Assembly (NCBI RefSeq): GCF_014174215.1
Contig: NZ_JABEQL010000015.1
Span: 1 to 64,000, forward strand
Origin: Gluconacetobacter tumulicola
GTDB taxonomy: Bacteria; Pseudomonadota; Alphaproteobacteria; Acetobacterales; Acetobacteraceae
Length of the DNA stretch: 64,000 nt
Reading direction: 5' to 3'
Shown here: positions 1 to 64,000 of the stretch, piece by piece
Layout of the letters: each line of letters begins with the position of its first letter
How positions within the stretch are numbered: position 1 is the first letter of the stretch
Made by a program: the position numbers and the translations under genes
The notes under the pieces: model-generated
Databases searched by the model: none
What the model saw: the letters and a program-made list of their open reading frames with translations, nothing else
What the model was told of the DNA's origin: nothing

Positions 1-522
1 GTCCATGGCAAAGGCCCAGTTCGCCATTCTCTTCGGTGAACGCTTCGCACGCGCCACCGTCTGATCAACAACGTGAACAACGCCTCGCACACGAAATTCC
101 TGACAGTCCCCGAATTCATGCCGCCCCTCGCTGACCAGCGCCAGCCCGATCTTCAGCTCGGGATACCGTTCGTTGAAGGCTTCGACGAAGGGCGCGATCA
201 GGCGGCGCCCCAATTCCAGGGGCGCGCCGATATTCAGGCTGCCTTGCGGCATCCGCTCGGCCGACGCGATCTCGGCTTCCAGATCGGTGATGTCGGTAAC
301 GATCCGCAGCGCGCGTTCGTACAGGATCTGCCCCGTCTCACTCAGCTTGAACCGCCGCGTGCTCCTGTTCACCAGGCAACTGCCCAGCCTGCCCTCCAGC
401 CTGGCCAGCCGGCGCGATATCACGGCCGGAGAAGTCCCCATGCCGCGCGCGGCCTTCGTCATGCTCTGCGCCTCGGCCAGCATCACGAAAAACCTCAGAT
501 CGCCGACCTCATCGTAGATCAT
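1..522 (-). CDS. LysR-type regulator, N-terminal part, probably truncated
   Basis: The frame opens at the ATG at 522 and stays open to the window edge. Residues 1-65 form a LysR winged helix-turn-helix (FFVMLAEAQSMTKAARGMG, then SPAVISRRLARLEGRLG), followed by the linker helix and the start of the effector domain (residues about 95-135, including GRRLIAPFVEAFNERYPEL). After roughly residue 138 (about base 110) the expected effector sequence (DLAIR-type strand) is absent and the translation turns into unusual residues, so the gene is probably cut by a foreign end rather than merely running off the window. The gene points away from the lipocalin-like gene at 740. The target is unknown. I am confident of the N-terminal family and unsure whether the gene is intact. 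Confidence 0.6.
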   Translation of the reverse strand, partial: MIYDEVGDLRFFVMLAEAQSMTKAARGMGTSPAVISRRLARLEGRLGSCLVNRSTRRFKLSETGQILYERALRIVTDITDLEAEIASAERMPQGSLNIGAPLELGRRLIAPFVEAFNERYPELKIGLALVSEGRHEFGDCQEFRVRGVVHVVDQTVARAKRSPKRMANWAFAMD

Positions 523-739
523 TTTTCCGACGGCTCCGATTTTTGTCGACTCAGCATAAATCTTTTGTCCCGTTTTTGATAGAAAAAATCACGAAAATGG
601 CATATACCTCCGATATACCCATGAATATTTATCCACAAAACGACCCTGTAAACAATTAACAAAAGAACAAGTAAAATATTTACAGACGCCACACGGCTCC
701 CCTTACTTGATTCTTGCTTCAAGAGGAACCATTCGGAAA

Positions 740-1189
740 ATGACGCGGGTACACGGCGAGAATTCCAGCGATCTGGCACAGCAGCTTATTGGCACGTGGG
801 AGCTTGTTTCCTACCAGGTCGAGGACAAGAAAAGCGGCGAAATGATCGAGGCCATGGGCGATTGCCCGCGCGGACGGGTCATTTTTACCGCGGATGGCTG
901 GGTCGCCTTCAATCTGGAAGGCAGCCTCCGCCAGCCCGCCGTGACGGACTGGGACCGCGCGCAGCTCATGAAAACCCTCGTCGCCTATATCGGCCGCTAC
1001 CGGATCGAACACGATCAATGGATCACGCGCGTCGAGACGGCCTGGGCCCCCGAATGGGTGGGCACGGAACAGCGGCGGACCGTCACCGTGGACGGCGCCC
1101 ATGCCACCGTCATCACCCCCTGGCGCGAAATGCCCAACTGGGCCGATCGCGGTCCCTCCCGCAGCCTCATCCGCTTCCGGCGAGCGTGA
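740..1189 (+). CDS. lipocalin-like domain protein
   Basis: A 149-residue protein. It opens LAQQLIGTWELVSYQ, the typical start of the lipocalin-like (PF13924) beta-barrel family, followed by GRVIFTADGWVAF and AYIGRYRIEHDQWITRVE. Proteins of this family are small soluble barrels of mostly unknown ligand. The ATG at 740 is preferred: AAGAGGA lies 13 bases upstream, whereas the alternative TTG at 707 precedes that site. The last two sense codons and the stop fall inside the left arm of the palindromic repeat that begins at 1182, so the C-terminus may have been trimmed or rewritten by the repeat. It has no operon partners; the LysR gene to the left is divergent. Confidence 0.75.
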   Translation: MTRVHGENSSDLAQQLIGTWELVSYQVEDKKSGEMIEAMGDCPRGRVIFTADGWVAFNLEGSLRQPAVTDWDRAQLMKTLVAYIGRYRIEHDQWITRVETAWAPEWVGTEQRRTVTVDGAHATVITPWREMPNWADRGPSRSLIRFRRA

Positions 1190-1344
1190 CCGGAAATGCG
1201 CGCTGGTGGCGATCCGGCGCGCGTTTCCTGCGCTCCGGTGCTCACGGCCATATAGGCCGCTCCGCTTCGGTGCTCGGAAACACACGACGGCCGCGGCCCT
1301 GACGGGCCGCTCTCGCTCACCAGCCCACATTTCCGGTCACGCTC
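1182..1344 (-). repeat. palindromic 160-bp repeat, copy 1 (MITE-like)
   Basis: A 163-bp element bounded by perfect 17-bp inverted arms, GAGCGTGACCGGAAATG and its complement at 1328-1344. The interior shares long blocks with three other copies (29379, 29605, 39770), such as AGGAAACGCGCG and GAGCGAGAGCGGCC, plus small internal hairpins. It is inverted relative to copies 3 and 4. No target duplication is evident (flanks GGC and GAA). The stop codon of the upstream gene (1187-1189) lies within the left arm. Confidence 0.85.
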
Positions 1345-1573
1345 GAACCAGGGGGCGGTGCATGCATATTGCGGGAGGCAGCAGGCCACCAATTGCCGAT
1401 TGAGCGCACATCCCGAATCTGTTCGGATGCCCCATCCGGACGGATTTCGCTGCGGGGAATGTCCTCACATCGTGACGGACCTGATCGTGATTTGAATAGT
1501 CTCAGGCCTTTCCTCCCCTGTTCTTTCCGGACAACGATGCATGGCAGGTTCAGCCCTGTCCGGAGATGATCAT

Positions 1574-3211
1574 ATGACAAAGGCATCCGACCTCCTCGTC
1601 GCTTCCCTCGAGAACGAGGGCGTCGATCGGATTTTCGGCATTCCCGGCGAAGAGAATCTCGATATCGTCGAATCCCTCCGCACCTCCTCGATCAAGCTGA
1701 CGGTCACCCGCCACGAACAGGCCGCCGCCTTCATGGCCGCGACCCATGGCCGCCTCACGGGCAGGCCGGGCGTGTGCCTCGCAACGCTCGGCCCCGGCGC
1801 GCTCAATCTCGCGACCGGCGCCGCCTATGCCCATCTGGGCGCAATGCCGATGGTGATGCTGACAGGGCAGAAGGCGATCCTGTCCGAACGCCAGGCCCGC
1901 TTCCAGATCGTCGATGTCGTGGCGACGATGCGCCCGCTGACCAAGATGGCCCGGCAGATCGTCTCCGCCCACATGATCCCGACCCTGATCCGCGACGCCT
2001 TCCGCGTGGCGGCCGAAGAACGTCCCGGCCCGGTCCATCTCGAACTGCCCGAGGATATCGCGCGCGAGGAATGCGGCAATCCGGCGCTGATCCGCCCGCA
2101 CGCGATCGACGCGCCCGTCGGCAGTGACGCGGCGATCCGCATCGCTGCCGACCTGCTGCGCGCCGCCCGGCGCCCCCTGGTCATGCTGGGTGCCGCCGCA
2201 TCCCGCCCGCGCCTGGCCGGCAAGCTGCATGACTTCTTCTCGCGCACGCGCCTGCCCTATTTCACCACGCAGATGGGCAAGGGCGCGGTGGGCGGATGCA
2301 GCGATCTCTATATGGGCACGGCCGCCCTCAGCGAGCGCGATTACGTCCACGAGGCCATCGAACGCGCGGACCTGATCCTGACGATCGGCCACGACACCGC
2401 CGAAAAGCCGCCCTTCATCATGGGCGCCAACGGGCCGGACGTCGTGCATTTGGGCTACGAGCCCGCCCATGTCGAGCAGGTCTATTTCCCGCAGACCGAA
2501 ATCATCGGCGATATCGGCGCCTCCCTGTCCCGCCTGGCCGACCAGGTCGCAGGCCGCCTTGCCAACGCCGACGCCCTCCTGGGCCTGCGCGACGGCATCC
2601 TCGACCATATCCTCGAAGGCTCCACCGACAATCGCTGGACACCGCAGCGCGTCGTCGCCGATATCCGCAAGGTGATGCCGCAGGACGGTATCGTGGCGCT
2701 GGATAACGGCATGTACAAGATCTGGTTCGCGCGGAACTACCGCACCAGCGTCGCCAACACGCTCCTGCTGGACAATGCCCTGGCCACCATGGGTGCGGGC
2801 CTGCCATCGGCCATCGCGGCCGCCATCCTCTACCCCGACCGGCGCGTGCTGGCCGTCTCGGGCGATGGCGGGTTCATGATGAACAGCCAGGAAATCGAAA
2901 CCGCCGTCCGCCTCAGGCTCAATCTCGTCTCCCTGATCATCGATGACGGCGCCTTCGGCATGATCCGCTGGAAGCAGGCGGTCGATCATTTCCCCGATTA
3001 CGGCATGACATTCGGCAACCCCGATTTCGTCAAATATGCCGAATCCTACGGCGCCAAGGGCCATTTCGTCGAAAAGATCGAAGTTTTCGCGGCAACTCTC
3101 GAACGCGCCTTCGTCGAGGGCGGCGTGCAGATCATCGCCATCCCGATCGATTATTCCGACAATATCCGCGTGCTGATCGACGAATTGGGCAAGCGCATCC
3201 CCGTTACCTGA
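1574..3211 (+). CDS. alsS: acetolactate synthase (AlsS-type, ThDP-dependent)
   Basis: A 545-residue protein with the full pyruvate-oxidase-family fold. The N-terminal Pyr domain has the catalytic Glu48 in TRHEQAAAFMA, followed by a central FAD/CoA-like domain. The C-terminal PP domain carries the ThDP/Mg motif GDGGFMMN from residue 430. It condenses two pyruvates to 2-acetolactate and CO2. The C-terminal stretch (NPDFVKYAESYGAKG, then IPIDYSDNIRVL) resembles catabolic AlsS more than the FAD-binding IlvB, and no small subunit gene lies nearby, so an acetoin/overflow role is favoured by inference. The ATG at 1574 follows GGAGAT at 1562; an in-frame ATG at 1541 lacks a good site. A flavin hydroxy-acid dehydrogenase lies 200 bp downstream. 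A decayed fragment of a related gene sits at 10321. Confidence 0.88.
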   Translation: MTKASDLLVASLENEGVDRIFGIPGEENLDIVESLRTSSIKLTVTRHEQAAAFMAATHGRLTGRPGVCLATLGPGALNLATGAAYAHLGAMPMVMLTGQKAILSERQARFQIVDVVATMRPLTKMARQIVSAHMIPTLIRDAFRVAAEERPGPVHLELPEDIAREECGNPALIRPHAIDAPVGSDAAIRIAADLLRAARRPLVMLGAAASRPRLAGKLHDFFSRTRLPYFTTQMGKGAVGGCSDLYMGTAALSERDYVHEAIERADLILTIGHDTAEKPPFIMGANGPDVVHLGYEPAHVEQVYFPQTEIIGDIGASLSRLADQVAGRLANADALLGLRDGILDHILEGSTDNRWTPQRVVADIRKVMPQDGIVALDNGMYKIWFARNYRTSVANTLLLDNALATMGAGLPSAIAAAILYPDRRVLAVSGDGGFMMNSQEIETAVRLRLNLVSLIIDDGAFGMIRWKQAVDHFPDYGMTFGNPDFVKYAESYGAKGHFVEKIEVFAATLERAFVEGGVQIIAIPIDYSDNIRVLIDELGKRIPVT

Positions 3212-3410
3212 AGCGCCCCCGACCGGGCAGAAATCCGGCGCGCCCTTCATGCGCAGGGCGACAAGACGATATCCGAACCCCATCGGCCGCCCGGCGTTCA
3301 CCCTGTCGGGGCTAACGCCGTCCGGCCGCCTTGCATCGTCCGGCACCAATTCCCCCCTCATGCCGATTTTCCGGCCCGGTTTCACGCCTGATCCCGCCGC
3401 AAGGAGTGCC

Positions 3411-4619
3411 ATGACCGCTTACTCCCCCGTCCAGGTAAAGCCGCCATCCACACCGGCCACGCCCCGCCGCCTCGAGCGCTTCCTGTGTCTCGATGATTTC
3501 GAGACCGTCGCCCGACGGCGCCTGCCCCGGCAGATCTATGGCTATTACTCGGGGGCTGCGGAGACCAACCGCTCCCTGCGCGCCAATCGCGAGAGCTACG
3601 CCGCGCTCGCCCTCCTGCCGCGCGTGCTCGTCGATACGCGCGCGCGCTCGACGGTGGCGTCCCTTTTCCGGAAATCCTTCAGCCTGCCGGTTGGCATCGC
3701 GCCCATGGGCCTGTCCGCCCTGTCATCGTTCCGGGGCGACATCGTCCTGGCGCAGGCCGCCGCCGCCGAAGACGCGCTGATGGTGGCCAGCGCCACCTCG
3801 CTCACACCCCTGGAAACGATGGCCATCGAGGGCGGAACCCGCTGGTTCCAGGCCTATCTTCCCGGCGACAGGGAGCGCATCGGGGCGATGCTCCGCCGCG
3901 TCGACGCGGCAGGGTTCGAGACGATCGTCCTCACCGCTGATGTGCAGGTTCCCGCCAATCGCGAGAATAATGCCCGCACCGGCTTCTCCATGCCCCTTCG
4001 GCCCACCCCGCGTCTTTTCTGGGACGGGGCACGTCATCCGCGATGGTCGCTCGGGACGTTCCTCCGCACCCTCGCGCGCGGCATACCGCATTTCGAGAAC
4101 ATGGACGCGTTTCGCGGGCCGGCGATCCTCTCGCGCTCCGCCGAGCGCAATATCGGCACCCGCGACGGGCTGTGCTGGGAGCATGTCGCCTTCATGCGCG
4201 ACAACTGGAAAGGCCGGCTCGTCATCAAGGGAATCCTTTCGCCCGAAGATGTCGCGCTCGCCCGCGCGGCAGGTCTCGACGGCGTCTGGCTGTCCAATCA
4301 TGGCGGACGCCAGCTCGACTCGGCCATCGCCCCGCTGCTCATGCTGCAAGAGGCCGCGCGCGAGGCGGGCGAGATGGCGGTGCTGATCGACGGCGGCATC
4401 CGGCGCGGCACCGACGTGCTCAAGGCCCTGGCGCTGGGCGCGGATTTCGTCTTCGTCGGCCGGCCGTTTCTTTATGCCTCGGTCGCGGCGGGCACGGCCG
4501 GCGTGCGTCACGCGCTGCATCTGATGCGGGCGGAGATCGCACGCGACATGGCGATGCTTGGCGTGAATACGATCGGCGAACTGTCCCCCGCCCATGTCCG
4601 CCGCTTCGCGGCCCCGTGA
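3411..4619 (+). CDS. FMN-dependent alpha-hydroxy-acid dehydrogenase (L-lactate dehydrogenase-like)
   Basis: A 402-residue TIM-barrel flavoprotein of the LldD/glycolate oxidase family. The active-site signature SNHGGRQLD is present with the catalytic His at residue 297, and LIDGGIRRGTDVLKALALGA forms the FMN phosphate site. The substrate is probably L-lactate or a similar 2-hydroxy acid, oxidised to the 2-keto acid with electrons passed to quinone or O2. The ATG at 3411 follows a strong AAGGAG; the longer frame from 3249 has no support. Its position after acetolactate synthase would allow lactate to pyruvate to acetolactate, which is inference. It converges with the glycan genes. Confidence 0.85.
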   Translation: MTAYSPVQVKPPSTPATPRRLERFLCLDDFETVARRRLPRQIYGYYSGAAETNRSLRANRESYAALALLPRVLVDTRARSTVASLFRKSFSLPVGIAPMGLSALSSFRGDIVLAQAAAAEDALMVASATSLTPLETMAIEGGTRWFQAYLPGDRERIGAMLRRVDAAGFETIVLTADVQVPANRENNARTGFSMPLRPTPRLFWDGARHPRWSLGTFLRTLARGIPHFENMDAFRGPAILSRSAERNIGTRDGLCWEHVAFMRDNWKGRLVIKGILSPEDVALARAAGLDGVWLSNHGGRQLDSAIAPLLMLQEAAREAGEMAVLIDGGIRRGTDVLKALALGADFVFVGRPFLYASVAAGTAGVRHALHLMRAEIARDMAMLGVNTIGELSPAHVRRFAAP

Positions 4620-4677
4620 AAGCGCGGCTGGACTCACGGATCATGCGGAAGGGTCGGGGCTCCGCCCAAACCCGCGA

Positions 4678-4706
4678 GGGGCCGAGGGTCATACCCCTCA
4701 GCCCCC
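4678..4706. terminator. GC-rich hairpin between convergent genes
   Basis: GGGGCCGAGGG pairs with CCCTCAGCCCC with one mismatch around a short loop, followed by a short A-run on the plus strand. It lies between two convergent genes (ends 4619 and 4756), so a bidirectional terminator role is plausible. The U-tract is poor. Confidence 0.35.
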
Positions 4707-4755
4707 CGCAAAAACCCGGCCCTGTCGCACCTGTCCTCCCGATGGACAGCAGAAC

Positions 4756-5793
4756 TCACACGCTCATGCCGCCGGTCACATGCTTATTGGCCACAGCGGA
4801 AATCGAAACCGGAATGCCCGCTGCCTGCATGCCCGCGCCCGAAAAGCGCGGCGGCGCCCCAATCCCCAGTGCGGCCATTTCGTTCCCTGCGACGGCACGA
4901 AGCTGCTCCGGCTTATAGCCCACTTTGGTGAATGCCCGGAGCAGCATCGCGCACCCCATGCGGACGGTATTCCAGGGCAGCTTCGAACGTCCCGCGACGC
5001 TGAACAGTCCGATCGCATTGCGTATGCGTGCCTCGAAGTCGCCAACCCGCCTGCCATTGCTCAGATAGCCGCCATAGACATGCATTCCCAGGGGATGGTT
5101 CTCGAAACAGGCCATCAGCCCGCGCACTTCCTCCCTCGGATCGACCTTGTCCTCGGCGAACGTATCGTAGATCGGGCCGCTATAGAGCGGCCTTGTATGG
5201 GTCATCGGCACTTCATCCACGATCGCCGCGCGGTAGGCGGGCGCCCTCATCAGCATCGCCCAGATCAGGTCCGTGCCCCAGCCCGTGAAATGCCGCTCGA
5301 ACATCGGCAGAAGCGTGCGCAGATAGGACGATTTGATGCAGCAGGCCATGGATTCAAGAAAAGTACTGTAACGCAGCCGAAAACCCGGCATGCGCAGGAC
5401 GACGGCATGCGAAAGGTAGCTTTCGATCGTCATGGCCGGCTGCGCCATCGTCAGGTCATATTCCACCGCAATGTCGAACAGCCGGTTGATGTCCGCCGCC
5501 TCCATCAACAGGTCGTCATCGGGGAGCATGATATACTCATAACGATCCAGCAGCTCCGGATTGGCCCTGAAATGGCGTGCGATACTGTCCCACTTGGTGC
5601 CGTAATCGAATACCGGTGGCAGATCGCCATCCTGGCAGAGTGAAACATCCTTGGCATACGCATTCAGTTGCAGGTCCCAGTTCCGCGTGACCGTCTTGTC
5701 CGCAATCCAGCTATGATGCAGCGACTTGTCGCCAACGCGACCAAGGACGAGAAAGCGCCTGTCTTCAGATTGAATCTTTTGCTCCGGTTTCAT
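4756..5793 (-). CDS. DUF707 family protein, putative glycan modification/glycosyltransferase-like
   Basis: A 345-residue protein resembling the DUF707 (PF05212) family. The N-terminal third has RRFLVLGRVGDKSLHHSW, and near residue 88 there is a nucleotide-sugar-transferase-like acidic motif YEYIMLPDDDLLM. No signal peptide or membrane segment is apparent. DUF707 proteins are found in polysaccharide loci and fold like glycosyltransferases, but the reaction is not established. The ATG at 5793 is preferred over a GTG at 5796 because GGAGG is seven bases upstream. It is the last gene of the minus-strand nucleotide-sugar set, separated from the epimerase gene by 189 bp, so it may have its own promoter. 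Confidence 0.7.
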   Translation of the reverse strand: MKPEQKIQSEDRRFLVLGRVGDKSLHHSWIADKTVTRNWDLQLNAYAKDVSLCQDGDLPPVFDYGTKWDSIARHFRANPELLDRYEYIMLPDDDLLMEAADINRLFDIAVEYDLTMAQPAMTIESYLSHAVVLRMPGFRLRYSTFLESMACCIKSSYLRTLLPMFERHFTGWGTDLIWAMLMRAPAYRAAIVDEVPMTHTRPLYSGPIYDTFAEDKVDPREEVRGLMACFENHPLGMHVYGGYLSNGRRVGDFEARIRNAIGLFSVAGRSKLPWNTVRMGCAMLLRAFTKVGYKPEQLRAVAGNEMAALGIGAPPRFSGAGMQAAGIPVSISAVANKHVTGGMSV

Positions 5794-5982
5794 CACAAAT
5801 CCTCCATGGACTGGAAGCTGACGATCTCATGCGAACTGCCGGAGGCGGGCATGCGGTCCGTGACGAAAAATGCGCATGACCCACGCGGCGATGATTGTAC
5901 TGGACCGGCCCTTCCTCTACGTCGGAACAACGCCGATGGTTCCTCCCCGGTCGAAGCGCGTTTCCATGCCGCTGCGGAATAT

Positions 5983-6531
5983 TCAGAAAATCGGCGGTGC
6001 CCCCCGTTGCAGGAACGGCCAGGAGGCATCCTTCGGCGAGACACCGCTTACATCCAGAGGCCATGAAATCCCGACCAGCGGATCATCATGACGCAGGCCA
6101 CCCTCCATGCTGGGCGCATAGGCGGCACTGACGGGATAGAAAACCTCGACATCATCCGTCAGCGTCTGGAAACCATGGGCAAAACCGGGCGGCACATAGA
6201 GCAGCCGGTGATTTTCGGCGGTCAGATGGAAGGCTTCATGCTTCAGATAGGTCGGCGATGTCCCGCGCAGATCCACGATCACATCGACGATCTCCCCCCT
6301 CGTGCAGCGCATCAGCTTGGCCTCGGCATAGGCGCCACGCTGGAAATGCAACCCCCGCACAGTGCCCTTGCAGCGCGAAAAGGACATATTGTGCTGCACG
6401 AAATCGGAAATCAGCCCATGTGCCGCGAATTCCTCCCGGCACATCATCCGGGCGAAGAAACCACGGTCGTCGCCCCGTGGCTCCGGCTCGATCAGCATTG
6501 CATCCCTCAGCGTGGTTTCATGAAAGATCAT
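5983..6531 (-). CDS. dTDP-4-dehydrorhamnose 3,5-epimerase (RmlC)-like cupin epimerase
   Basis: A 182-residue cupin-fold protein of the RmlC family. It shows the early DxRGFF-type motif (DDRGFFARMM) and the catalytic-His signature GTVRGLHFQ near residue 60. IVDVIVDLRGTSPTYLK and YVPPGFAHGFQTL follow, with the conserved Tyr in FYPVSAAY. RmlC enzymes epimerise C3 and/or C5 of 4-keto nucleotide sugars. The ATG at 6531 lies inside the end of the upstream SAF-domain gene (stop 6518-6520), implying translational coupling. The neighbouring RfbF suggests a CDP-sugar rather than a dTDP-sugar substrate, which is inference. Confidence 0.82.
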   Translation of the reverse strand: MIFHETTLRDAMLIEPEPRGDDRGFFARMMCREEFAAHGLISDFVQHNMSFSRCKGTVRGLHFQRGAYAEAKLMRCTRGEIVDVIVDLRGTSPTYLKHEAFHLTAENHRLLYVPPGFAHGFQTLTDDVEVFYPVSAAYAPSMEGGLRHDDPLVGISWPLDVSGVSPKDASWPFLQRGAPPIF

Positions 6532-7876
6532 AAACCACCTCTTCGACCACGACAGAAGGCGCGAAGACTGCCTCCTGCTCCGCATAAAGCCGGTCGATCG
6601 TCCGCCCTTCGGGCACATCGATATCCGCGAAGGTGATGGGCCGGTCCCGCGGAATGGGCCTGTTCACCCGCCCGCCGATCGCAAGTCCCAGCGGGATCAG
6701 GTTTTCCGCCCGGATCGTCTCGATATTCTCGATCATTCCATAGGCTTCGAACCCGCCGAGAGCGGAGATGACATCCCCCGGCGCAAGATCCTTCTTGGCC
6801 AGCGCGATGACACCGACGCTCGGCCCCGCCAGGGGCGTCAGCGTCGCATCCCCAAACAGCACCGCCCGCGCGACCGAGCCCGGAACCTCGAAATGGCACA
6901 GGTGGAAGGGGGTGTAGAAACAGTAATAGGGCCCCGAACCCATCTTGTAATAATTCAGGAAATGCCGTTGCCGCGCATCCTCCATCGTCCCGATGACGAA
7001 CACGCCGGGACCGGGCCGCGCACCGATCACGTAATCGACAAAGCCCGGGCCGCCGGCGGCCAGATGCGCGTCGAGATAGGCGGCAAAGGCGCTGGTCGTC
7101 TCCTCGAGCGGCACCAGCGGCGCATAAGGATCTCCGCCGGAGAAATCCGGCCCGATCATCCCGCGCCTCGCCACCTTCATGCCGGTACCATTGGCAATCA
7201 CCGTCTGCTCGAACGAGATCTTCGTGCCATCGGCGAACGACGCCGCCATGGCCGGGTCCAGCCCCCATTTCTGCGCGAAGGACACCTGCGTGTCCGGCGT
7301 ACGATACGGATCGTACAGTCCCTTGATGCTGCCGCACAGTACCGGCCGCACGCCGATCCCTTCCATGAAGCGCACCAGATTCATCATCACGCCCGGCTGG
7401 TCGCCATCGCCTGCGGTATAGACGACACCGGCCGCATCCGCCTTCACCTTCAGGATCGGACCGATGGTGCCATCGAGTTCCGCATTCACCTGAATCAGGT
7501 GCTTGCCCCCCTCGATCGCGGCCAGCACCGCACGGGCGGCATATTCCATCGATCCGGTCGCCTCGATCACGGCATCGATGCCTGTCGCCCCGGCCAGCAG
7601 CAGCGGATCGCCGGTGACCGCCCGCGCCCCCGCCGCAAGGGCGGCATCGAGAGCCGCGCCGTCCGGGCACCAGACCGGATCGAGCCCGAGTTCGGTAAAG
7701 ACCGCTTCGCCATTCGCGCGCGTGCGGTTGGCCACCGCGACGACGCGCATGCCGGGTGTCGCAATCTCGATGGTGCGGGCAATGGCCCGCGCCTGGGTGC
7801 CCGCGCCGACGATGGCGACGGTCACAGGCCGCCCTTCCGCCTCGCGCTTTTTCAGTGCCGTATCGACGATGATCAT
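6518..7876 (-). CDS. NAD(P)-binding oxidoreductase with C-terminal SAF domain
   Basis: A 452-residue protein. Residues 18-140 are a Rossmann domain (VTVAIVGAGTQARAIARTIE) resembling homoserine dehydrogenase/Gfo-Idh-MocA proteins. The middle carries a catalytic-like domain, and the C-terminal part (VIALAKKDLAPGDVISALGGF, then ENLIPLGLAIGG) is a SAF domain. Such proteins are often annotated as homoserine-dehydrogenase-like or FlgA-like, but they recur in O-antigen/exopolysaccharide loci of alphaproteobacteria, and their reaction there is not known to me. It overlaps the RmlC-like gene by 14 bases and lies 141 bp after rfbF. A redox step on a CDP-sugar or on a C-branch donor is inferred from context only. 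Confidence 0.72.
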   Translation of the reverse strand: MIIVDTALKKREAEGRPVTVAIVGAGTQARAIARTIEIATPGMRVVAVANRTRANGEAVFTELGLDPVWCPDGAALDAALAAGARAVTGDPLLLAGATGIDAVIEATGSMEYAARAVLAAIEGGKHLIQVNAELDGTIGPILKVKADAAGVVYTAGDGDQPGVMMNLVRFMEGIGVRPVLCGSIKGLYDPYRTPDTQVSFAQKWGLDPAMAASFADGTKISFEQTVIANGTGMKVARRGMIGPDFSGGDPYAPLVPLEETTSAFAAYLDAHLAAGGPGFVDYVIGARPGPGVFVIGTMEDARQRHFLNYYKMGSGPYYCFYTPFHLCHFEVPGSVARAVLFGDATLTPLAGPSVGVIALAKKDLAPGDVISALGGFEAYGMIENIETIRAENLIPLGLAIGGRVNRPIPRDRPITFADIDVPEGRTIDRLYAEQEAVFAPSVVVEEVVYDLS

Positions 7877-8017
7877 GTTCCGGCTCCTGCCAGTTGTGTC
7901 ATTTCCGATGGTCTCGCGTCACACGGCTCCGTCCGCCGCGCGATGCGCATGCCGCCCCCGGACGCTTTCCCGGCGATGACACGCTCTCCACCATGGCGCG
8001 CGTGAAGCCGCCGCCTG

Positions 8018-8797
8018 TCAGTCGGACCATACTTTCCAGGGCGCTGCCTTGGTTGCCCACGCCGCTTCCAGGACCTGCTTGTCGCGCAGCGTATCCATGC
8101 TCTGCCAATAGCCGCTGTGTACGAAGCTCGACAGCTTGTCCCGCGCGATCAGCCGGTCCATCGGCTCGGCCTCCCATGTCGTCAGATCGTCGTCGATCAG
8201 ATCGAAGATCTCAGGTTCGCACACGAAGAAGCCGCCATTGATCAGCCCGCCATCCCCTGCCCGCTTCTCGCCGAAGCCGCGCACGGCGGCACCGTTGTCG
8301 CTGAGATTCAGCGCACCGTAACGGCCGGGCTGGACCACCGCCGTCAATGTGCACCACGTATCGCGGGATTTGTGGAATGCCACGAGATCGCTGATGTTCA
8401 CATCGCTCACGCCGTCGCCATAGGTCAGGCAGAACGTGCCGCCTTCCAGATAGCGGCGCGCCCGCCGGATGCGTCCGCCCGTAAGGGATTCCTTGCCGGT
8501 GTCCAGCACCGTGATGCGCCAGTTTTCGGCCTGCGCCTGCAACCAGTCCACTTCCCCGGTGCCGAGGTCGATGGTGAAATCACTGAGCGATGCCCGATAG
8601 CGCATGAAATAATCGCGGATGAAATCGACGCGATACCCGCCCAGGACGACGAAGTCCGAAAATCCGTAATGGGCGTATATCTTCATGATATGCCATAATA
8701 TCGGCCGGCCGCCGATCTCGGCCATGGGTTTGGGGCGGATCATCGTCTCTTCGCTGAGCCTCGTTCCAAAACCGCCGGCTAGTATCGCGACCTTCAT
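8018..8797 (-). CDS. rfbF: glucose-1-phosphate cytidylyltransferase
   Basis: A 259-residue nucleotidyltransferase that makes CDP-glucose from CTP and glucose 1-phosphate. The N-terminus carries the NTP-transferase signature AGGFGTRLSEETMIRPKPMA and then EIGGRPILWHIMKIYAHYG, both characteristic of RfbF. LTYGDGVSDVNI around residue 130 holds the metal-binding Asp, and GGFFVCEPEIFD and HSGYWQSMDTLRDK are also RfbF-typical. The length matches the family. CDP-glucose normally feeds RfbG (CDP-glucose 4,6-dehydratase), which is absent from the visible cluster, so the downstream sugar is uncertain. It is 88 bp downstream of the SDR epimerase start-distal end and on the same strand. Confidence 0.92.
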   Translation of the reverse strand: MKVAILAGGFGTRLSEETMIRPKPMAEIGGRPILWHIMKIYAHYGFSDFVVLGGYRVDFIRDYFMRYRASLSDFTIDLGTGEVDWLQAQAENWRITVLDTGKESLTGGRIRRARRYLEGGTFCLTYGDGVSDVNISDLVAFHKSRDTWCTLTAVVQPGRYGALNLSDNGAAVRGFGEKRAGDGGLINGGFFVCEPEIFDLIDDDLTTWEAEPMDRLIARDKLSSFVHSGYWQSMDTLRDKQVLEAAWATKAAPWKVWSD

Positions 8798-8885
8798 GTC
8801 CCCACCCCTCCCATTTTCATGTTATTGGCCCGTCTCCTGCCCATGACGGGAGACGGCGCCAGGCGGAATACGCAGCGCGCGCCTC

Positions 8886-9941
8886 TCAGGAGCGCGCGGA
8901 TGCCTGCCAGACCAGCGATGAATCGAGGCGCCCCGCTTCCATATGCGCTTCCAGAACCTTGAGGCGGATCAGGGGCGAATTGCGGAAATCCGCATTGCCG
9001 AAATGCATGCGCTCCAGCCCCGCCTTCAGCTCCTCGATGGAATCGCGCAGCGTCACCTGCGGCTGGTGATCGGGCGCGAGTGATTTGTAGAGCCCGAAAT
9101 CGACCCGGTAAGACCGGCTGTCCACCGGCGCCTCGGTATTGACGCTGACCTCGGTCCCCGGCAGCGCCTCAGCCACCGCATCAGCGATCTCGCGCACCTG
9201 ATAGTTGCGGTCGTCACTGCCGACATTCACCGCCAGGTAGCGCCCACCCGCCTCCGCCGAACGGTCCACCGCCCAGTCGATCGCGCGCGCCATGTCGGCG
9301 GTATCGATCATCGGCCGCCACGGGGTTCCATCCGAAAGCACACTGAGCTTGCCGGTCACCATGGCGGATGCGACGAAATCATTCAGCACCAGATCGAGCC
9401 TCAGCCGGTCGGACATCCCGCAGGCGGTGGCGAAGCGGAGGCTGGTGATCACCATATCGGTGTCGATCTGCTCCAGCGCCTTTTCCGCGCCGATCTTGGA
9501 TCGGGCATAGGCCGTCACCGGATTGACCGGATCGGTCTCCTTGCGCGGACCGCCCTCGGCGATGCCGTAGATGCTACAGCTAGACGCAAAGACAAAATTT
9601 TTTACGCCTGCGGATACCGCGGCCCGAGCCAACGCGATCGTGGTATCCTGGTTGATGTCGTATGTGATCTTCTCGAATTTGTGTCCCATCGGATCGTTCG
9701 ATATGGCGGCAAGCTGAACGACCGCATCATATCCGGCAAGCCGTTCGGGCGTGATGGACCGCACGTCGCCATAGAACTGCGCATCGAGATTCTGTTCCGG
9801 CAGGCGCGTGGCACCGGTCAGGCAATGGGCGAAATAGGCATTGTCGAAACCATGCAGCACCGCATCGGGCCGGGCATGCCTCAGATATTTGCATACCGTG
9901 GATCCAACATAGCCCATATTTCCGGTAATCAGTATTCGCAT
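8886..9941 (-). CDS. extended SDR nucleotide-sugar epimerase/dehydratase
   Basis: A 351-residue NAD-dependent epimerase/dehydratase. The N-terminal Rossmann motif is ILITGNMGYVGSTV; VQLAAISNDP follows. The catalytic Ser-Tyr-Lys are visible in ASSCSIYG and in NPVTAYARSK. The C-terminal half binds the sugar nucleotide (VLSDGTPWRPMIDTADMARA). The ATG at 9941 is preceded by GAGGAA at a nine-base spacing; the in-frame ATG at 9977 has no such site. It is the first gene of the five-gene glycan set. Epimerase and dehydratase cannot be separated from sequence alone. The AT-rich region upstream (9942-10320) probably holds the promoter. Confidence 0.8.
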   Translation of the reverse strand: MRILITGNMGYVGSTVCKYLRHARPDAVLHGFDNAYFAHCLTGATRLPEQNLDAQFYGDVRSITPERLAGYDAVVQLAAISNDPMGHKFEKITYDINQDTTIALARAAVSAGVKNFVFASSCSIYGIAEGGPRKETDPVNPVTAYARSKIGAEKALEQIDTDMVITSLRFATACGMSDRLRLDLVLNDFVASAMVTGKLSVLSDGTPWRPMIDTADMARAIDWAVDRSAEAGGRYLAVNVGSDDRNYQVREIADAVAEALPGTEVSVNTEAPVDSRSYRVDFGLYKSLAPDHQPQVTLRDSIEELKAGLERMHFGNADFRNSPLIRLKVLEAHMEAGRLDSSLVWQASARS

Positions 9942-10471
9942 CGCAACCTGTTCCTCACCAGCGGCTAAGGTTCTCAATCCGCGACTTGCCGAAATATCGG
10001 CGCATTATTATTGTATCGACAAACTTTCATGAAACTGCCGATCAATGCCGGCACCTCCCACAATTCACGAAGAGCTGAAAAACCACGCAATCCGGGCAGC
10101 CTCTCAGCTTCGTGACAAAAGATTAAAGTATTCGGAAGAGAAAGGTTTCGCTATCCGCCAAAAAAATTTTACTGTTCGTAAGAAGAGTTTTCCGTTTTTG
10201 ACCAGATCTAAAGTCGGTAAAAAAACGTGAAAATATCGAATATTGTGTCTTTACACCCAAACCTTAGTAACAGACACGAGAGACCATCCCGGCTACCATA
10301 TTCAGGCACTCGGACAAGCCGCCCCCTGGTCATGCTGAGCGAGAGCGGCATCCCGCCCACGCCTGGCTGGCAAGCCGCATGAATTCTGCTCGCGTGGCGG
10401 GGTGAGGCAGATGCAGTGATCTCTCCTCCCCCGCATCCCGATGCGCCCGCAACCGAACCGGGAGAGAACCG
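9942..10471. other. AT-rich intergenic region with promoter(s) and a gene relic
   Basis: This 530-bp stretch holds no intact gene. Bases 10000-10270 are much more AT-rich than the surroundings, with long A and T runs, consistent with the promoter of the minus-strand glycan genes or a foreign segment. Bases 10321-10424 are a degraded acetolactate synthase fragment, listed separately. I see nothing recognisable in 10425-10471. Confidence 0.5.
10321..10424 (+). pseudogene. decayed acetolactate synthase fragment
   Basis: Bases 10321-10394 align with 2172-2244 of the acetolactate synthase gene (shared GCCCCCTGGTCATGCTG, CATCCCGCCC, GGCAAG, GCATGA), with scattered substitutions and a one-base insertion. 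After a gap of about 36 bases, 10395-10424 aligns with 2281-2309 (ATGCAG.GATCTCT). By eye about 80-85 percent identical. No open frame survives. It is a short relic of this gene or of a paralogue. Confidence 0.8.
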
Positions 10472-11365
10472 TCACCCCCTGTATCGCAAGGCCTCCACCA
10501 CCAGCCGGAAAGCAGCAGAAGACTGCCGCCGGCTGGGATAATAAAGATGATAGCCGGGAAATGGCGGACACCAATCCTCCAGCACCCGCACCAGGCGCCC
10601 CGCCTTCACATCATCCGCGACGTGATCTTCCACGACGCAGGCCAGGCCAAAGCCCGAAAACACCGCCGCCATGATCATGGGCACGGTGTTGAAGGTCAGT
10701 TGTCCCCCCACCCGGACATGAAGCGAGCGTTTTCCTTTCTCAAGCTCCCATGCATACACCCCGCCCGACGTCGAGAGGCGCAGATTGATGCAGCTATGCC
10801 GGGCCAGATCCTGGGGCTTTCTCGGGATCGGATGGTTTTCGAAATAGGACGGCGCGCCGACAACGGCCATGCGCAGCGGTGGACCGATCGGAACGGCAAT
10901 CATGTCTCTGGCGATGGTCTCCTCCAGCCTGACCCCCGCATCGAACCGCTCCGCCACGATATCGGTCAGGCCGGGATCGACGGACAGCTCGACATGCAGG
11001 TCCGGATAATCCGGCAGCAGCCTGGCCAGCGCCGGCCACAGCAGCGTCCGGGCGGCATGCTCGGATGCCGTGATGCGCACCGTGCCCGACGGCTTGCGGG
11101 ACAATTCGCTCAACGAGGCGATTTCGTCGGCGATACTGTCCAACGCGGGGACCAGCGTCTTCAGCAGCCGTTCGCCTGCTTCGGTCGGCGCCACCCGCCG
11201 GGTCGTACGTGTCAGCAGGCGCACATCCAGTCTCGCCTCCAGCCGCCGGATCGTATGGCTCAGGGTGGATTGCGAGGTCCCGAGCCGGGCGGCCGCCCGT
11301 GTGAAGCTCTGCTCTTCCGCGACGACCAGGAACGCATTGAGATCGACCAGTTCCTCGCGTCTCAT
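10472..11365 (-). CDS. LysR-type transcriptional regulator
   Basis: A 297-residue, full-length LysR protein. The HTH is at residues 6-65 (AFLVVAEEQSFTRAAARLG, then SQSTLSHTIRRLEARLDVR), and the effector domain starts near residue 93 (GTVRITASEHAARTLLWPAL). The effector half resembles the subgroup that controls adjacent aldo/keto reductase and SDR genes. It is divergent from the cupin-aldo/keto reductase-SDR-efflux set, with a 113-bp shared intergenic region, and is therefore their likely regulator. The inducer is unknown. Confidence 0.88.
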   Translation of the reverse strand: MRREELVDLNAFLVVAEEQSFTRAAARLGTSQSTLSHTIRRLEARLDVRLLTRTTRRVAPTEAGERLLKTLVPALDSIADEIASLSELSRKPSGTVRITASEHAARTLLWPALARLLPDYPDLHVELSVDPGLTDIVAERFDAGVRLEETIARDMIAVPIGPPLRMAVVGAPSYFENHPIPRKPQDLARHSCINLRLSTSGGVYAWELEKGKRSLHVRVGGQLTFNTVPMIMAAVFSGFGLACVVEDHVADDVKAGRLVRVLEDWCPPFPGYHLYYPSRRQSSAAFRLVVEALRYRG

Positions 11366-11478
11366 TCATGAATTTCCGATATAGCATCAAGCGAGCGATA
11401 GCATCTAATCCACATCAATAGAATGCGCCACCATGAACAAGAGAATTCCCGCTGCGGACACATGACTGGAAAAACCGC

Positions 11479-11901
11479 ATGAAAATCGAACGTCCCGGCT
11501 TCGCGCCGTCCGTCACCGGTCCGTCGGAATGGTTCACCGGCACCGTGCGGATCGATGCCCCTTTCCACGGAAGCGGCGCCCTGTCCTGCGCAACGGTGAC
11601 GTTCGAGCCCGGCGCACGCACGGCATGGCATACCCACCCTCTGGGACAGACAGTGCTGATCACCGCCGGCCAGGGCTGGGTCCAGCGTGCCGGCGCGCCG
11701 ATCGAGGAAGTACGACCCGGCGATATCGTCTGGTTCGAACCGGACGAAAAACACTGGCACGGCGCCTCGCCCACCTGCGCGATGAGCCATGTCGCCATTA
11801 CGGAATCAAAGGACGGCAAGGCCTCCGACTGGCTGGAGCATGTCAGCGAAGCGCAATACCGGCACACACCGACATCCCATTCCGAGGGAACACCGAACTG
11901 A
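11479..11901 (+). CDS. cupin-domain protein
   Basis: A 140-residue single-domain cupin. Motif 1, containing [17 protein letters not shown] with metal-ligand His residues, lies around residues 46-62. Motif 2, [16 protein letters not shown], lies around 81-96. No signal peptide. Cupins of this type commonly accompany LysR plus aldo/keto reductase plus SDR genes as small metal-binding or quinol/aldehyde-stress proteins; the reaction is undefined. Its TGA overlaps the ATG of the aldo/keto reductase (ATGA), so the two are translationally coupled. Confidence 0.82.
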
Positions 11902-12797
11902 TGGTTCGATACAGCCCGACAATCAGACTGAACTCCGGTCTGGACCTGCCCGCGCTGGGCTTTGGCGTCTACCGCGCCGCCCCCGAGGAAACCGTCGGCG
12001 CGGTGCGAACGGCCCTCACCGCCGGCTATCGCATGATCGACACGGCGGCCGCCTATTTCAACGAGGCGGAAGTGGGCCAGGCCATCCGCGAAAGCGGCCT
12101 CCCGCGCAACGAGATCATCGTCCAGACCAAGGCATGGATCACCGATTACGGCACGCGCGAAATCCGCCATGCCTATGACCGCAGCCGCCGCAAACTCGGT
12201 CTCGACCGGATCGATGTCTATCTGCTGCACCAGCCCGCCACGCGCGATTTCACACCGATGATCGCCGCATGGCGGGAACTGGAGAAAATGCTCTGGGACG
12301 GCGAAGTCGGGAGCATCGGCGTCTGCAATTTCAGCCCCGACCATCTGCGCAGGCTGATGGCGGCAACCGATATCCCCCCGGCCCTGAACCAGGTGGAACT
12401 TCACCCGTTCTTCACCCAATCGGCCCTTCGCGAATACGACCGGACGTTGGGAATCGTGACCCAGGCCTGGTCGCCCATCGGGGGCGTCATGCGTTACTGG
12501 GGTGATGACAGGACGCCGGAAGACAATCCGCTGACACACCCCACCATCATGGCAATCGGACGAAAATACGACAGGACCCCGGCGCAGGTCATCCTGCGCT
12601 GGCAACTGGATATCGGCAATTCCGCAATCCCCAAATCAACCCATCCCGATCGCATCCGGGAAAATTTCGCGGTGTTCGACTTCACGCTCACAGCCGACGA
12701 CATCGCCGCGATCGAGACCCTGGATCGCAGCCGACGCGGCGGCCCCGACCCCGATCATCTTCCCGATGCATTCTACAACCGCACGATCCCCGACTAA
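11901..12797 (+). CDS. aldo/keto reductase
   Basis: A 298-residue NADPH-dependent (beta/alpha)8 barrel. The catalytic tetrad is visible: Asp and Tyr in MIDTAAAYFNEAEVG, Lys in IVQTKAWI and His in VYLLHQPATRDF. IPKSTHPDRIREN provides the cofactor-phosphate-binding Lys-Ser. It resembles the 2,5-diketo-gluconate reductase/YeaE group; the physiological carbonyl substrate is unknown. The start at 11901 overlaps the cupin stop. An SDR gene follows after about 100 bp. Confidence 0.87.
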   Translation: MVRYSPTIRLNSGLDLPALGFGVYRAAPEETVGAVRTALTAGYRMIDTAAAYFNEAEVGQAIRESGLPRNEIIVQTKAWITDYGTREIRHAYDRSRRKLGLDRIDVYLLHQPATRDFTPMIAAWRELEKMLWDGEVGSIGVCNFSPDHLRRLMAATDIPPALNQVELHPFFTQSALREYDRTLGIVTQAWSPIGGVMRYWGDDRTPEDNPLTHPTIMAIGRKYDRTPAQVILRWQLDIGNSAIPKSTHPDRIRENFAVFDFTLTADDIAAIETLDRSRRGGPDPDHLPDAFYNRTIPD

Positions 12798-12899
12798 GGG
12801 GCCGTCTGCAAAGCCACCCGCCGGCGGGCGGCGGGCGGCACTCCCGCTCGGCGGACCGGTCGTCAAACAGCTCCAGGCCTGAAGAAGGAAAAAATCGCC

Positions 12900-13640
12900 A
12901 TGAGCAACCGCATCGAAAACAGGATCATCGTCATCACCGGCGCCAGCAGCGGCCTCGGCGAGGCCGCCGCGCGCCATCTGGCTGCCAACGGGGCGAAGCT
13001 GGTTCTCGGCGCGCGCCGCCTCGACCGGCTCCACGCCCTGGCAAAGGACATCGGACAGCCCGCATCGGCCGCGATCGAGACCGATGTCACCGACAGCGCA
13101 CAGGTGAAGCACCTGGTCGATGCCGCCGTCGCGACCCATGGGCGGATCGACGTCATCATCAACAATGCCGGCCTCATGCCGCAATCCCTGCTCGAACATG
13201 GCCGGATCGACGATTGGAACCGGATGATCGACGTCAACCTGAAGGGCACGCTCTACGGCATCGCAGCCGCCCTGCCCCATATGACGCGGCAGAAGAGCGG
13301 CCATATCATCAACGTCTCCTCGGTGGCCGGCCACAAGGTCCGCCCGGGCAGCGCCGTCTATGCCGCAACCAAGGCCGCCGTGCTGATGCTGTCGGAGGGC
13401 CTGCGGCAGGAAGCCAAGCCCCACAACATCCGCACGACAGTCATCTCGCCCGGGGCCGTCCAGTCCGAACTGCCGCGGAGCGTCACGGACCCCGACGCCG
13501 CGCGCAACATCGCGGCGTTTTACAAGAGCTACGCCATCCCGGCGGACAGCTTCGCCCGCGCCGTCGCCTTCGCCATCAGCCAGCCGGACGACATGGACAT
13601 CAACGAGATCCTCTTCCGCCCCACAGCGCAGGAATTCTGA
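12900..13640 (+). CDS. short-chain dehydrogenase/reductase (classical SDR)
   Basis: A 246-residue classical SDR. The cofactor motif is [15 protein letters not shown] (residues 14-28), NNAG lies near residue 90, a catalytic Ser occurs in INVSSVAG, and YAATK supplies Tyr and Lys. It reduces or oxidises an unidentified alcohol/carbonyl with NAD(P). GAAGGAAAA precedes the start. It belongs to the LysR-controlled set, and the efflux gene begins five bases after its stop. Confidence 0.88.
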
Positions 13641-13645
13641 ACGGC

Positions 13646-14941
13646 ATGACACACGCGGCCCCCGGGCACGTCGCGGAACGGCCGGAGGGCGTCGAGACCG
13701 CCGGCACGATACACGCCGCCAGGCAGGAGACGATCGATCATCGCTGGTGGGTACTGGGCATCCTCAGCCTGCTGATGGGGTTCGCGTCGATTTCGACCGA
13801 TCTCTACCTTCCGGCCATGCCTGCCATGGGCCAGGCCCTCGGTGCCAGTCCCGGCCTGGTCGAATGGACCGTCTCGGGCTACCTGATCGGCTTCAGCTTC
13901 GGGCAACTCTTCTGGGGGCCGGTCAGCGACCGCCACGGCCGCCGCCTCCCCGTCGCGCTCGGCCTCGTATTGTTCATCCTCGGTTCGGCAGGCTGCGCGG
14001 TGGCCGGCAACGGCGCCGCCCTGATCGGCTGGCGAATCCTGCAGGCCGCCGGCGCATCGGCCGGCGTCGTCCTCTCCAGGGCCATGGTGCGCGACCTCTA
14101 TGCAGGGCACCGCGCCGTGCAGATGCTCTCGACCCTGATCACGGTCATGGCCATCGCCCCGCTGCTGGGGCCGATCGTGGGTGGCCAGATCCTGCTCCTT
14201 GGCGGATGGCGCGCGATTTTCTGGACCCTGGTCGGGGTCGGCATGCTGACGCTGGCCGCCGTGCCGAGCCTGCCGGAAACGCTCGCGCCCGCGTATCGCA
14301 ACCATGAGCCCCTGACACGGGCACTCCTGCGCTACGGCGAACTCCTGAAGCAGCCGCGCCTTCTGGGCTATGCGGGCGCCGGCGGCTTCTTCTATGGCGG
14401 CATGTTCGCCTACGTGGCCGGCACGCCCTTCGCCTACATCACGTACCACCATGTGCCCGCCCGGCTCTACGGGCTGCTCTTCGCGCTGGGCATCGTCGGC
14501 ATCATGGCGACGAATACCGTCAATTCCCGCCTGGCCGCACGGGTCGGCGGCGATCGCCTGCTCGTCCTGGGGGCAATCCAGGCCGCACTGTCGGGGCTGC
14601 TTGTTGCCGGAGCGGCATGGACCGGCCAGGGAGGGCTCTGGGGGCTCGTGGTCCCGCTCTTCCTCTTCGCCTCCGCGACAGGCTTCATCGTCGCGAATTC
14701 CATTGCGGGCGCGCTCAACAGCTTTCCCGAACGGGCAGGCGCCGTCTCGGCGCTGGTAGGCGCCATGCAGTATGGCAGCGGCATTCTCGGCTCAGGCCTG
14801 GTCGGCGCTTTCGCCGACGGCACCCCCTGGCCGATGGGCTGGGTCATCGCGCTGTCGGGCGTGGGCAGCCTGCTCTGTACGCGCCTCGTCCACGCCCGGC
14901 CGAGGAAAACGACACCACCGCCCCGGCACGCCCTCAGATAG
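13646..14941 (+). CDS. Bcr/CflA-type MFS efflux transporter
   Basis: A 431-residue inner-membrane protein with twelve predicted hydrophobic segments. The early DLYLPAMPAMGQALGAS and the loop motif GPVSDRHGRRLPVALG are typical of the Bcr/CflA drug-efflux branch (DHA1). A 30-residue polar N-terminal extension precedes TM1. The start at 13646 lies five bases after the SDR stop, so it is the last gene of the LysR-cupin-AKR-SDR set, suggesting a stress/detoxification operon. Substrate unknown. Confidence 0.86.
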   Translation: MTHAAPGHVAERPEGVETAGTIHAARQETIDHRWWVLGILSLLMGFASISTDLYLPAMPAMGQALGASPGLVEWTVSGYLIGFSFGQLFWGPVSDRHGRRLPVALGLVLFILGSAGCAVAGNGAALIGWRILQAAGASAGVVLSRAMVRDLYAGHRAVQMLSTLITVMAIAPLLGPIVGGQILLLGGWRAIFWTLVGVGMLTLAAVPSLPETLAPAYRNHEPLTRALLRYGELLKQPRLLGYAGAGGFFYGGMFAYVAGTPFAYITYHHVPARLYGLLFALGIVGIMATNTVNSRLAARVGGDRLLVLGAIQAALSGLLVAGAAWTGQGGLWGLVVPLFLFASATGFIVANSIAGALNSFPERAGAVSALVGAMQYGSGILGSGLVGAFADGTPWPMGWVIALSGVGSLLCTRLVHARPRKTTPPPRHALR

Positions 14942-14980
14942 ATCGCGCGTTCACCCGACCTGCCTCCCGCATCGGGCTTC

Positions 14981-15010
14981 GGCGGCGTCAGCCGCCACGC
15001 ATTTTCCTTT
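14981..15010 (+). terminator. possible terminator after the efflux gene
   Basis: GGCGGC-GTCA-GCCGCC forms a six-pair stem with a tetraloop at 14981-14996, followed by ACGC and a T-rich ATTTTCCTTT. It lies 40 bp after the transporter stop. The stem is strong, the U-run imperfect. Confidence 0.45.
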
Positions 15011-15126
15011 GACCATCCAAATCATTCATGACAACACAAGAAAATTCCTCTTTCGATCAGGCCGGAACATAAGCCCGGCAAGCCGCCACCAGCCGGTTCG
15101 GCCCATCAATCGGATCCATCCGCCTC

Positions 15127-15789
15127 ATGAACAGTGACGGGCCAGCGCCCTACGATGCCTCGCCCCTTGCCTATATGCGCCAGAAGATGGACCAGGCCGA
15201 TTCAACGTTCAGGCGCGATCTGCAAGCCGCCACCGGCGAGGCCGATCTCGTTCTTCTGGCCCGGCGCATTCTCCAGCTCTGCGATGAGGTCGCGGAGACG
15301 TTGAAACGCCTCAGCCCCACCGCGCCGCTGGCCTGCACGAAGGGCTGCGATACGTGCTGCCACAGCCTTGTGCAGGTCAATCCGCTGTTCGCGATCCTCG
15401 CCGTTCACGAGGCATGGCACACATTCCCGCCGGAGCGCCTCCAGCTCCTGAAGGAACGGCTGGCCTCGCCTCCAGCTTTCTGTCCGTTCCTCTTCGATGG
15501 AAGCTGCTCGATCTATGCCGCCCGCCCCATGGTGTGCCGAGGCTATTACAGCCTGAATTTCGATCTCTGCCGGCAGGGAGAGTTCTGCGAGAAACATCTC
15601 GGCTATCAGGGCGACCAGGCGCACGCCGCCCACCAGTTCATGATCTTCCTGTTCGCACTGGAAAAACGCCTGGAAAGCATCGAAACCGAGTTCGGCCTCC
15701 AGGGCGATCCCGTCTTTCTCAACATGGCGGCACGCACGCTGCTGGAAACACCCGGCGCGCCCGAGCGCTGGCTGGCCGGCGCCCGGTAA
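15127..15789 (+). CDS. YkgJ-type cysteine-cluster protein
   Basis: A 220-residue protein of the YkgJ/putative zinc- or iron-chelating family. Two conserved Cys groups are visible: CTKGCDTCCHS near residue 70 and CPFLFDGSCSIYAARPMVCR near residue 119, with two further Cys near residues 150-158. No signal peptide or membrane segment. The Cys set is thought to bind Zn or an Fe-S centre; no reaction is known. It stands alone between the efflux gene and the next operon. Confidence 0.78.
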   Translation: MNSDGPAPYDASPLAYMRQKMDQADSTFRRDLQAATGEADLVLLARRILQLCDEVAETLKRLSPTAPLACTKGCDTCCHSLVQVNPLFAILAVHEAWHTFPPERLQLLKERLASPPAFCPFLFDGSCSIYAARPMVCRGYYSLNFDLCRQGEFCEKHLGYQGDQAHAAHQFMIFLFALEKRLESIETEFGLQGDPVFLNMAARTLLETPGAPERWLAGAR

Positions 15790-15961
15790 AAGCACGCCCC
15801 CTCCGGCGGTCCCGCACTCTACCCGGCAGAGCCGCCGCACCGGCCACGCGCCGAAGCATAGGGAACCCACCGGGCCGCTCGTCCGTTGACCTATGCTTTT
15901 TTATGCACAAGGCATGCCTGCGGGCTATTTGAAATTGCACGCTCATTACGGGGATGCTTCG

Positions 15962-16029
15962 ATACGATCGTTGGTCGCTATTTTTTCTATCAACACTCTC
16001 TTTTGGTAATTATACGGGTCCGATCGTAT
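15962..16029. promoter_or_regulatory. inverted repeat upstream of the tandem-HTH regulator
   Basis: ATACGATCG at 15962-15970 is the exact complement of CGATCGTAT at 16021-16029, in an AT-rich 290-bp leader. Arms 50 bp apart, upstream of the first gene of the operon, could be autoregulatory sites. No consensus -10/-35 pair is clear. Confidence 0.3.
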
Positions 16030-16080
16030 TATATCCGCAGCGACACGTTGTTATTCATATTGTCATAAGGCTCCGTGGAA

Positions 16081-17337
16081 ATGGAACTTCCGGCCCTGAT
16101 CTATTTTACGAGCCTGATCAACGAAGGCTCCGCCGCCTCGGCTGCCCCGGTGCTTGGCGTCAGCGCATCCACGCTCAGCCACAGCGTGTCCGCCCTGGAG
16201 CAGGCCATGGCGACATCGCTGCTGTCACGCTCGTCACTGCGCCGGGGCAGCAGGGCCGTCACGACCGCGCAGGGCGAGAGCCTGTATCGTTCCGCCCTGC
16301 ACCTGCTGGGCTGGTGCCTGACCCTGATCGAGGACGATAATCGTTCCCACATGGCCCCGCCGGAACGCGACACCGCCGGCCCGCTGCCGACGCACCGCCT
16401 GCGCGCATTGCTGGGCTCGGGCCTGACGCTGCGCATGATCGGTTATTTCCTGTCCGTCTACGAAACCCGGCGGATCGCCGCCGCCGCGCAGCGTCTGTCG
16501 CTGACCCAACCCACGCTCTCCCGCCAGATCGGCCGGCTGGAGACGATTCTCGGCCGGACATTATTTATACGCAGCCCCCATGGCGTCATGCCGACGGCAG
16601 AGGCCGAGGCGCTGCGCCAGGGATGCCAGCAGGTGGACCAGACCCACCGGCAGATCATGCGCGACGAGAATTTCAGCTATTTCCGCGCATTCAGGACCCT
16701 GAAGCTCGCGTCGATGATGCCGACCAGCAGCGACAGTTCCCTGACGGTCCTGCTGGCCAATCTGGTCCGCCTGTGGCGCCACCGCCGCTACCAGCCGCCC
16801 CTGACGATCTCGACCATCGCCGCGCCGCAGATGGTGGAAGGGCTGCTGGACGGACGGTTCGATGCCGGCCTGTCCGACCTGATCGACATCCCGCTGGACC
16901 TCGACAGCGCGGAGCTGGAAAAATCCGCGATCTTCCTCGTCTTCGGCCGGGCGCACAGCCCACCGCCGGGCCAGACGCCCCGGATCGCCCTGGCCTCGTA
17001 TCTGCTGGCAGTGCCCGCCCTGGGCACGGGGCTGCGCCGGGTCACCGACCGTTACCTGGATCAGGAAGGCATTACACCGGGCAGCATCTTCGAGACCCAG
17101 TCGCTTTCGCTGATGCTGCGCCTGGTCGAGGACGGCACCTGCTGCGCCATCCTGCCCGCCGGCTCGTTCCGCTCCCACGCGGTCCACGCCATCCCCCTGC
17201 CCGATCGCTACCGGATGACGACGCGCCTGATCTGGAAGAAGGAGCACCCCAACCTCGCCATCATCGGCCGGTTGCAGGCCGGCCTGGCGGAAATCCAGGC
17301 CGAAGCCGGTTCCGCGGGGCGGAAATCCGTCGCATGA
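16081..17337 (+). CDS. LysR-like regulator with two tandem HTH domains
   Basis: A 418-residue protein, about 110 residues longer than a normal LysR. Residues 1-75 form one LysR-like HTH (ALIYFTSLINEGSAASAAPVLG, then SASTLSHSVSALEQAMATS). A linker follows, and a second, more canonical HTH starts near residue 115 (YFLSVYETRRIAAAAQRLS, then TQPTLSRQIGRLETILGR). A LysR substrate-binding domain occupies the rest. The ATG at 16081 has ATAAGG ten bases upstream; a GTG at 16075 is too close. Its stop overlaps the next ATG (ATGA), making the regulator the first gene of the ergothioneine-type operon. It is probably the substrate-responsive regulator of that operon, by inference. Confidence 0.82.
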   Translation: MELPALIYFTSLINEGSAASAAPVLGVSASTLSHSVSALEQAMATSLLSRSSLRRGSRAVTTAQGESLYRSALHLLGWCLTLIEDDNRSHMAPPERDTAGPLPTHRLRALLGSGLTLRMIGYFLSVYETRRIAAAAQRLSLTQPTLSRQIGRLETILGRTLFIRSPHGVMPTAEAEALRQGCQQVDQTHRQIMRDENFSYFRAFRTLKLASMMPTSSDSSLTVLLANLVRLWRHRRYQPPLTISTIAAPQMVEGLLDGRFDAGLSDLIDIPLDLDSAELEKSAIFLVFGRAHSPPPGQTPRIALASYLLAVPALGTGLRRVTDRYLDQEGITPGSIFETQSLSLMLRLVEDGTCCAILPAGSFRSHAVHAIPLPDRYRMTTRLIWKKEHPNLAIIGRLQAGLAEIQAEAGSAGRKSVA

Positions 17338-18686
17338 GCACCATCGCCTCCATCCTCTCCCCCGCCCTGCGCCGCCGGCGCCAGATCACGGTCCTGCTCC
17401 TGATGGCGGCCGGATGCGTCAGCTATATCGATCGCGCCGCCCTGTCGGTCAGCAATACGGCCGTGATGGCCGACATGCACATGTCCTACACCCAGATGGG
17501 CCTGCTGCTGTCGGTCTTCGCCTGGGCCTATCTCGCCGGGCAGATCCCGACGGGCCTGCTGGCCGACCGGTTCGACAGCCGCTTCCTGCTGGGGGCGGGC
17601 CTGGTCCTCTGGTCGTGCGCGCAGATGGGCTTCGGTCTGATGCACGGCATCGCCGGCCTGTTCGTGGCGCGTATCGGGCTGGGACTGGGCGAGACCCCCT
17701 TGTTCCTCTCCGGCACCCGCGCGCTGGTCCGCTGGTACCAGCCGCGCGAACGCGGGCGCCCCCTCGGCCTCTTCAACGGGTCCGCGGCCCTCGGGCCGGC
17801 CCTGGCCCCGCCGCTGCTGCTCGCGATCATGGCGCTCTGGGGCTGGCGGGGCATGTCGGTCGCGATCGGCGCCGCCAGCCTGGTGCTGGCCTTCGTGTGG
17901 ATCCGCTTCTATCGCGACCCCGCCGACCTGACTCTGAGCGCCGCGATGCGCAAGGCCCTGCCCCGCCCCGACGCCCCGGTGCCGGCGAGCATCGTGCAGT
18001 CGCTGCGCGCCGATCTCGGCTATCTGCTGCGCCAGCGCTCGAGCTGGGTCCTGACGGCCGGCTATGCCGGGGTGATCTACCTGACCTGGCTCTACGCCAC
18101 ATGGATGCCCGCATGGCTCCAGACCTCCCGCCACCTGACGATCGGGCAGGCCGGGATGCTGTCCGCGCTGCCGCAGTTCTGCGGTTTCGCGGGCAGCGTG
18201 CTGGGTGGTGTGGTCGTCGACCGCCTGGCCGCCCGGGGCGTGGGGCTGCTGAATGCCTGCCGTGCCCCCCTGGTGCTGGCCATGCTGGTGGCCGCCGTCG
18301 CGACCACGCTGACCACGCTGCACACGCCATTGGCCGTCATGGTCGCCTTCATGGCCATCGCCCTGTTCGCGGGCGGCCTGGCCATCAGTTGCGGCTGGAT
18401 GCTCGGCACCGTGATCGCGGCCGAACACCGGGTCGCGACCCTGCAGGCCATCCAGAATACCGGCGGCTCGCTCGGCGGCGCGCTGGCCCCGGCGATAACC
18501 GGGCTGCTGGCCGACAGGTTTGGCAGCTTCACCCCTTCCCTGCTCACCGCCAGCGCCATCGGATTGGGCGCCGTCGCGATCTACCAGATCGGCCTGCGCC
18601 CGGAAGACGTCGCCGCGCACGCCTCCCTGCCGAACGGCCAGCCTCCATCCCGCCTCCCAGGCGCCACAGGATGCAACAAGGAATGA
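17334..18686 (+). CDS. MFS transporter, anion:cation symporter-type
   Basis: A 450-residue twelve-TM protein. TM1 contains the ACS-family hallmark YIDRAALSVS, and the TM2-3 loop GLLADRFDSRFLLG is the MFS signature. ACS members import carboxylates, hexuronates and vitamins by proton symport. Overlap with the regulator and the four-base gap to the TonB receptor place it in the ergothioneine-type operon. Possible cargo is ergothioneine, thiourocanate or a downstream acid. A second importer of another family follows at 21078. Confidence 0.85.
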   Translation: MSTIASILSPALRRRRQITVLLLMAAGCVSYIDRAALSVSNTAVMADMHMSYTQMGLLLSVFAWAYLAGQIPTGLLADRFDSRFLLGAGLVLWSCAQMGFGLMHGIAGLFVARIGLGLGETPLFLSGTRALVRWYQPRERGRPLGLFNGSAALGPALAPPLLLAIMALWGWRGMSVAIGAASLVLAFVWIRFYRDPADLTLSAAMRKALPRPDAPVPASIVQSLRADLGYLLRQRSSWVLTAGYAGVIYLTWLYATWMPAWLQTSRHLTIGQAGMLSALPQFCGFAGSVLGGVVVDRLAARGVGLLNACRAPLVLAMLVAAVATTLTTLHTPLAVMVAFMAIALFAGGLAISCGWMLGTVIAAEHRVATLQAIQNTGGSLGGALAPAITGLLADRFGSFTPSLLTASAIGLGAVAIYQIGLRPEDVAAHASLPNGQPPSRLPGATGCNKE

Positions 18687-18690
18687 CCCG

Positions 18691-21066
18691 ATGACATCAC
18701 GACGGATTCTCGCGCTCTCCACCATGCTCGGCGGCCTCGCGATCGCGCCCCACCTCCACGCCGCCTCCCCCACGCCGGCCCTGGCACAGGCGGCCTCGCG
18801 CCCGAACGCCCCGGCCACCACCCATCGCGCCGCCGGCACGACCGGCGCAGGCAAGGCGGCGGCAGCCGGCACCCCGGCCCCCGCCAACGAGGCCATCTCG
18901 GTCTTCGGCCATGGCTCGACCCGGCAGATGACCAGCGTAACGCGCACCATGATGCAGCAGAGCGTGCCCGGCACCTCGCCGCTGAAAGTCCTCAGCCAAC
19001 TTCCGGGCGTGCTCTACCAGTCCGCCGATCCGTTCGGCGCCTATGAATATTCCAGCCAGCTGTTCATGCGCGGCTTCAACCAGTCGCAGCTCGGCTTCAC
19101 ACTCGACGATATTCCCCTGGGCGACCAGCAGTTCAACAATTACAACGGCCTGTCCGTTACACGCTCGATCATCTCCGACGATGTCGGCGGCGTCGATGTC
19201 TCGCAGGGCGCCGGCGCGATCGACGTGGCCTCGACCAGCAATCTCGGCGGCGCGATCCAGATCCGTTCGCTCGATCCGTCCCATGTGCGCGGCGGCACCA
19301 TCGCCCAGACCTTCGGCAGCAATTCGACGATGCGGACCTATGCGCGCTTCGAAAGCGGCGATCTCAATCCAACCGGCACCCGCTTCTACGTCGCCTATGC
19401 CCGGCTGAACGGCAATCTATGGAAGGGCGGCGGCTACGACCATTCGGACCAGGTGAACGCCAAGCTGGTCCAGCCGCTGGCGCGCGGCTCGTCCCTGAAA
19501 CTGTTCTTCGACTGGAGTTCGATCCAGCAGTTCGACTATCAGGACATGACCAAGAACTGGCTGAATACGGTCGGCCCCAACCTGGCGAACTACTACCCCA
19601 ACTATACGGCCGCGTACAACGCAGCACGCGGGACCTACCCGGCGGAATTGCAGAAAACGAACGACCCGTTCGATGCCGCCTATTACGCCGGCACCGCCAA
19701 CCGCACCGACTATCTCGGCGGCCTCACGCTCGACGAAAATCTCAGCGAGACACTCAACTGGAAGACGACGTTATACGGCCACGCCAATAACGGCTACAGC
19801 ACCTGGACGACGCCCTACATACCCTCGCCCAACGGCGCGCCGCTCTCCCAGCGTATCCAGACGCCCAACGTCGCACGCGGCGGCTTCCAGAGCGCGGTCA
19901 CGTGGAAAATCGCACACCACGCCGTCAATGCCGGCGTCTGGTACGAATACGGAAATTTCAACGAAGGCCGCTATTTCTCCGAAGCCCCGCTGCTGGGCCA
20001 GGGCACGCTCGGCAACCCCACCACCGGCTTCCCGGCCGACAAGGTATTCGCAACCGCCTGGCAGGAAGCGTTCTCGACCCGGACCTTCGTGTTTCACCTG
20101 CAGGATACCTACAAGATCACGGACAATCTGACGGTCAATGCCGGGTTCAAGTCCATGATCGTCAATTCCGGCAATTCGGTGCCGACGCAGGACGGCACCA
20201 TCAACGGCACCCGGGTCGCCCAGGGGCATCTGGAAGCCTCGAACGCCTTCCTGCCGCAGGTCTCGGCCAACTGGCGCTTCCTGCCGCATAACGAACTGTT
20301 CTTCGACGTGTCGCACAATATGCGGTCCTTCCCGCTCGACGGGTACGGCACCAACGTGTCGGCCACGCCGTGGACCGCGTCACAGGCCTCGTTCCAGGCC
20401 ACCCGCAACACGCTGAAGCCCGAAACCGACTGGGTCTATGAAGGCGGCTACCGCTACACCTCGCCCCTGATCAGCGCGCTGGCCTCGCTGTATCGCGTCA
20501 ATTTCTCCAACCGCCTGCAATTGATCACCAGCCAGGCCGGCATCAATCCGGTCACCGCGGTGCAGAATGTCGGCGGGGTCACGACCAACGGCGCCGAGGC
20601 AAGCGTGACACTGCGCCCGGTGCGCGGGCTTTCGATCTACAATTCGTTCTCCTACGCCCATTCGACCTACGACCAGAACGTCATGACCGCGACGGGGCCG
20701 CAGCCGACGCGCGGCAAACTGGTGCCGAACTATCCGCAGTTCATGTACAAGGGTAACATCTCATACGCCATCGGCAATTTTGACGCCCATGTCGACGGAA
20801 CCTACCTCTCCCGCCGCGAGCTGACCTACACCAACGATCTGCGCGTGCCGGGTTATTTCCTGATGAATTTCGGCATGCGCTATCATTTCGGACAGGTGGG
20901 GCCGTTCAAGGGCCTGACGGCCAGCTTCAACGTCTACAACCTCACCAACAAGACCTACATCGCCACCACGAACGAGCTGGGAAACAATTTCGTCAATACG
21001 GACTTCAATTATTTCCTGATGGGCGCCCCTCGCCAGTTCTTCGGCACCGTCAGCGCGGATTTCTGA
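18691..21066 (+). CDS. TonB-dependent outer-membrane receptor
   Basis: A 791-residue receptor. A Sec signal peptide at about 1-24 (IAPHLHAAS cleavage region) is followed by an Ala/Pro-rich linker. A plug domain spans roughly residues 70-190 (LKVLSQLPGVLYQSADP, FMRGFNQSQLGFTLDDIPLG), and a 22-strand barrel ends in the aromatic-terminated FFGTVSADF. No TonB-box consensus is obvious. It lies between two MFS genes and the catabolic enzymes, so its likely role is energised uptake of the operon substrate or a metal-bound form of it. AAGGAA precedes the start. Confidence 0.86.
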   Translation: MTSRRILALSTMLGGLAIAPHLHAASPTPALAQAASRPNAPATTHRAAGTTGAGKAAAAGTPAPANEAISVFGHGSTRQMTSVTRTMMQQSVPGTSPLKVLSQLPGVLYQSADPFGAYEYSSQLFMRGFNQSQLGFTLDDIPLGDQQFNNYNGLSVTRSIISDDVGGVDVSQGAGAIDVASTSNLGGAIQIRSLDPSHVRGGTIAQTFGSNSTMRTYARFESGDLNPTGTRFYVAYARLNGNLWKGGGYDHSDQVNAKLVQPLARGSSLKLFFDWSSIQQFDYQDMTKNWLNTVGPNLANYYPNYTAAYNAARGTYPAELQKTNDPFDAAYYAGTANRTDYLGGLTLDENLSETLNWKTTLYGHANNGYSTWTTPYIPSPNGAPLSQRIQTPNVARGGFQSAVTWKIAHHAVNAGVWYEYGNFNEGRYFSEAPLLGQGTLGNPTTGFPADKVFATAWQEAFSTRTFVFHLQDTYKITDNLTVNAGFKSMIVNSGNSVPTQDGTINGTRVAQGHLEASNAFLPQVSANWRFLPHNELFFDVSHNMRSFPLDGYGTNVSATPWTASQASFQATRNTLKPETDWVYEGGYRYTSPLISALASLYRVNFSNRLQLITSQAGINPVTAVQNVGGVTTNGAEASVTLRPVRGLSIYNSFSYAHSTYDQNVMTATGPQPTRGKLVPNYPQFMYKGNISYAIGNFDAHVDGTYLSRRELTYTNDLRVPGYFLMNFGMRYHFGQVGPFKGLTASFNVYNLTNKTYIATTNELGNNFVNTDFNYFLMGAPRQFFGTVSADF

Positions 21067-21077
21067 TCGAAACCGTC

Positions 21078-22442
21078 ATGACGCAACAGCCACAGGGACG
21101 GAACGGAAAAGCGATGATCGCCGCTGCATGCATCGGCAATCTTCTGGAGTGGTACGATTTTTCGGTCTACGCCCTGTTCGCGCCCTATATCGCCCATGCG
21201 CTACTGCCCCCGGCCGACCGCCTGTCGCAACTGGCGCAGAGCCTGCTGGTCTTTGCGCTCGGGGCAGTCGCCCGCCCCCTCGGCGCGCTGCTTCTGGGCC
21301 AGCTTGCCGACCGAAGGGGGCGCGGCCCGGCACTGATGCTGACCTGCCTGCTGATGGGGGCAGGCACGGCACTGATCCTGTTCGACCCGCCCTATGCCAC
21401 GGCGGGGCGCGCCTCCATCATCATCCTCTGTCTTGCCCGGTTATTGCAGGGCATTTCGGCGGGCGGCGAAATCGGCGGCGCCGCCTCCTTCCTGGTCGAA
21501 GGCGCGGACAATGGCCGCCCCGGCTTCGCCGGCTCGTTCCTGCAGGCCACCATGGGCCTGTCCAACATGCTCGGCGCCGCCGTCGCCGCCAGCCTGACCG
21601 CGCTACTGAGCGATGCGCAGATGGCCCAGTGGGGCTGGCGGGCGCCTTTCGCCATCGGGCTGCTGATCATCCCCTTCGGCATCGTCCTGCGTCTCGGCAA
21701 CGCGGCGCCGAAGCGCCCCGCCACCGACCATGGCCCCATCCTGCGCGACCTGGCCCGCCACCATGGCGGCCGCTTCGTCGCGGCACTCGGCCTCTCCCTG
21801 CTCTGGGGTGCCGCGCCCTATGCGCTGGTCATCTACCTGCCGCTTTACGCCCAGCGATTCAGCGGCGTCACCCCCCATGGCAGCTATGTCGCCGTGCTGG
21901 CCGGCAATCTCGCCCTCGTCGCCGGCTCGCTGACGGCGGGGGCGCTGGCCGACCGGATCGGCGTCCGGCGCCTGCTTGTGGCGGCGACGCTGATGCTCAT
22001 CGCCCTCCCCGGCCCGATCCTGGGCCTCCTGAAATACGATCACGGCACGGCGGCGATGATCGCGGTCGCGGCCAGCCTGTGCGGCCTGGTGGCGCTGTTC
22101 GTCGGCGCCGCCCCGCTCGGCATCGCCAGCCTGTTCCCGGCCTCGGTCCGCGCGACGGGCATCGCCCTGTCCTACAATGCCTCCGTTTCGCTGTTCGGCG
22201 GCTTCGCTCCGGCGCTGCTCGCCAGCCTCGGGCTGGCCTGGCACGGCATGCCCAGCCCGGCCCTTTATGTCGCGCTCGCCGGGCTTCCGGCCCTGGCGGC
22301 GCTGCTGTCACCGCCCTTCGCCCCCGCCCGCGCGGCCCCGATTGCAGAAAATTCTATAGGCCTTGCACAAAAAAGCATAACCGCGCCGATGCCCTGGAAT
22401 GGGAGACTGGCTTCGGCAACCAGGGACGAAACGCTGTCGTGA
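21078..22442 (+). CDS. MFS transporter, metabolite:H+ symporter type
   Basis: A 454-residue twelve-TM protein. TM1 carries the metabolite:H+ symporter hallmark GNLLEWYDFSVYALFAPYIA, with Glu-Trp-Tyr-Asp. QLADRRGRGPAL is the TM2-3 loop, and LARLLQGISAGGEIGGAASF is typical of proline/betaine and dicarboxylate symporters such as ProP, ShiA and KgtP. Betaine carriers occur in this branch, which would fit ergothioneine, a trimethylammonium betaine; this is inference. The stop overlaps the GTG start of the lyase gene (GTGA). Confidence 0.84.
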   Translation: MTQQPQGRNGKAMIAAACIGNLLEWYDFSVYALFAPYIAHALLPPADRLSQLAQSLLVFALGAVARPLGALLLGQLADRRGRGPALMLTCLLMGAGTALILFDPPYATAGRASIIILCLARLLQGISAGGEIGGAASFLVEGADNGRPGFAGSFLQATMGLSNMLGAAVAASLTALLSDAQMAQWGWRAPFAIGLLIIPFGIVLRLGNAAPKRPATDHGPILRDLARHHGGRFVAALGLSLLWGAAPYALVIYLPLYAQRFSGVTPHGSYVAVLAGNLALVAGSLTAGALADRIGVRRLLVAATLMLIALPGPILGLLKYDHGTAAMIAVAASLCGLVALFVGAAPLGIASLFPASVRATGIALSYNASVSLFGGFAPALLASLGLAWHGMPSPALYVALAGLPALAALLSPPFAPARAAPIAENSIGLAQKSITAPMPWNGRLASATRDETLS

Positions 22443-23974
22443 CCCCCATCTCCCTTTCCGGCGAAACGCTGCCGCTGACCCGGCTCACCGCCATCGCCGA
22501 TGGCGCGCCGGTCACATTGGGACCAGGCGGCATCGCCCGCCTGCGCGCGGGCGAACGGGCACTGCACGAGGCCCTGGCCCGGGGCGACGGCATCTACGGC
22601 ACCACCAGCATGGTGGGCGCCTTCAAGGATAATGGCGTCACGGATGACGACCGGCCGAAATACGCCCTGCGCCTCCTGCGCTCCCACCTGCTCGGCACCG
22701 GGTCCTACCTGCCGCGACGGGTGGTCCGGGCCGCGATGGCGATCCGCCTCAACACGCTGCTGACCGGTCACGCCGGGGCCAGCCTCTATCTGGCCACGGC
22801 CCTGGCGGACCTGCTGAATGCCGGCATCACCCCCGCCGTGCCCGAATACGGCTCGATCGGCTGCGCGGATGTCGGCCTCATGAGCCATATCGGCGCGACC
22901 CTGCTGGGCGAGGGCCTGGCCTTCGGTCCCGAGGACGGCCCGGCGCTGCCCTCCGCAACCCTGCTGGCACGGTTCGGGCTCAAGCCCATGGTGCCCGGCC
23001 CCAAGGATGTGATGTCGGTCCTGTCCAGCAACGCGCTGGGGGTCGCCGGGGTGGCGCTGGCCGCGGCCGACCTGCGGGGCCGCCTGCCGCTGCTGCTGCA
23101 CGTCTTCGTCCTGGCCGCCGCGGGTTTCGGCGCCTTCGGCATCCCGTGGGAAACCGCCCGCCTGGACGGGCTGCGGGACGAAGCCCGCATCGCCCGCTAC
23201 CTGCAAGGGCTAACCAGCCCCGGTGACTGGACACCCCGCCGCAATCTTCAGGACCCGCTGAGCTTCCGCTGCATGCCGCAGATCGCGGGCGCCCTGGTCA
23301 CGGCGCTCGATCGCGTCGAGGCCACGCTGGCCCACAACATCGCCCATGCCGACGACAACCCGATCCTGTTCGACGGACGGGCCATGACCTCCGGCGCCTC
23401 CCTGCCGCTCGCCCTGGCGCTGGACGCACAGGCCCTGGTGATCGCGCTGTGCCATTACGCCCGCAGCACGCTCAGCCGCATCCTCGCCTCCTGCCGCGAG
23501 GACCTGTCCGGCCTGCCGCGCAACCTCACGCTCGACCCCGGCCGTCAGGTCGCCTTCGGTGCCGCGACCAAGCTGGCCGCCGACCTCACGACCGCGATCC
23601 TGCGCGAATCCACCCCGGCCTCGCTCTACCAGATCCCCGTCGCCAACGGGTTCGAGGACGAAGCCAGCTACCTGCCTTCGGTCGCCCGCGCGCTGGGCCT
23701 GCAAGCCAATCTGCTGTCCCCTCTGATCGCGCTGGAAGCCCTCGCCGCCCGGCAGGCCATCCGCCTGTCGGACGCAAGGCCGACCGGCAGCCCCGGCGCA
23801 TTGCTGGCCGAACTCGAACGGCATGTGCCGCTTCTGGACGATAGCGGCGCCGTGTCCGACGCCGTGCATCGGACGGAAGATATCCTGGTCCGCTTCGCCG
23901 CCCGCCTTGCCGACCCGCTCCCGGCGGATCTCGCCTTTCCGCCGCCCCCGTTTCAGGAGAATGCCCATGCATGA
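22439..23974 (+). CDS. MIO-less histidine-ammonia-lyase homologue, candidate ergothionase
   Basis: A 511-residue aromatic amino-acid lyase fold. It starts at a GTG overlapping the previous stop. Conserved features include Tyr53 in IYGTTSMVG, QDPLSFRCMPQIAGAL, ADDNPILFDG and a late FEDEASYLPS. At residues 138-144, where HAL/PAL enzymes read G-S-x-G-A-S-G, this protein reads GSIGCAD. Ala142-Ser143-Gly144 is thus Cys-Ala-Asp and the MIO electrophile cannot form. Ergothionase is a known HAL relative that expels trimethylamine from ergothioneine without MIO. With a thiohydantoin desulfurase-type gene and a HutU homologue downstream, the best call is ergothioneine trimethylamine-lyase giving thiourocanate. 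Alternatives are S-methyl-ergothioneine or another betaine. Confidence 0.8.
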   Translation: MTPISLSGETLPLTRLTAIADGAPVTLGPGGIARLRAGERALHEALARGDGIYGTTSMVGAFKDNGVTDDDRPKYALRLLRSHLLGTGSYLPRRVVRAAMAIRLNTLLTGHAGASLYLATALADLLNAGITPAVPEYGSIGCADVGLMSHIGATLLGEGLAFGPEDGPALPSATLLARFGLKPMVPGPKDVMSVLSSNALGVAGVALAAADLRGRLPLLLHVFVLAAAGFGAFGIPWETARLDGLRDEARIARYLQGLTSPGDWTPRRNLQDPLSFRCMPQIAGALVTALDRVEATLAHNIAHADDNPILFDGRAMTSGASLPLALALDAQALVIALCHYARSTLSRILASCREDLSGLPRNLTLDPGRQVAFGAATKLAADLTTAILRESTPASLYQIPVANGFEDEASYLPSVARALGLQANLLSPLIALEALAARQAIRLSDARPTGSPGALLAELERHVPLLDDSGAVSDAVHRTEDILVRFAARLADPLPADLAFPPPPFQENAHA

Positions 23975-25331
23975 CCTGCTGTTCAAAGGCCATGTCGTCA
24001 CCGCGCATGCGGTGCTCGAAAATGGCTGGGTGGCCGTCGATGCCGGCCGCATCAGCCGCGTCGGCCAGGGCCTTCCCCCCACCGCCCGTCATGTCGAGGA
24101 TCACGGCGACGCGCTGATCCTGCCCGGCGCCATCGACGCACAGGTCCATTCCCGCTCGCAGAAAGGGCAGGAAGATTTCGTGTGGAGCACGCGCGCCGCC
24201 GCCGCCGGCGGCGTCACGACGATTGCCGACATGCCCTATGATGACGGGTTCCTCGTCTGCACGGCCGACAATCTGCGCCAGAAGGCACGGGAAGCCGGCG
24301 AGCAGGCCCGCGTCGATTTCGCGCTGTGGGGCACCATCGCGCCCGATGACGGCCCGCAACACATCCCCGAAATGGCACAGGCCGGTGCCTGCGGCTTCAA
24401 ATTCTCGACCTTCGGCACCGATCCCGTCCGCTTCCCCCGCATCCCGCCGGACCTGCTGGCCGCCTGTTTCGAATCCGTGGCACAGACCGGGCTGATCGCC
24501 GGCGTCCATAACGAAGATGACGAGATGGTCCGCGCGCGGATCGCGGCGGTCACCCGGTCGGGCATCACCGACTGGCGCGCCCACGGCCTGTCCCGCCCGG
24601 CGCTGGCCGAAACGCTGGCCATGGCCCAGATCTACGAAACGGCAGCCGCCACCGGCTGTTCGGGTCACGTCGTCCATTGCTCGGTCGCACGCGGCTATGC
24701 GCTGTGCGAGGCCTATCGCCGCCAGGGGGTCGATACGACGGTCGAAGCCTGCATCCACTATCTGGTGCTGGACGAGGAGCATGATGTCGCCCGGCTGGGC
24801 GGCCGCGCCAAGATCAATCCCCCCATCCGCCCCCGCGCCGAGGTCGAAGGGATCTGGGCTCACCTGGCCGCCGGCAATGTCACGATCGTCTCGACCGACC
24901 ATGTCTCCTGGTCGCTGGCCCGCAAGTCGGACCCCGACATGCTGAAGAACGCCTCCGGCGTGCCGGGGCTGGATGTCCTCTATCCCCTCCTGCTGACCGA
25001 ACTGTCGCGGCGCAACCTGTCCCCGACCCACGCCAGCCGTCTCCTGTCGGAGAACCCGGCCCGGCTGTTCCGCCTCACCGCCGGCAAGGGCGGGCTGGCC
25101 CCGGGCCGGGACGCCGACATCACCATCGCCCGGCGCGAGACCTGGCACTACGACCCTGCCGCCAGCGACAATGTCCTGACGGACTGGAGCCCCTATGCGG
25201 GCCGCGCACTGGACTGGCGCATCGCCGGAACATGGCTGCGCGGCCAGCAGGTCTTCGACGGGCAGATCGTCCTCGCCACACCGGGCACCGGCCGCTTCGT
25301 CACGCCCGAGCAGCCCTCCGGCTTGCGATGA
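23967..25331 (+). CDS. dihydropyrimidinase/dihydroorotase-family cyclic amidohydrolase, candidate hydantoin-5-propionate hydrolase
   Basis: A 454-residue metal-dependent amidohydrolase. Metal ligands are readable: Asp57-Ala-Gln59-Val-His61, the carbamylation-type Lys145 in GFKFSTFG, His181 in GVHNED, His237 in HVVHCS and Asp311 in STDHVSW. The first His of the usual D-x-H-x-H is Gln here, a variant seen in some dihydroorotases. It ring-opens a cyclic ureide. In this operon the expected reaction is hydantoin-5-propionate to N-carbamoylglutamate. It overlaps the lyase gene by eight bases, and the next gene starts within its stop codon. The substrate is inferred from context. Confidence 0.82.
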   Translation: MHDLLFKGHVVTAHAVLENGWVAVDAGRISRVGQGLPPTARHVEDHGDALILPGAIDAQVHSRSQKGQEDFVWSTRAAAAGGVTTIADMPYDDGFLVCTADNLRQKAREAGEQARVDFALWGTIAPDDGPQHIPEMAQAGACGFKFSTFGTDPVRFPRIPPDLLAACFESVAQTGLIAGVHNEDDEMVRARIAAVTRSGITDWRAHGLSRPALAETLAMAQIYETAAATGCSGHVVHCSVARGYALCEAYRRQGVDTTVEACIHYLVLDEEHDVARLGGRAKINPPIRPRAEVEGIWAHLAAGNVTIVSTDHVSWSLARKSDPDMLKNASGVPGLDVLYPLLLTELSRRNLSPTHASRLLSENPARLFRLTAGKGGLAPGRDADITIARRETWHYDPAASDNVLTDWSPYAGRALDWRIAGTWLRGQQVFDGQIVLATPGTGRFVTPEQPSGLR

Positions 25332-26581
25332 GCATCGCCGCCCACGTCCGGCCCGACCGGCTCCAGGCCGATATCGACGCCCTGGCCGCCATCACCGATC
25401 CGGACCGCCCCCACACGCGCCGCTCCTTCTCGCCCCGCTTTCTCGAAGGCCGGGCATGGCTCACGGCGCGCTTCCAGCAGGCCGGCCTGACCACCCGCAT
25501 CGACGAGTCCGGAAACCTGATCGGCCGCCGCGCCGGCACCACGCCCGGCCTCGGCACGCTCATGAGCGGCTCGCATTCCGACACGGTGCCCGATGGCGGC
25601 CGTTTCGACGGCATACTGGGCGTCCTGGCGGCGCTGGAGGCCGCGCGGGCCTTCGCCGATGCCGGGATCGCCCTGCGCCACGATCTCGAAATCGTCGATT
25701 TCCTGGCCGAGGAACCCAGCGATTTCGGCCTGTCCTGCATCGGCAGCCGTGGCATGGCCGGCGCCTTGTCGGCCGAGCATCACACCCTGCGCGCACCGCG
25801 GGACGAAAGCCTGGCCGACGCCCTGGCCCGCATGGGCGGCGATCCCGGCCTGCTGGACACACCCCGCCGCACCGATATCCGGGCTTTCTTCGAACTGCAT
25901 ATCGAACAGGGTATCGTCCTGGAGCAGGCACAGACCCAGATCGGCGTGGTCGACGCCATCGCAGGCGTCACCCGGCTGGAAATCATCTTCTCCGGCCGCG
26001 CCGACCACGCCGGCACCACGCCCATGGAACTGCGGCAGGACGCCGCCGTGCCCGCCGCCGCGATCATCGGCTTCGTCCACCAACAGGCCAGCACGCTGGC
26101 CCGTTCCGGCGCCGGCCATGTCACAGCCACCTGCGGCGTGCTCGATCTCTCCCCCGGCGCCTCCAACGTCATCCCGCGCTCCGCCCGGCTGATCGTCGAT
26201 ATCCGCGTCTCCGAACGCCCGGTCGCCGAAGAACTGGTCGCAGCGATCCGCGCCGCCTGCACCGACGCCGCCCGGGCCAGCCGCACCACCCTCGCCCGCT
26301 TCGCGATCCAGTCCGACACGCACCCCACGCCATGCGACCCGGCACTGGCAGCACTGTTCGAGGCGGCCGCTCACGCGCAGGGCTTCACCACCCGCCACAT
26401 GGTCTCCGGCGCCGGGCACGACGCCGCCTTCGTCGCGCGGCTGGCGCCGATGGCCATGCTCTTCGTCCCCTGCCGCGACGGCCGCAGCCACGACCCGGAA
26501 GAATGGTGCGCGCCCGAAGACGCCACACGCGGAACGATGGCCCTGGCCGAAGCCATGGCCATGCGCGACCGTACGGACTGA
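25328..26581 (+). CDS. Zn-dependent N-carbamoyl amino-acid hydrolase (HyuC/AmaB family)
   Basis: A 417-residue M20-type hydantoinase/carbamoylase family protein. The first metal site, GSHSDTV with His83, is followed by GGRFDGILGVLAALEAA, then DFLAEEPSDFG (bridging Glu) and FELHIEQG. SGAGHDAAF and DGRSHDPEEW lie near the C-terminus. A lid/dimerisation domain lies between about residues 215 and 325. These enzymes remove the carbamoyl group as CO2 and ammonia. Here the fitting reaction is N-carbamoyl-L-glutamate to L-glutamate, the last step of ergothioneine breakdown. It overlaps the amidohydrolase stop (ATGA). A paralogue lies in the pyrimidine cluster at 50449. Confidence 0.84.
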   Translation: MSIAAHVRPDRLQADIDALAAITDPDRPHTRRSFSPRFLEGRAWLTARFQQAGLTTRIDESGNLIGRRAGTTPGLGTLMSGSHSDTVPDGGRFDGILGVLAALEAARAFADAGIALRHDLEIVDFLAEEPSDFGLSCIGSRGMAGALSAEHHTLRAPRDESLADALARMGGDPGLLDTPRRTDIRAFFELHIEQGIVLEQAQTQIGVVDAIAGVTRLEIIFSGRADHAGTTPMELRQDAAVPAAAIIGFVHQQASTLARSGAGHVTATCGVLDLSPGASNVIPRSARLIVDIRVSERPVAEELVAAIRAACTDAARASRTTLARFAIQSDTHPTPCDPALAALFEAAAHAQGFTTRHMVSGAGHDAAFVARLAPMAMLFVPCRDGRSHDPEEWCAPEDATRGTMALAEAMAMRDRTD

Positions 26582-26608
26582 ACCAGGAACACACAGGAAA
26601 GAACCAAG

Positions 26609-27715
26609 ATGGGCCGTATACTGGTTGAAAAGGATGTCGAATCCGCCATCGCGGGCGGTTCCATCTTCGCCTGCGGCGGCGGCGGCTGGGTCGAACATGG
26701 CCGCATGCTGGGTACGGCCGCGGTCAATGCGGGCCAGCCCGAACTGGTCGGCGCGGACGAGATCGCCGATGACGCCATCATCGCCACCGCCGCCGCCATC
26801 GGCGCCCCCGCCAGCACCACCGAATGGCAGATGCTGGGCGTCGATTACGTCAACGCCGTCCGCCTGGTGGAGAAGGAGCTGGGCCGCCCCATCTACGGGC
26901 TGATGATCGGCCAGAACGGCAAGTCCAGCACGCTGAACGCCTGGCTGCCGGGCGCGATCCTGGGCACCAAGGTCATCGACGCGGTCGGCGACATGCGCGC
27001 ACACCCGACAGGCGACATGGGCTCGATCGGCATGGCGGGCTCGCCCGAACCCATGATCCAGGCCGTGGTGGGCGGCAACCGCGCGAACGGCGCCTATCTC
27101 GAAGTCATCGCCAAGGGCGCGACCGCCCGCGTCTCGCCCATCCTGCGCACGGCCTCCGACATGTCCGGCGGCTTCATCGCCTCGTGCCGCAACCCGCTGC
27201 CGGCCGCCTACGTCAAACGCCATGCCGCATGGGGCGGCATCTCGCGCGCCCTGGCATTGGGCGAGGCGGTGCTGGCCGCCCGGCCCAAGGGCGGCGGCGC
27301 GGTCATCGACACCATCACCCGCGCGCTGGACGGCGCCATCGTGGCCCAGGGCAAGGTTTCCCGGAAATCGGTGGTCTACACGCCGGAAGCCTTCGATATC
27401 GGCACCATCACCGTGGGCACCGGCGAGCAGTCCGTCACGCTGCACGTCATGAACGAATACATGGCCCTGGACGATGCCGGCGGCAGGCGGATCGCCTCCT
27501 TCCCCGACATCATCACCACGCTGTCGCCCGACGGGCATCCCCTCAGCGTCGGCGAAATCGTCGAAGGCATGGAAATCCTTGTCCTGCACGTGGACAAGAC
27601 CAAATTCCCGCTCTCGTCCAGCGTGCTCGACCCCGCGGTCTATCCCCCCGTCGAACGCGCGCTCGGGATCGACCTGACCAGTTATGCCCTCAGCTTCATC
27701 GGCGACAGGGGCTAG
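26609..27715 (+). CDS. DUF917 protein, candidate thiohydantoin desulfurase
   Basis: A 368-residue protein of the DUF917 family (PF06032), whose characterised member acts on S-methyl-thiohydantoin propionate. The N-terminal Gly-rich FACGGGGWVEHGRML, TAAAIGAPAS and GLMIGQNGKSSTL are family-like, and a C-terminal beta domain follows. GGAAAG precedes the ATG. The role inferred from context is removal of sulfur from 3-(5-oxo-2-thioxoimidazolidin-4-yl)propanoate to give hydantoin-5-propionate. Family members are also linked to hydantoin/oxoprolinase genes, so the family call is firmer than the substrate. It lies 27 bases after the carbamoylase gene and three bases before the hydratase gene. Confidence 0.8.
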   Translation: MGRILVEKDVESAIAGGSIFACGGGGWVEHGRMLGTAAVNAGQPELVGADEIADDAIIATAAAIGAPASTTEWQMLGVDYVNAVRLVEKELGRPIYGLMIGQNGKSSTLNAWLPGAILGTKVIDAVGDMRAHPTGDMGSIGMAGSPEPMIQAVVGGNRANGAYLEVIAKGATARVSPILRTASDMSGGFIASCRNPLPAAYVKRHAAWGGISRALALGEAVLAARPKGGGAVIDTITRALDGAIVAQGKVSRKSVVYTPEAFDIGTITVGTGEQSVTLHVMNEYMALDDAGGRRIASFPDIITTLSPDGHPLSVGEIVEGMEILVLHVDKTKFPLSSSVLDPAVYPPVERALGIDLTSYALSFIGDRG

Positions 27716-27718
27716 ACC

Positions 27719-29377
27719 ATGACGAAGCAACAGTTCGGCGTCACCTCGGGCGGCAACCTGCGATGTCGCGGCTGGCGGCAGGAAGGGCTGCTGCGCCTGC
27801 TGGAAAACGTGCTGTCGGTCGGCGAGGACCCGGCCAACCTGGTCGTCTACGCAGCTTTGGGCAAAGCCGCCCGCGACTGGCCGTCGCACGACGCCATCGT
27901 CCGCGCCCTGACCACCATGGGCGATGACGAAACCCTGATCGTCCAGTCCGGCAAGCCGATCGGCGTGGTGAAAACGCACGAGCGCGCGCCCATCGTCGTC
28001 ATGGCCAACTGCAACATCGTCGGCCAGTGGGCCCGCGCCGAGGAATTCTACCGGCTGGAAAAGCAGGGGCTGATCTGCTGGGGCGGGCTGACGGCCGGCG
28101 ACTGGCAATATATCGGCTCGCAGGGCGTCATCCAGGGCACGTACGAGATCTTTCGCCGCATCGCCGAACGGCATTTCGCCGGCGACCTGACCGGGCGGCT
28201 GATCCTCACCTCGGGCCTCGGCGGCATGGGCGGCGCCCAGCCCCTGGCCGGGCACCTGGCCGGCGCGATCATCCTGTGCGTCGAGGTCGATGACGCCCGC
28301 ATCGGCCGCCGCATCGAAAGCGGCTACCTGCAACATCGCGCAACCTCGCTGGACGATGCCCTGCGCCTGGTCGAAGAGGCCCGCGCGGCGAGCGATGCCC
28401 GTTCCATCGGCCTGTGCGGCAATGCGGCGGATATCTTCCCCGAACTGCTGGCGCGCGGCATCATCCCGGACATCGTTACCGACCAGACCTCGGCCCACGA
28501 TCTGGTCTACGGCTACGTGCCGGCCTCCCTCTCCCTCGACCAGACGAAGGCCCTGCGCCAGAGCGACCCGGAATCCCTGTCCCGTCTGGCCCTGCAATCG
28601 ATCGCGCGCCACGTGCAGGCGATGCTCGATTTCCGCGCCGCCGGCGCGGTCGTCTTCGACAATGGCAACCTGATCCGCACCCAGGCCAAAAAAGCCGGGA
28701 TCGACCACGCCTTCGATATCCCGATCTTCACCGAAGCCTATCTCCGCCCGCTCTTCGCACGCGGCATCGGCCCGTTCCGCTGGATCGCGCTCTCCAATGA
28801 CGAAGCGGATCTGCGGAAAATCGACGAATACCTGCTGGAGACATTCGCCGACAATCCATCGATCGTAAACTGGATCACCCTGGCCCGCCGCTTCATCCCC
28901 ATCGAGGGCATGCCCGCCCGCATCGCATGGCTGGGCCATGGCGACCGGACCAAAGTGGGGCTGGCCGTCAACCGCATGGTGCGCGAGGGCATCCTCTCCG
29001 GCCCGGTGGCCTTCACCCGCGACCATCTCGATGCCGGTGCGATGGCCCACCCCAACATCATGACCGAAAACCTCAAGGACGGCTCGGACGCCATCGCCGA
29101 CTGGCCGCTGCTGAACGCCATGCTCGCCTGCTCGTCACAGGCCGACCTGGTGGCCATCCATTCCGGCGGCGGCGGTTATGCCGGCTATATGACCAGCGCC
29201 GGTGTCACCACAATCGCCGACGGCTCGTCGGAAGCCGACGAACGCCTGCGCCTGACCCTGACCAACGACACCAGCCTGGGCGTCATGCGCTACGCCGACG
29301 CCGGCTATCAGGAAGCATTCGAAGAAATCAACCGCCAGCACATCCCCTATATCAACCTCGCCACGCCCCATCCCTGA
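27719..29377 (+). CDS. urocanate hydratase homologue, candidate thiourocanate hydratase
   Basis: A 552-residue NAD-containing HutU-family protein. Preserved parts include TSGLGGMGGAQPLA at about residues 165-178 (NAD site), CGNAADIFPELL, TDQTSAHDLVYGY and TLTNDTSLGVMRYADAGY. The urocanase signature ending in G-L-P-x-R-I-C-W reads GMPARIAW here: the hallmark Cys is Ala403. Urocanase hydrates the imidazole ring of urocanate using bound NAD; the substitution and the neighbours point to thiourocanate, giving the thiohydantoin propionate. No hutI, hutF or hutG lies nearby, arguing against ordinary histidine utilisation. It is the last gene of the operon; a palindromic repeat follows the stop immediately. 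Confidence 0.84.
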   Translation: MTKQQFGVTSGGNLRCRGWRQEGLLRLLENVLSVGEDPANLVVYAALGKAARDWPSHDAIVRALTTMGDDETLIVQSGKPIGVVKTHERAPIVVMANCNIVGQWARAEEFYRLEKQGLICWGGLTAGDWQYIGSQGVIQGTYEIFRRIAERHFAGDLTGRLILTSGLGGMGGAQPLAGHLAGAIILCVEVDDARIGRRIESGYLQHRATSLDDALRLVEEARAASDARSIGLCGNAADIFPELLARGIIPDIVTDQTSAHDLVYGYVPASLSLDQTKALRQSDPESLSRLALQSIARHVQAMLDFRAAGAVVFDNGNLIRTQAKKAGIDHAFDIPIFTEAYLRPLFARGIGPFRWIALSNDEADLRKIDEYLLETFADNPSIVNWITLARRFIPIEGMPARIAWLGHGDRTKVGLAVNRMVREGILSGPVAFTRDHLDAGAMAHPNIMTENLKDGSDAIADWPLLNAMLACSSQADLVAIHSGGGGYAGYMTSAGVTTIADGSSEADERLRLTLTNDTSLGVMRYADAGYQEAFEEINRQHIPYINLATPHP

Positions 29378-29378
29378 A

Positions 29379-29538
29379 AGCCTGACCGAAAATGCGCGCT
29401 GGCGGCGATCCGACGCGCGTTTCCTGCGCTCCAATGCTCACTTCCATCCAGACCGCTCCGCGTCGAGGCTCGAAAACACACGCCGGGCGCGGTCCTGCGG
29501 GCCGCTCTCGCTCACCAGCCCGCATTTTCGGTCAGGCT
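29379..29538 (-). repeat. palindromic 160-bp repeat, copy 2 (MITE-like)
   Basis: Perfect 16-bp inverted ends AGCCTGACCGAAAATG / complement at 29523-29538. The element starts one base after the TGA of the hydratase gene. Its interior is the most diverged of the four copies, and one of the two small internal hairpins is decayed. Same orientation as copy 1, opposite to copy 3, which follows 66 bp later. Confidence 0.82.
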
Positions 29539-29604
29539 CCATAGAGGAACGCTGAACCATCAGCTCGCGACAGGGCTTTTGCCGACGGCTCCAGCCGGGT
29601 GTCA

Positions 29605-29768
29605 GAGCCTGTTTGGAAATGCGTGCTGGTGAGCGAGAGCGGCCCGGAACGGGTCGCGCCCGTCGTGTGTTTCCGAGCCTCGGAGCGGAGCGGCCTTGAT
29701 GGCCGTGAGCACCGAAGCACAGGAAACGCGCGTCGGATCGCCGCCAGCGCGCATTTCCAAACAGGCTC
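29605..29768 (+). repeat. palindromic repeat, copy 3, with TCA target duplication
   Basis: A 164-bp element with perfect 19-bp inverted ends (GAGCCTGTTTGGAAATGCG). It is flanked by TCA at 29602-29604 and 29769-29771, a possible T-N-A target duplication as made by IS5/IS1031-type transposases. The right TCA is also the stop codon of the minus-strand Rieske gene. Internal hairpins include GGCCTTGATGGCC. No coding capacity. Confidence 0.85.
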
Positions 29769-30815
29769 TCAGATCCCCGGCAGGTCCTGATGCCCCTCAT
29801 CCCGCCGGGATATTTCTTCCTCGCCATGCGCCCGCAGCAGGGCCAGAAGCCGCTGGCGCATGATCAGCCCCGGACGATCCGACGCCATGTGCATCTCGAC
29901 CCGGCGGGAGACATCCAGGATCGCATCGCAATCGGTCGCCTCCAGAATGTCGCGATCCTCCTCGATGATCGCCCTGTCCCAGGCGATCAGCTTTTCCGTG
30001 CTGCACTCGGCCTCGGTATCGTTGCGGTAGAGCAGTTGGATGAGCTGGATCTTCCCGTCTTCCACCGGGGTCGCGCAATTGATGATGATGTGCCGAATCC
30101 CCGACGGATACAGCATGTCCATCCGGCGCGCGAAGGGCAGATACCAGTGATTATGCATCGTGCGCGTCGTCGTGGGGTTCGGATCGCCCGTAATCGCCAC
30201 CGCATGAGGCGGATTGACGACATCGACGACGGTCGTCGCCTGAAATCCGTAATCGGTTTCCTCGATCTTGTAGACGCGCGGCCGAGGTTGCGCCATATCG
30301 CCGAACGTGCCGCGATGGACGAAGGCGAAATGCGCGTTGTCGAATGAATTTTCCATCAGACGCAGCGGCGCCGTGTTCCACTGGTCGTCGAACTGGAAAA
30401 TGCGCCGGAATCCCGGGTCGCGATCCTCGGGAATATCGAACAGTTCGACCAGCGGCTCATCCAGCGCGACCCAGGCATAGCCATAGTGCGCCTGGCATCC
30501 ATACGCCCGCGCCCGAAAATCCGGCAGCGCCGCACCGGGCGCCTGCTGCGGAATCGCCACCACCGCGCCGGTCCCGTCATAGCGCCAGCCATGATAGCCG
30601 CAGACCAGCTCGCCTTTGTCGCACCACCCTTTGGACAGCTTTGCGGTGCGGTGGCAGCAGCGATCCTGCAAGGCCCTCGGCGCGCCTTCCGCGTCGAGGA
30701 ACAGCACGATATCCTCGCCCATCAGCCGAAAGGGTTTCGGACCGTCCGACAGATCCGCCAGCGGAACCGTCGCATACCAGAACCGGCGCAGGACTTTCTG
30801 TCGGGTCGTCAGCAT
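29769..30815 (-). CDS. Rieske non-heme iron oxygenase, alpha subunit
   Basis: A 348-residue oxygenase of the vanillate demethylase/PaO type. The Rieske [2Fe-2S] ligands are Cys53-x-His55 and Cys72-x2-His75 (CCHRTAKLS, CGYHGWRYD). The mononuclear iron site is in MENSFDNAHFAFVHRGTFG (Asp, His, His). It would hydroxylate or O/N-demethylate a small ring compound using electrons from a separate reductase. No ferredoxin or reductase gene is visible in the window, so partners must be encoded elsewhere. It is the last gene of the minus-strand operon, nine bases after the amidohydrolase gene. Its stop codon coincides with the flank of repeat copy 3. Substrate unknown. Confidence 0.85.
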   Translation of the reverse strand: MLTTRQKVLRRFWYATVPLADLSDGPKPFRLMGEDIVLFLDAEGAPRALQDRCCHRTAKLSKGWCDKGELVCGYHGWRYDGTGAVVAIPQQAPGAALPDFRARAYGCQAHYGYAWVALDEPLVELFDIPEDRDPGFRRIFQFDDQWNTAPLRLMENSFDNAHFAFVHRGTFGDMAQPRPRVYKIEETDYGFQATTVVDVVNPPHAVAITGDPNPTTTRTMHNHWYLPFARRMDMLYPSGIRHIIINCATPVEDGKIQLIQLLYRNDTEAECSTEKLIAWDRAIIEEDRDILEATDCDAILDVSRRVEMHMASDRPGLIMRQRLLALLRAHGEEEISRRDEGHQDLPGI

Positions 30816-30824
30816 CGCGCTCTC

Positions 30825-32213
30825 CTATCCTGCAAGGGACATCAGCCGTGCGACCACGGCGCGGGCACGCGCCATCAGGCGCGGCAGGTCCAGGCCGGGA
30901 ATGGCACCGTCCACCACCACGGGTCGCCCCGCGCGCAGCACATGCCGCACCGATGACGGGCCGCAGATGACCGGGGCAAGCAACGGATCATGCAGCCCCG
31001 CGTGGCGCGGCGCGTCCAGCGCGTGGATCGCCAAGTCTGCGATCTGTCCGACCGCGACCGTCCCCAGTTCCGCAAAGCCCAGCATGGCGGCGCCGGATGC
31101 GCTGGACCAGCGCAGCACGTCCTCGACCCGCGCCGCACCGGGGCCACCTACGGCCCGCTGGATCAGCCAGGTATTATGCATCTCGCTGGCCATGTCGCAC
31201 GCCTCGTTCGACGCGGCCCCATCCACGCCGATCGCCACCCGCCCGCCGGCACGCTCCAGCGCGCTCGCCGGCGCCACGCCGGAGCCGAGGCGCCCGTTGC
31301 TCTGCGGGCAATGAACCATGAAGGTACCCGTGGCCGCCAGCAGCGCGATCTCGTCGGCATCGATATGCACCAGATGGGCGAAGGACACGTCGGGCCCCAC
31401 CCAGTCGCAGCGCGCGACGAACGCGACCGGACGGCAGCCATGGGTTTCGGCGCAGAACGTCACGTAACTGGTGGTTTCCGACAGATGGGAATGCAACCCG
31501 ATCCCCAGGCGACGGGCGGCGGCGGCCATCTCCTTCAGTTCGGCCGGCGTCGCGCCCCAGGTCGGCGTGTTCGGCGCCAGCAGGATGCGGCGCATGCTGT
31601 TCGGGCCGCTGTCGTGATAGCGCGCGGCCAGGCCCTCGACATGGCGCAGCATGCCGTCCAGCGTCTCGACGGGCATCGGCACGACATCGTCATTGTCATA
31701 GACCCGGTCGCGGGTGGTACCGCCGCGCGACAGGCACAGGCGGATGCCCATCCGCTCCGCCGTCTCGAACAGGATCGCCGCCGGGTCGTATCCGCTCCCC
31801 CCGGCGGACGAAAAGGATGCGAACGGATAATGATGGTCGTTGACCATCGTGCAGCCGGACAGCAGCAATTCCGCCATCCCCACCTCGGCGGCGGTGCGCA
31901 GCGCCTCCTCGTCGAAACGGTGCCAGTAGCGCACGGGCACCAGCCGCAGCCAGGTTTCCAGCCGGGCGTCGATCGCGGCGGGCACGGCCTTGAGCATGCT
32001 CTGGAACAGATGATGATGGGCACTGACCAGCCCCGGCGTCACCACCCCGCCGGCGGCATCCAGCACATGGTCGCCGGGCCGGGCCGCCACCGCGCCGATC
32101 TCGGCAATGCGCCCGTCATGGATGCGGATATCGCCCCGGCACCGCTCGCCGGGGCCGCGCAGCCCGGTCAGGATGCCAACGGCATTGCGAATGACCAGAT
32201 CCGCGCCCATCAT
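30825..32213 (-). CDS. amidohydrolase, 8-oxoguanine deaminase/TrzN-like
   Basis: A 462-residue amidohydrolase. The metal motif TPGLVSAHHHLFQSML near residue 65 is very like 8-oxoguanine deaminase and the triazine hydrolases. Later ligands are in LHSHLSETTSY, FAHLVHID, FMVHCPQSNGRLGSG and IGVDGAASNE. It hydrolytically removes an amino or other leaving group from an N-heteroaromatic ring. The ATG at 32213 overlaps the upstream stop (ATGA). With a Rieske oxygenase and NMT1-like binding proteins it implies a purine-, pyrimidine- or triazine-like substrate; the exact compound cannot be read from sequence. Confidence 0.83.
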   Translation of the reverse strand: MMGADLVIRNAVGILTGLRGPGERCRGDIRIHDGRIAEIGAVAARPGDHVLDAAGGVVTPGLVSAHHHLFQSMLKAVPAAIDARLETWLRLVPVRYWHRFDEEALRTAAEVGMAELLLSGCTMVNDHHYPFASFSSAGGSGYDPAAILFETAERMGIRLCLSRGGTTRDRVYDNDDVVPMPVETLDGMLRHVEGLAARYHDSGPNSMRRILLAPNTPTWGATPAELKEMAAAARRLGIGLHSHLSETTSYVTFCAETHGCRPVAFVARCDWVGPDVSFAHLVHIDADEIALLAATGTFMVHCPQSNGRLGSGVAPASALERAGGRVAIGVDGAASNEACDMASEMHNTWLIQRAVGGPGAARVEDVLRWSSASGAAMLGFAELGTVAVGQIADLAIHALDAPRHAGLHDPLLAPVICGPSSVRHVLRAGRPVVVDGAIPGLDLPRLMARARAVVARLMSLAG

Positions 32214-33211
32214 GCCGGCACCACCTGCGCCGCATCGGCAAAACGCGTATCGAATGCCGCGCGCCAGTCCACCCCCGGCGCGATCAGCCCGTTGCCGACC
32301 ATGAATTCATATGTCGCCCGCCAGCGCGCCTCGGTCATCGACCCCAGGGCCCGCAATCCGCCCTGGCCGCCCGTCAGCACACTGGCGGCACGCATGGTCG
32401 CGATGCCATAGGCCAGCCGCGCCTCGTCCTCGCGCGCCGAGGCCTGCCGGATCAACGCATTGCCCGGCGCCGGATCGCCATGCAGATACTCCCGCCAGCC
32501 CATCATCGACGCCCGGACAAACCCTGTCACCGAAGCCGGATCACCACCGGCCAGTGCGCGGGTGGTCACGATGGCCGTGCCATAGGGCGGATAGCCCTCA
32601 TCGGAAAAAGCAAAGAACCGCGCGGCGACCCCGGCCTGTCGGATATCGAACATCTCTGAACTGGCATAGCCCTGCACCGCGACGTCGGGAGAAACCAGAA
32701 AAGGCTGAAGATTGAACGTATAAGGCGCCGCCTGCGCAGCACTGAGTCCATAGCGCCGGCTGAGCCAGGGCCAGAATGTCTGGCGCGACGAACTGGCGAT
32801 CAGTATCCGCCGCCCCTTCAGGTCGGCCAGCGACCGGGCGGGCTCATGCAAAATCATGCCCTGTAGATCATGCTGGAACGACGCCCCGACCGTCACCAGC
32901 GGCATGCCGGCGGCAACGCCATGCAGCGTCTGGAAATCATAACCGGTGATCAGGTCGCATTGCCCGGCCAGCAGAAGCTGGACCGCATTCACCTGCGGCC
33001 CACCGTTGGAAATCGTCACGTCCAGCCCGGCATCGCGATAGAATCCCCGTGCCAGCGCCTGATAGAATCCGCCGACCGGCGCCTGGGCATACCATGCCAG
33101 GGTGAGGCGCAACGGCTTCAGCCCCCGCGCGCGAGCCGGACGGGCACGCCCCACGCCGGCCAGCAGCATGGCGCCGAGCATCGCGCGACGCCGCGCCACT
33201 AGCGCATTCAT
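32210..33211 (-). CDS. NMT1/THI5-like ABC substrate-binding protein (third in operon)
   Basis: A 333-residue periplasmic binding protein. The N-terminus has an arginine run and hydrophobic stretch (RRRAMLGAMLLAGVGRARP), possibly Tat. The mature part begins LRLTLAWYAQAPVGGFYQALARG, the NMT1/THI5/SsuA fold that binds pyrimidine precursors, sulfonates and similar compounds. QTFWPWLSRRYGLS is shared with the two paralogues at 33208 and 38631. Its start overlaps the upstream stop (ATGA). It has no cognate permease of its own, so it presumably shares the single permease and ATPase of this operon. Confidence 0.8.
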   Translation of the reverse strand: MNALVARRRAMLGAMLLAGVGRARPARARGLKPLRLTLAWYAQAPVGGFYQALARGFYRDAGLDVTISNGGPQVNAVQLLLAGQCDLITGYDFQTLHGVAAGMPLVTVGASFQHDLQGMILHEPARSLADLKGRRILIASSSRQTFWPWLSRRYGLSAAQAAPYTFNLQPFLVSPDVAVQGYASSEMFDIRQAGVAARFFAFSDEGYPPYGTAIVTTRALAGGDPASVTGFVRASMMGWREYLHGDPAPGNALIRQASAREDEARLAYGIATMRAASVLTGGQGGLRALGSMTEARWRATYEFMVGNGLIAPGVDWRAAFDTRFADAAQVVPA

Positions 33212-34209
33212 GCCACCACCGAAGTCAATGCGCTGGCGAACGAGAAATCGCAGGCATCCTGCCAACGCGCACCAGCGGGCAACTGCCCCGTCGCCACCAG
33301 AAAATCGCGGATCGCCTGGCAGCGCGGGGCCGTGATCGTGCCGTAGCGGGCACCCGCCGGCCCGAACACCCCCATGGCGCGGAAACGCTGCCGCGACCAC
33401 ATGATCTGGTCCAGCCCCATCCGCGGATTGGCCGCCCGGATGGCATCGTTGCCCGGCGTGGGGTCGCCGCTCATCCAGTCCGCCCAGCCGCGCATGCTGG
33501 CCTGGAGAAACCGCACAAGATCCTCGCGACGATGCGCCAGCACATCGCGCGTCGTCACCAGCGGATTGCCGTAATCATGATAGGTGGCATCATCCAGCGG
33601 AAAGAACCGGCAGGACACGCCCGCCTTCTGCAACGCATAAGGCTCCGACGTCGCATAGGACTGGATGACCAGCCCGGGATCGAGGATGAAGGGCTGGATA
33701 TTGAAACTGTAAGGCCGGACCTGGCTCTCATCGAACCCGTAATGATCGCGCAGCCACGGCCAGAACGCGGCACGGATCTCGGTACTCAGCAGGATCGTAT
33801 GCCCCTTCAGGTCCGCCAGCCGCGTAATGTCGGGATGGGTCAGCAGCCCCACCAGCGAACTCTGGAAACTGGTCGCGACCGCAACCGTCGGCATGCCCCG
33901 CGCCGCCGCCATCATCGTCGCGCCGATCGACCCGATGACGACGTCATAGCGCCCGGCCACCAGAAGCTGCGTGTTGTTGCTCTGCGGCGCACCATGCTCG
34001 ATCACCACGTCCAGTCCGACGTCACGATAGAACCCCCGCGCCAGCGCCTGATAGAACCCCGCATGCTCGGCCTGGGCATACCAGTTGGTCAGGAAGCGAA
34101 ATGGGGCGGGTGCCGCACGCGCAAACCGGCTCCCGCCGACGGCCGCCAACGGCGCCGCCGCCAGCAAGGCGCGACGAGACAGGGCACGCGACAGCACAGG
34201 CCGGGTCAT
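33208..34209 (-). CDS. NMT1/THI5-like ABC substrate-binding protein (second in operon)
   Basis: A 333-residue protein with a twin-arginine leader (LSRRALLAAAPLAAVGGSRFA) and mature start FRFLTNWYAQAEHAGFYQALARG. The core VIEHGAPQSNNTQLLVAGRYDVV is the ligand-sensing NMT1 region. It is clearly a paralogue of the proteins at 32210 and 38631, with conserved FWPWLRDHYGF and FNIQPF. The ATG at 34209 overlaps the isochorismatase stop. Tandem duplication followed by divergence suggests several related ligands feed one transporter. Confidence 0.82.
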   Translation of the reverse strand: MTRPVLSRALSRRALLAAAPLAAVGGSRFARAAPAPFRFLTNWYAQAEHAGFYQALARGFYRDVGLDVVIEHGAPQSNNTQLLVAGRYDVVIGSIGATMMAAARGMPTVAVATSFQSSLVGLLTHPDITRLADLKGHTILLSTEIRAAFWPWLRDHYGFDESQVRPYSFNIQPFILDPGLVIQSYATSEPYALQKAGVSCRFFPLDDATYHDYGNPLVTTRDVLAHRREDLVRFLQASMRGWADWMSGDPTPGNDAIRAANPRMGLDQIMWSRQRFRAMGVFGPAGARYGTITAPRCQAIRDFLVATGQLPAGARWQDACDFSFASALTSVVA

Positions 34210-34976
34210 GCCCCCTCCTCCGGCGCATCCAGCGGAAACGCGTCGGCACGCGCGGTAAAACCGAAACATTGCCGGACATTGTAAAGCGTCGCCTCGGCGC
34301 AGAAGCCGGGCGATGTCGTCGCTACGCAATCCTCCAGCAGCACGACGTCATATCCCAGCCCGTTGGCGTCCATCAGCGTGCCCAGCACGCACTGGTCGCT
34401 GTTCACCCCGGCGAAAAGCAGCGTGTCCACACGCAGATTCCGCAAAATCGAATCCAGCGGCGTATCCCAGAACCCGCTCATCCGATGCTTGGCGATCCGG
34501 ATATCCTCCGGCGGCGGGGCCAGTTCGTCCACCACCTCCGCATTCCAGCTTCCATATTGCAGGACAGCGCCACTCCCCCCCGGCAGCGTGCCGCCAATCC
34601 CGCCCCCTTCGCCGGCGGGATCGTAGACATGCAGCACCGACGGGCTCAGGTTCAGCCGGTCGGGCCGCGTCCCCCAGTTCACCCACAGGATAGGCACTCC
34701 GGCCTGGCGCAGGCGCGGCAGAAAGACCCGCAGGGGCACGATCGGCGCGCGAAGGGGCGCGATATCAACCCCGATGCCGGCCAGCCAGCCATCGGGGTGG
34801 CAGAAATCGTTCTGCATATCGATCACGATCATCGCCGTGCGGGAAAGGTCGATCGTCAGCGCCTGCGGCAGCGCCGGAACCGCCACCGGCCGCGCGCCGC
34901 GCGCCGGGCGCACAAGGCTGACCGCGTCCTGCGACACCTGCCAGCGATTGGCCGCCGTCGGGCCCAGGCCCTTCAT
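34206..34976 (-). CDS. isochorismatase-family cysteine amidohydrolase
   Basis: A 256-residue cysteine hydrolase. The catalytic triad is visible: Asp53 in VIDMQNDF, Lys in RIAKHRMSGF and Cys in GVNSDQCVLGT. The family includes RutB (ureidoacrylate amidohydrolase), biuret hydrolase and N-carbamoylsarcosine amidase, all of which cut carbamoyl or amide N in heterocycle breakdown. The ATG at 34976 forms an ATGA overlap with the cupin stop and is preferred to the GTG at 34982. The context favours cleaving a linear carbamoyl intermediate made by the operon's ring-opening enzymes; this is inference. Confidence 0.83.
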   Translation of the reverse strand: MKGLGPTAANRWQVSQDAVSLVRPARGARPVAVPALPQALTIDLSRTAMIVIDMQNDFCHPDGWLAGIGVDIAPLRAPIVPLRVFLPRLRQAGVPILWVNWGTRPDRLNLSPSVLHVYDPAGEGGGIGGTLPGGSGAVLQYGSWNAEVVDELAPPPEDIRIAKHRMSGFWDTPLDSILRNLRVDTLLFAGVNSDQCVLGTLMDANGLGYDVVLLEDCVATTSPGFCAEATLYNVRQCFGFTARADAFPLDAPEEGA

Positions 34977-35389
34977 GCGCACAGCACCCGCCGATCCTCG
35001 TCATCCAGCACCACCGGCGTGCCACTGCGGATCAGCGCCCCGAACGCCTCGTCGGGCATCATCACCGTCAGCGTATAGAGCTTGCCCGCCCCCGTATTCT
35101 CCACCACATGCTCGCTGCCGGGCTTGACCAGCAGCGCATCGCCTTTCTTCAGCGTGGTCCGCTCGCCATCGCACCAGGCCACCCCCTCGCCGCTGAGGAC
35201 GAAGAACAGCTCGTCCGCCGCCTGATGGGTATTGGGCGGCGTCCTGCCACCGACGGCAAAGATCTCGATCACGGCAACCGACGCGCACTCCCCCGCCTGC
35301 CGGTCGGCCAGGATCGCGAAATAATTGCTGTCGGACGGCGAGATGCGAAAGGCTTCGATCTGGTCGATCGATCTCTTGAAGAACGGCAT
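34973..35389 (-). CDS. small cupin protein
   Basis: A 138-residue cupin. Motif 1, PPNTHQAADELFFVLSGEG, and motif 2, KKGDALLVKPGSEHVVENTG, carry the usual His/Glu ligands. No signal peptide. Cupins in heterocycle catabolic operons act as isomerases, dioxygenases or lyases, but this one cannot be assigned. It is coupled to the isochorismatase gene (ATGA) and starts four bases after the CocE-type gene ends. Confidence 0.78.
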   Translation of the reverse strand: MPFFKRSIDQIEAFRISPSDSNYFAILADRQAGECASVAVIEIFAVGGRTPPNTHQAADELFFVLSGEGVAWCDGERTTLKKGDALLVKPGSEHVVENTGAGKLYTLTVMMPDEAFGALIRSGTPVVLDDEDRRVLCA

Positions 35390-35393
35390 GGGG

Positions 35394-37037
35394 CTACTCC
35401 TGGTCGGATCGGCGCAATGGCGCGTGCAGGCGCGATCCCGCGCGCCGGATGGTCAGGATCAGGACCTGCTGGTCGGCCAGCGCCGCCATCCATGGCGCAA
35501 CGCCGGTGCCGGGATTGACGGGAAAGGCGGGAAAACAGGCCGGCGACAGCGACAGCCGCAGCCGTTCGCCCACATCCAACGTGCAGCAGGTCGCCCGCAT
35601 CGCCACGCACCCGGTTCCGGGCGCCAGCGTCGCGTACGCCTCGGCCAGCGGATAGGCGGCACCCGACGGCGTAACGCGCGACAGCGTGGCCAGCAGGTCG
35701 AAGGACAACGCATCGGTCTCGACCTCCACCGTCACCGAAACCGGACCGGCCAGCAGCGCGGGCCGCGCCAATGGCGCCGAGGTGAAGGTCAGCACATCCG
35801 ACCGCGCATCCACCTGCGCCCGGTCCACCGGCCCCGGCGGCTGGCCGAACGCACCGCCGCACGGGCCCACCGGGCGCCAGGGGTCCAGCGTCAGGCGCTC
35901 GGTCGCGGTCACCGCCTCTGCCTCCGCCGCCGTGTCGTCCAGTTCCAGGCCGCCATCGCGCATGTCGATCGCCGCCCGGCCCGTGCCGCTGAGCGGCAGC
36001 GCAATCGTATCCTCGGGAAAGGACGGGAAATCACGCCAGACCGCCGCCCCCATGTCGAACAGGCACACGCCCCCATCGGGACCGGACGGTTGGTCCTTCA
36101 GCCAGCGATCGAACCAGGCGACCTGCTGCCGGTCGATATCGGTGACGGCGGCATCGCCGAAATCCAGGGCACCGATCTTGCGATCCCACGGAAAATGCGC
36201 CCATGGCCCCACGACCAGGCGCGCCGGCACCGCCCCCTCCAGCGCGCGATAAGCGGCCAGCGTCCCGGGCAGGTGGCTGTCATACCAGCCACCGACAAAC
36301 AGGATCGCCGGCCCCGCCGCGACGATCCGTTCCAGCCGCGCGGCGGGCGAAATCAACCGCCAATAAGGATCGTCCAGCGGCGTATCGCGCCAACGCGCAT
36401 AATGGCTGTAACGGGCGAGCAATTCCCCGTGCGGAGGAAAAGCCGGTCGCACGCCGGAAAAGGACAGCGCGCGGCTGGCCGCGAACAGGGCGGCCTGCGC
36501 GTCATGGTCGCCCGCCAGCCGCGCGGTCTCGGCGGCAAGCTGCGTCGCCCAGCCGACATTCCCCCGCAACCCGAAGGCCCCGCCTTCATAGGCCCAGTCT
36601 TCCGCCAGATCCCAGCCGATCATGGCCGGCGCCAGCGCCCGCAGCGCCGGGCACCCCTCCCCCGCCGCCAGAAGCTGGTTGCTGCCCTGGAACGAGAAGC
36701 CGAACATGCCCACCCGCCCATTGCTGCCCGGCAGCGCCGCCGCCCAGGCCACGCTGTCGGCCCCATCCTCGGCCTCATGCACGAACAGGTCGAACGCGCC
36801 CTCGGACGCACCCCGGCCGCGCACGTCCTGAATCACGACGATATAGCCCTGCGCGGCATACCATTCGGGCGGCGCATAGCACAGCGAGGTGCCGATCCGC
36901 CGTCCATAGGCCTGGCGCATCAGCAGCACGGGAAACGGCCCCGGCGCGTCGGGCTGCCAGATATCGGCCACCAGACGGGTCCCGTCGCGCGTGCGCATCG
37001 CCTCCGTGCGCGGCTTCAATACCGAAAAGCCCGTCAT
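35394..37037 (-). CDS. CocE/NonD-family serine hydrolase
   Basis: A 547-residue alpha/beta hydrolase of the X-Pro dipeptidyl-peptidase/cocaine esterase class. The nucleophile is in GMFGFSFQGSNQLL (GxSxxG), the acid in FVGGWYDSHLPGT and the base in VVGPWAHFPW. The C-terminal 200 residues form the jelly-roll domain (XPP_C). It hydrolyses an ester or amide, here perhaps releasing an acyl group from the transported compound. The ATG at 37037 overlaps the permease stop (ATGA); the longer frame reaching 37742 merely shadows the permease gene. No signal peptide, so cytoplasmic. Confidence 0.83.
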   Translation of the reverse strand: MTGFSVLKPRTEAMRTRDGTRLVADIWQPDAPGPFPVLLMRQAYGRRIGTSLCYAPPEWYAAQGYIVVIQDVRGRGASEGAFDLFVHEAEDGADSVAWAAALPGSNGRVGMFGFSFQGSNQLLAAGEGCPALRALAPAMIGWDLAEDWAYEGGAFGLRGNVGWATQLAAETARLAGDHDAQAALFAASRALSFSGVRPAFPPHGELLARYSHYARWRDTPLDDPYWRLISPAARLERIVAAGPAILFVGGWYDSHLPGTLAAYRALEGAVPARLVVGPWAHFPWDRKIGALDFGDAAVTDIDRQQVAWFDRWLKDQPSGPDGGVCLFDMGAAVWRDFPSFPEDTIALPLSGTGRAAIDMRDGGLELDDTAAEAEAVTATERLTLDPWRPVGPCGGAFGQPPGPVDRAQVDARSDVLTFTSAPLARPALLAGPVSVTVEVETDALSFDLLATLSRVTPSGAAYPLAEAYATLAPGTGCVAMRATCCTLDVGERLRLSLSPACFPAFPVNPGTGVAPWMAALADQQVLILTIRRAGSRLHAPLRRSDQE

Positions 37038-37810
37038 CCCTGCGCCTGCCAGCGACGCAGGACCAGCCGTTGCAGGGCCGCCGTCGCGCCATACAGGACC
37101 AGCCCGGCGACGGTAATCAGCGCGAGTGCCGCGAACATGCGAGGAATATCCATCTGGAAACCGGATTGCAGGATCTCGTACGCCAGCCCGGCACTGCTGC
37201 CGCCGGTGCCGGCGACGAATTCCGCCACCACCGCGCCGACCAGGGCCAGCCCGCTGGAAATCCGCAGCCCGGCCATGAACATCGGCAGCGCACTGGGAAT
37301 GCGCAGGCGCAGCAGCATCTGCAACCGCGACGCCTTGTGCATGCGAAAGAACGATTCCAGCCCCGGATCGACGCTGCGCAATCCCTGAAGTGTATTGGAA
37401 ATAATGGGAAAGATCGCGATCAGCGTGGCACAGACCACCAGGGCCGGCATCGTCGCCTTGACCAGGATGATGATCAGCGGCGCAATCGCCACGATCGGCG
37501 TCACCTGCATGATGATCACATACGGCATCAGGCTGGTTTCGATCAGCCGGCTCTGCACCAGCAGAAACGCCGACAGCACCCCGCCGGCCACCGAAATCGC
37601 CAGCGCCGCCATCGTCACCGCCAGCGTGCTGCGCAACGCATGCAGCAGCGCCGGTCCGTTGGCGGCCAGCGACGCACCGATATCGGTCGGCGCCGGCATC
37701 AGATAGGGCGGAATATGCCACAGCCTGCACGCCGCCTGCCACGCCAGCAGGACCAGCACCCCAACCGCAATGGGCGCGGCAACGGCAATCGCACGCGGTG
37801 ACACCGTCAT
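37034..37810 (-). CDS. ABC transporter permease (SsuC/TauC-like)
   Basis: A 258-residue inner-membrane permease with about six TM segments. The binding-protein-dependent transport signature is in EFVAGTGGSSAGLAYEI preceded by SGLALVGAVV. QVTPIVAIAPLIIILV and IAIFPIISNTLQGLRSVDP are characteristic of the SsuC/TauC/ThiX group, which pairs with NMT1-like binding proteins. Overlaps of four bases join it to the ATPase gene upstream and the CocE gene downstream. It is the only permease for three binding proteins. Confidence 0.87.
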   Translation of the reverse strand: MTVSPRAIAVAAPIAVGVLVLLAWQAACRLWHIPPYLMPAPTDIGASLAANGPALLHALRSTLAVTMAALAISVAGGVLSAFLLVQSRLIETSLMPYVIIMQVTPIVAIAPLIIILVKATMPALVVCATLIAIFPIISNTLQGLRSVDPGLESFFRMHKASRLQMLLRLRIPSALPMFMAGLRISSGLALVGAVVAEFVAGTGGSSAGLAYEILQSGFQMDIPRMFAALALITVAGLVLYGATAALQRLVLRRWQAQG

Positions 37811-38604
37811 AGTCCCTCCTCCCCGGCGCGGCGAGGCGAGACCTCGCTCAACAGCGCCGTCAGGTCGCGGCAGATCCGCGCGAAGGCGTCGCTCATGCGA
37901 AAGGCCTCGTCACGCGGCATGCCGGGATCGATGACATATTCGGCATGAATCCGCCCCGGATCGGCCGCCATGACGATAACGCGCGAGGACAGGAACGCAG
38001 CCTCATAGAGCGAATGGGTGACGAAGATCGTGGTCAGCCCGTCGCGCGCGCACAGCCGCGCCATATCCTCGTCCAGGCGGTTGCGGGTGAACTCGTCCAG
38101 CGCGCCGAACGGCTCGTCCATCAGCAGCAGGTCCGGCCGCGTCACCAGCGCCCGCGCGATCGAGACACGCATGCGCATCCCCCCCGAAAGCTGGGCGGGA
38201 TAGCGTTTCGCCGCATGCTCCAGCCCCACCTGCCGCAGCGCCGGCATGATCCGCGCCTCGGCCTGGGCACGCGGCACGCCGTCCAGGTCCAGCGGCAGGC
38301 GCACATTCGTCGCGACGTTCGACCACGGCATCAGGGTCGGGTCCTGAAAGACGAAGGACAGGCGCCGCCCCTCTCGTCCGATCGCCGAGAAATCCTCGCC
38401 CCACCAGCGGACGGCGCCGCCGCTGGGCTGGTGCAGATTGGCGATCAGCTTCAGCAGCGTGCTCTTGCCGCAACCGGACGGCCCGATCAGGCTGACCAGC
38501 TCGCCCTGCCCCACGGCCAGGTCCAGCGGCGCCAGCCCGCGCACGCCATTGGGAAAAACCTTTTCCACGGACTGAAGATGTATAGTCGGTGCTGGTGCGA
38601 GCAT
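37807..38604 (-). CDS. ABC transporter ATP-binding protein (SsuB/TauB-like)
   Basis: A 265-residue ATPase. Walker A is GPSGCGKST, the Q-loop is FVFQDPTLMPW, the signature is LSGGMRMRVSIARAL and Walker B is LLLMDEPFGALDE; the H-loop is IFVTHSLYEA. It is a nitrate/sulfonate/taurine-type ATPase. I prefer the ATG at 38604 because GGAGAGGAG lies just upstream; the ATG at 38634 would overlap the binding-protein stop but has no visible ribosome site. It energises the permease at 37034. Confidence 0.87.
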   Translation of the reverse strand: MLAPAPTIHLQSVEKVFPNGVRGLAPLDLAVGQGELVSLIGPSGCGKSTLLKLIANLHQPSGGAVRWWGEDFSAIGREGRRLSFVFQDPTLMPWSNVATNVRLPLDLDGVPRAQAEARIMPALRQVGLEHAAKRYPAQLSGGMRMRVSIARALVTRPDLLLMDEPFGALDEFTRNRLDEDMARLCARDGLTTIFVTHSLYEAAFLSSRVIVMAADPGRIHAEYVIDPGMPRDEAFRMSDAFARICRDLTALLSEVSPRRAGEEGL

Positions 38605-38630
38605 GGAAAGCAACTCCTCTCCGGCGCGTT

Positions 38631-39653
38631 TCATGCGGGCAGCGTGGCGGTCAGTTGCCTGACCAGGTCCAGCGTATAGGCCCCCTTCCAACGGCCAGTA
38701 TCGGCGATGCCGGCCGTCTGGCAGACCATGGTGCCGATCCGCCCCCATTGATGGTCGTCCATCGCCATCGCCAGCCCGCCCGCCGGCCCCATGCCATGGA
38801 CGGCCCGCAACCGCGCCCGCGACCAGGCCAGATGATCGGCGGTGACGTTCGGATTATCGGCACGGATCGCCGCATCTCCCGGCCGGGCGTCACCATGCAG
38901 ATAGTCGATCCACCCCTCGGCCGACGCCCGCAGAAAACGCAGCAGCATGTCGGGCCGCTGCTCCAGCAGCCGGCGCGAGACCACGACCGCATTCGAATAA
39001 GACGGATAACCGGCATCGTCGAACAGCAGAAAACGGAAGGGAATGCCCTGGCGCTCCGCCGCATAGGGCTCCGAGGAAATAAAGGACTGGATCGCCATCG
39101 CCGGATCATGGACGAAAGGCTGCATATTGAACGTATAGACGCTCGCCTGCGCATCGCTGTAGCCGAACGTCCGGCGCAGCCATGGCCAGTAGGTCGCCCG
39201 CGCCTCGGTACTGATCAGGATCGGATGCCCCTTCAGCGCCGCCAGGTCCGCAATGTCGGGATGGACCAGAAATCCCGTCATGCATTTCTGAAAAGTCGCG
39301 CCGATCGTCACCACCGGCAGGCCGTTCAGCACCGCCGTCACCACCGCCTCGGGCTGGGCGATGATCATGTCGCATTGTCCACCCAGCAGAAGCTGCATGG
39401 CATTGACCTGCGGGCCGCCCGACCGGATGGTCACGGCCAGCCCCTGCCTCTGGTAACACCCCGTGGCGACGGCGCTGTAGAACCCGCCCAGTTCGGCCTG
39501 CGCATACCAGTTGGTGGCCAGCGTCAGCGGCTCGGCGGCCTCAGCAGCTCCGGCCCGGCGCGCCCCCGCCACGGTCGCCGCGGCCATCCCGGCCAGCAGC
39601 GAACGTCGACCGATGGACCGTCCCCCCGGGGAATGCGATACGACAGAAGCCAT
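38631..39653 (-). CDS. NMT1/THI5-like ABC substrate-binding protein (first gene of operon)
   Basis: A 340-residue periplasmic binding protein with a Tat-like leader (GRRSLLAGMAAATVAGARR) and mature start LTLATNWYAQAELGGFYSAVATG. GGPQVNAMQLLLGGQCDMI and TYWPWLRRTFGYS align with its two paralogues downstream. The ATG at 39653 has GGAG seven bases upstream; the ATG at 39677 does not. It is the first gene of the ten-gene minus-strand operon. A RutR-box-like palindrome lies at 39670-39685, just before the gene. Confidence 0.83.
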   Translation of the reverse strand: MASVVSHSPGGRSIGRRSLLAGMAAATVAGARRAGAAEAAEPLTLATNWYAQAELGGFYSAVATGCYQRQGLAVTIRSGGPQVNAMQLLLGGQCDMIIAQPEAVVTAVLNGLPVVTIGATFQKCMTGFLVHPDIADLAALKGHPILISTEARATYWPWLRRTFGYSDAQASVYTFNMQPFVHDPAMAIQSFISSEPYAAERQGIPFRFLLFDDAGYPSYSNAVVVSRRLLEQRPDMLLRFLRASAEGWIDYLHGDARPGDAAIRADNPNVTADHLAWSRARLRAVHGMGPAGGLAMAMDDHQWGRIGTMVCQTAGIADTGRWKGAYTLDLVRQLTATLPA

Positions 39654-39669
39654 AGACGCTCCACACTCC

Positions 39670-39685
39670 GTGACCATATTGGCAA
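39670..39685. promoter_or_regulatory. RutR-box-like palindrome before the ABC/Rieske operon
   Basis: GTGACCATATTGGCAA matches the E. coli RutR box TTGACCA-NN-TGGTCAA at 11 of 14 defined positions by my count. It lies 17 bp before the first start codon of the operon. It is the weakest of three such sites in the window. Confidence 0.4.
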
Positions 39686-39769
39686 CGTAACGGAAGCGCG
39701 TGGAATTTTTACAGAGGCATTTTCAGGGCGCGCCGCTGCCTTTTCGGCAGCACTGCACGCCCCCCCCGG

Positions 39770-39931
39770 GAGCCTGTCTGGAAATGTGGGCTGGTGAACG
39801 AGAGCGGCCCAAAGGGCCGCGGCCGGCGTGGGTTTCCGAGCATCGGAGCGGAGCGGCCTTGTGGGCCGTGAGCACCGAAGCACAGGAAACGCGCGTCGGA
39901 TCGCCGCCAGAGCGCATTTCCAGACAGGCTC
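39770..39931 (+). repeat. palindromic 160-bp repeat, copy 4 (MITE-like)
   Basis: Perfect 17-bp inverted ends GAGCCTGTCTGGAAATG / complement at 39915-39931, extendable by one outer G-C pair. The interior is nearly identical to copy 3 and carries hairpins GGCCCAAAGGGCC and GGCCTTGTGGGCC. Its right end directly abuts the TAG stop codon (39932-39934) of the minus-strand DUF2165 gene. No clear target duplication. Confidence 0.85.
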
Positions 39932-40447
39932 CTACTCCTCCTGCATCACATAGATGCAAACCGCCAGCATGGTGATGAAAAACCGAAACGCCGGCTGCTG
40001 GCCGTTCCAGGCCGGGGACTGCCACATCACGAACCACTCGCCGCCGACCACCGAAAAACCAAAGAACCAGACCAGGAAACCCAGCGCCGTGCCCAGCGGA
40101 ACAAACCGCTTCGCCCGCGCGAAGGCAGCACCATCGCCCCGAAAGGCCCGCCCCATCGCATAGGCGGCCACCGCAAACACCACACCGGTCGCAGCCTCGC
40201 CCGCGATGATCAGCGCATACAGCGCATGCCAGGCCCATTCGGCGGAAATCGCCCGCCACATCAGCCGATTGCCGGAAAAAGTCGTATCCATGCTCAGAAC
40301 ATGCCGAACGAACAGGAAATTGGACCGATAGTCGGTCACATTATTGAACGCGACCAGCAGGCCGAAGACGGACAGGGCCGCAACCATGACGAGCTTCGCC
40401 GCCCGCGCCGGCCACGCATCTTCACGGGAATCGATCGGACGGGTCAT
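39932..40447 (-). CDS. DUF2165 small integral membrane protein
   Basis: A 171-residue protein with four predicted TM segments. It opens AAKLVMVAALSVFGLLVAFNNVTDY and ends in a hydrophobic helix, with FGFSVVGGEWFVMWQS in the last loop. This matches the DUF2165 family (COG5472), of unknown function. GGAAG precedes the ATG at 40447. It diverges from the creatininase-family gene and ends at repeat copy 4. Confidence 0.75.
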   Translation of the reverse strand: MTRPIDSREDAWPARAAKLVMVAALSVFGLLVAFNNVTDYRSNFLFVRHVLSMDTTFSGNRLMWRAISAEWAWHALYALIIAGEAATGVVFAVAAYAMGRAFRGDGAAFARAKRFVPLGTALGFLVWFFGFSVVGGEWFVMWQSPAWNGQQPAFRFFITMLAVCIYVMQEE

Positions 40448-40676
40448 TTTGCTTCCATGACGATCAGGGACGGAACCCGCTTTTACCCTGCGGACACGGC
40501 AGTCGGGCAAGCGTCGTCGCGCGACAAAAAAGGCAGCGCACGAGGCGCAATTTGATGCTTCATGTGCTGCACGCGCTGCCCCATCATAACGGATAAGAAA
40601 AGAAACGGTATCGACCCGACCAGGCGCGTCCCGCATTCGTCCGGGACCCGTCCGGGGATATGAAAGGACCATGGGA

Positions 40677-41495
40677 ATGACCGACACCCTGCCCCGCCAC
40701 CGGTGGGAGGACATGGCTTCGCGCGATTTCCGCACGCTGACGCCGGCAACGGTCGCCGTGCTGCCGGTCGGCGCGATCGAACAGCACGGGCCGCATCTTC
40801 CCGTCTGCGTCGATAGCTGCATCAATGCCGGCCTGCTCTCCCTGGCGCTGGACCGTGCGCCCCCGACCCTGCCCGTCACCGCACTGCCGATCCAGACAGT
40901 GGGCAAGAGCGACGAGCACATCGCCTATCCCGGCACGCTGACCCTCTCGGCCGCCACGCTGACCGCGATCCTGCTGGAACTGGGCGCCAGCGTGCACCGC
41001 GCCGGCATCCGGCGGCTGATCCTGCTCAACTCGCATGGCGGCCAGCCGCAGATCCTCGAAATCGTCGCGCGCGAACTGCGCCGCACGCACCAGATGTTCG
41101 TGGTGACCACCGCCTGGTGGGCCTTCGGCACGCCCGAAGGCATGTTCACGCCTGAGGAACGCCGCTTCGGCATCCATGGGGGCGATGCCGAAACCTCGAT
41201 GATGCTGTTCCTGCGCCCCGACCTGGTTCATATGGACCGCGCGGCGCATTTCCGCCCCTGGTCGCAGGACATGACCGAGCAGTTCCGCTGGCTGGAACCG
41301 GAGGGCCGCATCGGCTTCGGCTGGCACGCGCAGGATCTGCATCCCGCCGGTGCGGCAGGCAATGCCGCCAACGCCACGGCGGAAAAGGGCCGGCAGATCG
41401 CGGACAAGCTGGTCGCCGGCTTCCTGGAACTGGTCGACGAAGTGTCGCGCTACCCGCTGGACCGGCTGCGCCCCGCCTCGGCCGATCTCGGCTGA
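40677..41495 (+). CDS. creatininase-family amidohydrolase
   Basis: A 272-residue creatininase-fold protein. Metal ligands are typical: VGAIEQHGPHLPVCVDS (Glu, His, Asp), LILLNSHGGQ, and GIHGGDAETSMML with the His-Gly-Gly-Asp-Ala-Glu motif. Members open creatinine, remove formyl groups in flavin/deazaflavin synthesis or hydrolyse cyclic ketones. Creatinine is possible, but the neighbours (FAD oxidase and CodA-like deaminase, Rieske operon) suggest ring opening of another N-heterocycle. The ATG at 40677 has AAAGGA at eight bases; the ATG at 40671 is too close to it. Confidence 0.84.
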   Translation: MTDTLPRHRWEDMASRDFRTLTPATVAVLPVGAIEQHGPHLPVCVDSCINAGLLSLALDRAPPTLPVTALPIQTVGKSDEHIAYPGTLTLSAATLTAILLELGASVHRAGIRRLILLNSHGGQPQILEIVARELRRTHQMFVVTTAWWAFGTPEGMFTPEERRFGIHGGDAETSMMLFLRPDLVHMDRAAHFRPWSQDMTEQFRWLEPEGRIGFGWHAQDLHPAGAAGNAANATAEKGRQIADKLVAGFLELVDEVSRYPLDRLRPASADLG

Positions 41496-41513
41496 CCGGG
41501 CCAGGGATCGATC

Positions 41514-42884
41514 GTGTCCGCCGCCAATATGGGATCTCCCGACATGACGCAGCCCTTCCTTTCGCTTCTCGGCGATATCCCCACGGTCACCGATCCCGCG
41601 ATCGTCCGGCGCAAGAGCCGCGATTTCTACTGGTACAGCCCCCTGCTGAAGACCCTGCTGGACGGGCTGCATGCCGACTGCCTGGTCGTCCCGCGTGACG
41701 AGGCCGACGTGCTGGCCGTCGCGCGCGCGGCCCGCCAGACCAGCACCTACCTGACGGCGCGCGGCGGCGGCACCGGCAATTACGGCCAGGCCGTGCCATT
41801 GCATGGCGGCGCGGTGGTGGACATGTCGGCCCTCGACCGGATCCTGTGGGTCCGCGACGGGGTGGTGCGGGTCCAGGCCGGGATGAACATGCTGGCGATG
41901 GACCGCGCCCTGCGGGAGCAGGGCCATGAGCTGCGCATGTTTCCCTCCACCAAGCGCACGGCGACCATCGGCGGCTTCATCGCCGGCGGCTCGGGCGGCA
42001 TCGGCTCGCTGGTCTGGGGCGGATTGCGCAATATCGGCAACGTGCTGGGCGCCCGGGTCGTGACGCTGGAGGCCGAGCCCCGCGCCATCGAACTGCGCGG
42101 CGAGGAAACGCGCGCCATCAACCACGCCTACGGCACCACCGGCCTGATCACCGAACTGGAACTGCCGGTGGCGCCCTTCACCGACTGGCAGGACCTGGCC
42201 TTTTCATTCCCCACCCTGGCGATGGCCGCACGCTTCGCCCGCACCCTGGCCATGCAGAACGGCATCGACAGGAAACTGGTCTCGCTGTCCGACGGCGGCC
42301 TGCTGGCCTATTTCGCCCCCCTGCGCGACACGGCCCCGGCGGGTCATTCCATCGTCATCGCAATGATCGCGCCATCGGGGCTGGAAGCCACGCGCGCGCT
42401 GGCCGATGCCCATGGCGGCGCCCTGGCCTATCACGCCAGCACCCGCGAGGCCGAGGACGATTCCGGCCGCATTCCGCTCTACGAACTGACGTGGAACCAC
42501 ACGACCCTGCAGGTCCTGAAGAAGGACCGCAGCTACACCTATCTCCAGGCCGCCTTCCCCCCGCGCGACACGCTGGCGCTGGTCGAGGAAATGGCCCGCC
42601 TGCTGCCCGACGAGATGATGACCCACCTGGAATTCATGCCGATGGACGGCGAAATCTCCTGCGCGGGCCTGCCGGTGATCCGTTTCACCTCGACCGAGCG
42701 GCTGAAGGAGATCATCGCCCTGTACGAACAGCACGGCATCCTGATTGCCAATCCCCATGTCTATACCATCGAGGATGGCGGCACCCACCGCGTCGTCTCG
42801 CCGGCGCTGGCGGCAGACAAATGGCGCTTCGACCCCGCCGGGCTGCTCAATCCCGGCAAGATGCGCAGCTTCGCCCAAGGCTAG
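41514..42884 (+). CDS. FAD-linked oxidase (GlcD/VAO fold)
   Basis: A 456-residue flavoprotein. The PCMH-type FAD domain is at residues 55-225, with LTARGGGTGNYGQAVPLHGG binding the ADP part and TATIGGFIAGGSGGIGSLVWGG following. A C-terminal substrate domain ends in PAGLLNPGKMRSF, the usual end of the glycolate/lactate/alkyl-DHAP oxidase family. It oxidises a hydroxyl or amine carbon, passing electrons to quinone or O2. The GTG at 41514 has AGGGA at a six-base spacing. It is cotranscribed with the creatininase (18-bp gap) and CodA-like (6-bp gap) genes. Confidence 0.83.
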   Translation: MSAANMGSPDMTQPFLSLLGDIPTVTDPAIVRRKSRDFYWYSPLLKTLLDGLHADCLVVPRDEADVLAVARAARQTSTYLTARGGGTGNYGQAVPLHGGAVVDMSALDRILWVRDGVVRVQAGMNMLAMDRALREQGHELRMFPSTKRTATIGGFIAGGSGGIGSLVWGGLRNIGNVLGARVVTLEAEPRAIELRGEETRAINHAYGTTGLITELELPVAPFTDWQDLAFSFPTLAMAARFARTLAMQNGIDRKLVSLSDGGLLAYFAPLRDTAPAGHSIVIAMIAPSGLEATRALADAHGGALAYHASTREAEDDSGRIPLYELTWNHTTLQVLKKDRSYTYLQAAFPPRDTLALVEEMARLLPDEMMTHLEFMPMDGEISCAGLPVIRFTSTERLKEIIALYEQHGILIANPHVYTIEDGGTHRVVSPALAADKWRFDPAGLLNPGKMRSFAQG

Positions 42885-42890
42885 CCGCCA

Positions 42891-44219
42891 ATGAGCGCCA
42901 CTCCCTCCATGATCCGCCCCTCCCTGATCCGCGACGTGCGGATTCCGACCGACCTGCTGGCGGTGCCGCCTGGCGGGCGGCCGCCGACGAACGGGCTGGC
43001 CCGCTGCGACCTGCTGGTCGAACAAGGCCGTATCGGCGCCATCTTCGGCCACGGCACCGCGCCGGAGGGCCTGCCGGTCATGCACGACCATGGCGGCCGC
43101 ATCGTCCTGCCGCTGTTCGCCGACATCCACACCCATCTGGACAAGAGCTTCATCTGGGACCGCACCGCCAATCCCGACGGCACCTTCGCCGGCGCCATCG
43201 CCGCCGTAACGCGTGACCGGGAAGGGTTCTGGACCCCGGACGATGTCCGCCGGCGCATGATGTTCGCCCTGGAATGCGCCTGGGCCCACGGAACCGGCCT
43301 GCTGCGGACCCATCTCGATACGATCGGCAGCCATGGCGAGACCGTCTGGCCCCTCTTTCGCGAGATCGCCGCCCAATGGCAGGGCCGGATCGCCTTGCAG
43401 GCGGTCGCGCTGGTCATGGTCGAACATTATCTCGAACCCGGAGCCCCCGCCCTGGCCCGCACGGTCGCCGACACGCCGGGCGGCATGCTGGGCGCCGTCA
43501 TCATGCAGGACAATGCGACGGACGAACGGCTGGACGCGCTGATCGGCCTCGCCGCCGATCATGGCTGCGACCTCGATCTGCATGTGGACGAAAACGGCGT
43601 CGCCCCCGGCACGGCCCTGGAACGGGTCGCCGACCGGGTAATGGCGGCGCGTTTCCCCGGCCGCGTCCTCTGCGGCCATTGCTGCAGCCTGGCGCGGCAG
43701 GATGACACGGACCAGAAACGGATCGTCGCGAAGGTCCGCGATGCCGGCATGGGAATCGTCAGCCTTCCCACCTGCAATCTCTATCTGCAGGATCGCGGTG
43801 CGGGAAAGACCCCCTTTTGGCGCGGGGTCACGCTGGTGCAGGAACTAGCGGCCGCCGGCGTACCGGTCATGTTCGCCAGCGACAATGTGCGCGATCCGTT
43901 CTTTCCCTATGGTGACTACGATATGCTGGACGTGTTCGCACAGAGCGTCCGCATCGCCCAGCTCGACGCCCCGCCCAGCGACTGGCTGGCGGCGGTGACC
44001 ACCCGTCCGGCGGCCTGGATGGGCCACGACCTCACGATCCGCGCGAACGGACCGGCCGACCTGGTGCTGACCGACGCCCGATCCCTCAACGAACTTCTCA
44101 GCCGCCCGCAATCCCGGCGCCGCGTGCTGCGCAATGGCGTCATGACCATGCCGACACCCCCGCCCTACGAAAAGATGGACGAACTTCCCGGCATGCATCC
44201 CGTTTCGGTCATTTCATAG
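42891..44219 (+). CDS. cytosine deaminase-like amidohydrolase
   Basis: A 442-residue amidohydrolase of the CodA/N-isopropylammelide group. LPLFADIHTHLDKSFIWDR carries the H-x-H metal ligands with the CodA-typical Asp-Lys-Ser. LDLHVDENG, LCGHCCSLARQ and FASDNVRDPFFPYGDYDML complete the metal and catalytic site. It deaminates a pyrimidine- or triazine-like ring or hydrolyses an exocyclic amine. It is the last enzyme gene of the plus-strand trio and is followed by a long leader and a TonB receptor. Confidence 0.83.
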   Translation: MSATPSMIRPSLIRDVRIPTDLLAVPPGGRPPTNGLARCDLLVEQGRIGAIFGHGTAPEGLPVMHDHGGRIVLPLFADIHTHLDKSFIWDRTANPDGTFAGAIAAVTRDREGFWTPDDVRRRMMFALECAWAHGTGLLRTHLDTIGSHGETVWPLFREIAAQWQGRIALQAVALVMVEHYLEPGAPALARTVADTPGGMLGAVIMQDNATDERLDALIGLAADHGCDLDLHVDENGVAPGTALERVADRVMAARFPGRVLCGHCCSLARQDDTDQKRIVAKVRDAGMGIVSLPTCNLYLQDRGAGKTPFWRGVTLVQELAAAGVPVMFASDNVRDPFFPYGDYDMLDVFAQSVRIAQLDAPPSDWLAAVTTRPAAWMGHDLTIRANGPADLVLTDARSLNELLSRPQSRRRVLRNGVMTMPTPPPYEKMDELPGMHPVSVIS

Positions 44220-44703
44220 AAAGCCGGACCGACGAAGGCCGGCGGCACGGCTCCCTCACGTTATTTGTATCTTTATCGAAACGTTAAACCCCCGCTACCC
44301 GCCCCCGAGGCGGGTCGTCTGCGTCCGTGCCGCCCATACCCGGACCCGTCCTCGGGCCCACGCGATTCCCTGGGCCGGATGAACAGAGGAAGCATAACGA
44401 TTGATATCGTTTCAATAGATACAAAGCATCTCTTCACGTCACGGAGCACGATCCACGCACGCCGGACGACGCAGCACCCGGCGCGTGACCCCATCCCCCC
44501 CCTCAGGACCGACCGCCCGCTCCTCCCCCGAACCGGTTCACGACAGGAGTGGATTTCTGTCCATACGATCAGAATCATATTGCGACTTCGAACAGACATG
44601 TATACTGTTCGTAATGAATTCGGATGCGGGATCGACACAAGATTTCACGTCCGCCCGGCCAGGTCAGACGCCAGGCCCGCGATGCTACGATTAGGAGACC
44701 TTC
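44220..44703. other. intergenic leader of the TonB receptor
   Basis: A 484-bp non-coding stretch. It holds a GC hairpin at 44297-44315 (ACCCGCC-CCCGA-GGCGGGT, no U-run), then AT-richer DNA with a perfect CGAACAG-N9-CTGTTCG palindrome at 44589-44611. Codons in the overlapping open frames do not look like a gene. Confidence 0.5.
44589..44611. promoter_or_regulatory. perfect palindrome, candidate operator with -10-like core
   Basis: CGAACAG-N9-CTGTTCG, arms exact over seven bases. Its spacer includes TATACT (44601-44606), which with TTGCGA at 44580 could be a promoter, though the 15-base spacing is short. It lies 93 bp before the TonB receptor start. The binding protein is unknown; the arms do not match a RutR box. 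Confidence 0.45.
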
Positions 44704-47055
44704 GTGAGGTTCCATACACAGATATTGCTGGTCGGCACGATCCTCGCCTCATGTTCCGGGGGGCATATGGTCTGGGCCGCGACAGCCGGACACCATTCCA
44801 CCCCCCAGGCAAACGCCACCAAGAAAAGCCTGGCACCGGCCAGGGCGACCGCGCCTGCGGCCCGCAAGCCGGTCGCGGTCCAGTCCGACCCCGAAGCCAT
44901 CACGGTGCAGGGCAGCCAGGCCGCCCGCGATGGCGGCGGCGGCATGATGCGGATGGAAACCGCCGCCCACGCGGTGCAGAGCGTCGGCCGCCAATATATC
45001 GAGATGCGCAGCCCGACTTCCACGGGCCTGGACCTGGTGCAGAACCTCCCCAGCGTCAGCGTCGCGATGCCCGACACAAGCGGCTTCAAGGGCGGCGCGA
45101 TCTATATGCGCGGCCTGAACGATTCCGATATGGCGCTGCTGCTCGACGGCGCGCCGGACTCGCTCGCCGCCTACCTGCAGCAGAATGTCGATCCCGAAAA
45201 CATCGAAAGCGTCAACATCACGCCAGGCAGTTCGCCGGTCGACGCACCGGCCTCCAACGCCGCCGCCGGCACGCTGGAGGAACGCACCATCACGCCCAGC
45301 CAGAAAATGGGCGGCATGGTCGATTTCTCATACGGCACGAACAATCTGTCGCGTGAATTCATCCGCCTGGAATCCGGCCAGATCGGCAATTCGGGTGTCC
45401 GGGCCTATATTTCCTTCTCCAACGCCCATGCGCGGCAATGGATGGGCGCCGGAACCAACGAACGCAAGCATGTCGATGTCGGTATCCAGAAGGACTTCGC
45501 CAACGGCTCGTATCTCAAATTCTTCGGCTCATGGCACAATTCGCTGTTCACGATCGACGCCTATCCGACCGAAAGCCAGTTCTTCGCCTACAAGCATACG
45601 GGGCAGGGCTATAACCGCACCAATGTCTGGGACCCGACATCGCCGACCGCCGGAAATTACTGGAAATCCAACCTCGATTCCTGGAACCAGTTCTTCCTGA
45701 CCGCGCCGATGCATTTCGTCGTGAACCGCTCGCTCGATTTCGACCTCACGCCCTATTTCACCACCGGGTTCGGCTGGGACGGGTCCACGGGGGGCACCGT
45801 CGGCACGTTCGGCGCATGCACGGGCGGATGTTTCTACGGCAATGGCACCCAGGCATCCGCCGGCCAGCAGCTCAGCACCTACTGGTCGCAGGGCTGGTCC
45901 CCGGATGTCGGCCTGACCGCCAAGGTGAACTACCGGATCGACCGTCACAACCAGCTGACATTCGGCTACTGGTACGAAAACAACGCCATCGATTACGCCT
46001 TCCCCTACCAGGCCACCATGCCGGACGGCCGCAATCCGACATCCAACAACAGCGCCTACAAGCTCTATACCGCCGACGGCGTGCGGACGACTTTCCAATA
46101 TAATGCCGGCTACGAACTGAATTCCTTCTTCATCGAGGACACGGCCAAATATCTCGACGACCGCCTGGTCATCAATGGCGGCTTCAAATATGTAATGTCG
46201 AATTACTGGGACCGCGCATCCGGCCTCAGCACCTATACGATCGGCGCCAACAGCACGGCCCCGCTGCCGCACCTGTCGATCAGCTATCGCTTCAACGAAC
46301 ATCACCAGATCTATATCAACGCGGAAGGCGATTTCCGCCAGCCATCGCCTTCGGCCCTGTCGAACGCGACCACGATGCCAAAGAACCAGTATTCGATCAC
46401 CGAACAGATCGGCTACCGCTACAACAATAAATGGTTCCTGTTCGATATCGCCGCCTTCAACGCCAGCATCACCAACCGCCTCCTCAGCATCTATCTGCCC
46501 AACACGGCCTACGCGACCGCCAATGCGGGCAACCAGACGATCCGTGGTTTCGACGCCATGATCGCAGGGCGCGAATTCCACCATTTCAGCCCGTACGCGT
46601 CCGTCGAATATCTCCACGGCACGTTCGACAGCAACATCCCGTACGGCGACACCTACCTGCCGACGAAAGGCAAGCAATCGATCCTGACGCCCCGGGTGAT
46701 GGCGAATTTCGGCCTGACCTATAACAGCAGCGGTTTCTTCGGCAATTTCAGCCTGCATTATACCGGCCCGCAATCGGTCACCCTGGTCGACGACCAGCGG
46801 ATGCCCGGCTTCGTCACCAACACCCTCGCCGTCGGCTATCATTTCAAACCCTTCATGTTCCTTAAATCGCCGACATTCCGGCTGAATTTCTCGAACATCA
46901 CCGGCTCGATCATCCGGGTGGGCACCACCGGACCGGCCAACAATTACCGCCCCGTCACGCTTCTGGACGGGTCCACCCTGGCCGCCGGCAGCGGCGCGCA
47001 GTTCTACGTCCTGCCGCGTTTCTCGATGACGGGCACCATCTCGACCTCTTTCTGA
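44704..47055 (+). CDS. TonB-dependent outer-membrane receptor
   Basis: A 783-residue receptor starting at a GTG with AGGAG five bases upstream. Signal peptide at about 1-26 (HMVWAATAG cleavage region). The plug is at about 85-205 (LDLVQNLPSVSVAMPDTSG, YMRGLNDSDMALLLDGAP), and the barrel ends RFSMTGTISTSF. The signal also contains LASC, which resembles a lipobox. It follows the creatininase/FAD oxidase/CodA genes and is followed by a strong terminator and the RutR-like gene. It probably imports the N-heterocycle handled by the neighbouring enzymes, by inference. Confidence 0.86.
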   Translation: MRFHTQILLVGTILASCSGGHMVWAATAGHHSTPQANATKKSLAPARATAPAARKPVAVQSDPEAITVQGSQAARDGGGGMMRMETAAHAVQSVGRQYIEMRSPTSTGLDLVQNLPSVSVAMPDTSGFKGGAIYMRGLNDSDMALLLDGAPDSLAAYLQQNVDPENIESVNITPGSSPVDAPASNAAAGTLEERTITPSQKMGGMVDFSYGTNNLSREFIRLESGQIGNSGVRAYISFSNAHARQWMGAGTNERKHVDVGIQKDFANGSYLKFFGSWHNSLFTIDAYPTESQFFAYKHTGQGYNRTNVWDPTSPTAGNYWKSNLDSWNQFFLTAPMHFVVNRSLDFDLTPYFTTGFGWDGSTGGTVGTFGACTGGCFYGNGTQASAGQQLSTYWSQGWSPDVGLTAKVNYRIDRHNQLTFGYWYENNAIDYAFPYQATMPDGRNPTSNNSAYKLYTADGVRTTFQYNAGYELNSFFIEDTAKYLDDRLVINGGFKYVMSNYWDRASGLSTYTIGANSTAPLPHLSISYRFNEHHQIYINAEGDFRQPSPSALSNATTMPKNQYSITEQIGYRYNNKWFLFDIAAFNASITNRLLSIYLPNTAYATANAGNQTIRGFDAMIAGREFHHFSPYASVEYLHGTFDSNIPYGDTYLPTKGKQSILTPRVMANFGLTYNSSGFFGNFSLHYTGPQSVTLVDDQRMPGFVTNTLAVGYHFKPFMFLKSPTFRLNFSNITGSIIRVGTTGPANNYRPVTLLDGSTLAAGSGAQFYVLPRFSMTGTISTSF

Positions 47056-47085
47056 CCGCGCCCGCCGTCAAGGCGCTTCGATCCC

Positions 47086-47126
47086 GGAAAGCCGGATGCG
47101 TGGCAAACGCATCCGGCTTTCCTTTA
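47086..47126 (+). terminator. rho-independent terminator after the TonB receptor
   Basis: GGAAAGCCGGATGCG (47086-47100) pairs perfectly over 15 bases with its complement at 47108-47122, around a seven-base loop, followed by TTTATCC. It lies 30 bp after the receptor stop. Confidence 0.85.
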
Positions 47127-47265
47127 TCCTGGCAAGCACGGCCCTGAACCTCCGGCCAGACATACATTGCGGTTCCGGACGGAAAAAACCGGGTACAACC
47201 GAGCAGGGTTGCCGAACAGCGTGCCGTCTGTCACAAAACTCGGACCACATGCAGGCAGGTGAGGT

Positions 47266-48018
47266 GTGAGCCCAGACCGAAACGCGAGAACACCGCGACA
47301 GAACAAGGATAACAAGGATTCGGAACGCGTGGGCGTGCGCCGGCGCAATATCGTGCCGCAGATTCTCGACGCCGCCGAACAGATCTTCGCCGCACGCGGC
47401 CTGACCGGCACCCGGGTCGAGGACATCGCCCGCATCTGCGACATCCCCAAGGCCAACATCCTGTATTATTTTGGCACCAAGGAAGACCTCTATCGCGCGA
47501 CCCTGTTCCGGGTCCTCGAACTCTGGCTGGCCGATGCCGATGACTGGCTGCTGGCGGACAAGGCACCCCTGGACGCCATCGAAGGGTATGTGCGGGCCAA
47601 GATCGGGTTTTCGGCCTCCCGCCCCGACGCCTCGTCCCTGTTCTCGCAGGAATTGCTGTCAGGCGCGCAGGTCATCCGGCCATTCCTGGAAAACGAACTG
47701 CGCACCCATGTCGACCGGCGCGCCGAAATCTTCCTCGGCTGGCAGCGCGCCGGCCTGATGGTGGCAATCGATCCCCGCCATTTCCTGGTCCTGCTCTGGT
47801 CGATGACTCAGGCCTATGCCGACATGCGCGTCCAGTTCCAGGCCGTGCTCGGCAAGGCTCATCTGGCGCGCCCGCAATATGAAACGGGCGTCCGCACGGT
47901 CATGACAATGGTCTCTCCCCTGTTCCCCCGCCCATCGGCAAACGGCACGGACGAGACACCGCCACCACGGAAATCCCGGCGAACCGCAAAAGACCCCGCG
48001 ACCGTCGCGGCGCCCTGA
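47266..48018 (+). CDS. rutR: TetR-family regulator, RutR-like
   Basis: A 250-residue repressor. The HTH is at residues 30-75 (ILDAAEQIFAARGLTGTRVEDIA, then IPKANILYYFGTKEDLY). The C-terminal domain (GYVRAKIGFSASRPDASSLF, RAGLMVAIDPRHFLVLLWSMTQAYAD) follows E. coli RutR closely in order and motif. RutR binds uracil/thymine and represses pyrimidine catabolism. A basic N-terminal extension and a 30-residue tail are extra. The start at 47266 is a GTG. RutR-box-like palindromes lie before preT/nucleoside hydrolase, hydA and the ABC/Rieske operon. The LysR gene follows after 26 bp. Confidence 0.82.
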   Translation: MSPDRNARTPRQNKDNKDSERVGVRRRNIVPQILDAAEQIFAARGLTGTRVEDIARICDIPKANILYYFGTKEDLYRATLFRVLELWLADADDWLLADKAPLDAIEGYVRAKIGFSASRPDASSLFSQELLSGAQVIRPFLENELRTHVDRRAEIFLGWQRAGLMVAIDPRHFLVLLWSMTQAYADMRVQFQAVLGKAHLARPQYETGVRTVMTMVSPLFPRPSANGTDETPPPRKSRRTAKDPATVAAP

Positions 48019-48044
48019 TGCAGGAAAAATGAGGGAAAGCCCCG

Positions 48045-48938
48045 TTGCATAGTCGCATCCTGCTCTACCTCGACACCGTTGCCCGCTGCGGCTCGATCCG
48101 CAAGGCGGGCGAACAGCTCAACGTCGCGTCGACGGCCATCAACCGCCGCATCCTGGCCCTTGAGGAAGAACTGGGGACGCAGCTCTTCCAGAGACTGCCG
48201 CGCAAGCTGGTCCTGACGGCGGCCGGCGAGCTTCTCGTCGCCCATGCGCGCGAAACCATGAAGGCCATGACGCATACCCGGCGCCTGATCGAGGAAACGC
48301 GCGGGCTGCATCGTGGCGAACTGACCATCGCCGCGATGGCCGGCCCCACCTCGGCGCTGCTGCCGATGGCGCTGGCCGATCTGCGCCGGACTCACGGCAA
48401 TGTCCGCGTCCACGTCAAGATGCTGGGCCTGCACGAACTGATGCGCGCGGTTCACGAGGGCGATGCCGATCTGGGCATCGGTTTCGACCTGCCGCGCGAA
48501 ACCGGCCTGAACGTCCTGGCATCGCGCGCCGCCCAACTGGGCGCGGTGATGAGCATCAATCATCCCCTCGCCTACCAGGAATCGGTAGGGCTCAAGGATT
48601 GCGACGCGTGGCCGCTGGTCGTCGGCGACAGCACGATGGCCATCCGCCCGCATCTCGAAGCACTCTATGCCCGCCTCGACGCCACCCTGCTACCGACGAT
48701 CGAGACGAATTCCATCGAACTGATGTGCAAGATGGCCATGAGCGACGAGGCGATCACCTTTCTCACGCCGCTGGACATCATCACCGAACTGCACACGCGA
48801 AAACTGAAATACCTGCCGTTCCGCGACACGGGCCTGCGCCCCCAGCACCTGGCGCTGGTCGCCCACGCCCGCAACACCAATCCCCTCGTCCCGCTCCTGG
48901 TCGACCGGATCGAATCCCTGCTGTCCGATCTCGGCTGA
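48045..48938 (+). CDS. LysR-type transcriptional regulator
   Basis: A 297-residue, full-length LysR protein. The HTH is at residues 3-62 (YLDTVARCGSIRKAGEQLN, then ASTAINRRILALEEELGTQ). The effector domain starts near residue 92 (GELTIAAMAGPTSALLPMAL). The start is a TTG at 48045 with GAGGGA upstream. It is co-oriented with the RutR-like gene and convergent with hydA (19-bp gap), so it probably co-regulates pyrimidine or N-heterocycle genes. The ligand is unknown. Confidence 0.85.
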   Translation: MHSRILLYLDTVARCGSIRKAGEQLNVASTAINRRILALEEELGTQLFQRLPRKLVLTAAGELLVAHARETMKAMTHTRRLIEETRGLHRGELTIAAMAGPTSALLPMALADLRRTHGNVRVHVKMLGLHELMRAVHEGDADLGIGFDLPRETGLNVLASRAAQLGAVMSINHPLAYQESVGLKDCDAWPLVVGDSTMAIRPHLEALYARLDATLLPTIETNSIELMCKMAMSDEAITFLTPLDIITELHTRKLKYLPFRDTGLRPQHLALVAHARNTNPLVPLLVDRIESLLSDLG

Positions 48939-48957
48939 CCTTCAGATCGCCGCTGTG

Positions 48958-50424
<1,467 letters not shown>

Positions 50425-50429
50425 TTACT

Positions 50430-50445
50430 CTGACCATCCGGTCAA
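50430..50445. promoter_or_regulatory. RutR-box-like palindrome before hydA
   Basis: On the minus strand it reads TTGACCGGATGGTCAG, matching TTGACCA-NN-TGGTCAA at 12 of 14 defined positions. It lies between the carbamoylase stop (50449) and the hydA start (50367), an unusual place unless hydA has its own promoter. Confidence 0.55.
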
Positions 50446-50448
50446 TAT

Positions 50449-51699
50449 TCAGAACGCGGCGTCGGCCCGCAGGATCGCACCCAGCAGCACATTCGCACCC
50501 GCCTGGGCATCCGCCTGGGTGATGCTTTCCTCTTCGTTATGGCTCAGCCCGTCCTTGCACGGCACGAAGATCATGGCGGTGGGGGCAACGCGCGCGACAT
50601 AGGCCGCATCATGCCCGGGCCCCGAGACGATCGAACGCGGTGCGAAGCCCGCCTCGCGCGCGGCATCCGCCACCATGGCCACGCAGGCAGGGTCGAAATG
50701 CACCGCCGGCGCATCCCAGATCCGCACGATCTCCACATCCACGCCGCCGGCTTCGGCAATCGCGCGGAAACGCTCCTGGAACGCCGCCTCCATGGCGGCC
50801 ACCACATGATCCTCAGGATGGCGGATATCGACCGTGAAGAACGTCTCGCCCGGCACGACATTGTTGCTGTTGGGATGGTTCTCGATCAGCCCCACGGTGC
50901 CGACCGCCGGCGCGTGGGCGCGTGCCACCTCGGCCAGGGCCGCGATCATGTGGGCGGATGCCAGCAGCGCGTCATGGCGCAGGGGCATGGGGGTGGAGCC
51001 CGCATGCGCGTCGCGCCCGCGCACCGTCACCTCATACCAGCGCATGCCCTGCACGCCCGCCACCGCGCCGATGGTCAGTTCCTCGGCCTCCAGGATCGGC
51101 CCCTGTTCGATATGCAGCTCGAAATAGGCGGTAATCGGATGCTGGCCGCAGATTTCCCCGCCCCGATAGCCGATGGCTTCCAACTCGTCGCCGAAGCGCA
51201 GGCCCGCGCGGTCGCGCTTGTCCAGCACCTCCTGCTCGGTGAAAATCCCGGCAAACACGCCCGAACACATCATCGGCGGGGTGAAGCGCGAGCCCTCTTC
51301 GTTGGTCCAGTTGATCAGCTCGATCGGATGCCGGGTCACATGGCCCGCCTCGCGCAACGCCCGCAGCACCGCCAGGCCACCCAGCACGCCCAGAATGCCG
51401 TCGAACTTGCCGCCCGTGGGCTGGGTGTCCAGATGGCTGCCCATGGTGATGGGCGGCAGGCTGTCATCCAGGCCGGGACGGCGCGCGAACAGATTGCCCA
51501 TGGAATCGCAGGACACGGTGCAGCCAAGCTCTTCGCAGGTCTTCACGAACCAGTCGCGCACCTGCCGGTCTTCCGCCGTCAGCGTCAGCCGCTTCACCCC
51601 GCCCTTCGGCGTACCGCCGAAGCGTGCCGTCTCCATCAGGTCGGTCCACAGCGCCTCGCCATCCACACGCAGGTTGCTGCCGCTCGTCTTAAGCCCCAT
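50449..51699 (-). CDS. beta-ureidopropionase / N-carbamoyl amino-acid hydrolase
   Basis: A 416-residue M20-type Hyd/Carb enzyme. GSHLDTQPTGGKFDGILG is metal site 1, NWTNEEGSRF holds the bridging Glu, and FELHIEQGP and SGPGHDAAYVA complete it; a lid domain runs from about residue 215 to 330. In the pyrimidine operon its job is N-carbamoyl-beta-alanine to beta-alanine, CO2 and ammonia. It lies 47 bp after preA on the same strand. It is a paralogue of the protein at 25328, which has the diverged LAEEPSDF instead of NEEGSRF. Confidence 0.88.
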   Translation of the reverse strand: MGLKTSGSNLRVDGEALWTDLMETARFGGTPKGGVKRLTLTAEDRQVRDWFVKTCEELGCTVSCDSMGNLFARRPGLDDSLPPITMGSHLDTQPTGGKFDGILGVLGGLAVLRALREAGHVTRHPIELINWTNEEGSRFTPPMMCSGVFAGIFTEQEVLDKRDRAGLRFGDELEAIGYRGGEICGQHPITAYFELHIEQGPILEAEELTIGAVAGVQGMRWYEVTVRGRDAHAGSTPMPLRHDALLASAHMIAALAEVARAHAPAVGTVGLIENHPNSNNVVPGETFFTVDIRHPEDHVVAAMEAAFQERFRAIAEAGGVDVEIVRIWDAPAVHFDPACVAMVADAAREAGFAPRSIVSGPGHDAAYVARVAPTAMIFVPCKDGLSHNEEESITQADAQAGANVLLGAILRADAAF

Positions 51700-51746
51700 G
51701 TCGCTCCCTTTCCAAAATACCGCCGTGACCGGGGAAGCTGCCGCCG

Positions 51747-53015
51747 TCAGGCAGTGACCCGGCTGGGATTGTTGGGATGGTCCCGCCAGGTCTGCACGCC
51801 GTCAACCGGCTGCGGCTCCATCGTGATGCATCCATCCACCGGGCAGACATGCGCGCAGAGATTGCACCCCACGCATTCCTCGTCGATCACCTCGTACCGC
51901 CGGGCCTCGCCGTCCCGTAGCCGGGCGATCGCCTGGTGCGAGGTATCTTCGCAGGCAATATGGCACAGGCCGCATTTGATGCAGGCATCCTGGTCGATCC
52001 GCGCGAGGGTCCGGAATTTGAGGTTCAGATCGTTCCAGTGCACGTAACGCGGAATGGCCCGCCCCGTCACATCGCCGATCCCGGCATAGTTCTTGCCGTC
52101 CATCCAGCTCGACAGCCCGTCGATCATGTCCTCGACGATGCGGAAGCCATAATGCATCGCCGCCGTGCAGACCTGCAGCGTCGTCGACCCCATGGCCAGG
52201 AATTCCGCCGCGTCGCGCCAGTTGCTGATCCCGCCGATGCCCGAGATCGGCAGGGCTGACAGCTCCGGATCGCGGGCAATGTCCCCGATCATGCGCAGGG
52301 CGATGGGCTTGACGGCGGGCCCGCAATAGCCGCCATGCGTGCCCTGCCCGCCCACCACCGGCATCGGCGCCATGGCGTCCAGATCGACCCCGATCACCGA
52401 CTGGATGGTGTTGATCAGCGACACCGCATCCGCGCCCCCCGCCAGCGCGGCCCGCGCCGGGGCCAGGATGTTGGTGATGTTGGGCGTCAGCTTCACGATC
52501 ACCGGCATGCGCGTGTACTGCTTGCACCAGCGCGTGACCATCTCGACATATTCGGGCACCTGGCCCACCGCCGCGCCCATGTTCCGTTCGGACATGCCAT
52601 GGGGGCAGCCGAAATTCAGCTCGATCCCGTCGGCCCCGGTCTCCTCGACGATCGGCAGGATGGACTTCCAACTGTCCTCCCGGCACGGCACCATCAGGCT
52701 GACCACCAGGGCACGGTCCGGAAAATCCCTTTTCACGCTCTTGATTTCAGCGATATTCGTCGCCAGCGGCCGGTCCGAGATCAGCTCGATATTATTCAGC
52801 CCCGCCATGCGCCGCCCCTCATAGGCCAGCGCACCGTAGCGGGAACTGACATTGACCACCGGCGGGTCTTCTCCCAGCGTCTTCCACACGACGCCGCCCC
52901 ACCCGGCCTGAAAGGCGCGGCGGACGTTATATTCCTTGTCCGTCGGCGGGGCGGAAGCCAGCCAGAACGGATTCGGCGATGAAATTCCGGCAAAAACCGT
53001 GCGCAGATCAGCCAT
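51747..53015 (-). CDS. preA: NAD-dependent dihydropyrimidine dehydrogenase, catalytic subunit
   Basis: A 422-residue FMN/Fe-S protein. The dihydroorotate-dehydrogenase-like barrel (residues 1-310) has the pyrimidine-site motif LNFGCPHGMSERNMGAA with a catalytic Cys loop and SGIGGISNWRDAAEF for FMN phosphate. The C-terminus has two 4Fe-4S motifs, from Cys345 (CIKCGLCHIAC) and Cys381 (CVGCNLCAHVCPVDGC). With PreT it reduces uracil/thymine to the dihydro form. The start codon overlaps the preT stop by one base. The length agrees with E. coli PreA. Confidence 0.94.
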   Translation of the reverse strand: MADLRTVFAGISSPNPFWLASAPPTDKEYNVRRAFQAGWGGVVWKTLGEDPPVVNVSSRYGALAYEGRRMAGLNNIELISDRPLATNIAEIKSVKRDFPDRALVVSLMVPCREDSWKSILPIVEETGADGIELNFGCPHGMSERNMGAAVGQVPEYVEMVTRWCKQYTRMPVIVKLTPNITNILAPARAALAGGADAVSLINTIQSVIGVDLDAMAPMPVVGGQGTHGGYCGPAVKPIALRMIGDIARDPELSALPISGIGGISNWRDAAEFLAMGSTTLQVCTAAMHYGFRIVEDMIDGLSSWMDGKNYAGIGDVTGRAIPRYVHWNDLNLKFRTLARIDQDACIKCGLCHIACEDTSHQAIARLRDGEARRYEVIDEECVGCNLCAHVCPVDGCITMEPQPVDGVQTWRDHPNNPSRVTA

Positions 53016-54409
53016 TATCCGTTCTCCTGCTCCACGCCGCGTCCTGGCCCGTCTCCGGCGCGCAACGCCTTGTCAATCGCCTCGGCCGCGTCGCGCCCGT
53101 CACGCACGGCGGCCACGGTCAGGTCTTCGCCCACGATGCAGTCGCCGCCGGCATAAACGCCCGGCATCGAGGTCCGGTACTGCCCATCCACAACAATCCG
53201 CCCGCCTTCGACGGCGATATGCTCGCCCTCGGCATGCGCGGGCAGGAAAACCTGGCCGATGGCCTTCAGCACCATATCCGCCGCCAGCGTAAAACTATCC
53301 TCGGGGTCGTAGACAACCCGCCCGTCCGCGCCGGCCCGCCCACGCGCGAAGGCAATCCCCGTCAGCGCCCCATCCTCGGCCAGCAGGCGCTGCGGCGCGG
53401 CCCACAGCCGCACGGTCACGCCGTTGGTCTGCGCCCATTCGCGCTCCACCGAAGTGGCGGACATATGCTCCCCCCCCCGACGATAGACCAGCGTCACCTC
53501 GTCGGCACCCAGGCGCCTGGCCTGCACCGCCGCATCCACCGCCGTGTTGCCACCGCCGATCACCACGACCCGGCGCCCCACGGGCACGTCCTTCTTGTCG
53601 TTCGACCGCACTGTCTCGATGAACGACACCGCATCCATCACCCCGTCCAGCGTCTCGCCCGCCAGCCCCAGCGCGCGCACGCCCGCCAGTCCCGTCGCCA
53701 GGAAAACCGCGTCATATTCCGCGCCAAGAGCGGAGACAGTGACATCGCGCCCCACCGTCACCCCGCCCTGGAAGGCAATGCCGCCGATCTCCATCAGGAA
53801 CGCGACCTCGCGCTGGGCGAAATCGTCCGCCAGCTTGTAGGCGGCCACGCCATAACTGTTCAGCCCGCCCGGCTGCGCGTGACGATCGAACAGCACCACA
53901 TCATGCCCGTGCATCGCCAAGCGATGCGCGCAGGCCAGGCCCGCCGGCCCGGCACCCACCACGGCGACACGCCGCCCCGTCAGCGGCGCGCGGGTAAAGG
54001 GCTGGCCGCCATGGTCCATCTGCCAGTCGGTCGCGAAACGCTGCAGCGCCCCGATCCGCACCGGCTTGCCCGCCTCCAGGCTGTTATGCACGCAGGCCTG
54101 CTCGCACAGGATTTCGGTCGGGCAGACCCGCGCGCACGACCCGCCCAGAATGTTGGATTCCAGGATCGTGCGGGCCGACCCGGCCAGATTGCCCGTCGCG
54201 ATGGCCTTGATGAATTTCGGAATATCGATGCTGGTGGGGCAGGCTTCCATGCACGGCGCGTCGAAGCAGTAGAGGCACCGGTCGGCTTCCAGTGCCGCCT
54301 GCGGTGCCGTCAGCGCCGGATGCGCATCCGCGAAATTCTGTGAAAGCTCCAACGCACTCAGGCGGCCACAGGCGATGTCTGGTGTCGCGTTCATGGAAGT
54401 CTCCGCCAT
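53015..54409 (-). CDS. preT: NAD-dependent dihydropyrimidine dehydrogenase, flavin subunit
   Basis: A 464-residue GltD-like subunit. The N-terminal Fe-S domain has CLYCFDAPCMEACPTSID and CARVCPTEILCEQACV. The FAD site is VAVVGAGPAGLACAHRL, the NAD site VVVIGGGNTAVDAAVQARR, and the second FAD motif ends GVYAGGDCIVGEDLTV. It passes NADH electrons to PreA. It starts at 54409 (an alternative ATG is at 54394) and is the first gene of the pyrimidine operon, divergent from the nucleoside hydrolase. A RutR-box-like site lies 54 bp upstream. Confidence 0.94.
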   Translation of the reverse strand: MAETSMNATPDIACGRLSALELSQNFADAHPALTAPQAALEADRCLYCFDAPCMEACPTSIDIPKFIKAIATGNLAGSARTILESNILGGSCARVCPTEILCEQACVHNSLEAGKPVRIGALQRFATDWQMDHGGQPFTRAPLTGRRVAVVGAGPAGLACAHRLAMHGHDVVLFDRHAQPGGLNSYGVAAYKLADDFAQREVAFLMEIGGIAFQGGVTVGRDVTVSALGAEYDAVFLATGLAGVRALGLAGETLDGVMDAVSFIETVRSNDKKDVPVGRRVVVIGGGNTAVDAAVQARRLGADEVTLVYRRGGEHMSATSVEREWAQTNGVTVRLWAAPQRLLAEDGALTGIAFARGRAGADGRVVYDPEDSFTLAADMVLKAIGQVFLPAHAEGEHIAVEGGRIVVDGQYRTSMPGVYAGGDCIVGEDLTVAAVRDGRDAAEAIDKALRAGDGPGRGVEQENG

Positions 54410-54462
54410 TCAATCCATGTCCGGCACGATAAAGCCACTCTGTCCGGCACCGCAACTTTTTT

Positions 54463-54478
54463 CTGACCAAATGTTCAA
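54463..54478. promoter_or_regulatory. RutR-box-like palindrome in the preT/nucleoside hydrolase divergent region
   Basis: CTGACCAAATGTTCAA matches TTGACCA-NN-TGGTCAA at 12 of 14 defined positions by my count. It lies in the 201-bp region between two divergent catabolic operons and could serve both. Confidence 0.55.
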
Positions 54479-54610
54479 ATTCCGGCGTAACTGCCTTGCA
54501 CCCTATGGCGTCACGCCGAACAATACGTTCTAGTGTCATAATGATTCGCCTTCGGCCCGTCGCGCAGCGCGTCCCGGACCCGATGGCGAATCCTTCCAGC
54601 GGGAGGGACC

Positions 54611-55552
54611 ATGCCACGCAAGATCATCATCGACACCGATCCGGGACAGGACGACGCCGTCGCGATTTTCCTGGCCCTGGCATCGCCCGAGCTGGATGTG
54701 CGCGCGATCGTCGCCGTGGCGGGCAACGTGCCCCTGCCCCGCACCAGCGAGAACGCGCGCCGCGTCCTGGAACTGGCCGGGCGGACCGATATCCCGGTCT
54801 ATGAGGGCGCCAGCCGCCCGCTGGCGGCCGCCCAGACCACGGCGGAACATGTGCATGGCCCCACCGGGCTCGACGGGCTGGACTTCACCGCACCGCCCGC
54901 CATCGCGGCCCAGCCCGAAAGCGGCATCACTTATCTGATCGACACGCTCCGCACCGGTACGCCGGGGGAGTATACACTGGTGGCGCTGGGCCCGCTGACC
55001 AACCTGGCGATCGCGCTGACCCTGGCCCCCGACATCGCCACCTTGGTGCGCGAGATCGTGCTGATGGGCGGCGCCTGGTCCGAGTTGGGCAACATCACCC
55101 CCGCCGCCGAATTCAACATCTACGCCGATCCCAAGGCCGCCGAGATCGTGTTCGGCGCCGGCATCCCGCTGGTGGTCCTGCCGCTGGACGTGACCCATCG
55201 CTGCCTGGCGACACCCGCGCGCCTCGCCGCCTTCCGCGCCAGCGGCAATCGCTGTTCGCTGGCCGCCGCGGACATGCTGTCCTTTTCCGAGCGTTTCGAC
55301 CTCGCGAAATATGGCTGGGACGGCGCGCCCCTGCACGACCCATGCACCATCGCCTGGCTGCTCCAGCCGGAAATCTTCGGCGGCCGGTCGGTCAATGTCC
55401 GCATCGAGACCGAAAGCCCCCTCTCGCGCGGCATGACGGTGGTGGATTGGTGGAAGGTCACCGACAGGCAAGCCAACGCCCTGTTCCTGCGCGATGTGGA
55501 CGACACCGCCTTCTACGACCTGCTGACCGCACGCCTGGCGCGCCTGCCGTGA
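54611..55552 (+). CDS. inosine/uridine-preferring nucleoside hydrolase
   Basis: A 313-residue nucleoside hydrolase. The Ca-binding N-terminal motif DTDPGQDDA is at residues 8-16, VALGPLTNLAIAL at about 127-139, VLMGGA near 158, and the catalytic HDPCTIAWLL at about 242-251. It cleaves the N-glycosidic bond of uridine, cytidine or purine nucleosides, supplying base to the divergent pre/hyd operon and ribose to central metabolism. GGGAGGG lies close upstream of the ATG. Its stop overlaps the GTG start of the kinase gene. Specificity cannot be fixed from sequence. Confidence 0.9.
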   Translation: MPRKIIIDTDPGQDDAVAIFLALASPELDVRAIVAVAGNVPLPRTSENARRVLELAGRTDIPVYEGASRPLAAAQTTAEHVHGPTGLDGLDFTAPPAIAAQPESGITYLIDTLRTGTPGEYTLVALGPLTNLAIALTLAPDIATLVREIVLMGGAWSELGNITPAAEFNIYADPKAAEIVFGAGIPLVVLPLDVTHRCLATPARLAAFRASGNRCSLAAADMLSFSERFDLAKYGWDGAPLHDPCTIAWLLQPEIFGGRSVNVRIETESPLSRGMTVVDWWKVTDRQANALFLRDVDDTAFYDLLTARLARLP

Positions 55553-56547
55553 GCCGGGACCAGGGCCATGACGCGCCGCCACCGCGTGTGGCCTGCGTCG
55601 GCGCCGCCGCGATCGACCGCAAATTCCGCCTGCTGGGCCCCGCCATCGCCGGCACCTCCAACCCCGCCACCGCCAGCGTCGCCTTTGGCGGCGTGGCGCG
55701 CAACGTGTGCGAGAACCTGGCACGGCTGGGCCACGCGCCGCTCTTCTTCTCGGCGCTGGGCAACGATGCGGCGGGCCACGACCTGGCCCGGCACCTGAAC
55801 GCATGCGGGGCGGTGACCGCGCACCTGCTGCATGTCGACAACACCCCCACCGCCGAATATGTCGCCATTCTGGATACCGCCCATAATCTGCAGATGGGCG
55901 TATTCGGCGCCGGCGCGTTCGACCGGCTGGACCGCGCCTATCTGCAGGCAAGCTGGCCCGCCATGGCCGACGCGTCCTGGATCTTCGCCGATTGCAACAC
56001 CCCGCCCGATGCGCTGGCATGGCTGCTGACCCAGGCGCACGGCCACGGCATACGCGTCGCCGTCGACACGGTCTCGGTCCCCAAGGCCCGGCGGCTGCGC
56101 GGCCTGCTGGCATGCGTCGCCCTGCTGGTCACCAATCGGGACGAGGCGCTGCACCTGCTGCCCGAAGGCCCCGGCATGACGACGGCCGACATGACGACGC
56201 AGGACCTCGCCACCGCCCTGGTCCGCGCGGGTGCGGGTGCCGGCACCGTCATCGTCACCGAAGGCGCCGCTGGCCTGAGCGTGGCCGACGCACGCGGCGC
56301 GCGCGCCATTCCGGCCCATCCCGCCACGGTCGCCGATGTCACCGGGGCGGGCGACGCCCTGATCGGGGCGACGCTGGGCGCGCTGCTCGACGGCGCGGAG
56401 ATCGACACCGCCTGCCGCCTGGGCGCCGCCGCCGCCGCGCTGACCATCGAATCCCGCGAGAGCGTCCGGCCCGATCTCAGCCGCGCGCTCGTCCATGCCA
56501 CCGCCCGCCTGCCATCGCCGGGCGCCATCAAAGGACATGTCCCATGA
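55549..56547 (+). CDS. psuK: pseudouridine kinase (PfkB family)
   Basis: A 332-residue ribokinase-fold kinase. VACVGAAAIDRKF opens the fold, GGVARNVCENLARLG is the PsuK-type substrate motif, and DVTGAGDALIGATLG at residues 263-277 holds the catalytic Asp269 and anion hole. It phosphorylates pseudouridine at the 5' position. The start is a GTG overlapping the previous stop (GTGA), and its own stop overlaps the psuG ATG (ATGA). The assignment is strengthened by psuG next door. Confidence 0.9.
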   Translation: MSRDQGHDAPPPRVACVGAAAIDRKFRLLGPAIAGTSNPATASVAFGGVARNVCENLARLGHAPLFFSALGNDAAGHDLARHLNACGAVTAHLLHVDNTPTAEYVAILDTAHNLQMGVFGAGAFDRLDRAYLQASWPAMADASWIFADCNTPPDALAWLLTQAHGHGIRVAVDTVSVPKARRLRGLLACVALLVTNRDEALHLLPEGPGMTTADMTTQDLATALVRAGAGAGTVIVTEGAAGLSVADARGARAIPAHPATVADVTGAGDALIGATLGALLDGAEIDTACRLGAAAAALTIESRESVRPDLSRALVHATARLPSPGAIKGHVP

Positions 56548-57467
56548 ACACTGACCTCCCGATCGTCTATTCCCCCGAAGTGCGCGCGGCGCTCGACGCC
56601 GGCCGCGCCGTCGTCGCGCTGGAATCCACCATCATCACCCACGGCATGCCGTGGCCCAGCAATGTCGAAACGGCGAAGAAGGTCGAACAGGCCGTGCGCG
56701 ACGCCGGCGGCGTACCCGCCACGATCGCGCTGCTGGACGGCAAGATCCGCGTAGGGCTCGATGAAGACACACTGCTGTGGCTGGGCCAGGCCAGATCGGT
56801 GCTGAAGGTCAGCCGGGCGGATCTGGGCTTTGCGCTCGCCTCGGGCGCCGCCGGCTCCACCACGGTCGCGGCCACCATGATCTGCGCCCATCTGGCGGGC
56901 ATCGACGTCTTTGCCACCGGCGGCATCGGCGGCGTGCATCGGGGCGTGGAACACACGATGGACATTTCCGCCGACCTGACGGAATTCGTCCAGACGCCCG
57001 TCACCGTCGTCTGCGCCGGGGCCAAGGCGCTGCTGGATCTGCCCCGCACGCTGGAATATCTGGAAACGATGGGCGTGCCGGTCGTGGGCTACGGCACCGA
57101 CCAGTTTCCCGCCTTCTGGAGCCGTTCCAGCGGCCTGACCCTGCCGCTGCGCGCCAACGGCGCGGCCGATATCGCGTCCATGATCGCAATGCGCGGCAGG
57201 CTGGGGCTGGCGGGCGGCGTCGTGGTGGCCAACCCGGTCCCCGCCGCGCATGAAATCCCCCGCGAGGAGATGGAATCCCTCATCCTCCAGGGCGTAGCCG
57301 ACGCCACGCGCGAGGGGGTGAGCGGCAAGAGCGTGACCCCCTACCTGCTCGGCCGCATGCTGGAACTGACGGGCGGCCGCAGCCTGGCCACGAATATCGA
57401 GCTGGTGCTCAACAACGCCCGCGTCGCCACCGAAATCGCCTTCGCCCTGCGCAGTCTCTCCCGCTAG
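56544..57467 (+). CDS. psuG: pseudouridine-5'-phosphate glycosidase
   Basis: A 307-residue PsuG/IndA-family enzyme. Family blocks include VALESTIITHGMPWPSN (residues 24-40), VSRADLGFALASGAAGSTTVA, FATGGIGGVHRG, VCAGAKALLDLPRTLEYLET (catalytic Lys region) and VANPVPAAHEIP. It cleaves the C-C glycosidic bond of pseudouridine 5'-phosphate to uracil and ribose 5-phosphate. The uracil can enter the divergent preTA-hydA pathway. Coupled to psuK by ATGA. Confidence 0.94.
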   Translation: MNTDLPIVYSPEVRAALDAGRAVVALESTIITHGMPWPSNVETAKKVEQAVRDAGGVPATIALLDGKIRVGLDEDTLLWLGQARSVLKVSRADLGFALASGAAGSTTVAATMICAHLAGIDVFATGGIGGVHRGVEHTMDISADLTEFVQTPVTVVCAGAKALLDLPRTLEYLETMGVPVVGYGTDQFPAFWSRSSGLTLPLRANGAADIASMIAMRGRLGLAGGVVVANPVPAAHEIPREEMESLILQGVADATREGVSGKSVTPYLLGRMLELTGGRSLATNIELVLNNARVATEIAFALRSLSR

Positions 57468-57497
57468 CGCCGGACAGGTCCAGGAGGGCCGCCGCCC

Positions 57498-58742
57498 ATG
57501 CCGTCTCATCTGCGCCCGCTCCTGGGTATTGCGGCGCTGCTGGCCATCGGCGTGCTCTGCTCGGCCAACCGGCGCCAGATCCGCCCACGCGTGGTGCTGC
57601 CCGCATTGGCCTGCCAGGTGCTGGCGGGGCTGCTGATGCTGGGCGTCGCCCAGGGGCGCGATGCCCTGGCCGCCGTCGCACGGGGCGTCTCCTGGATCAT
57701 TTCCTTCGGCCATGCCGGGATCGATTTCGTGTTCGGGGCGCTGGCGGGGCCGGACCTGGCGCGGGTGGTACCGTCGGCCGCCTTCATCTTCGCCCTGCAT
57801 GTCCTGCCCCAGATCATCTATCTCAGCGCGCTGATCTCGGTCCTGTATCACTACAAGGTCATGCAACTGATCGCCCACATGCTGGGCGGCCTGCTGACAC
57901 GGACGATCGGCGTCAGCCCGGTGGAGGGCTTTTCCGCCGTCATGGCCATGTTCCTGGGCCAGACCGAGGTGCCGATCGCCATCCGCCCCTACCTGGCCGG
58001 CTTCAGCCAGGCCGAGCTGTTTTCGGCCCTCAGCAGCGGCACCGCCTCCATTTCCATGTCCATGCTCGGTGCCTATGCCGGGCTGGGCGTCCCGATGGAC
58101 GACCTGCTGGCCGCGTCCTTCATGGCGATACCGGGCGGCCTGCTCTACGCCAAGATCCTGATGCCCGCATCGCAGGTCCACCAGCACATCCCGCCGGCGG
58201 GAGAACTGGACGAGATCCGCTCGGCCAATCTGTTCGACGCGCTGGCGGTGGGCGCCTCCAACGGGCTCAAGGTCGCCCTGTCGGTCACGGCGATGCTGAT
58301 CGCCTTCATCAGCGCCATCGCCCTGCTGAACGCCCTGCTCGGCCAGTTCGGGCAGCAGATCGGACTGACCGGCCTCACCCTCAGCGGCGCCATCGGCTTC
58401 CTGCTGAAACCCCTGGTCTGGCTCCTGGGCACACCGTGGGACCAATGCCAGGCCCTGGCAGGCATCATCGGCACCAAGATCGTGGTCAACGAATTCGTGG
58501 CCTATGGCAGCCTCTCGCCCCTCATCCACGCCCACGCGCTGGACGCGCGCGTGCTGGCCATCGCATCCTTCGCGGTATGCGGGTTCGCCAATCTCTCCTC
58601 CATCGGCATCCTGATCGGCGCCTTCGGCAGCCAGTGCCCCGAGCGCAGGCAGGATGTCGCAATCCTGGGCGGACGGGCGGTGCTGGCCGGCACGCTCTCC
58701 AACCTGACGAGTGCCGCCATCGCCGGGCTCGTCATGTCCTGA
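57498..58742 (+). CDS. concentrative nucleoside transporter (NupC/CNT)
   Basis: A 414-residue inner-membrane CNT symporter. VLPQIIYLSALISVLYHYKVMQ, FLGQTEVPIAIRPYL (the conserved Gln-Thr-Glu of the nucleoside site), SGTASISMSMLGAY and NEFVAYGSL are all hallmark CNT sequence. It imports nucleosides with H+ or Na+. Its place after psuK/psuG suggests pseudouridine or uridine as cargo. AGGAGGG precedes the start, 30 bp after psuG. Confidence 0.92.
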   Translation: MPSHLRPLLGIAALLAIGVLCSANRRQIRPRVVLPALACQVLAGLLMLGVAQGRDALAAVARGVSWIISFGHAGIDFVFGALAGPDLARVVPSAAFIFALHVLPQIIYLSALISVLYHYKVMQLIAHMLGGLLTRTIGVSPVEGFSAVMAMFLGQTEVPIAIRPYLAGFSQAELFSALSSGTASISMSMLGAYAGLGVPMDDLLAASFMAIPGGLLYAKILMPASQVHQHIPPAGELDEIRSANLFDALAVGASNGLKVALSVTAMLIAFISAIALLNALLGQFGQQIGLTGLTLSGAIGFLLKPLVWLLGTPWDQCQALAGIIGTKIVVNEFVAYGSLSPLIHAHALDARVLAIASFAVCGFANLSSIGILIGAFGSQCPERRQDVAILGGRAVLAGTLSNLTSAAIAGLVMS

Positions 58743-58776
58743 AAGACCCCGCCTTCCCAGGCCGGAGAAGACGAAC

Positions 58777-59508
58777 ATGTCCCAGAATATCTACGACAAT
58801 CCCGCTTTCTTCGCAGGCTACAGCCAGCTTCCCCGGCAGGTGCACGGGCTGGCCGGCGCACCGGAATGGCCCGCCATCCGCAGCATGCTGCCGGACGTGA
58901 CGGGCAAGCGCGTGGCCGATCTGGGCTGCGGCTTCGGCTGGGCCGCGCGCTGGTTCCGAGAACAGGGCGCGTCCTCAGTCCACGGCTTCGACCTCTCGCA
59001 GAACATGATCGCCCGTGCCCGCGCCGATACGAGCGATCCCGCCATCACATACCAGATCGCCGACCTGGAAACGCTGGACCTGCCCACGGCCGCCTGCGAA
59101 CTCGTCTACAGCGCCCTGGCCTTCCACTATGTACGCGACTTCGGGCGGCTGATCCGCATGATCCACGCGGCACTGGTCCCAGCGGGCGATCTGGTCTTCA
59201 CCATCGAACACCCGATCTTCATGGCGGCGGCCCACCCGCACTGGGTGCTGGACGAAGACGGCCGCAAGACCTGGCCCGTCAACGGTTACGCGACCGAGGG
59301 CGAACGCCGCACCGACTGGTTCGCCAAAGGCGTCCTGAAATATCACCGCCGGCTGGCCACCACGCTCAACATACTGACCGACACGGGCTTCACCCTGCGC
59401 CGGATCGATGAATTCGCGCCGACACAGGAACAGATCGCACAGATGCCGACCCTGGCCGAGGAAATCGAACGGCCCATGATGCTGCTGGTGTCAGCGACCC
59501 GAACATGA
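58777..59508 (+). CDS. class I SAM-dependent methyltransferase
   Basis: A 243-residue methyltransferase. The SAM motif I is RVADLGCGFGWAARWF (residues 45-60), with HGFDLSQNMIARAR, ADLETLDLPTAACELVYSALAFHYV and FTIEHPIFMAA following. It resembles the UbiE/SmtA-like Methyltransf_11 group. The ATG at 58777 has GGAGAAG upstream. It is the last gene of the nucleoside operon, 34 bp after the transporter, so a nucleoside-related substrate is possible but unsupported by sequence. Confidence 0.8.
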   Translation: MSQNIYDNPAFFAGYSQLPRQVHGLAGAPEWPAIRSMLPDVTGKRVADLGCGFGWAARWFREQGASSVHGFDLSQNMIARARADTSDPAITYQIADLETLDLPTAACELVYSALAFHYVRDFGRLIRMIHAALVPAGDLVFTIEHPIFMAAAHPHWVLDEDGRKTWPVNGYATEGERRTDWFAKGVLKYHRRLATTLNILTDTGFTLRRIDEFAPTQEQIAQMPTLAEEIERPMMLLVSATRT

Positions 59509-59541
59509 CCCGAATACGCTCCTGCCCCGGCGCAGGGCCGA

Positions 59542-60081
59542 TCACCCGGCCGCCGGTCCGCTCAACGATCCATCGGCGTGGCTGCCTGTCGGCGCCGCCG
59601 GCTCATTCACCGTGATGGTGGCTTCATTGGCAAAGGCGATGACACCCGCCGGCCGCTCCTTGTTCTCCTGCTCGGTCCGGGCAATGCCGGCGGTGAAGGC
59701 CCGCAATTGCGCCAGTTCCTCGCGCACATCGTTCAGGATCTCGACCAGCGCCGTATGGTCCTCGATCGCCCGCTGGTCGGTGCCACGCGCGATGACCGCA
59801 TTGCCGACCATCAGCGCTGGCAGTGCGACGAGCTGAATGCAGTTGCTGATATACAGCAGCGGCCCCTGCCACGACGCATGGAGCACCGGCAGCAGCGAAA
59901 AGACCGTAAACATATAGACGCACCAGATACTACCGAACATCACCGTCATCTTGACGGCCAGCCGATCGTTGAACGTGTCGATCCATCGCGGAGCACTGGG
60001 CGGCCGATCAGCCCGATGGCGATCGCGGTAAAACCAGTTGAGCGGCTTCCAAGCATGGGGCGGCTTCAGGGGCATGTCCAT
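59542..60081 (-). CDS. small membrane protein of unknown function
   Basis: A 179-residue protein with two adjacent TM segments: SIWCVYMFTVFSLLPVL near residue 52 and LLYISNCIQLVALPALMVGNAVI near 76. These are followed by a predicted coiled coil (RAIEDHTALVEILNDVREELAQLRAF in two stretches) and a disordered tail. The layout resembles DUF1003-like membrane proteins, but I cannot name the family with confidence. It is convergent with the methyltransferase gene. GGGCATGTCCATC is its start region, without a strong ribosome site. Confidence 0.55.
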   Translation of the reverse strand: MDMPLKPPHAWKPLNWFYRDRHRADRPPSAPRWIDTFNDRLAVKMTVMFGSIWCVYMFTVFSLLPVLHASWQGPLLYISNCIQLVALPALMVGNAVIARGTDQRAIEDHTALVEILNDVREELAQLRAFTAGIARTEQENKERPAGVIAFANEATITVNEPAAPTGSHADGSLSGPAAG

Positions 60082-60326
60082 CGTCCTCTATACAACCGGC
60101 GGCCCACCGGCACGCCGATCGTTCCCAGCCAGTCCCACACAGTCAACTGCCAGCGCCCCACTTGCGGCGACTACCAGCCCCTCAATGCGCGCAGCCCGGA
60201 ATGGGGCCGGGCCTCTGGACGGGAAACCGCACTGCACCAGCCGGGTGGGATACCCCGCTCCGCAGGGGTGTGGACCTGTCCTGCGCGCGGATTCATGTGA
60301 CGTGATCGGAGAGGGGGCGCCCGGCG

Positions 60327-60757
60327 TCATGTGTCGTGTGGATCGATACTTTTGAAACCATAAATCTCGTAACGCGTGCTTACGCGGCCATTGGCCACAT
60401 CGACGACCAGAAAGCCTTCCCGGGTGCCCAAACGTGTGCCGTGCCACCAATTGCCGCTTACCGCGCCACCGGTAATATAGGGCACGCCGTGCCAGTCGAC
60501 CCGTTCGAGCACATGCGTGTGTCCCTGCAGCACCGCGATGACATTCACGGTGTCGAACAGGTCGAGGATCTCGCTCGCATTGACGACCCGCAAGGATTGA
60601 TGACGTGGCGGAATCGCTGCTGCAGGCAGAACGGTTCATGGGGTAACAGCGGAGGACGGTCAGGAACCGCCCCCAGGGAACGCGGCGGTCGTGACAGGCT
60701 GGCAAGGCCAGTCATCCCGGCGAGCTTCATAAGCTGTCGCCGATCAAGATCCATCAT
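60327..60757 (-). pseudogene. collapsed metallophosphoesterase
   Basis: Two pieces of one calcineurin-like phosphoesterase remain in different frames. The 5' piece starts at 60757 with a twin-arginine-type leader (DRRQLMKLAGMTGLASL) and runs to about residue 45. The 3' piece (60593-60327 and slightly upstream) carries the C-terminal metal motif VLQGHTHVLERVDWHG and YITGGAVSGNWW. The roughly 150-200 residues with the other metal sites are missing, and the junction is frameshifted near 60630. The remains sit directly before a phosphoesterase-domain gene, perhaps once a partner. Confidence 0.75.
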
Positions 60758-60811
60758 GCAGGTGCCTTTCGTGCGAAACGTCCGGGGCCAACGGGCAATG
60801 CGGGTTCGCCC

Positions 60812-63421
<2,610 letters not shown>

Positions 63422-63481
63422 GACGAGGCAATTCCTTCCTGCGATGCGTTTCGGGAAAGCGAACGATCGTCCGCAAAGACT

Positions 63482-64000
63482 TCAATCGAAGATCACATGG
63501 AAATAGGCGCCCCGACCGTAGTACTGGTACTGGTTGATAAAGCTGACATGGCCTTCATACCCGTAAGTATTATATGGCTGCTGGTCGGCGACATTCATCA
63601 GTTCGTATTTGAACATCAGATGCGGAATAACCCGGTGCCAGAAGGCCAGGTTCATCGTGAAGAGCGAGCCGAATCCGTAATACAGGCCCGGCGTGGCGCC
63701 GAAACTCGTGACATAGCCGCCAGAATAATTAGCCGTTACGCGAAGACCGCCATCTATCTGGGGAATCTTCCATGTCACCGCGCCATTTGCCAGGACGGTC
63801 GGCTGATTGATCAGACTGTGGGTGGTGGCCATCTGCGTCCCGAACATGTACTGCATGCTGCCGTTCATCCACGTCGCATTGGCGGACAGGTCGAAAACCT
63901 GATGCAGGAAACGGATATTTCGCTCCGTCGCACTGAATTCGAGCCCCATGATCGTCGATCCGTTGGCATTTTCTGGCCGATTGACCGTATAAAGCTGGTT
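63482..64000 (-). CDS. TonB-dependent receptor, C-terminal part (runs off window)
   Basis: The frame is open from the window edge to the stop at 63482, giving the last 172 residues. They show alternating amphipathic beta-strands typical of a TonB receptor barrel (GSTIMGLEFSATERNIRF, FDLSANATWM, FWHRVIPHLMFKYELMNVAD) and a terminal aromatic YFHVIFD, the outer-membrane sorting signal. The plug and signal lie outside the window. It precedes the YncE/phosphoesterase gene on the same strand, suggesting a phosphorus- or organophosphate-related uptake pair; this is inference. Confidence 0.8.
   Translation of the reverse strand, partial: NQLYTVNRPENANGSTIMGLEFSATERNIRFLHQVFDLSANATWMNGSMQYMFGTQMATTHSLINQPTVLANGAVTWKIPQIDGGLRVTANYSGGYVTSFGATPGLYYGFGSLFTMNLAFWHRVIPHLMFKYELMNVADQQPYNTYGYEGHVSFINQYQYYGRGAYFHVIFD

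Follow-up and report, generated by a model that had tools for sequence, protein, structure and literature searches.

Nine adjacent genes in the DNA of Gluconacetobacter tumulicola analysed here (a stretch of 64,000 nucleotides, hereafter the window) very probably form one operon that imports external ergothioneine and breaks it down to glutamate, as a source of nitrogen and carbon. Judging from its genes, the operon is a transport variant of a known catabolic pathway.

Organisation of the operon and the proposed pathway

The nine ORFs lie on the + strand between positions 16075 and 29377 and contain no internal stops. The junctions between them measure, in order, -4, +4, +11, -4, -8, -4, +27 and +3 bp, in agreement with the sequence-only reading, which had described nine co-oriented genes with overlaps or gaps of 27 bp or less. 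The operon start, placed there at 16081, may instead be the GTG at 16075 that opens the regulator gene, a trivial difference. The named family of each protein was matched by Pfam, and these families, the intact and tight packing of the genes and the conservation of the block are observed directly. A possible sigma-70-like promoter precedes the operon (16003..16032, + strand); it is a weak and non-significant pattern match, with two matches in the region compared to 1.4 expected from shuffles. The promoter and terminator scans around the operon gave matches at chance level, and the Rfam scan of the window detected no family at the gathering score.

The chemistry of each step of ergothioneine catabolism is established. 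In the proposed pathway, a TonB-dependent receptor, a first MFS carrier (MFS1) and an MHS-family symporter would bring ergothioneine into the cell, and a lyase acting without the MIO cofactor would split it into thiourocanate and trimethylamine. Thiourocanate would be converted by the hydratase to thiohydantoin propionate, in which the DUF917 protein would swap sulfur for oxygen with the release of sulfide. ErtD would then open the hydantoin ring and ErtE would release glutamate, ammonia and CO2, while a LysR-type protein with two HTH domains may sense the substrate or an intermediate. We infer co-transcription in this scheme, as well as the substrate, the direction and energy coupling of transport, and the regulation.

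Enzymes of the ergothioneine route

The four downstream enzymes were compared with the curated NCBIfam equivalog models for ergothioneine catabolism, each of which has its own cut-off. All four passed: the hydantoin-5-propionate amidohydrolase ErtD (23967..25331, + strand; ORF scanned from 23961) with 754.8 bits on NF058538 (cut-off 600), the N-carbamoyl-L-glutamate amidohydrolase ErtE (25328..26581, +) with 552.3 bits on NF058540 (cut-off 520), the thiohydantoin desulfurase of the DUF917/S-Me-THD family (26609..27715, +) with 590.5 bits on NF058529 (cut-off 440) and the urocanase-like thiourocanate hydratase (27719..29377, +) with 988.4 bits on NF058530 (cut-off 930). The margins of ErtE and the hydratase appear modest. 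ErtE, the predicted carbamoylase, also exceeds the cut-off of a generic Zn-hydrolase model.

The fifth enzyme, a predicted ergothionase-type trimethylamine lyase (22439..23974, +), starts with a GTG codon that overlaps the stop of the preceding MHS gene. It matches Pfam Lyase_aromatic with 280 bits, and its best PDB match, both by sequence and by Foldseek, is the Treponema denticola ergothionase 6s7j, at 27–28% identity. The predicted model (pLDDT 83.6) gave a Foldseek TM-score of about 0.86 against both ergothionase and histidine ammonia-lyase (HAL); the modelled fold thus puts ergothionase first, yet it neither separates the lyase from HAL nor proves the substrate. No ergothionase model is among the eight NCBIfam matches of the lyase, all of which are below their cut-offs.

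The Ala-Ser-Gly triad that forms MIO is absent and replaced by Cys-Ala, so that the description of the protein as a MIO-less HAL homologue was correct. The corresponding loop reads GSIGCADVG in the window and SSIGEGDI in 6s7j, where Glu-Gly stands in place of Cys-Ala, whereas HAL 7tqr carries a modified residue. The two MIO-less enzymes share the HAL-type fold, and Y53, K63, K378 and E406 of the lyase align with Y53, K63, K383 and E411 of the 6s7j chain, presumably the residues responsible for catalysis in that ergothionase. Lysines 63 and 378 match lysines in 6s7j but not in HAL 7tqr. Among 62 lyase rows from desulfurase loci, the four residues are kept in 61, 61, 60 and 61 rows, respectively. 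The MIO-replacing loop contains GCAD in 46 of these rows and GEAD or GQAD in 14, a variation which suggests that the substrates of the lyases may differ between loci.

The earlier proposal that the enzymes cover the ergothioneine route is supported: four of the five pass curated models and the lyase is closest to the Treponema ergothionase. The substrate of the operon could, in principle, be an S-modified form, either S-methyl-ergothioneine or ergothioneine sulfonate. Ergothionase also accepts the sulfonate. Curated models of the S-methyl pathway exist, and both the hydratase and the desulfurase match them; the pathway for ergothioneine sulfonate has been reconstituted, according to a reference given in PMC13405746. 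We consider degradation of such compounds instead of ergothioneine quite improbable, as the same two proteins pass the ergothioneine models and miss the S-methyl cut-offs (753.3 bits against 880 for the hydratase and 275.9 against 450 for the desulfurase), a comparison that covers the S-methyl pathway. The comparison of the lyase, hydratase and DUF917 protein with characterised counterparts, through curated models and solved structures, likewise favours ergothioneine over S-methyl-ergothioneine. We give still less credence to a re-purposed histidine (hut) pathway, or to another histidine betaine (hercynine) or methylhistidine as the substrate. Such a reading could draw on the HAL fold, which fits the lyase about equally well, on the score of the lyase on HAL models (208 bits, below the cut-off of 524) and on the 692 bits with which the hydratase clears the cut-off of 375 set for hutU in general. 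However, the hydratase scores 988 bits on the thiourocanate model against those 692, the lyase has no MIO triad and reaches only 198.2 bits on the hutH model (cut-off 539), and histidine utilisation would need neither a thiohydantoin desulfurase nor a hydantoin hydrolase. Without the triad and with both lysines of the ergothionase structure, the lyase leaves the assignment to ergothioneine standing as far as its sequence is concerned.

The genome of the strain holds one PF00221 (HAL-family) gene and one PF01175 (urocanase-family) gene, both within the operon, and no match to PF10017 (EgtD family). PF10017 covers one ergothioneine biosynthetic route only; as a control, it matched 2 of 14 genomes, E. 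coli among them. The lack of a second HAL or urocanase gene and of PF10017 matches fits the use of external ergothioneine.

Uptake genes, regulator and their conservation

The operon begins with the LysR-type regulator (16075..17337, +), in which Pfam recognised two separate N-terminal HTH_1 stretches and LysR_substrate. The double HTH is present in 9 of 10 LysR homologues from ergothioneine loci, which were hand-picked, mostly as long ORFs beside the lyase, so that this count is not a rate. The regulator gene is followed by the galactonate-transporter-like MFS1 (17334..18686, +; Pfam MFS_1), a candidate inner-membrane importer whose best NCBIfam match is TIGR00893 (218 bits, below the cut-off of 395). 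The TonB-dependent outer-membrane receptor (18691..21066, +), a candidate ergothioneine receptor, has plug (PF07715) and beta-barrel (PF00593) domains over the gathering score. Its residues E67, I69, V71, F72 and G73, presumably the TonB box, are invariant in a seven-row alignment. The PDB sequence search with the receptor returned nothing at E 0.001, and its structure prediction from seven aligned rows (mean pLDDT 26.4) was too poor for a fold search. The ProP/TcuC-like MHS metabolite:H+ symporter (21078..22442, +) is a candidate betaine/ergothioneine carrier with 276 bits on TIGR00883, below the cut-off of 443.

The locus scan was based on the best 80 of 452 relatives, found with two peptide patterns. 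In all 13 acetic-acid-bacterium loci of this set the nine genes follow one another as in the window, on a single strand. Each of these loci ends within the LysR gene, which is complete in L034, L035, L105 and L106, longer stretches of four of those 13 genomes. The order was also found in two further genomes (G060 and G1043). Because it recurs in other acetic-acid-bacterium loci, the arrangement is more than chance. The LysR–MFS–TonB receptor–MHS block precedes the enzymes in 16 of 16 acetic-acid-bacterium loci, the window included, with aggeris, asukensis, sacchari and azotocaptans, which occur in two overlapping locus sets, counted once.

Among the same best 80 relatives, an MFS1 homologue is present in 13/13 acetic-acid-bacterium loci and in 0/67 of the other desulfurase loci, and the receptor homologue was likewise found in none of those 67. 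All five enzymes occur together in 44 of the 67, 14 of which are shorter than 15 kb, and a lyase match is absent from 19. MHS homologues (41–47%) occur in 20 of the 67 loci and OpuAC-type ABC transporter homologues in four, and their recurrence fits a betaine substrate. Alphaproteobacterial ergothioneine loci (for example L096/L127, L097, L131, L175 and L184) have the same enzymes in varying completeness, and the LysR gene adjoins the lyase in many. They differ from the window in that these five genomes carry OpuAC-type ABC transporter genes and show no match to MFS1 or the TonB receptor. Surveys at the level of family, class and phylum drew on partly overlapping samples of at most 400 genomes, that of G. 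tumulicola included. Searching plasmids with the desulfurase at E 1e-60 gave 11 records, and no acetic acid bacterium appears among their names.

The importers had been described as dedicated; their genes are present and their order is conserved. Relatives of the receptor are also present in the apparent absence of the enzymes, namely in G042 (81%), G048 (78%), G215 and G247 (74%) and G022 and G025 (69%), genomes with no desulfurase or thiourocanate hydratase over the cut-off. For this reason the importer role of the receptor and MFS1, and ergothioneine as the receptor's substrate, are put forward as candidate assignments, and the receptor may carry a different or broader compound. That the enzymes degrade ergothioneine while receptor and MFS1, joined secondarily, import something else is compatible with our reading of the enzymes, and we regard it as a serious prospect, if somewhat short of even. 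An MFS1 homologue (44–65%; matches >80 bits considered) lies within the same 20-kb stretch as the receptor relative in six of eight non-operon loci. Moreover, in the tree, where X was meant to replace the stop symbols of rows taken from tblastn, L188 and L189 fall inside a starred set of 15 rows, and the remaining 13 rows of that set come from operons. Ergothioneine is also small enough to pass porins. On the other hand, receptor and MFS1 keep their order in 16/16 acetic-acid-bacterium operons, even where receptor identity falls to about 70%, their pairing outside operons is weak, being adjacent and co-oriented in just two of the eight loci (L189 and L193), and receptor-only genomes could import ergothioneine as an antioxidant.

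We also propose, tentatively and with more doubt than belief, that the receptor and MFS1 constitute TonB-driven ergothioneine uptake, the first of its kind, serving nutrition in some acetic acid bacteria and antioxidant scavenging in relatives without the enzymes, and that these alphaproteobacterial loci share a LysR family with a double HTH as their sensor of ergothioneine.

Relation to known systems and significance

Beliaeva, Leisinger and Seebeck reportedly described the five-step bacterial catabolic pathway in 2021. All five enzyme classes are found in the window, four of them over the NCBIfam Ert cut-offs, and the lyase is divergent. The window differs further in that LysR, MFS, TonB receptor and MHS genes precede the enzymes in a tight block, a distinction drawn against the enzyme set of that pathway. 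Import of ergothioneine into bacteria is also the function of a specific ABC transporter (PMC9732360). That system is of the ABC type, unlike the TonB receptor, MFS and MHS candidates of the window. We assume this transporter to be EgtUV. The sequence-only reading had regarded the single-operon packaging as apparently new. Since the enzyme set corresponds to the published pathway, only the packaging with importers and regulator can be new; the enzymatic route is already known. In the open-access literature, as judged by titles and abstract openings, we recognised no report on an acetic-acid-bacterium ergothioneine operon, TonB ergothioneine uptake or the Ert names.

With the predicted operon, acetic acid bacteria join the groups in which ergothioneine is used. 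The receptor is a candidate, open to experiment, for taking up a sulfur antioxidant with the help of TonB, and the compact gene set could be tried as a means of sensing or quantifying ergothioneine. Moreover, HutH/HutU-type annotation in these genomes can signify the catabolism of ergothioneine and not of histidine.

Operon structure and enzyme assignment

Nine plus-strand genes occupy positions 16075-29377, with junctions of -8 to +27 bp and no internal stops, which bears out the tightly packed, co-oriented layout described in the sequence-only reading. The gene order is LysR-type regulator (16075-17337), MFS carrier (MFS1, 17334-18686), TonB-dependent receptor (18691-21066), MHS-type carrier (21078-22442), aromatic amino acid lyase homologue (22439-23974), amidohydrolase (23967-25331), M20 carbamoylase (25328-26581), DUF917 (now S-Me-THD) protein (26609-27715) and urocanase homologue (27719-29377).

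The curated models for ergothioneine catabolism were taken from NCBIfam release 20. The urocanase homologue scored 988.4 with the thiourocanate hydratase model (cut-off 930), 692.3 with the hutU model (cut-off 375) and 753.3, below the cut-off of 880, with the S-methyl form of the hydratase model. The DUF917 protein scored 590.5 with the thiohydantoin desulfurase model (cut-off 440) and 275.9, below the cut-off of 450, with the S-methyl desulfurase model. The amidohydrolase and the carbamoylase exceeded the cut-offs of the ErtD (754.8; cut-off 600) and ErtE (552.3; cut-off 520) models, respectively. Based on these scores, ergothioneine is chosen over S-methyl-ergothioneine, and the assignment of the operon to the already known ergothioneine pathway is well supported.

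The lyase passed no NCBIfam cut-off, and its eight matches were HAL, PAL, TAL and aminomutase models. By sequence, its best solved relative among 39 matched chains was the ergothionase of Treponema denticola, 6s7j (E 2.2e-51). Between the glycine and aspartate flanking the Ala-Ser-Gly (ASG) triad that gives the MIO cofactor in HAL-type lyases, the protein carries Cys-Ala, whereas 6s7j has Glu-Gly and HAL 7tqr a modified residue at this place. In the alignment, Tyr53, Lys63, Lys378 and Glu406 correspond to Tyr53, Lys63, Lys383 and Glu411 of 6s7j, which we take to be catalytic in ergothionase, while HAL 7tqr has Leu and Tyr at the places of Lys63 and Lys378. The predicted structure (pLDDT 83.6) also had 6s7j as its top Foldseek match, but with TM-scores similar to those for HAL, so the fold by itself does not decide between ergothionase and HAL. 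The ergothioneine route proposed earlier is supported at the sequence level: the hydratase and the DUF917 protein match the curated models on the ergothioneine side of the cut-offs, and the lyase is closest in sequence, among solved structures, to an ergothionase and lacks the MIO triad.

The four residues aligned with 6s7j were compared in 62 lyase rows, comprising the window and the best match from 61 of 80 named loci. They were retained in 61, 61, 60 and 61 rows, respectively, and a true ASG was present in one. The triad was replaced by GCAD in 46 rows and by GEAD or GQAD in 14, and these two classes are perhaps two ergothionase subtypes. PMC13405746 treats ergothionase and its absence of MIO and cites an ergothioneine sulfonate pathway, and PMC9732360 cites the five-step ergothioneine pathway.

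At E 0.001, the own genome contains one PF00221 and one PF01175 gene, both within the operon, and the searches with these families gave no further HutH- or HutU-family gene. PF10017, presumably the family covering EgtD, had no match in the own genome; a control search over 14 other genomes matched two, one of them E. coli. These searches therefore gave no indication that the genome encodes the EgtD route to ergothioneine, and on this reading external ergothioneine would be the natural substrate of the operon.

Distribution and genomic context

The thiourocanate hydratase exceeded its cut-off in 4 of 299 sampled family genomes, and the desulfurase in 6/14 genus, 5/385 class-sample and 6/398 phylum-sample genomes, the own genome included each time. 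A scan of named genomes with the desulfurase alignment, from which the best 80 of 452 relatives were taken, gave 13 acetic acid bacteria (Gluconacetobacter, Acetobacter, Gluconobacter and Komagataeibacter). All nine genes were matched in all 13 loci, in the same order and on one strand, with the LysR gene truncated by the locus edge. The sampled genomes G060 and G1043 likewise carry all nine, which together with the window gives 16 operon rows. A record titled Bacillus subtilis SK6B4 (L151) has an ergothioneine locus with the layout seen in L141, L145 and L173 of Pseudochrobactrum, and is probably a mislabelled or mixed assembly.

The downstream DNA (29400-38000) is common to the two closest relatives only, among 15 loci compared. 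The upstream gene at 15127, presumably YkgJ-like, is present in 11 of 14 genus genomes (E 1e-40), including some without a desulfurase over the cut-off. The operon is accessory, and past transfer between acetic acid bacteria is probable. An ORF read from translation as integrase-like (L032, 17273-18334) lies directly 3' of the operon in G060 and hints at a mobile origin.

Convergent with the operon, the minus strand at 29769-33400 carries a Rieske-type oxygenase and a transporter substrate-binding protein, both assigned by reading, and an amidohydrolase over the NF009059 cut-off that matched an 8-oxoguanine deaminase model below cut-off. The Rieske-type gene was found in 4 of 14 genus genomes (E 1e-60).

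Regulator and transport genes

The regulator has two HTH_1 domains; a duplicated N-terminal HTH is unusual among LysR proteins. Within a set of ten homologues hand-chosen from ergothioneine loci, nine had two HTH domains and one (L127) a single domain. The duplication was seen in LysR-type regulators adjoining ergothioneine lyases in the alphaproteobacterial loci L131, L147, L156, L159, L164, L165 and L179, and in several alphaproteobacterial loci the homologue adjoins the lyase on the opposite strand. This position and the recurrent double HTH suggest a shared candidate sensor family.

Among the 67 non-acetic loci of the best 80 of 452 relatives, the lyase was matched in 48 and all five enzymes in 44; MFS1 and the receptor were matched in none (tblastn, E 1e-6). 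Neither was matched in nine distant loci (L095-L103), where the enzymes occur in varying completeness. Within this sample, MFS1 and the receptor are confined to the acetic acid bacteria. The MHS carrier has homologues of 41-47% identity in 20 of the 67 loci, so its link with the pathway extends outside the acetic acid bacteria. In L096 and L097, apparent ABC transporter genes, judged to be of OpuAC type from translations and homology, lie between the lyase and the amidohydrolase, and homologues occur in 4 of the 67.

Receptor relatives with 69-81% identity were found in six of the 299 family genomes (G042, G048, G215, G247, G022 and G025). None of the six had a thiourocanate hydratase over the cut-off, and in the three genus members, where a desulfurase was sought (G042, G215 and G247), none passed its cut-off. 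Eight receptor-relative loci (L188-L195) were drawn from G042, G048, G215, G022, G025, G251, G071 and the 49% paralogue of the own genome. Their sole enzyme-like match above 80 bits was a HAL-type lyase in L193, where guanine deaminase and class C beta-lactamase genes also lie nearby. An MFS1 homologue is on the same stretch in six loci (L188-L193), adjoining the receptor relative and co-oriented in L189 and L193 and separated from it by 2.8 to 6 kb in L188, L190, L191 and L192; none was found in L194 and L195. In a tree of 24 receptors, the non-operon L188 and L189 fell inside a starred set of 15 rows, the remaining 13 being operon rows. Given this placement and the relatives found where the enzymes were not, the receptor can occur apart from the enzymes, which leaves two readings: either the candidate receptor imports ergothioneine even without catabolism, or it imports another compound and was recruited.

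Searches of open-access papers brought up no report that we recognised as describing an ergothioneine operon in acetic acid bacteria or TonB uptake of ergothioneine. The transport and regulator block of the acetic acid bacteria makes the operon a variant worth testing, and it would gain interest if the TonB receptor were found to carry ergothioneine.
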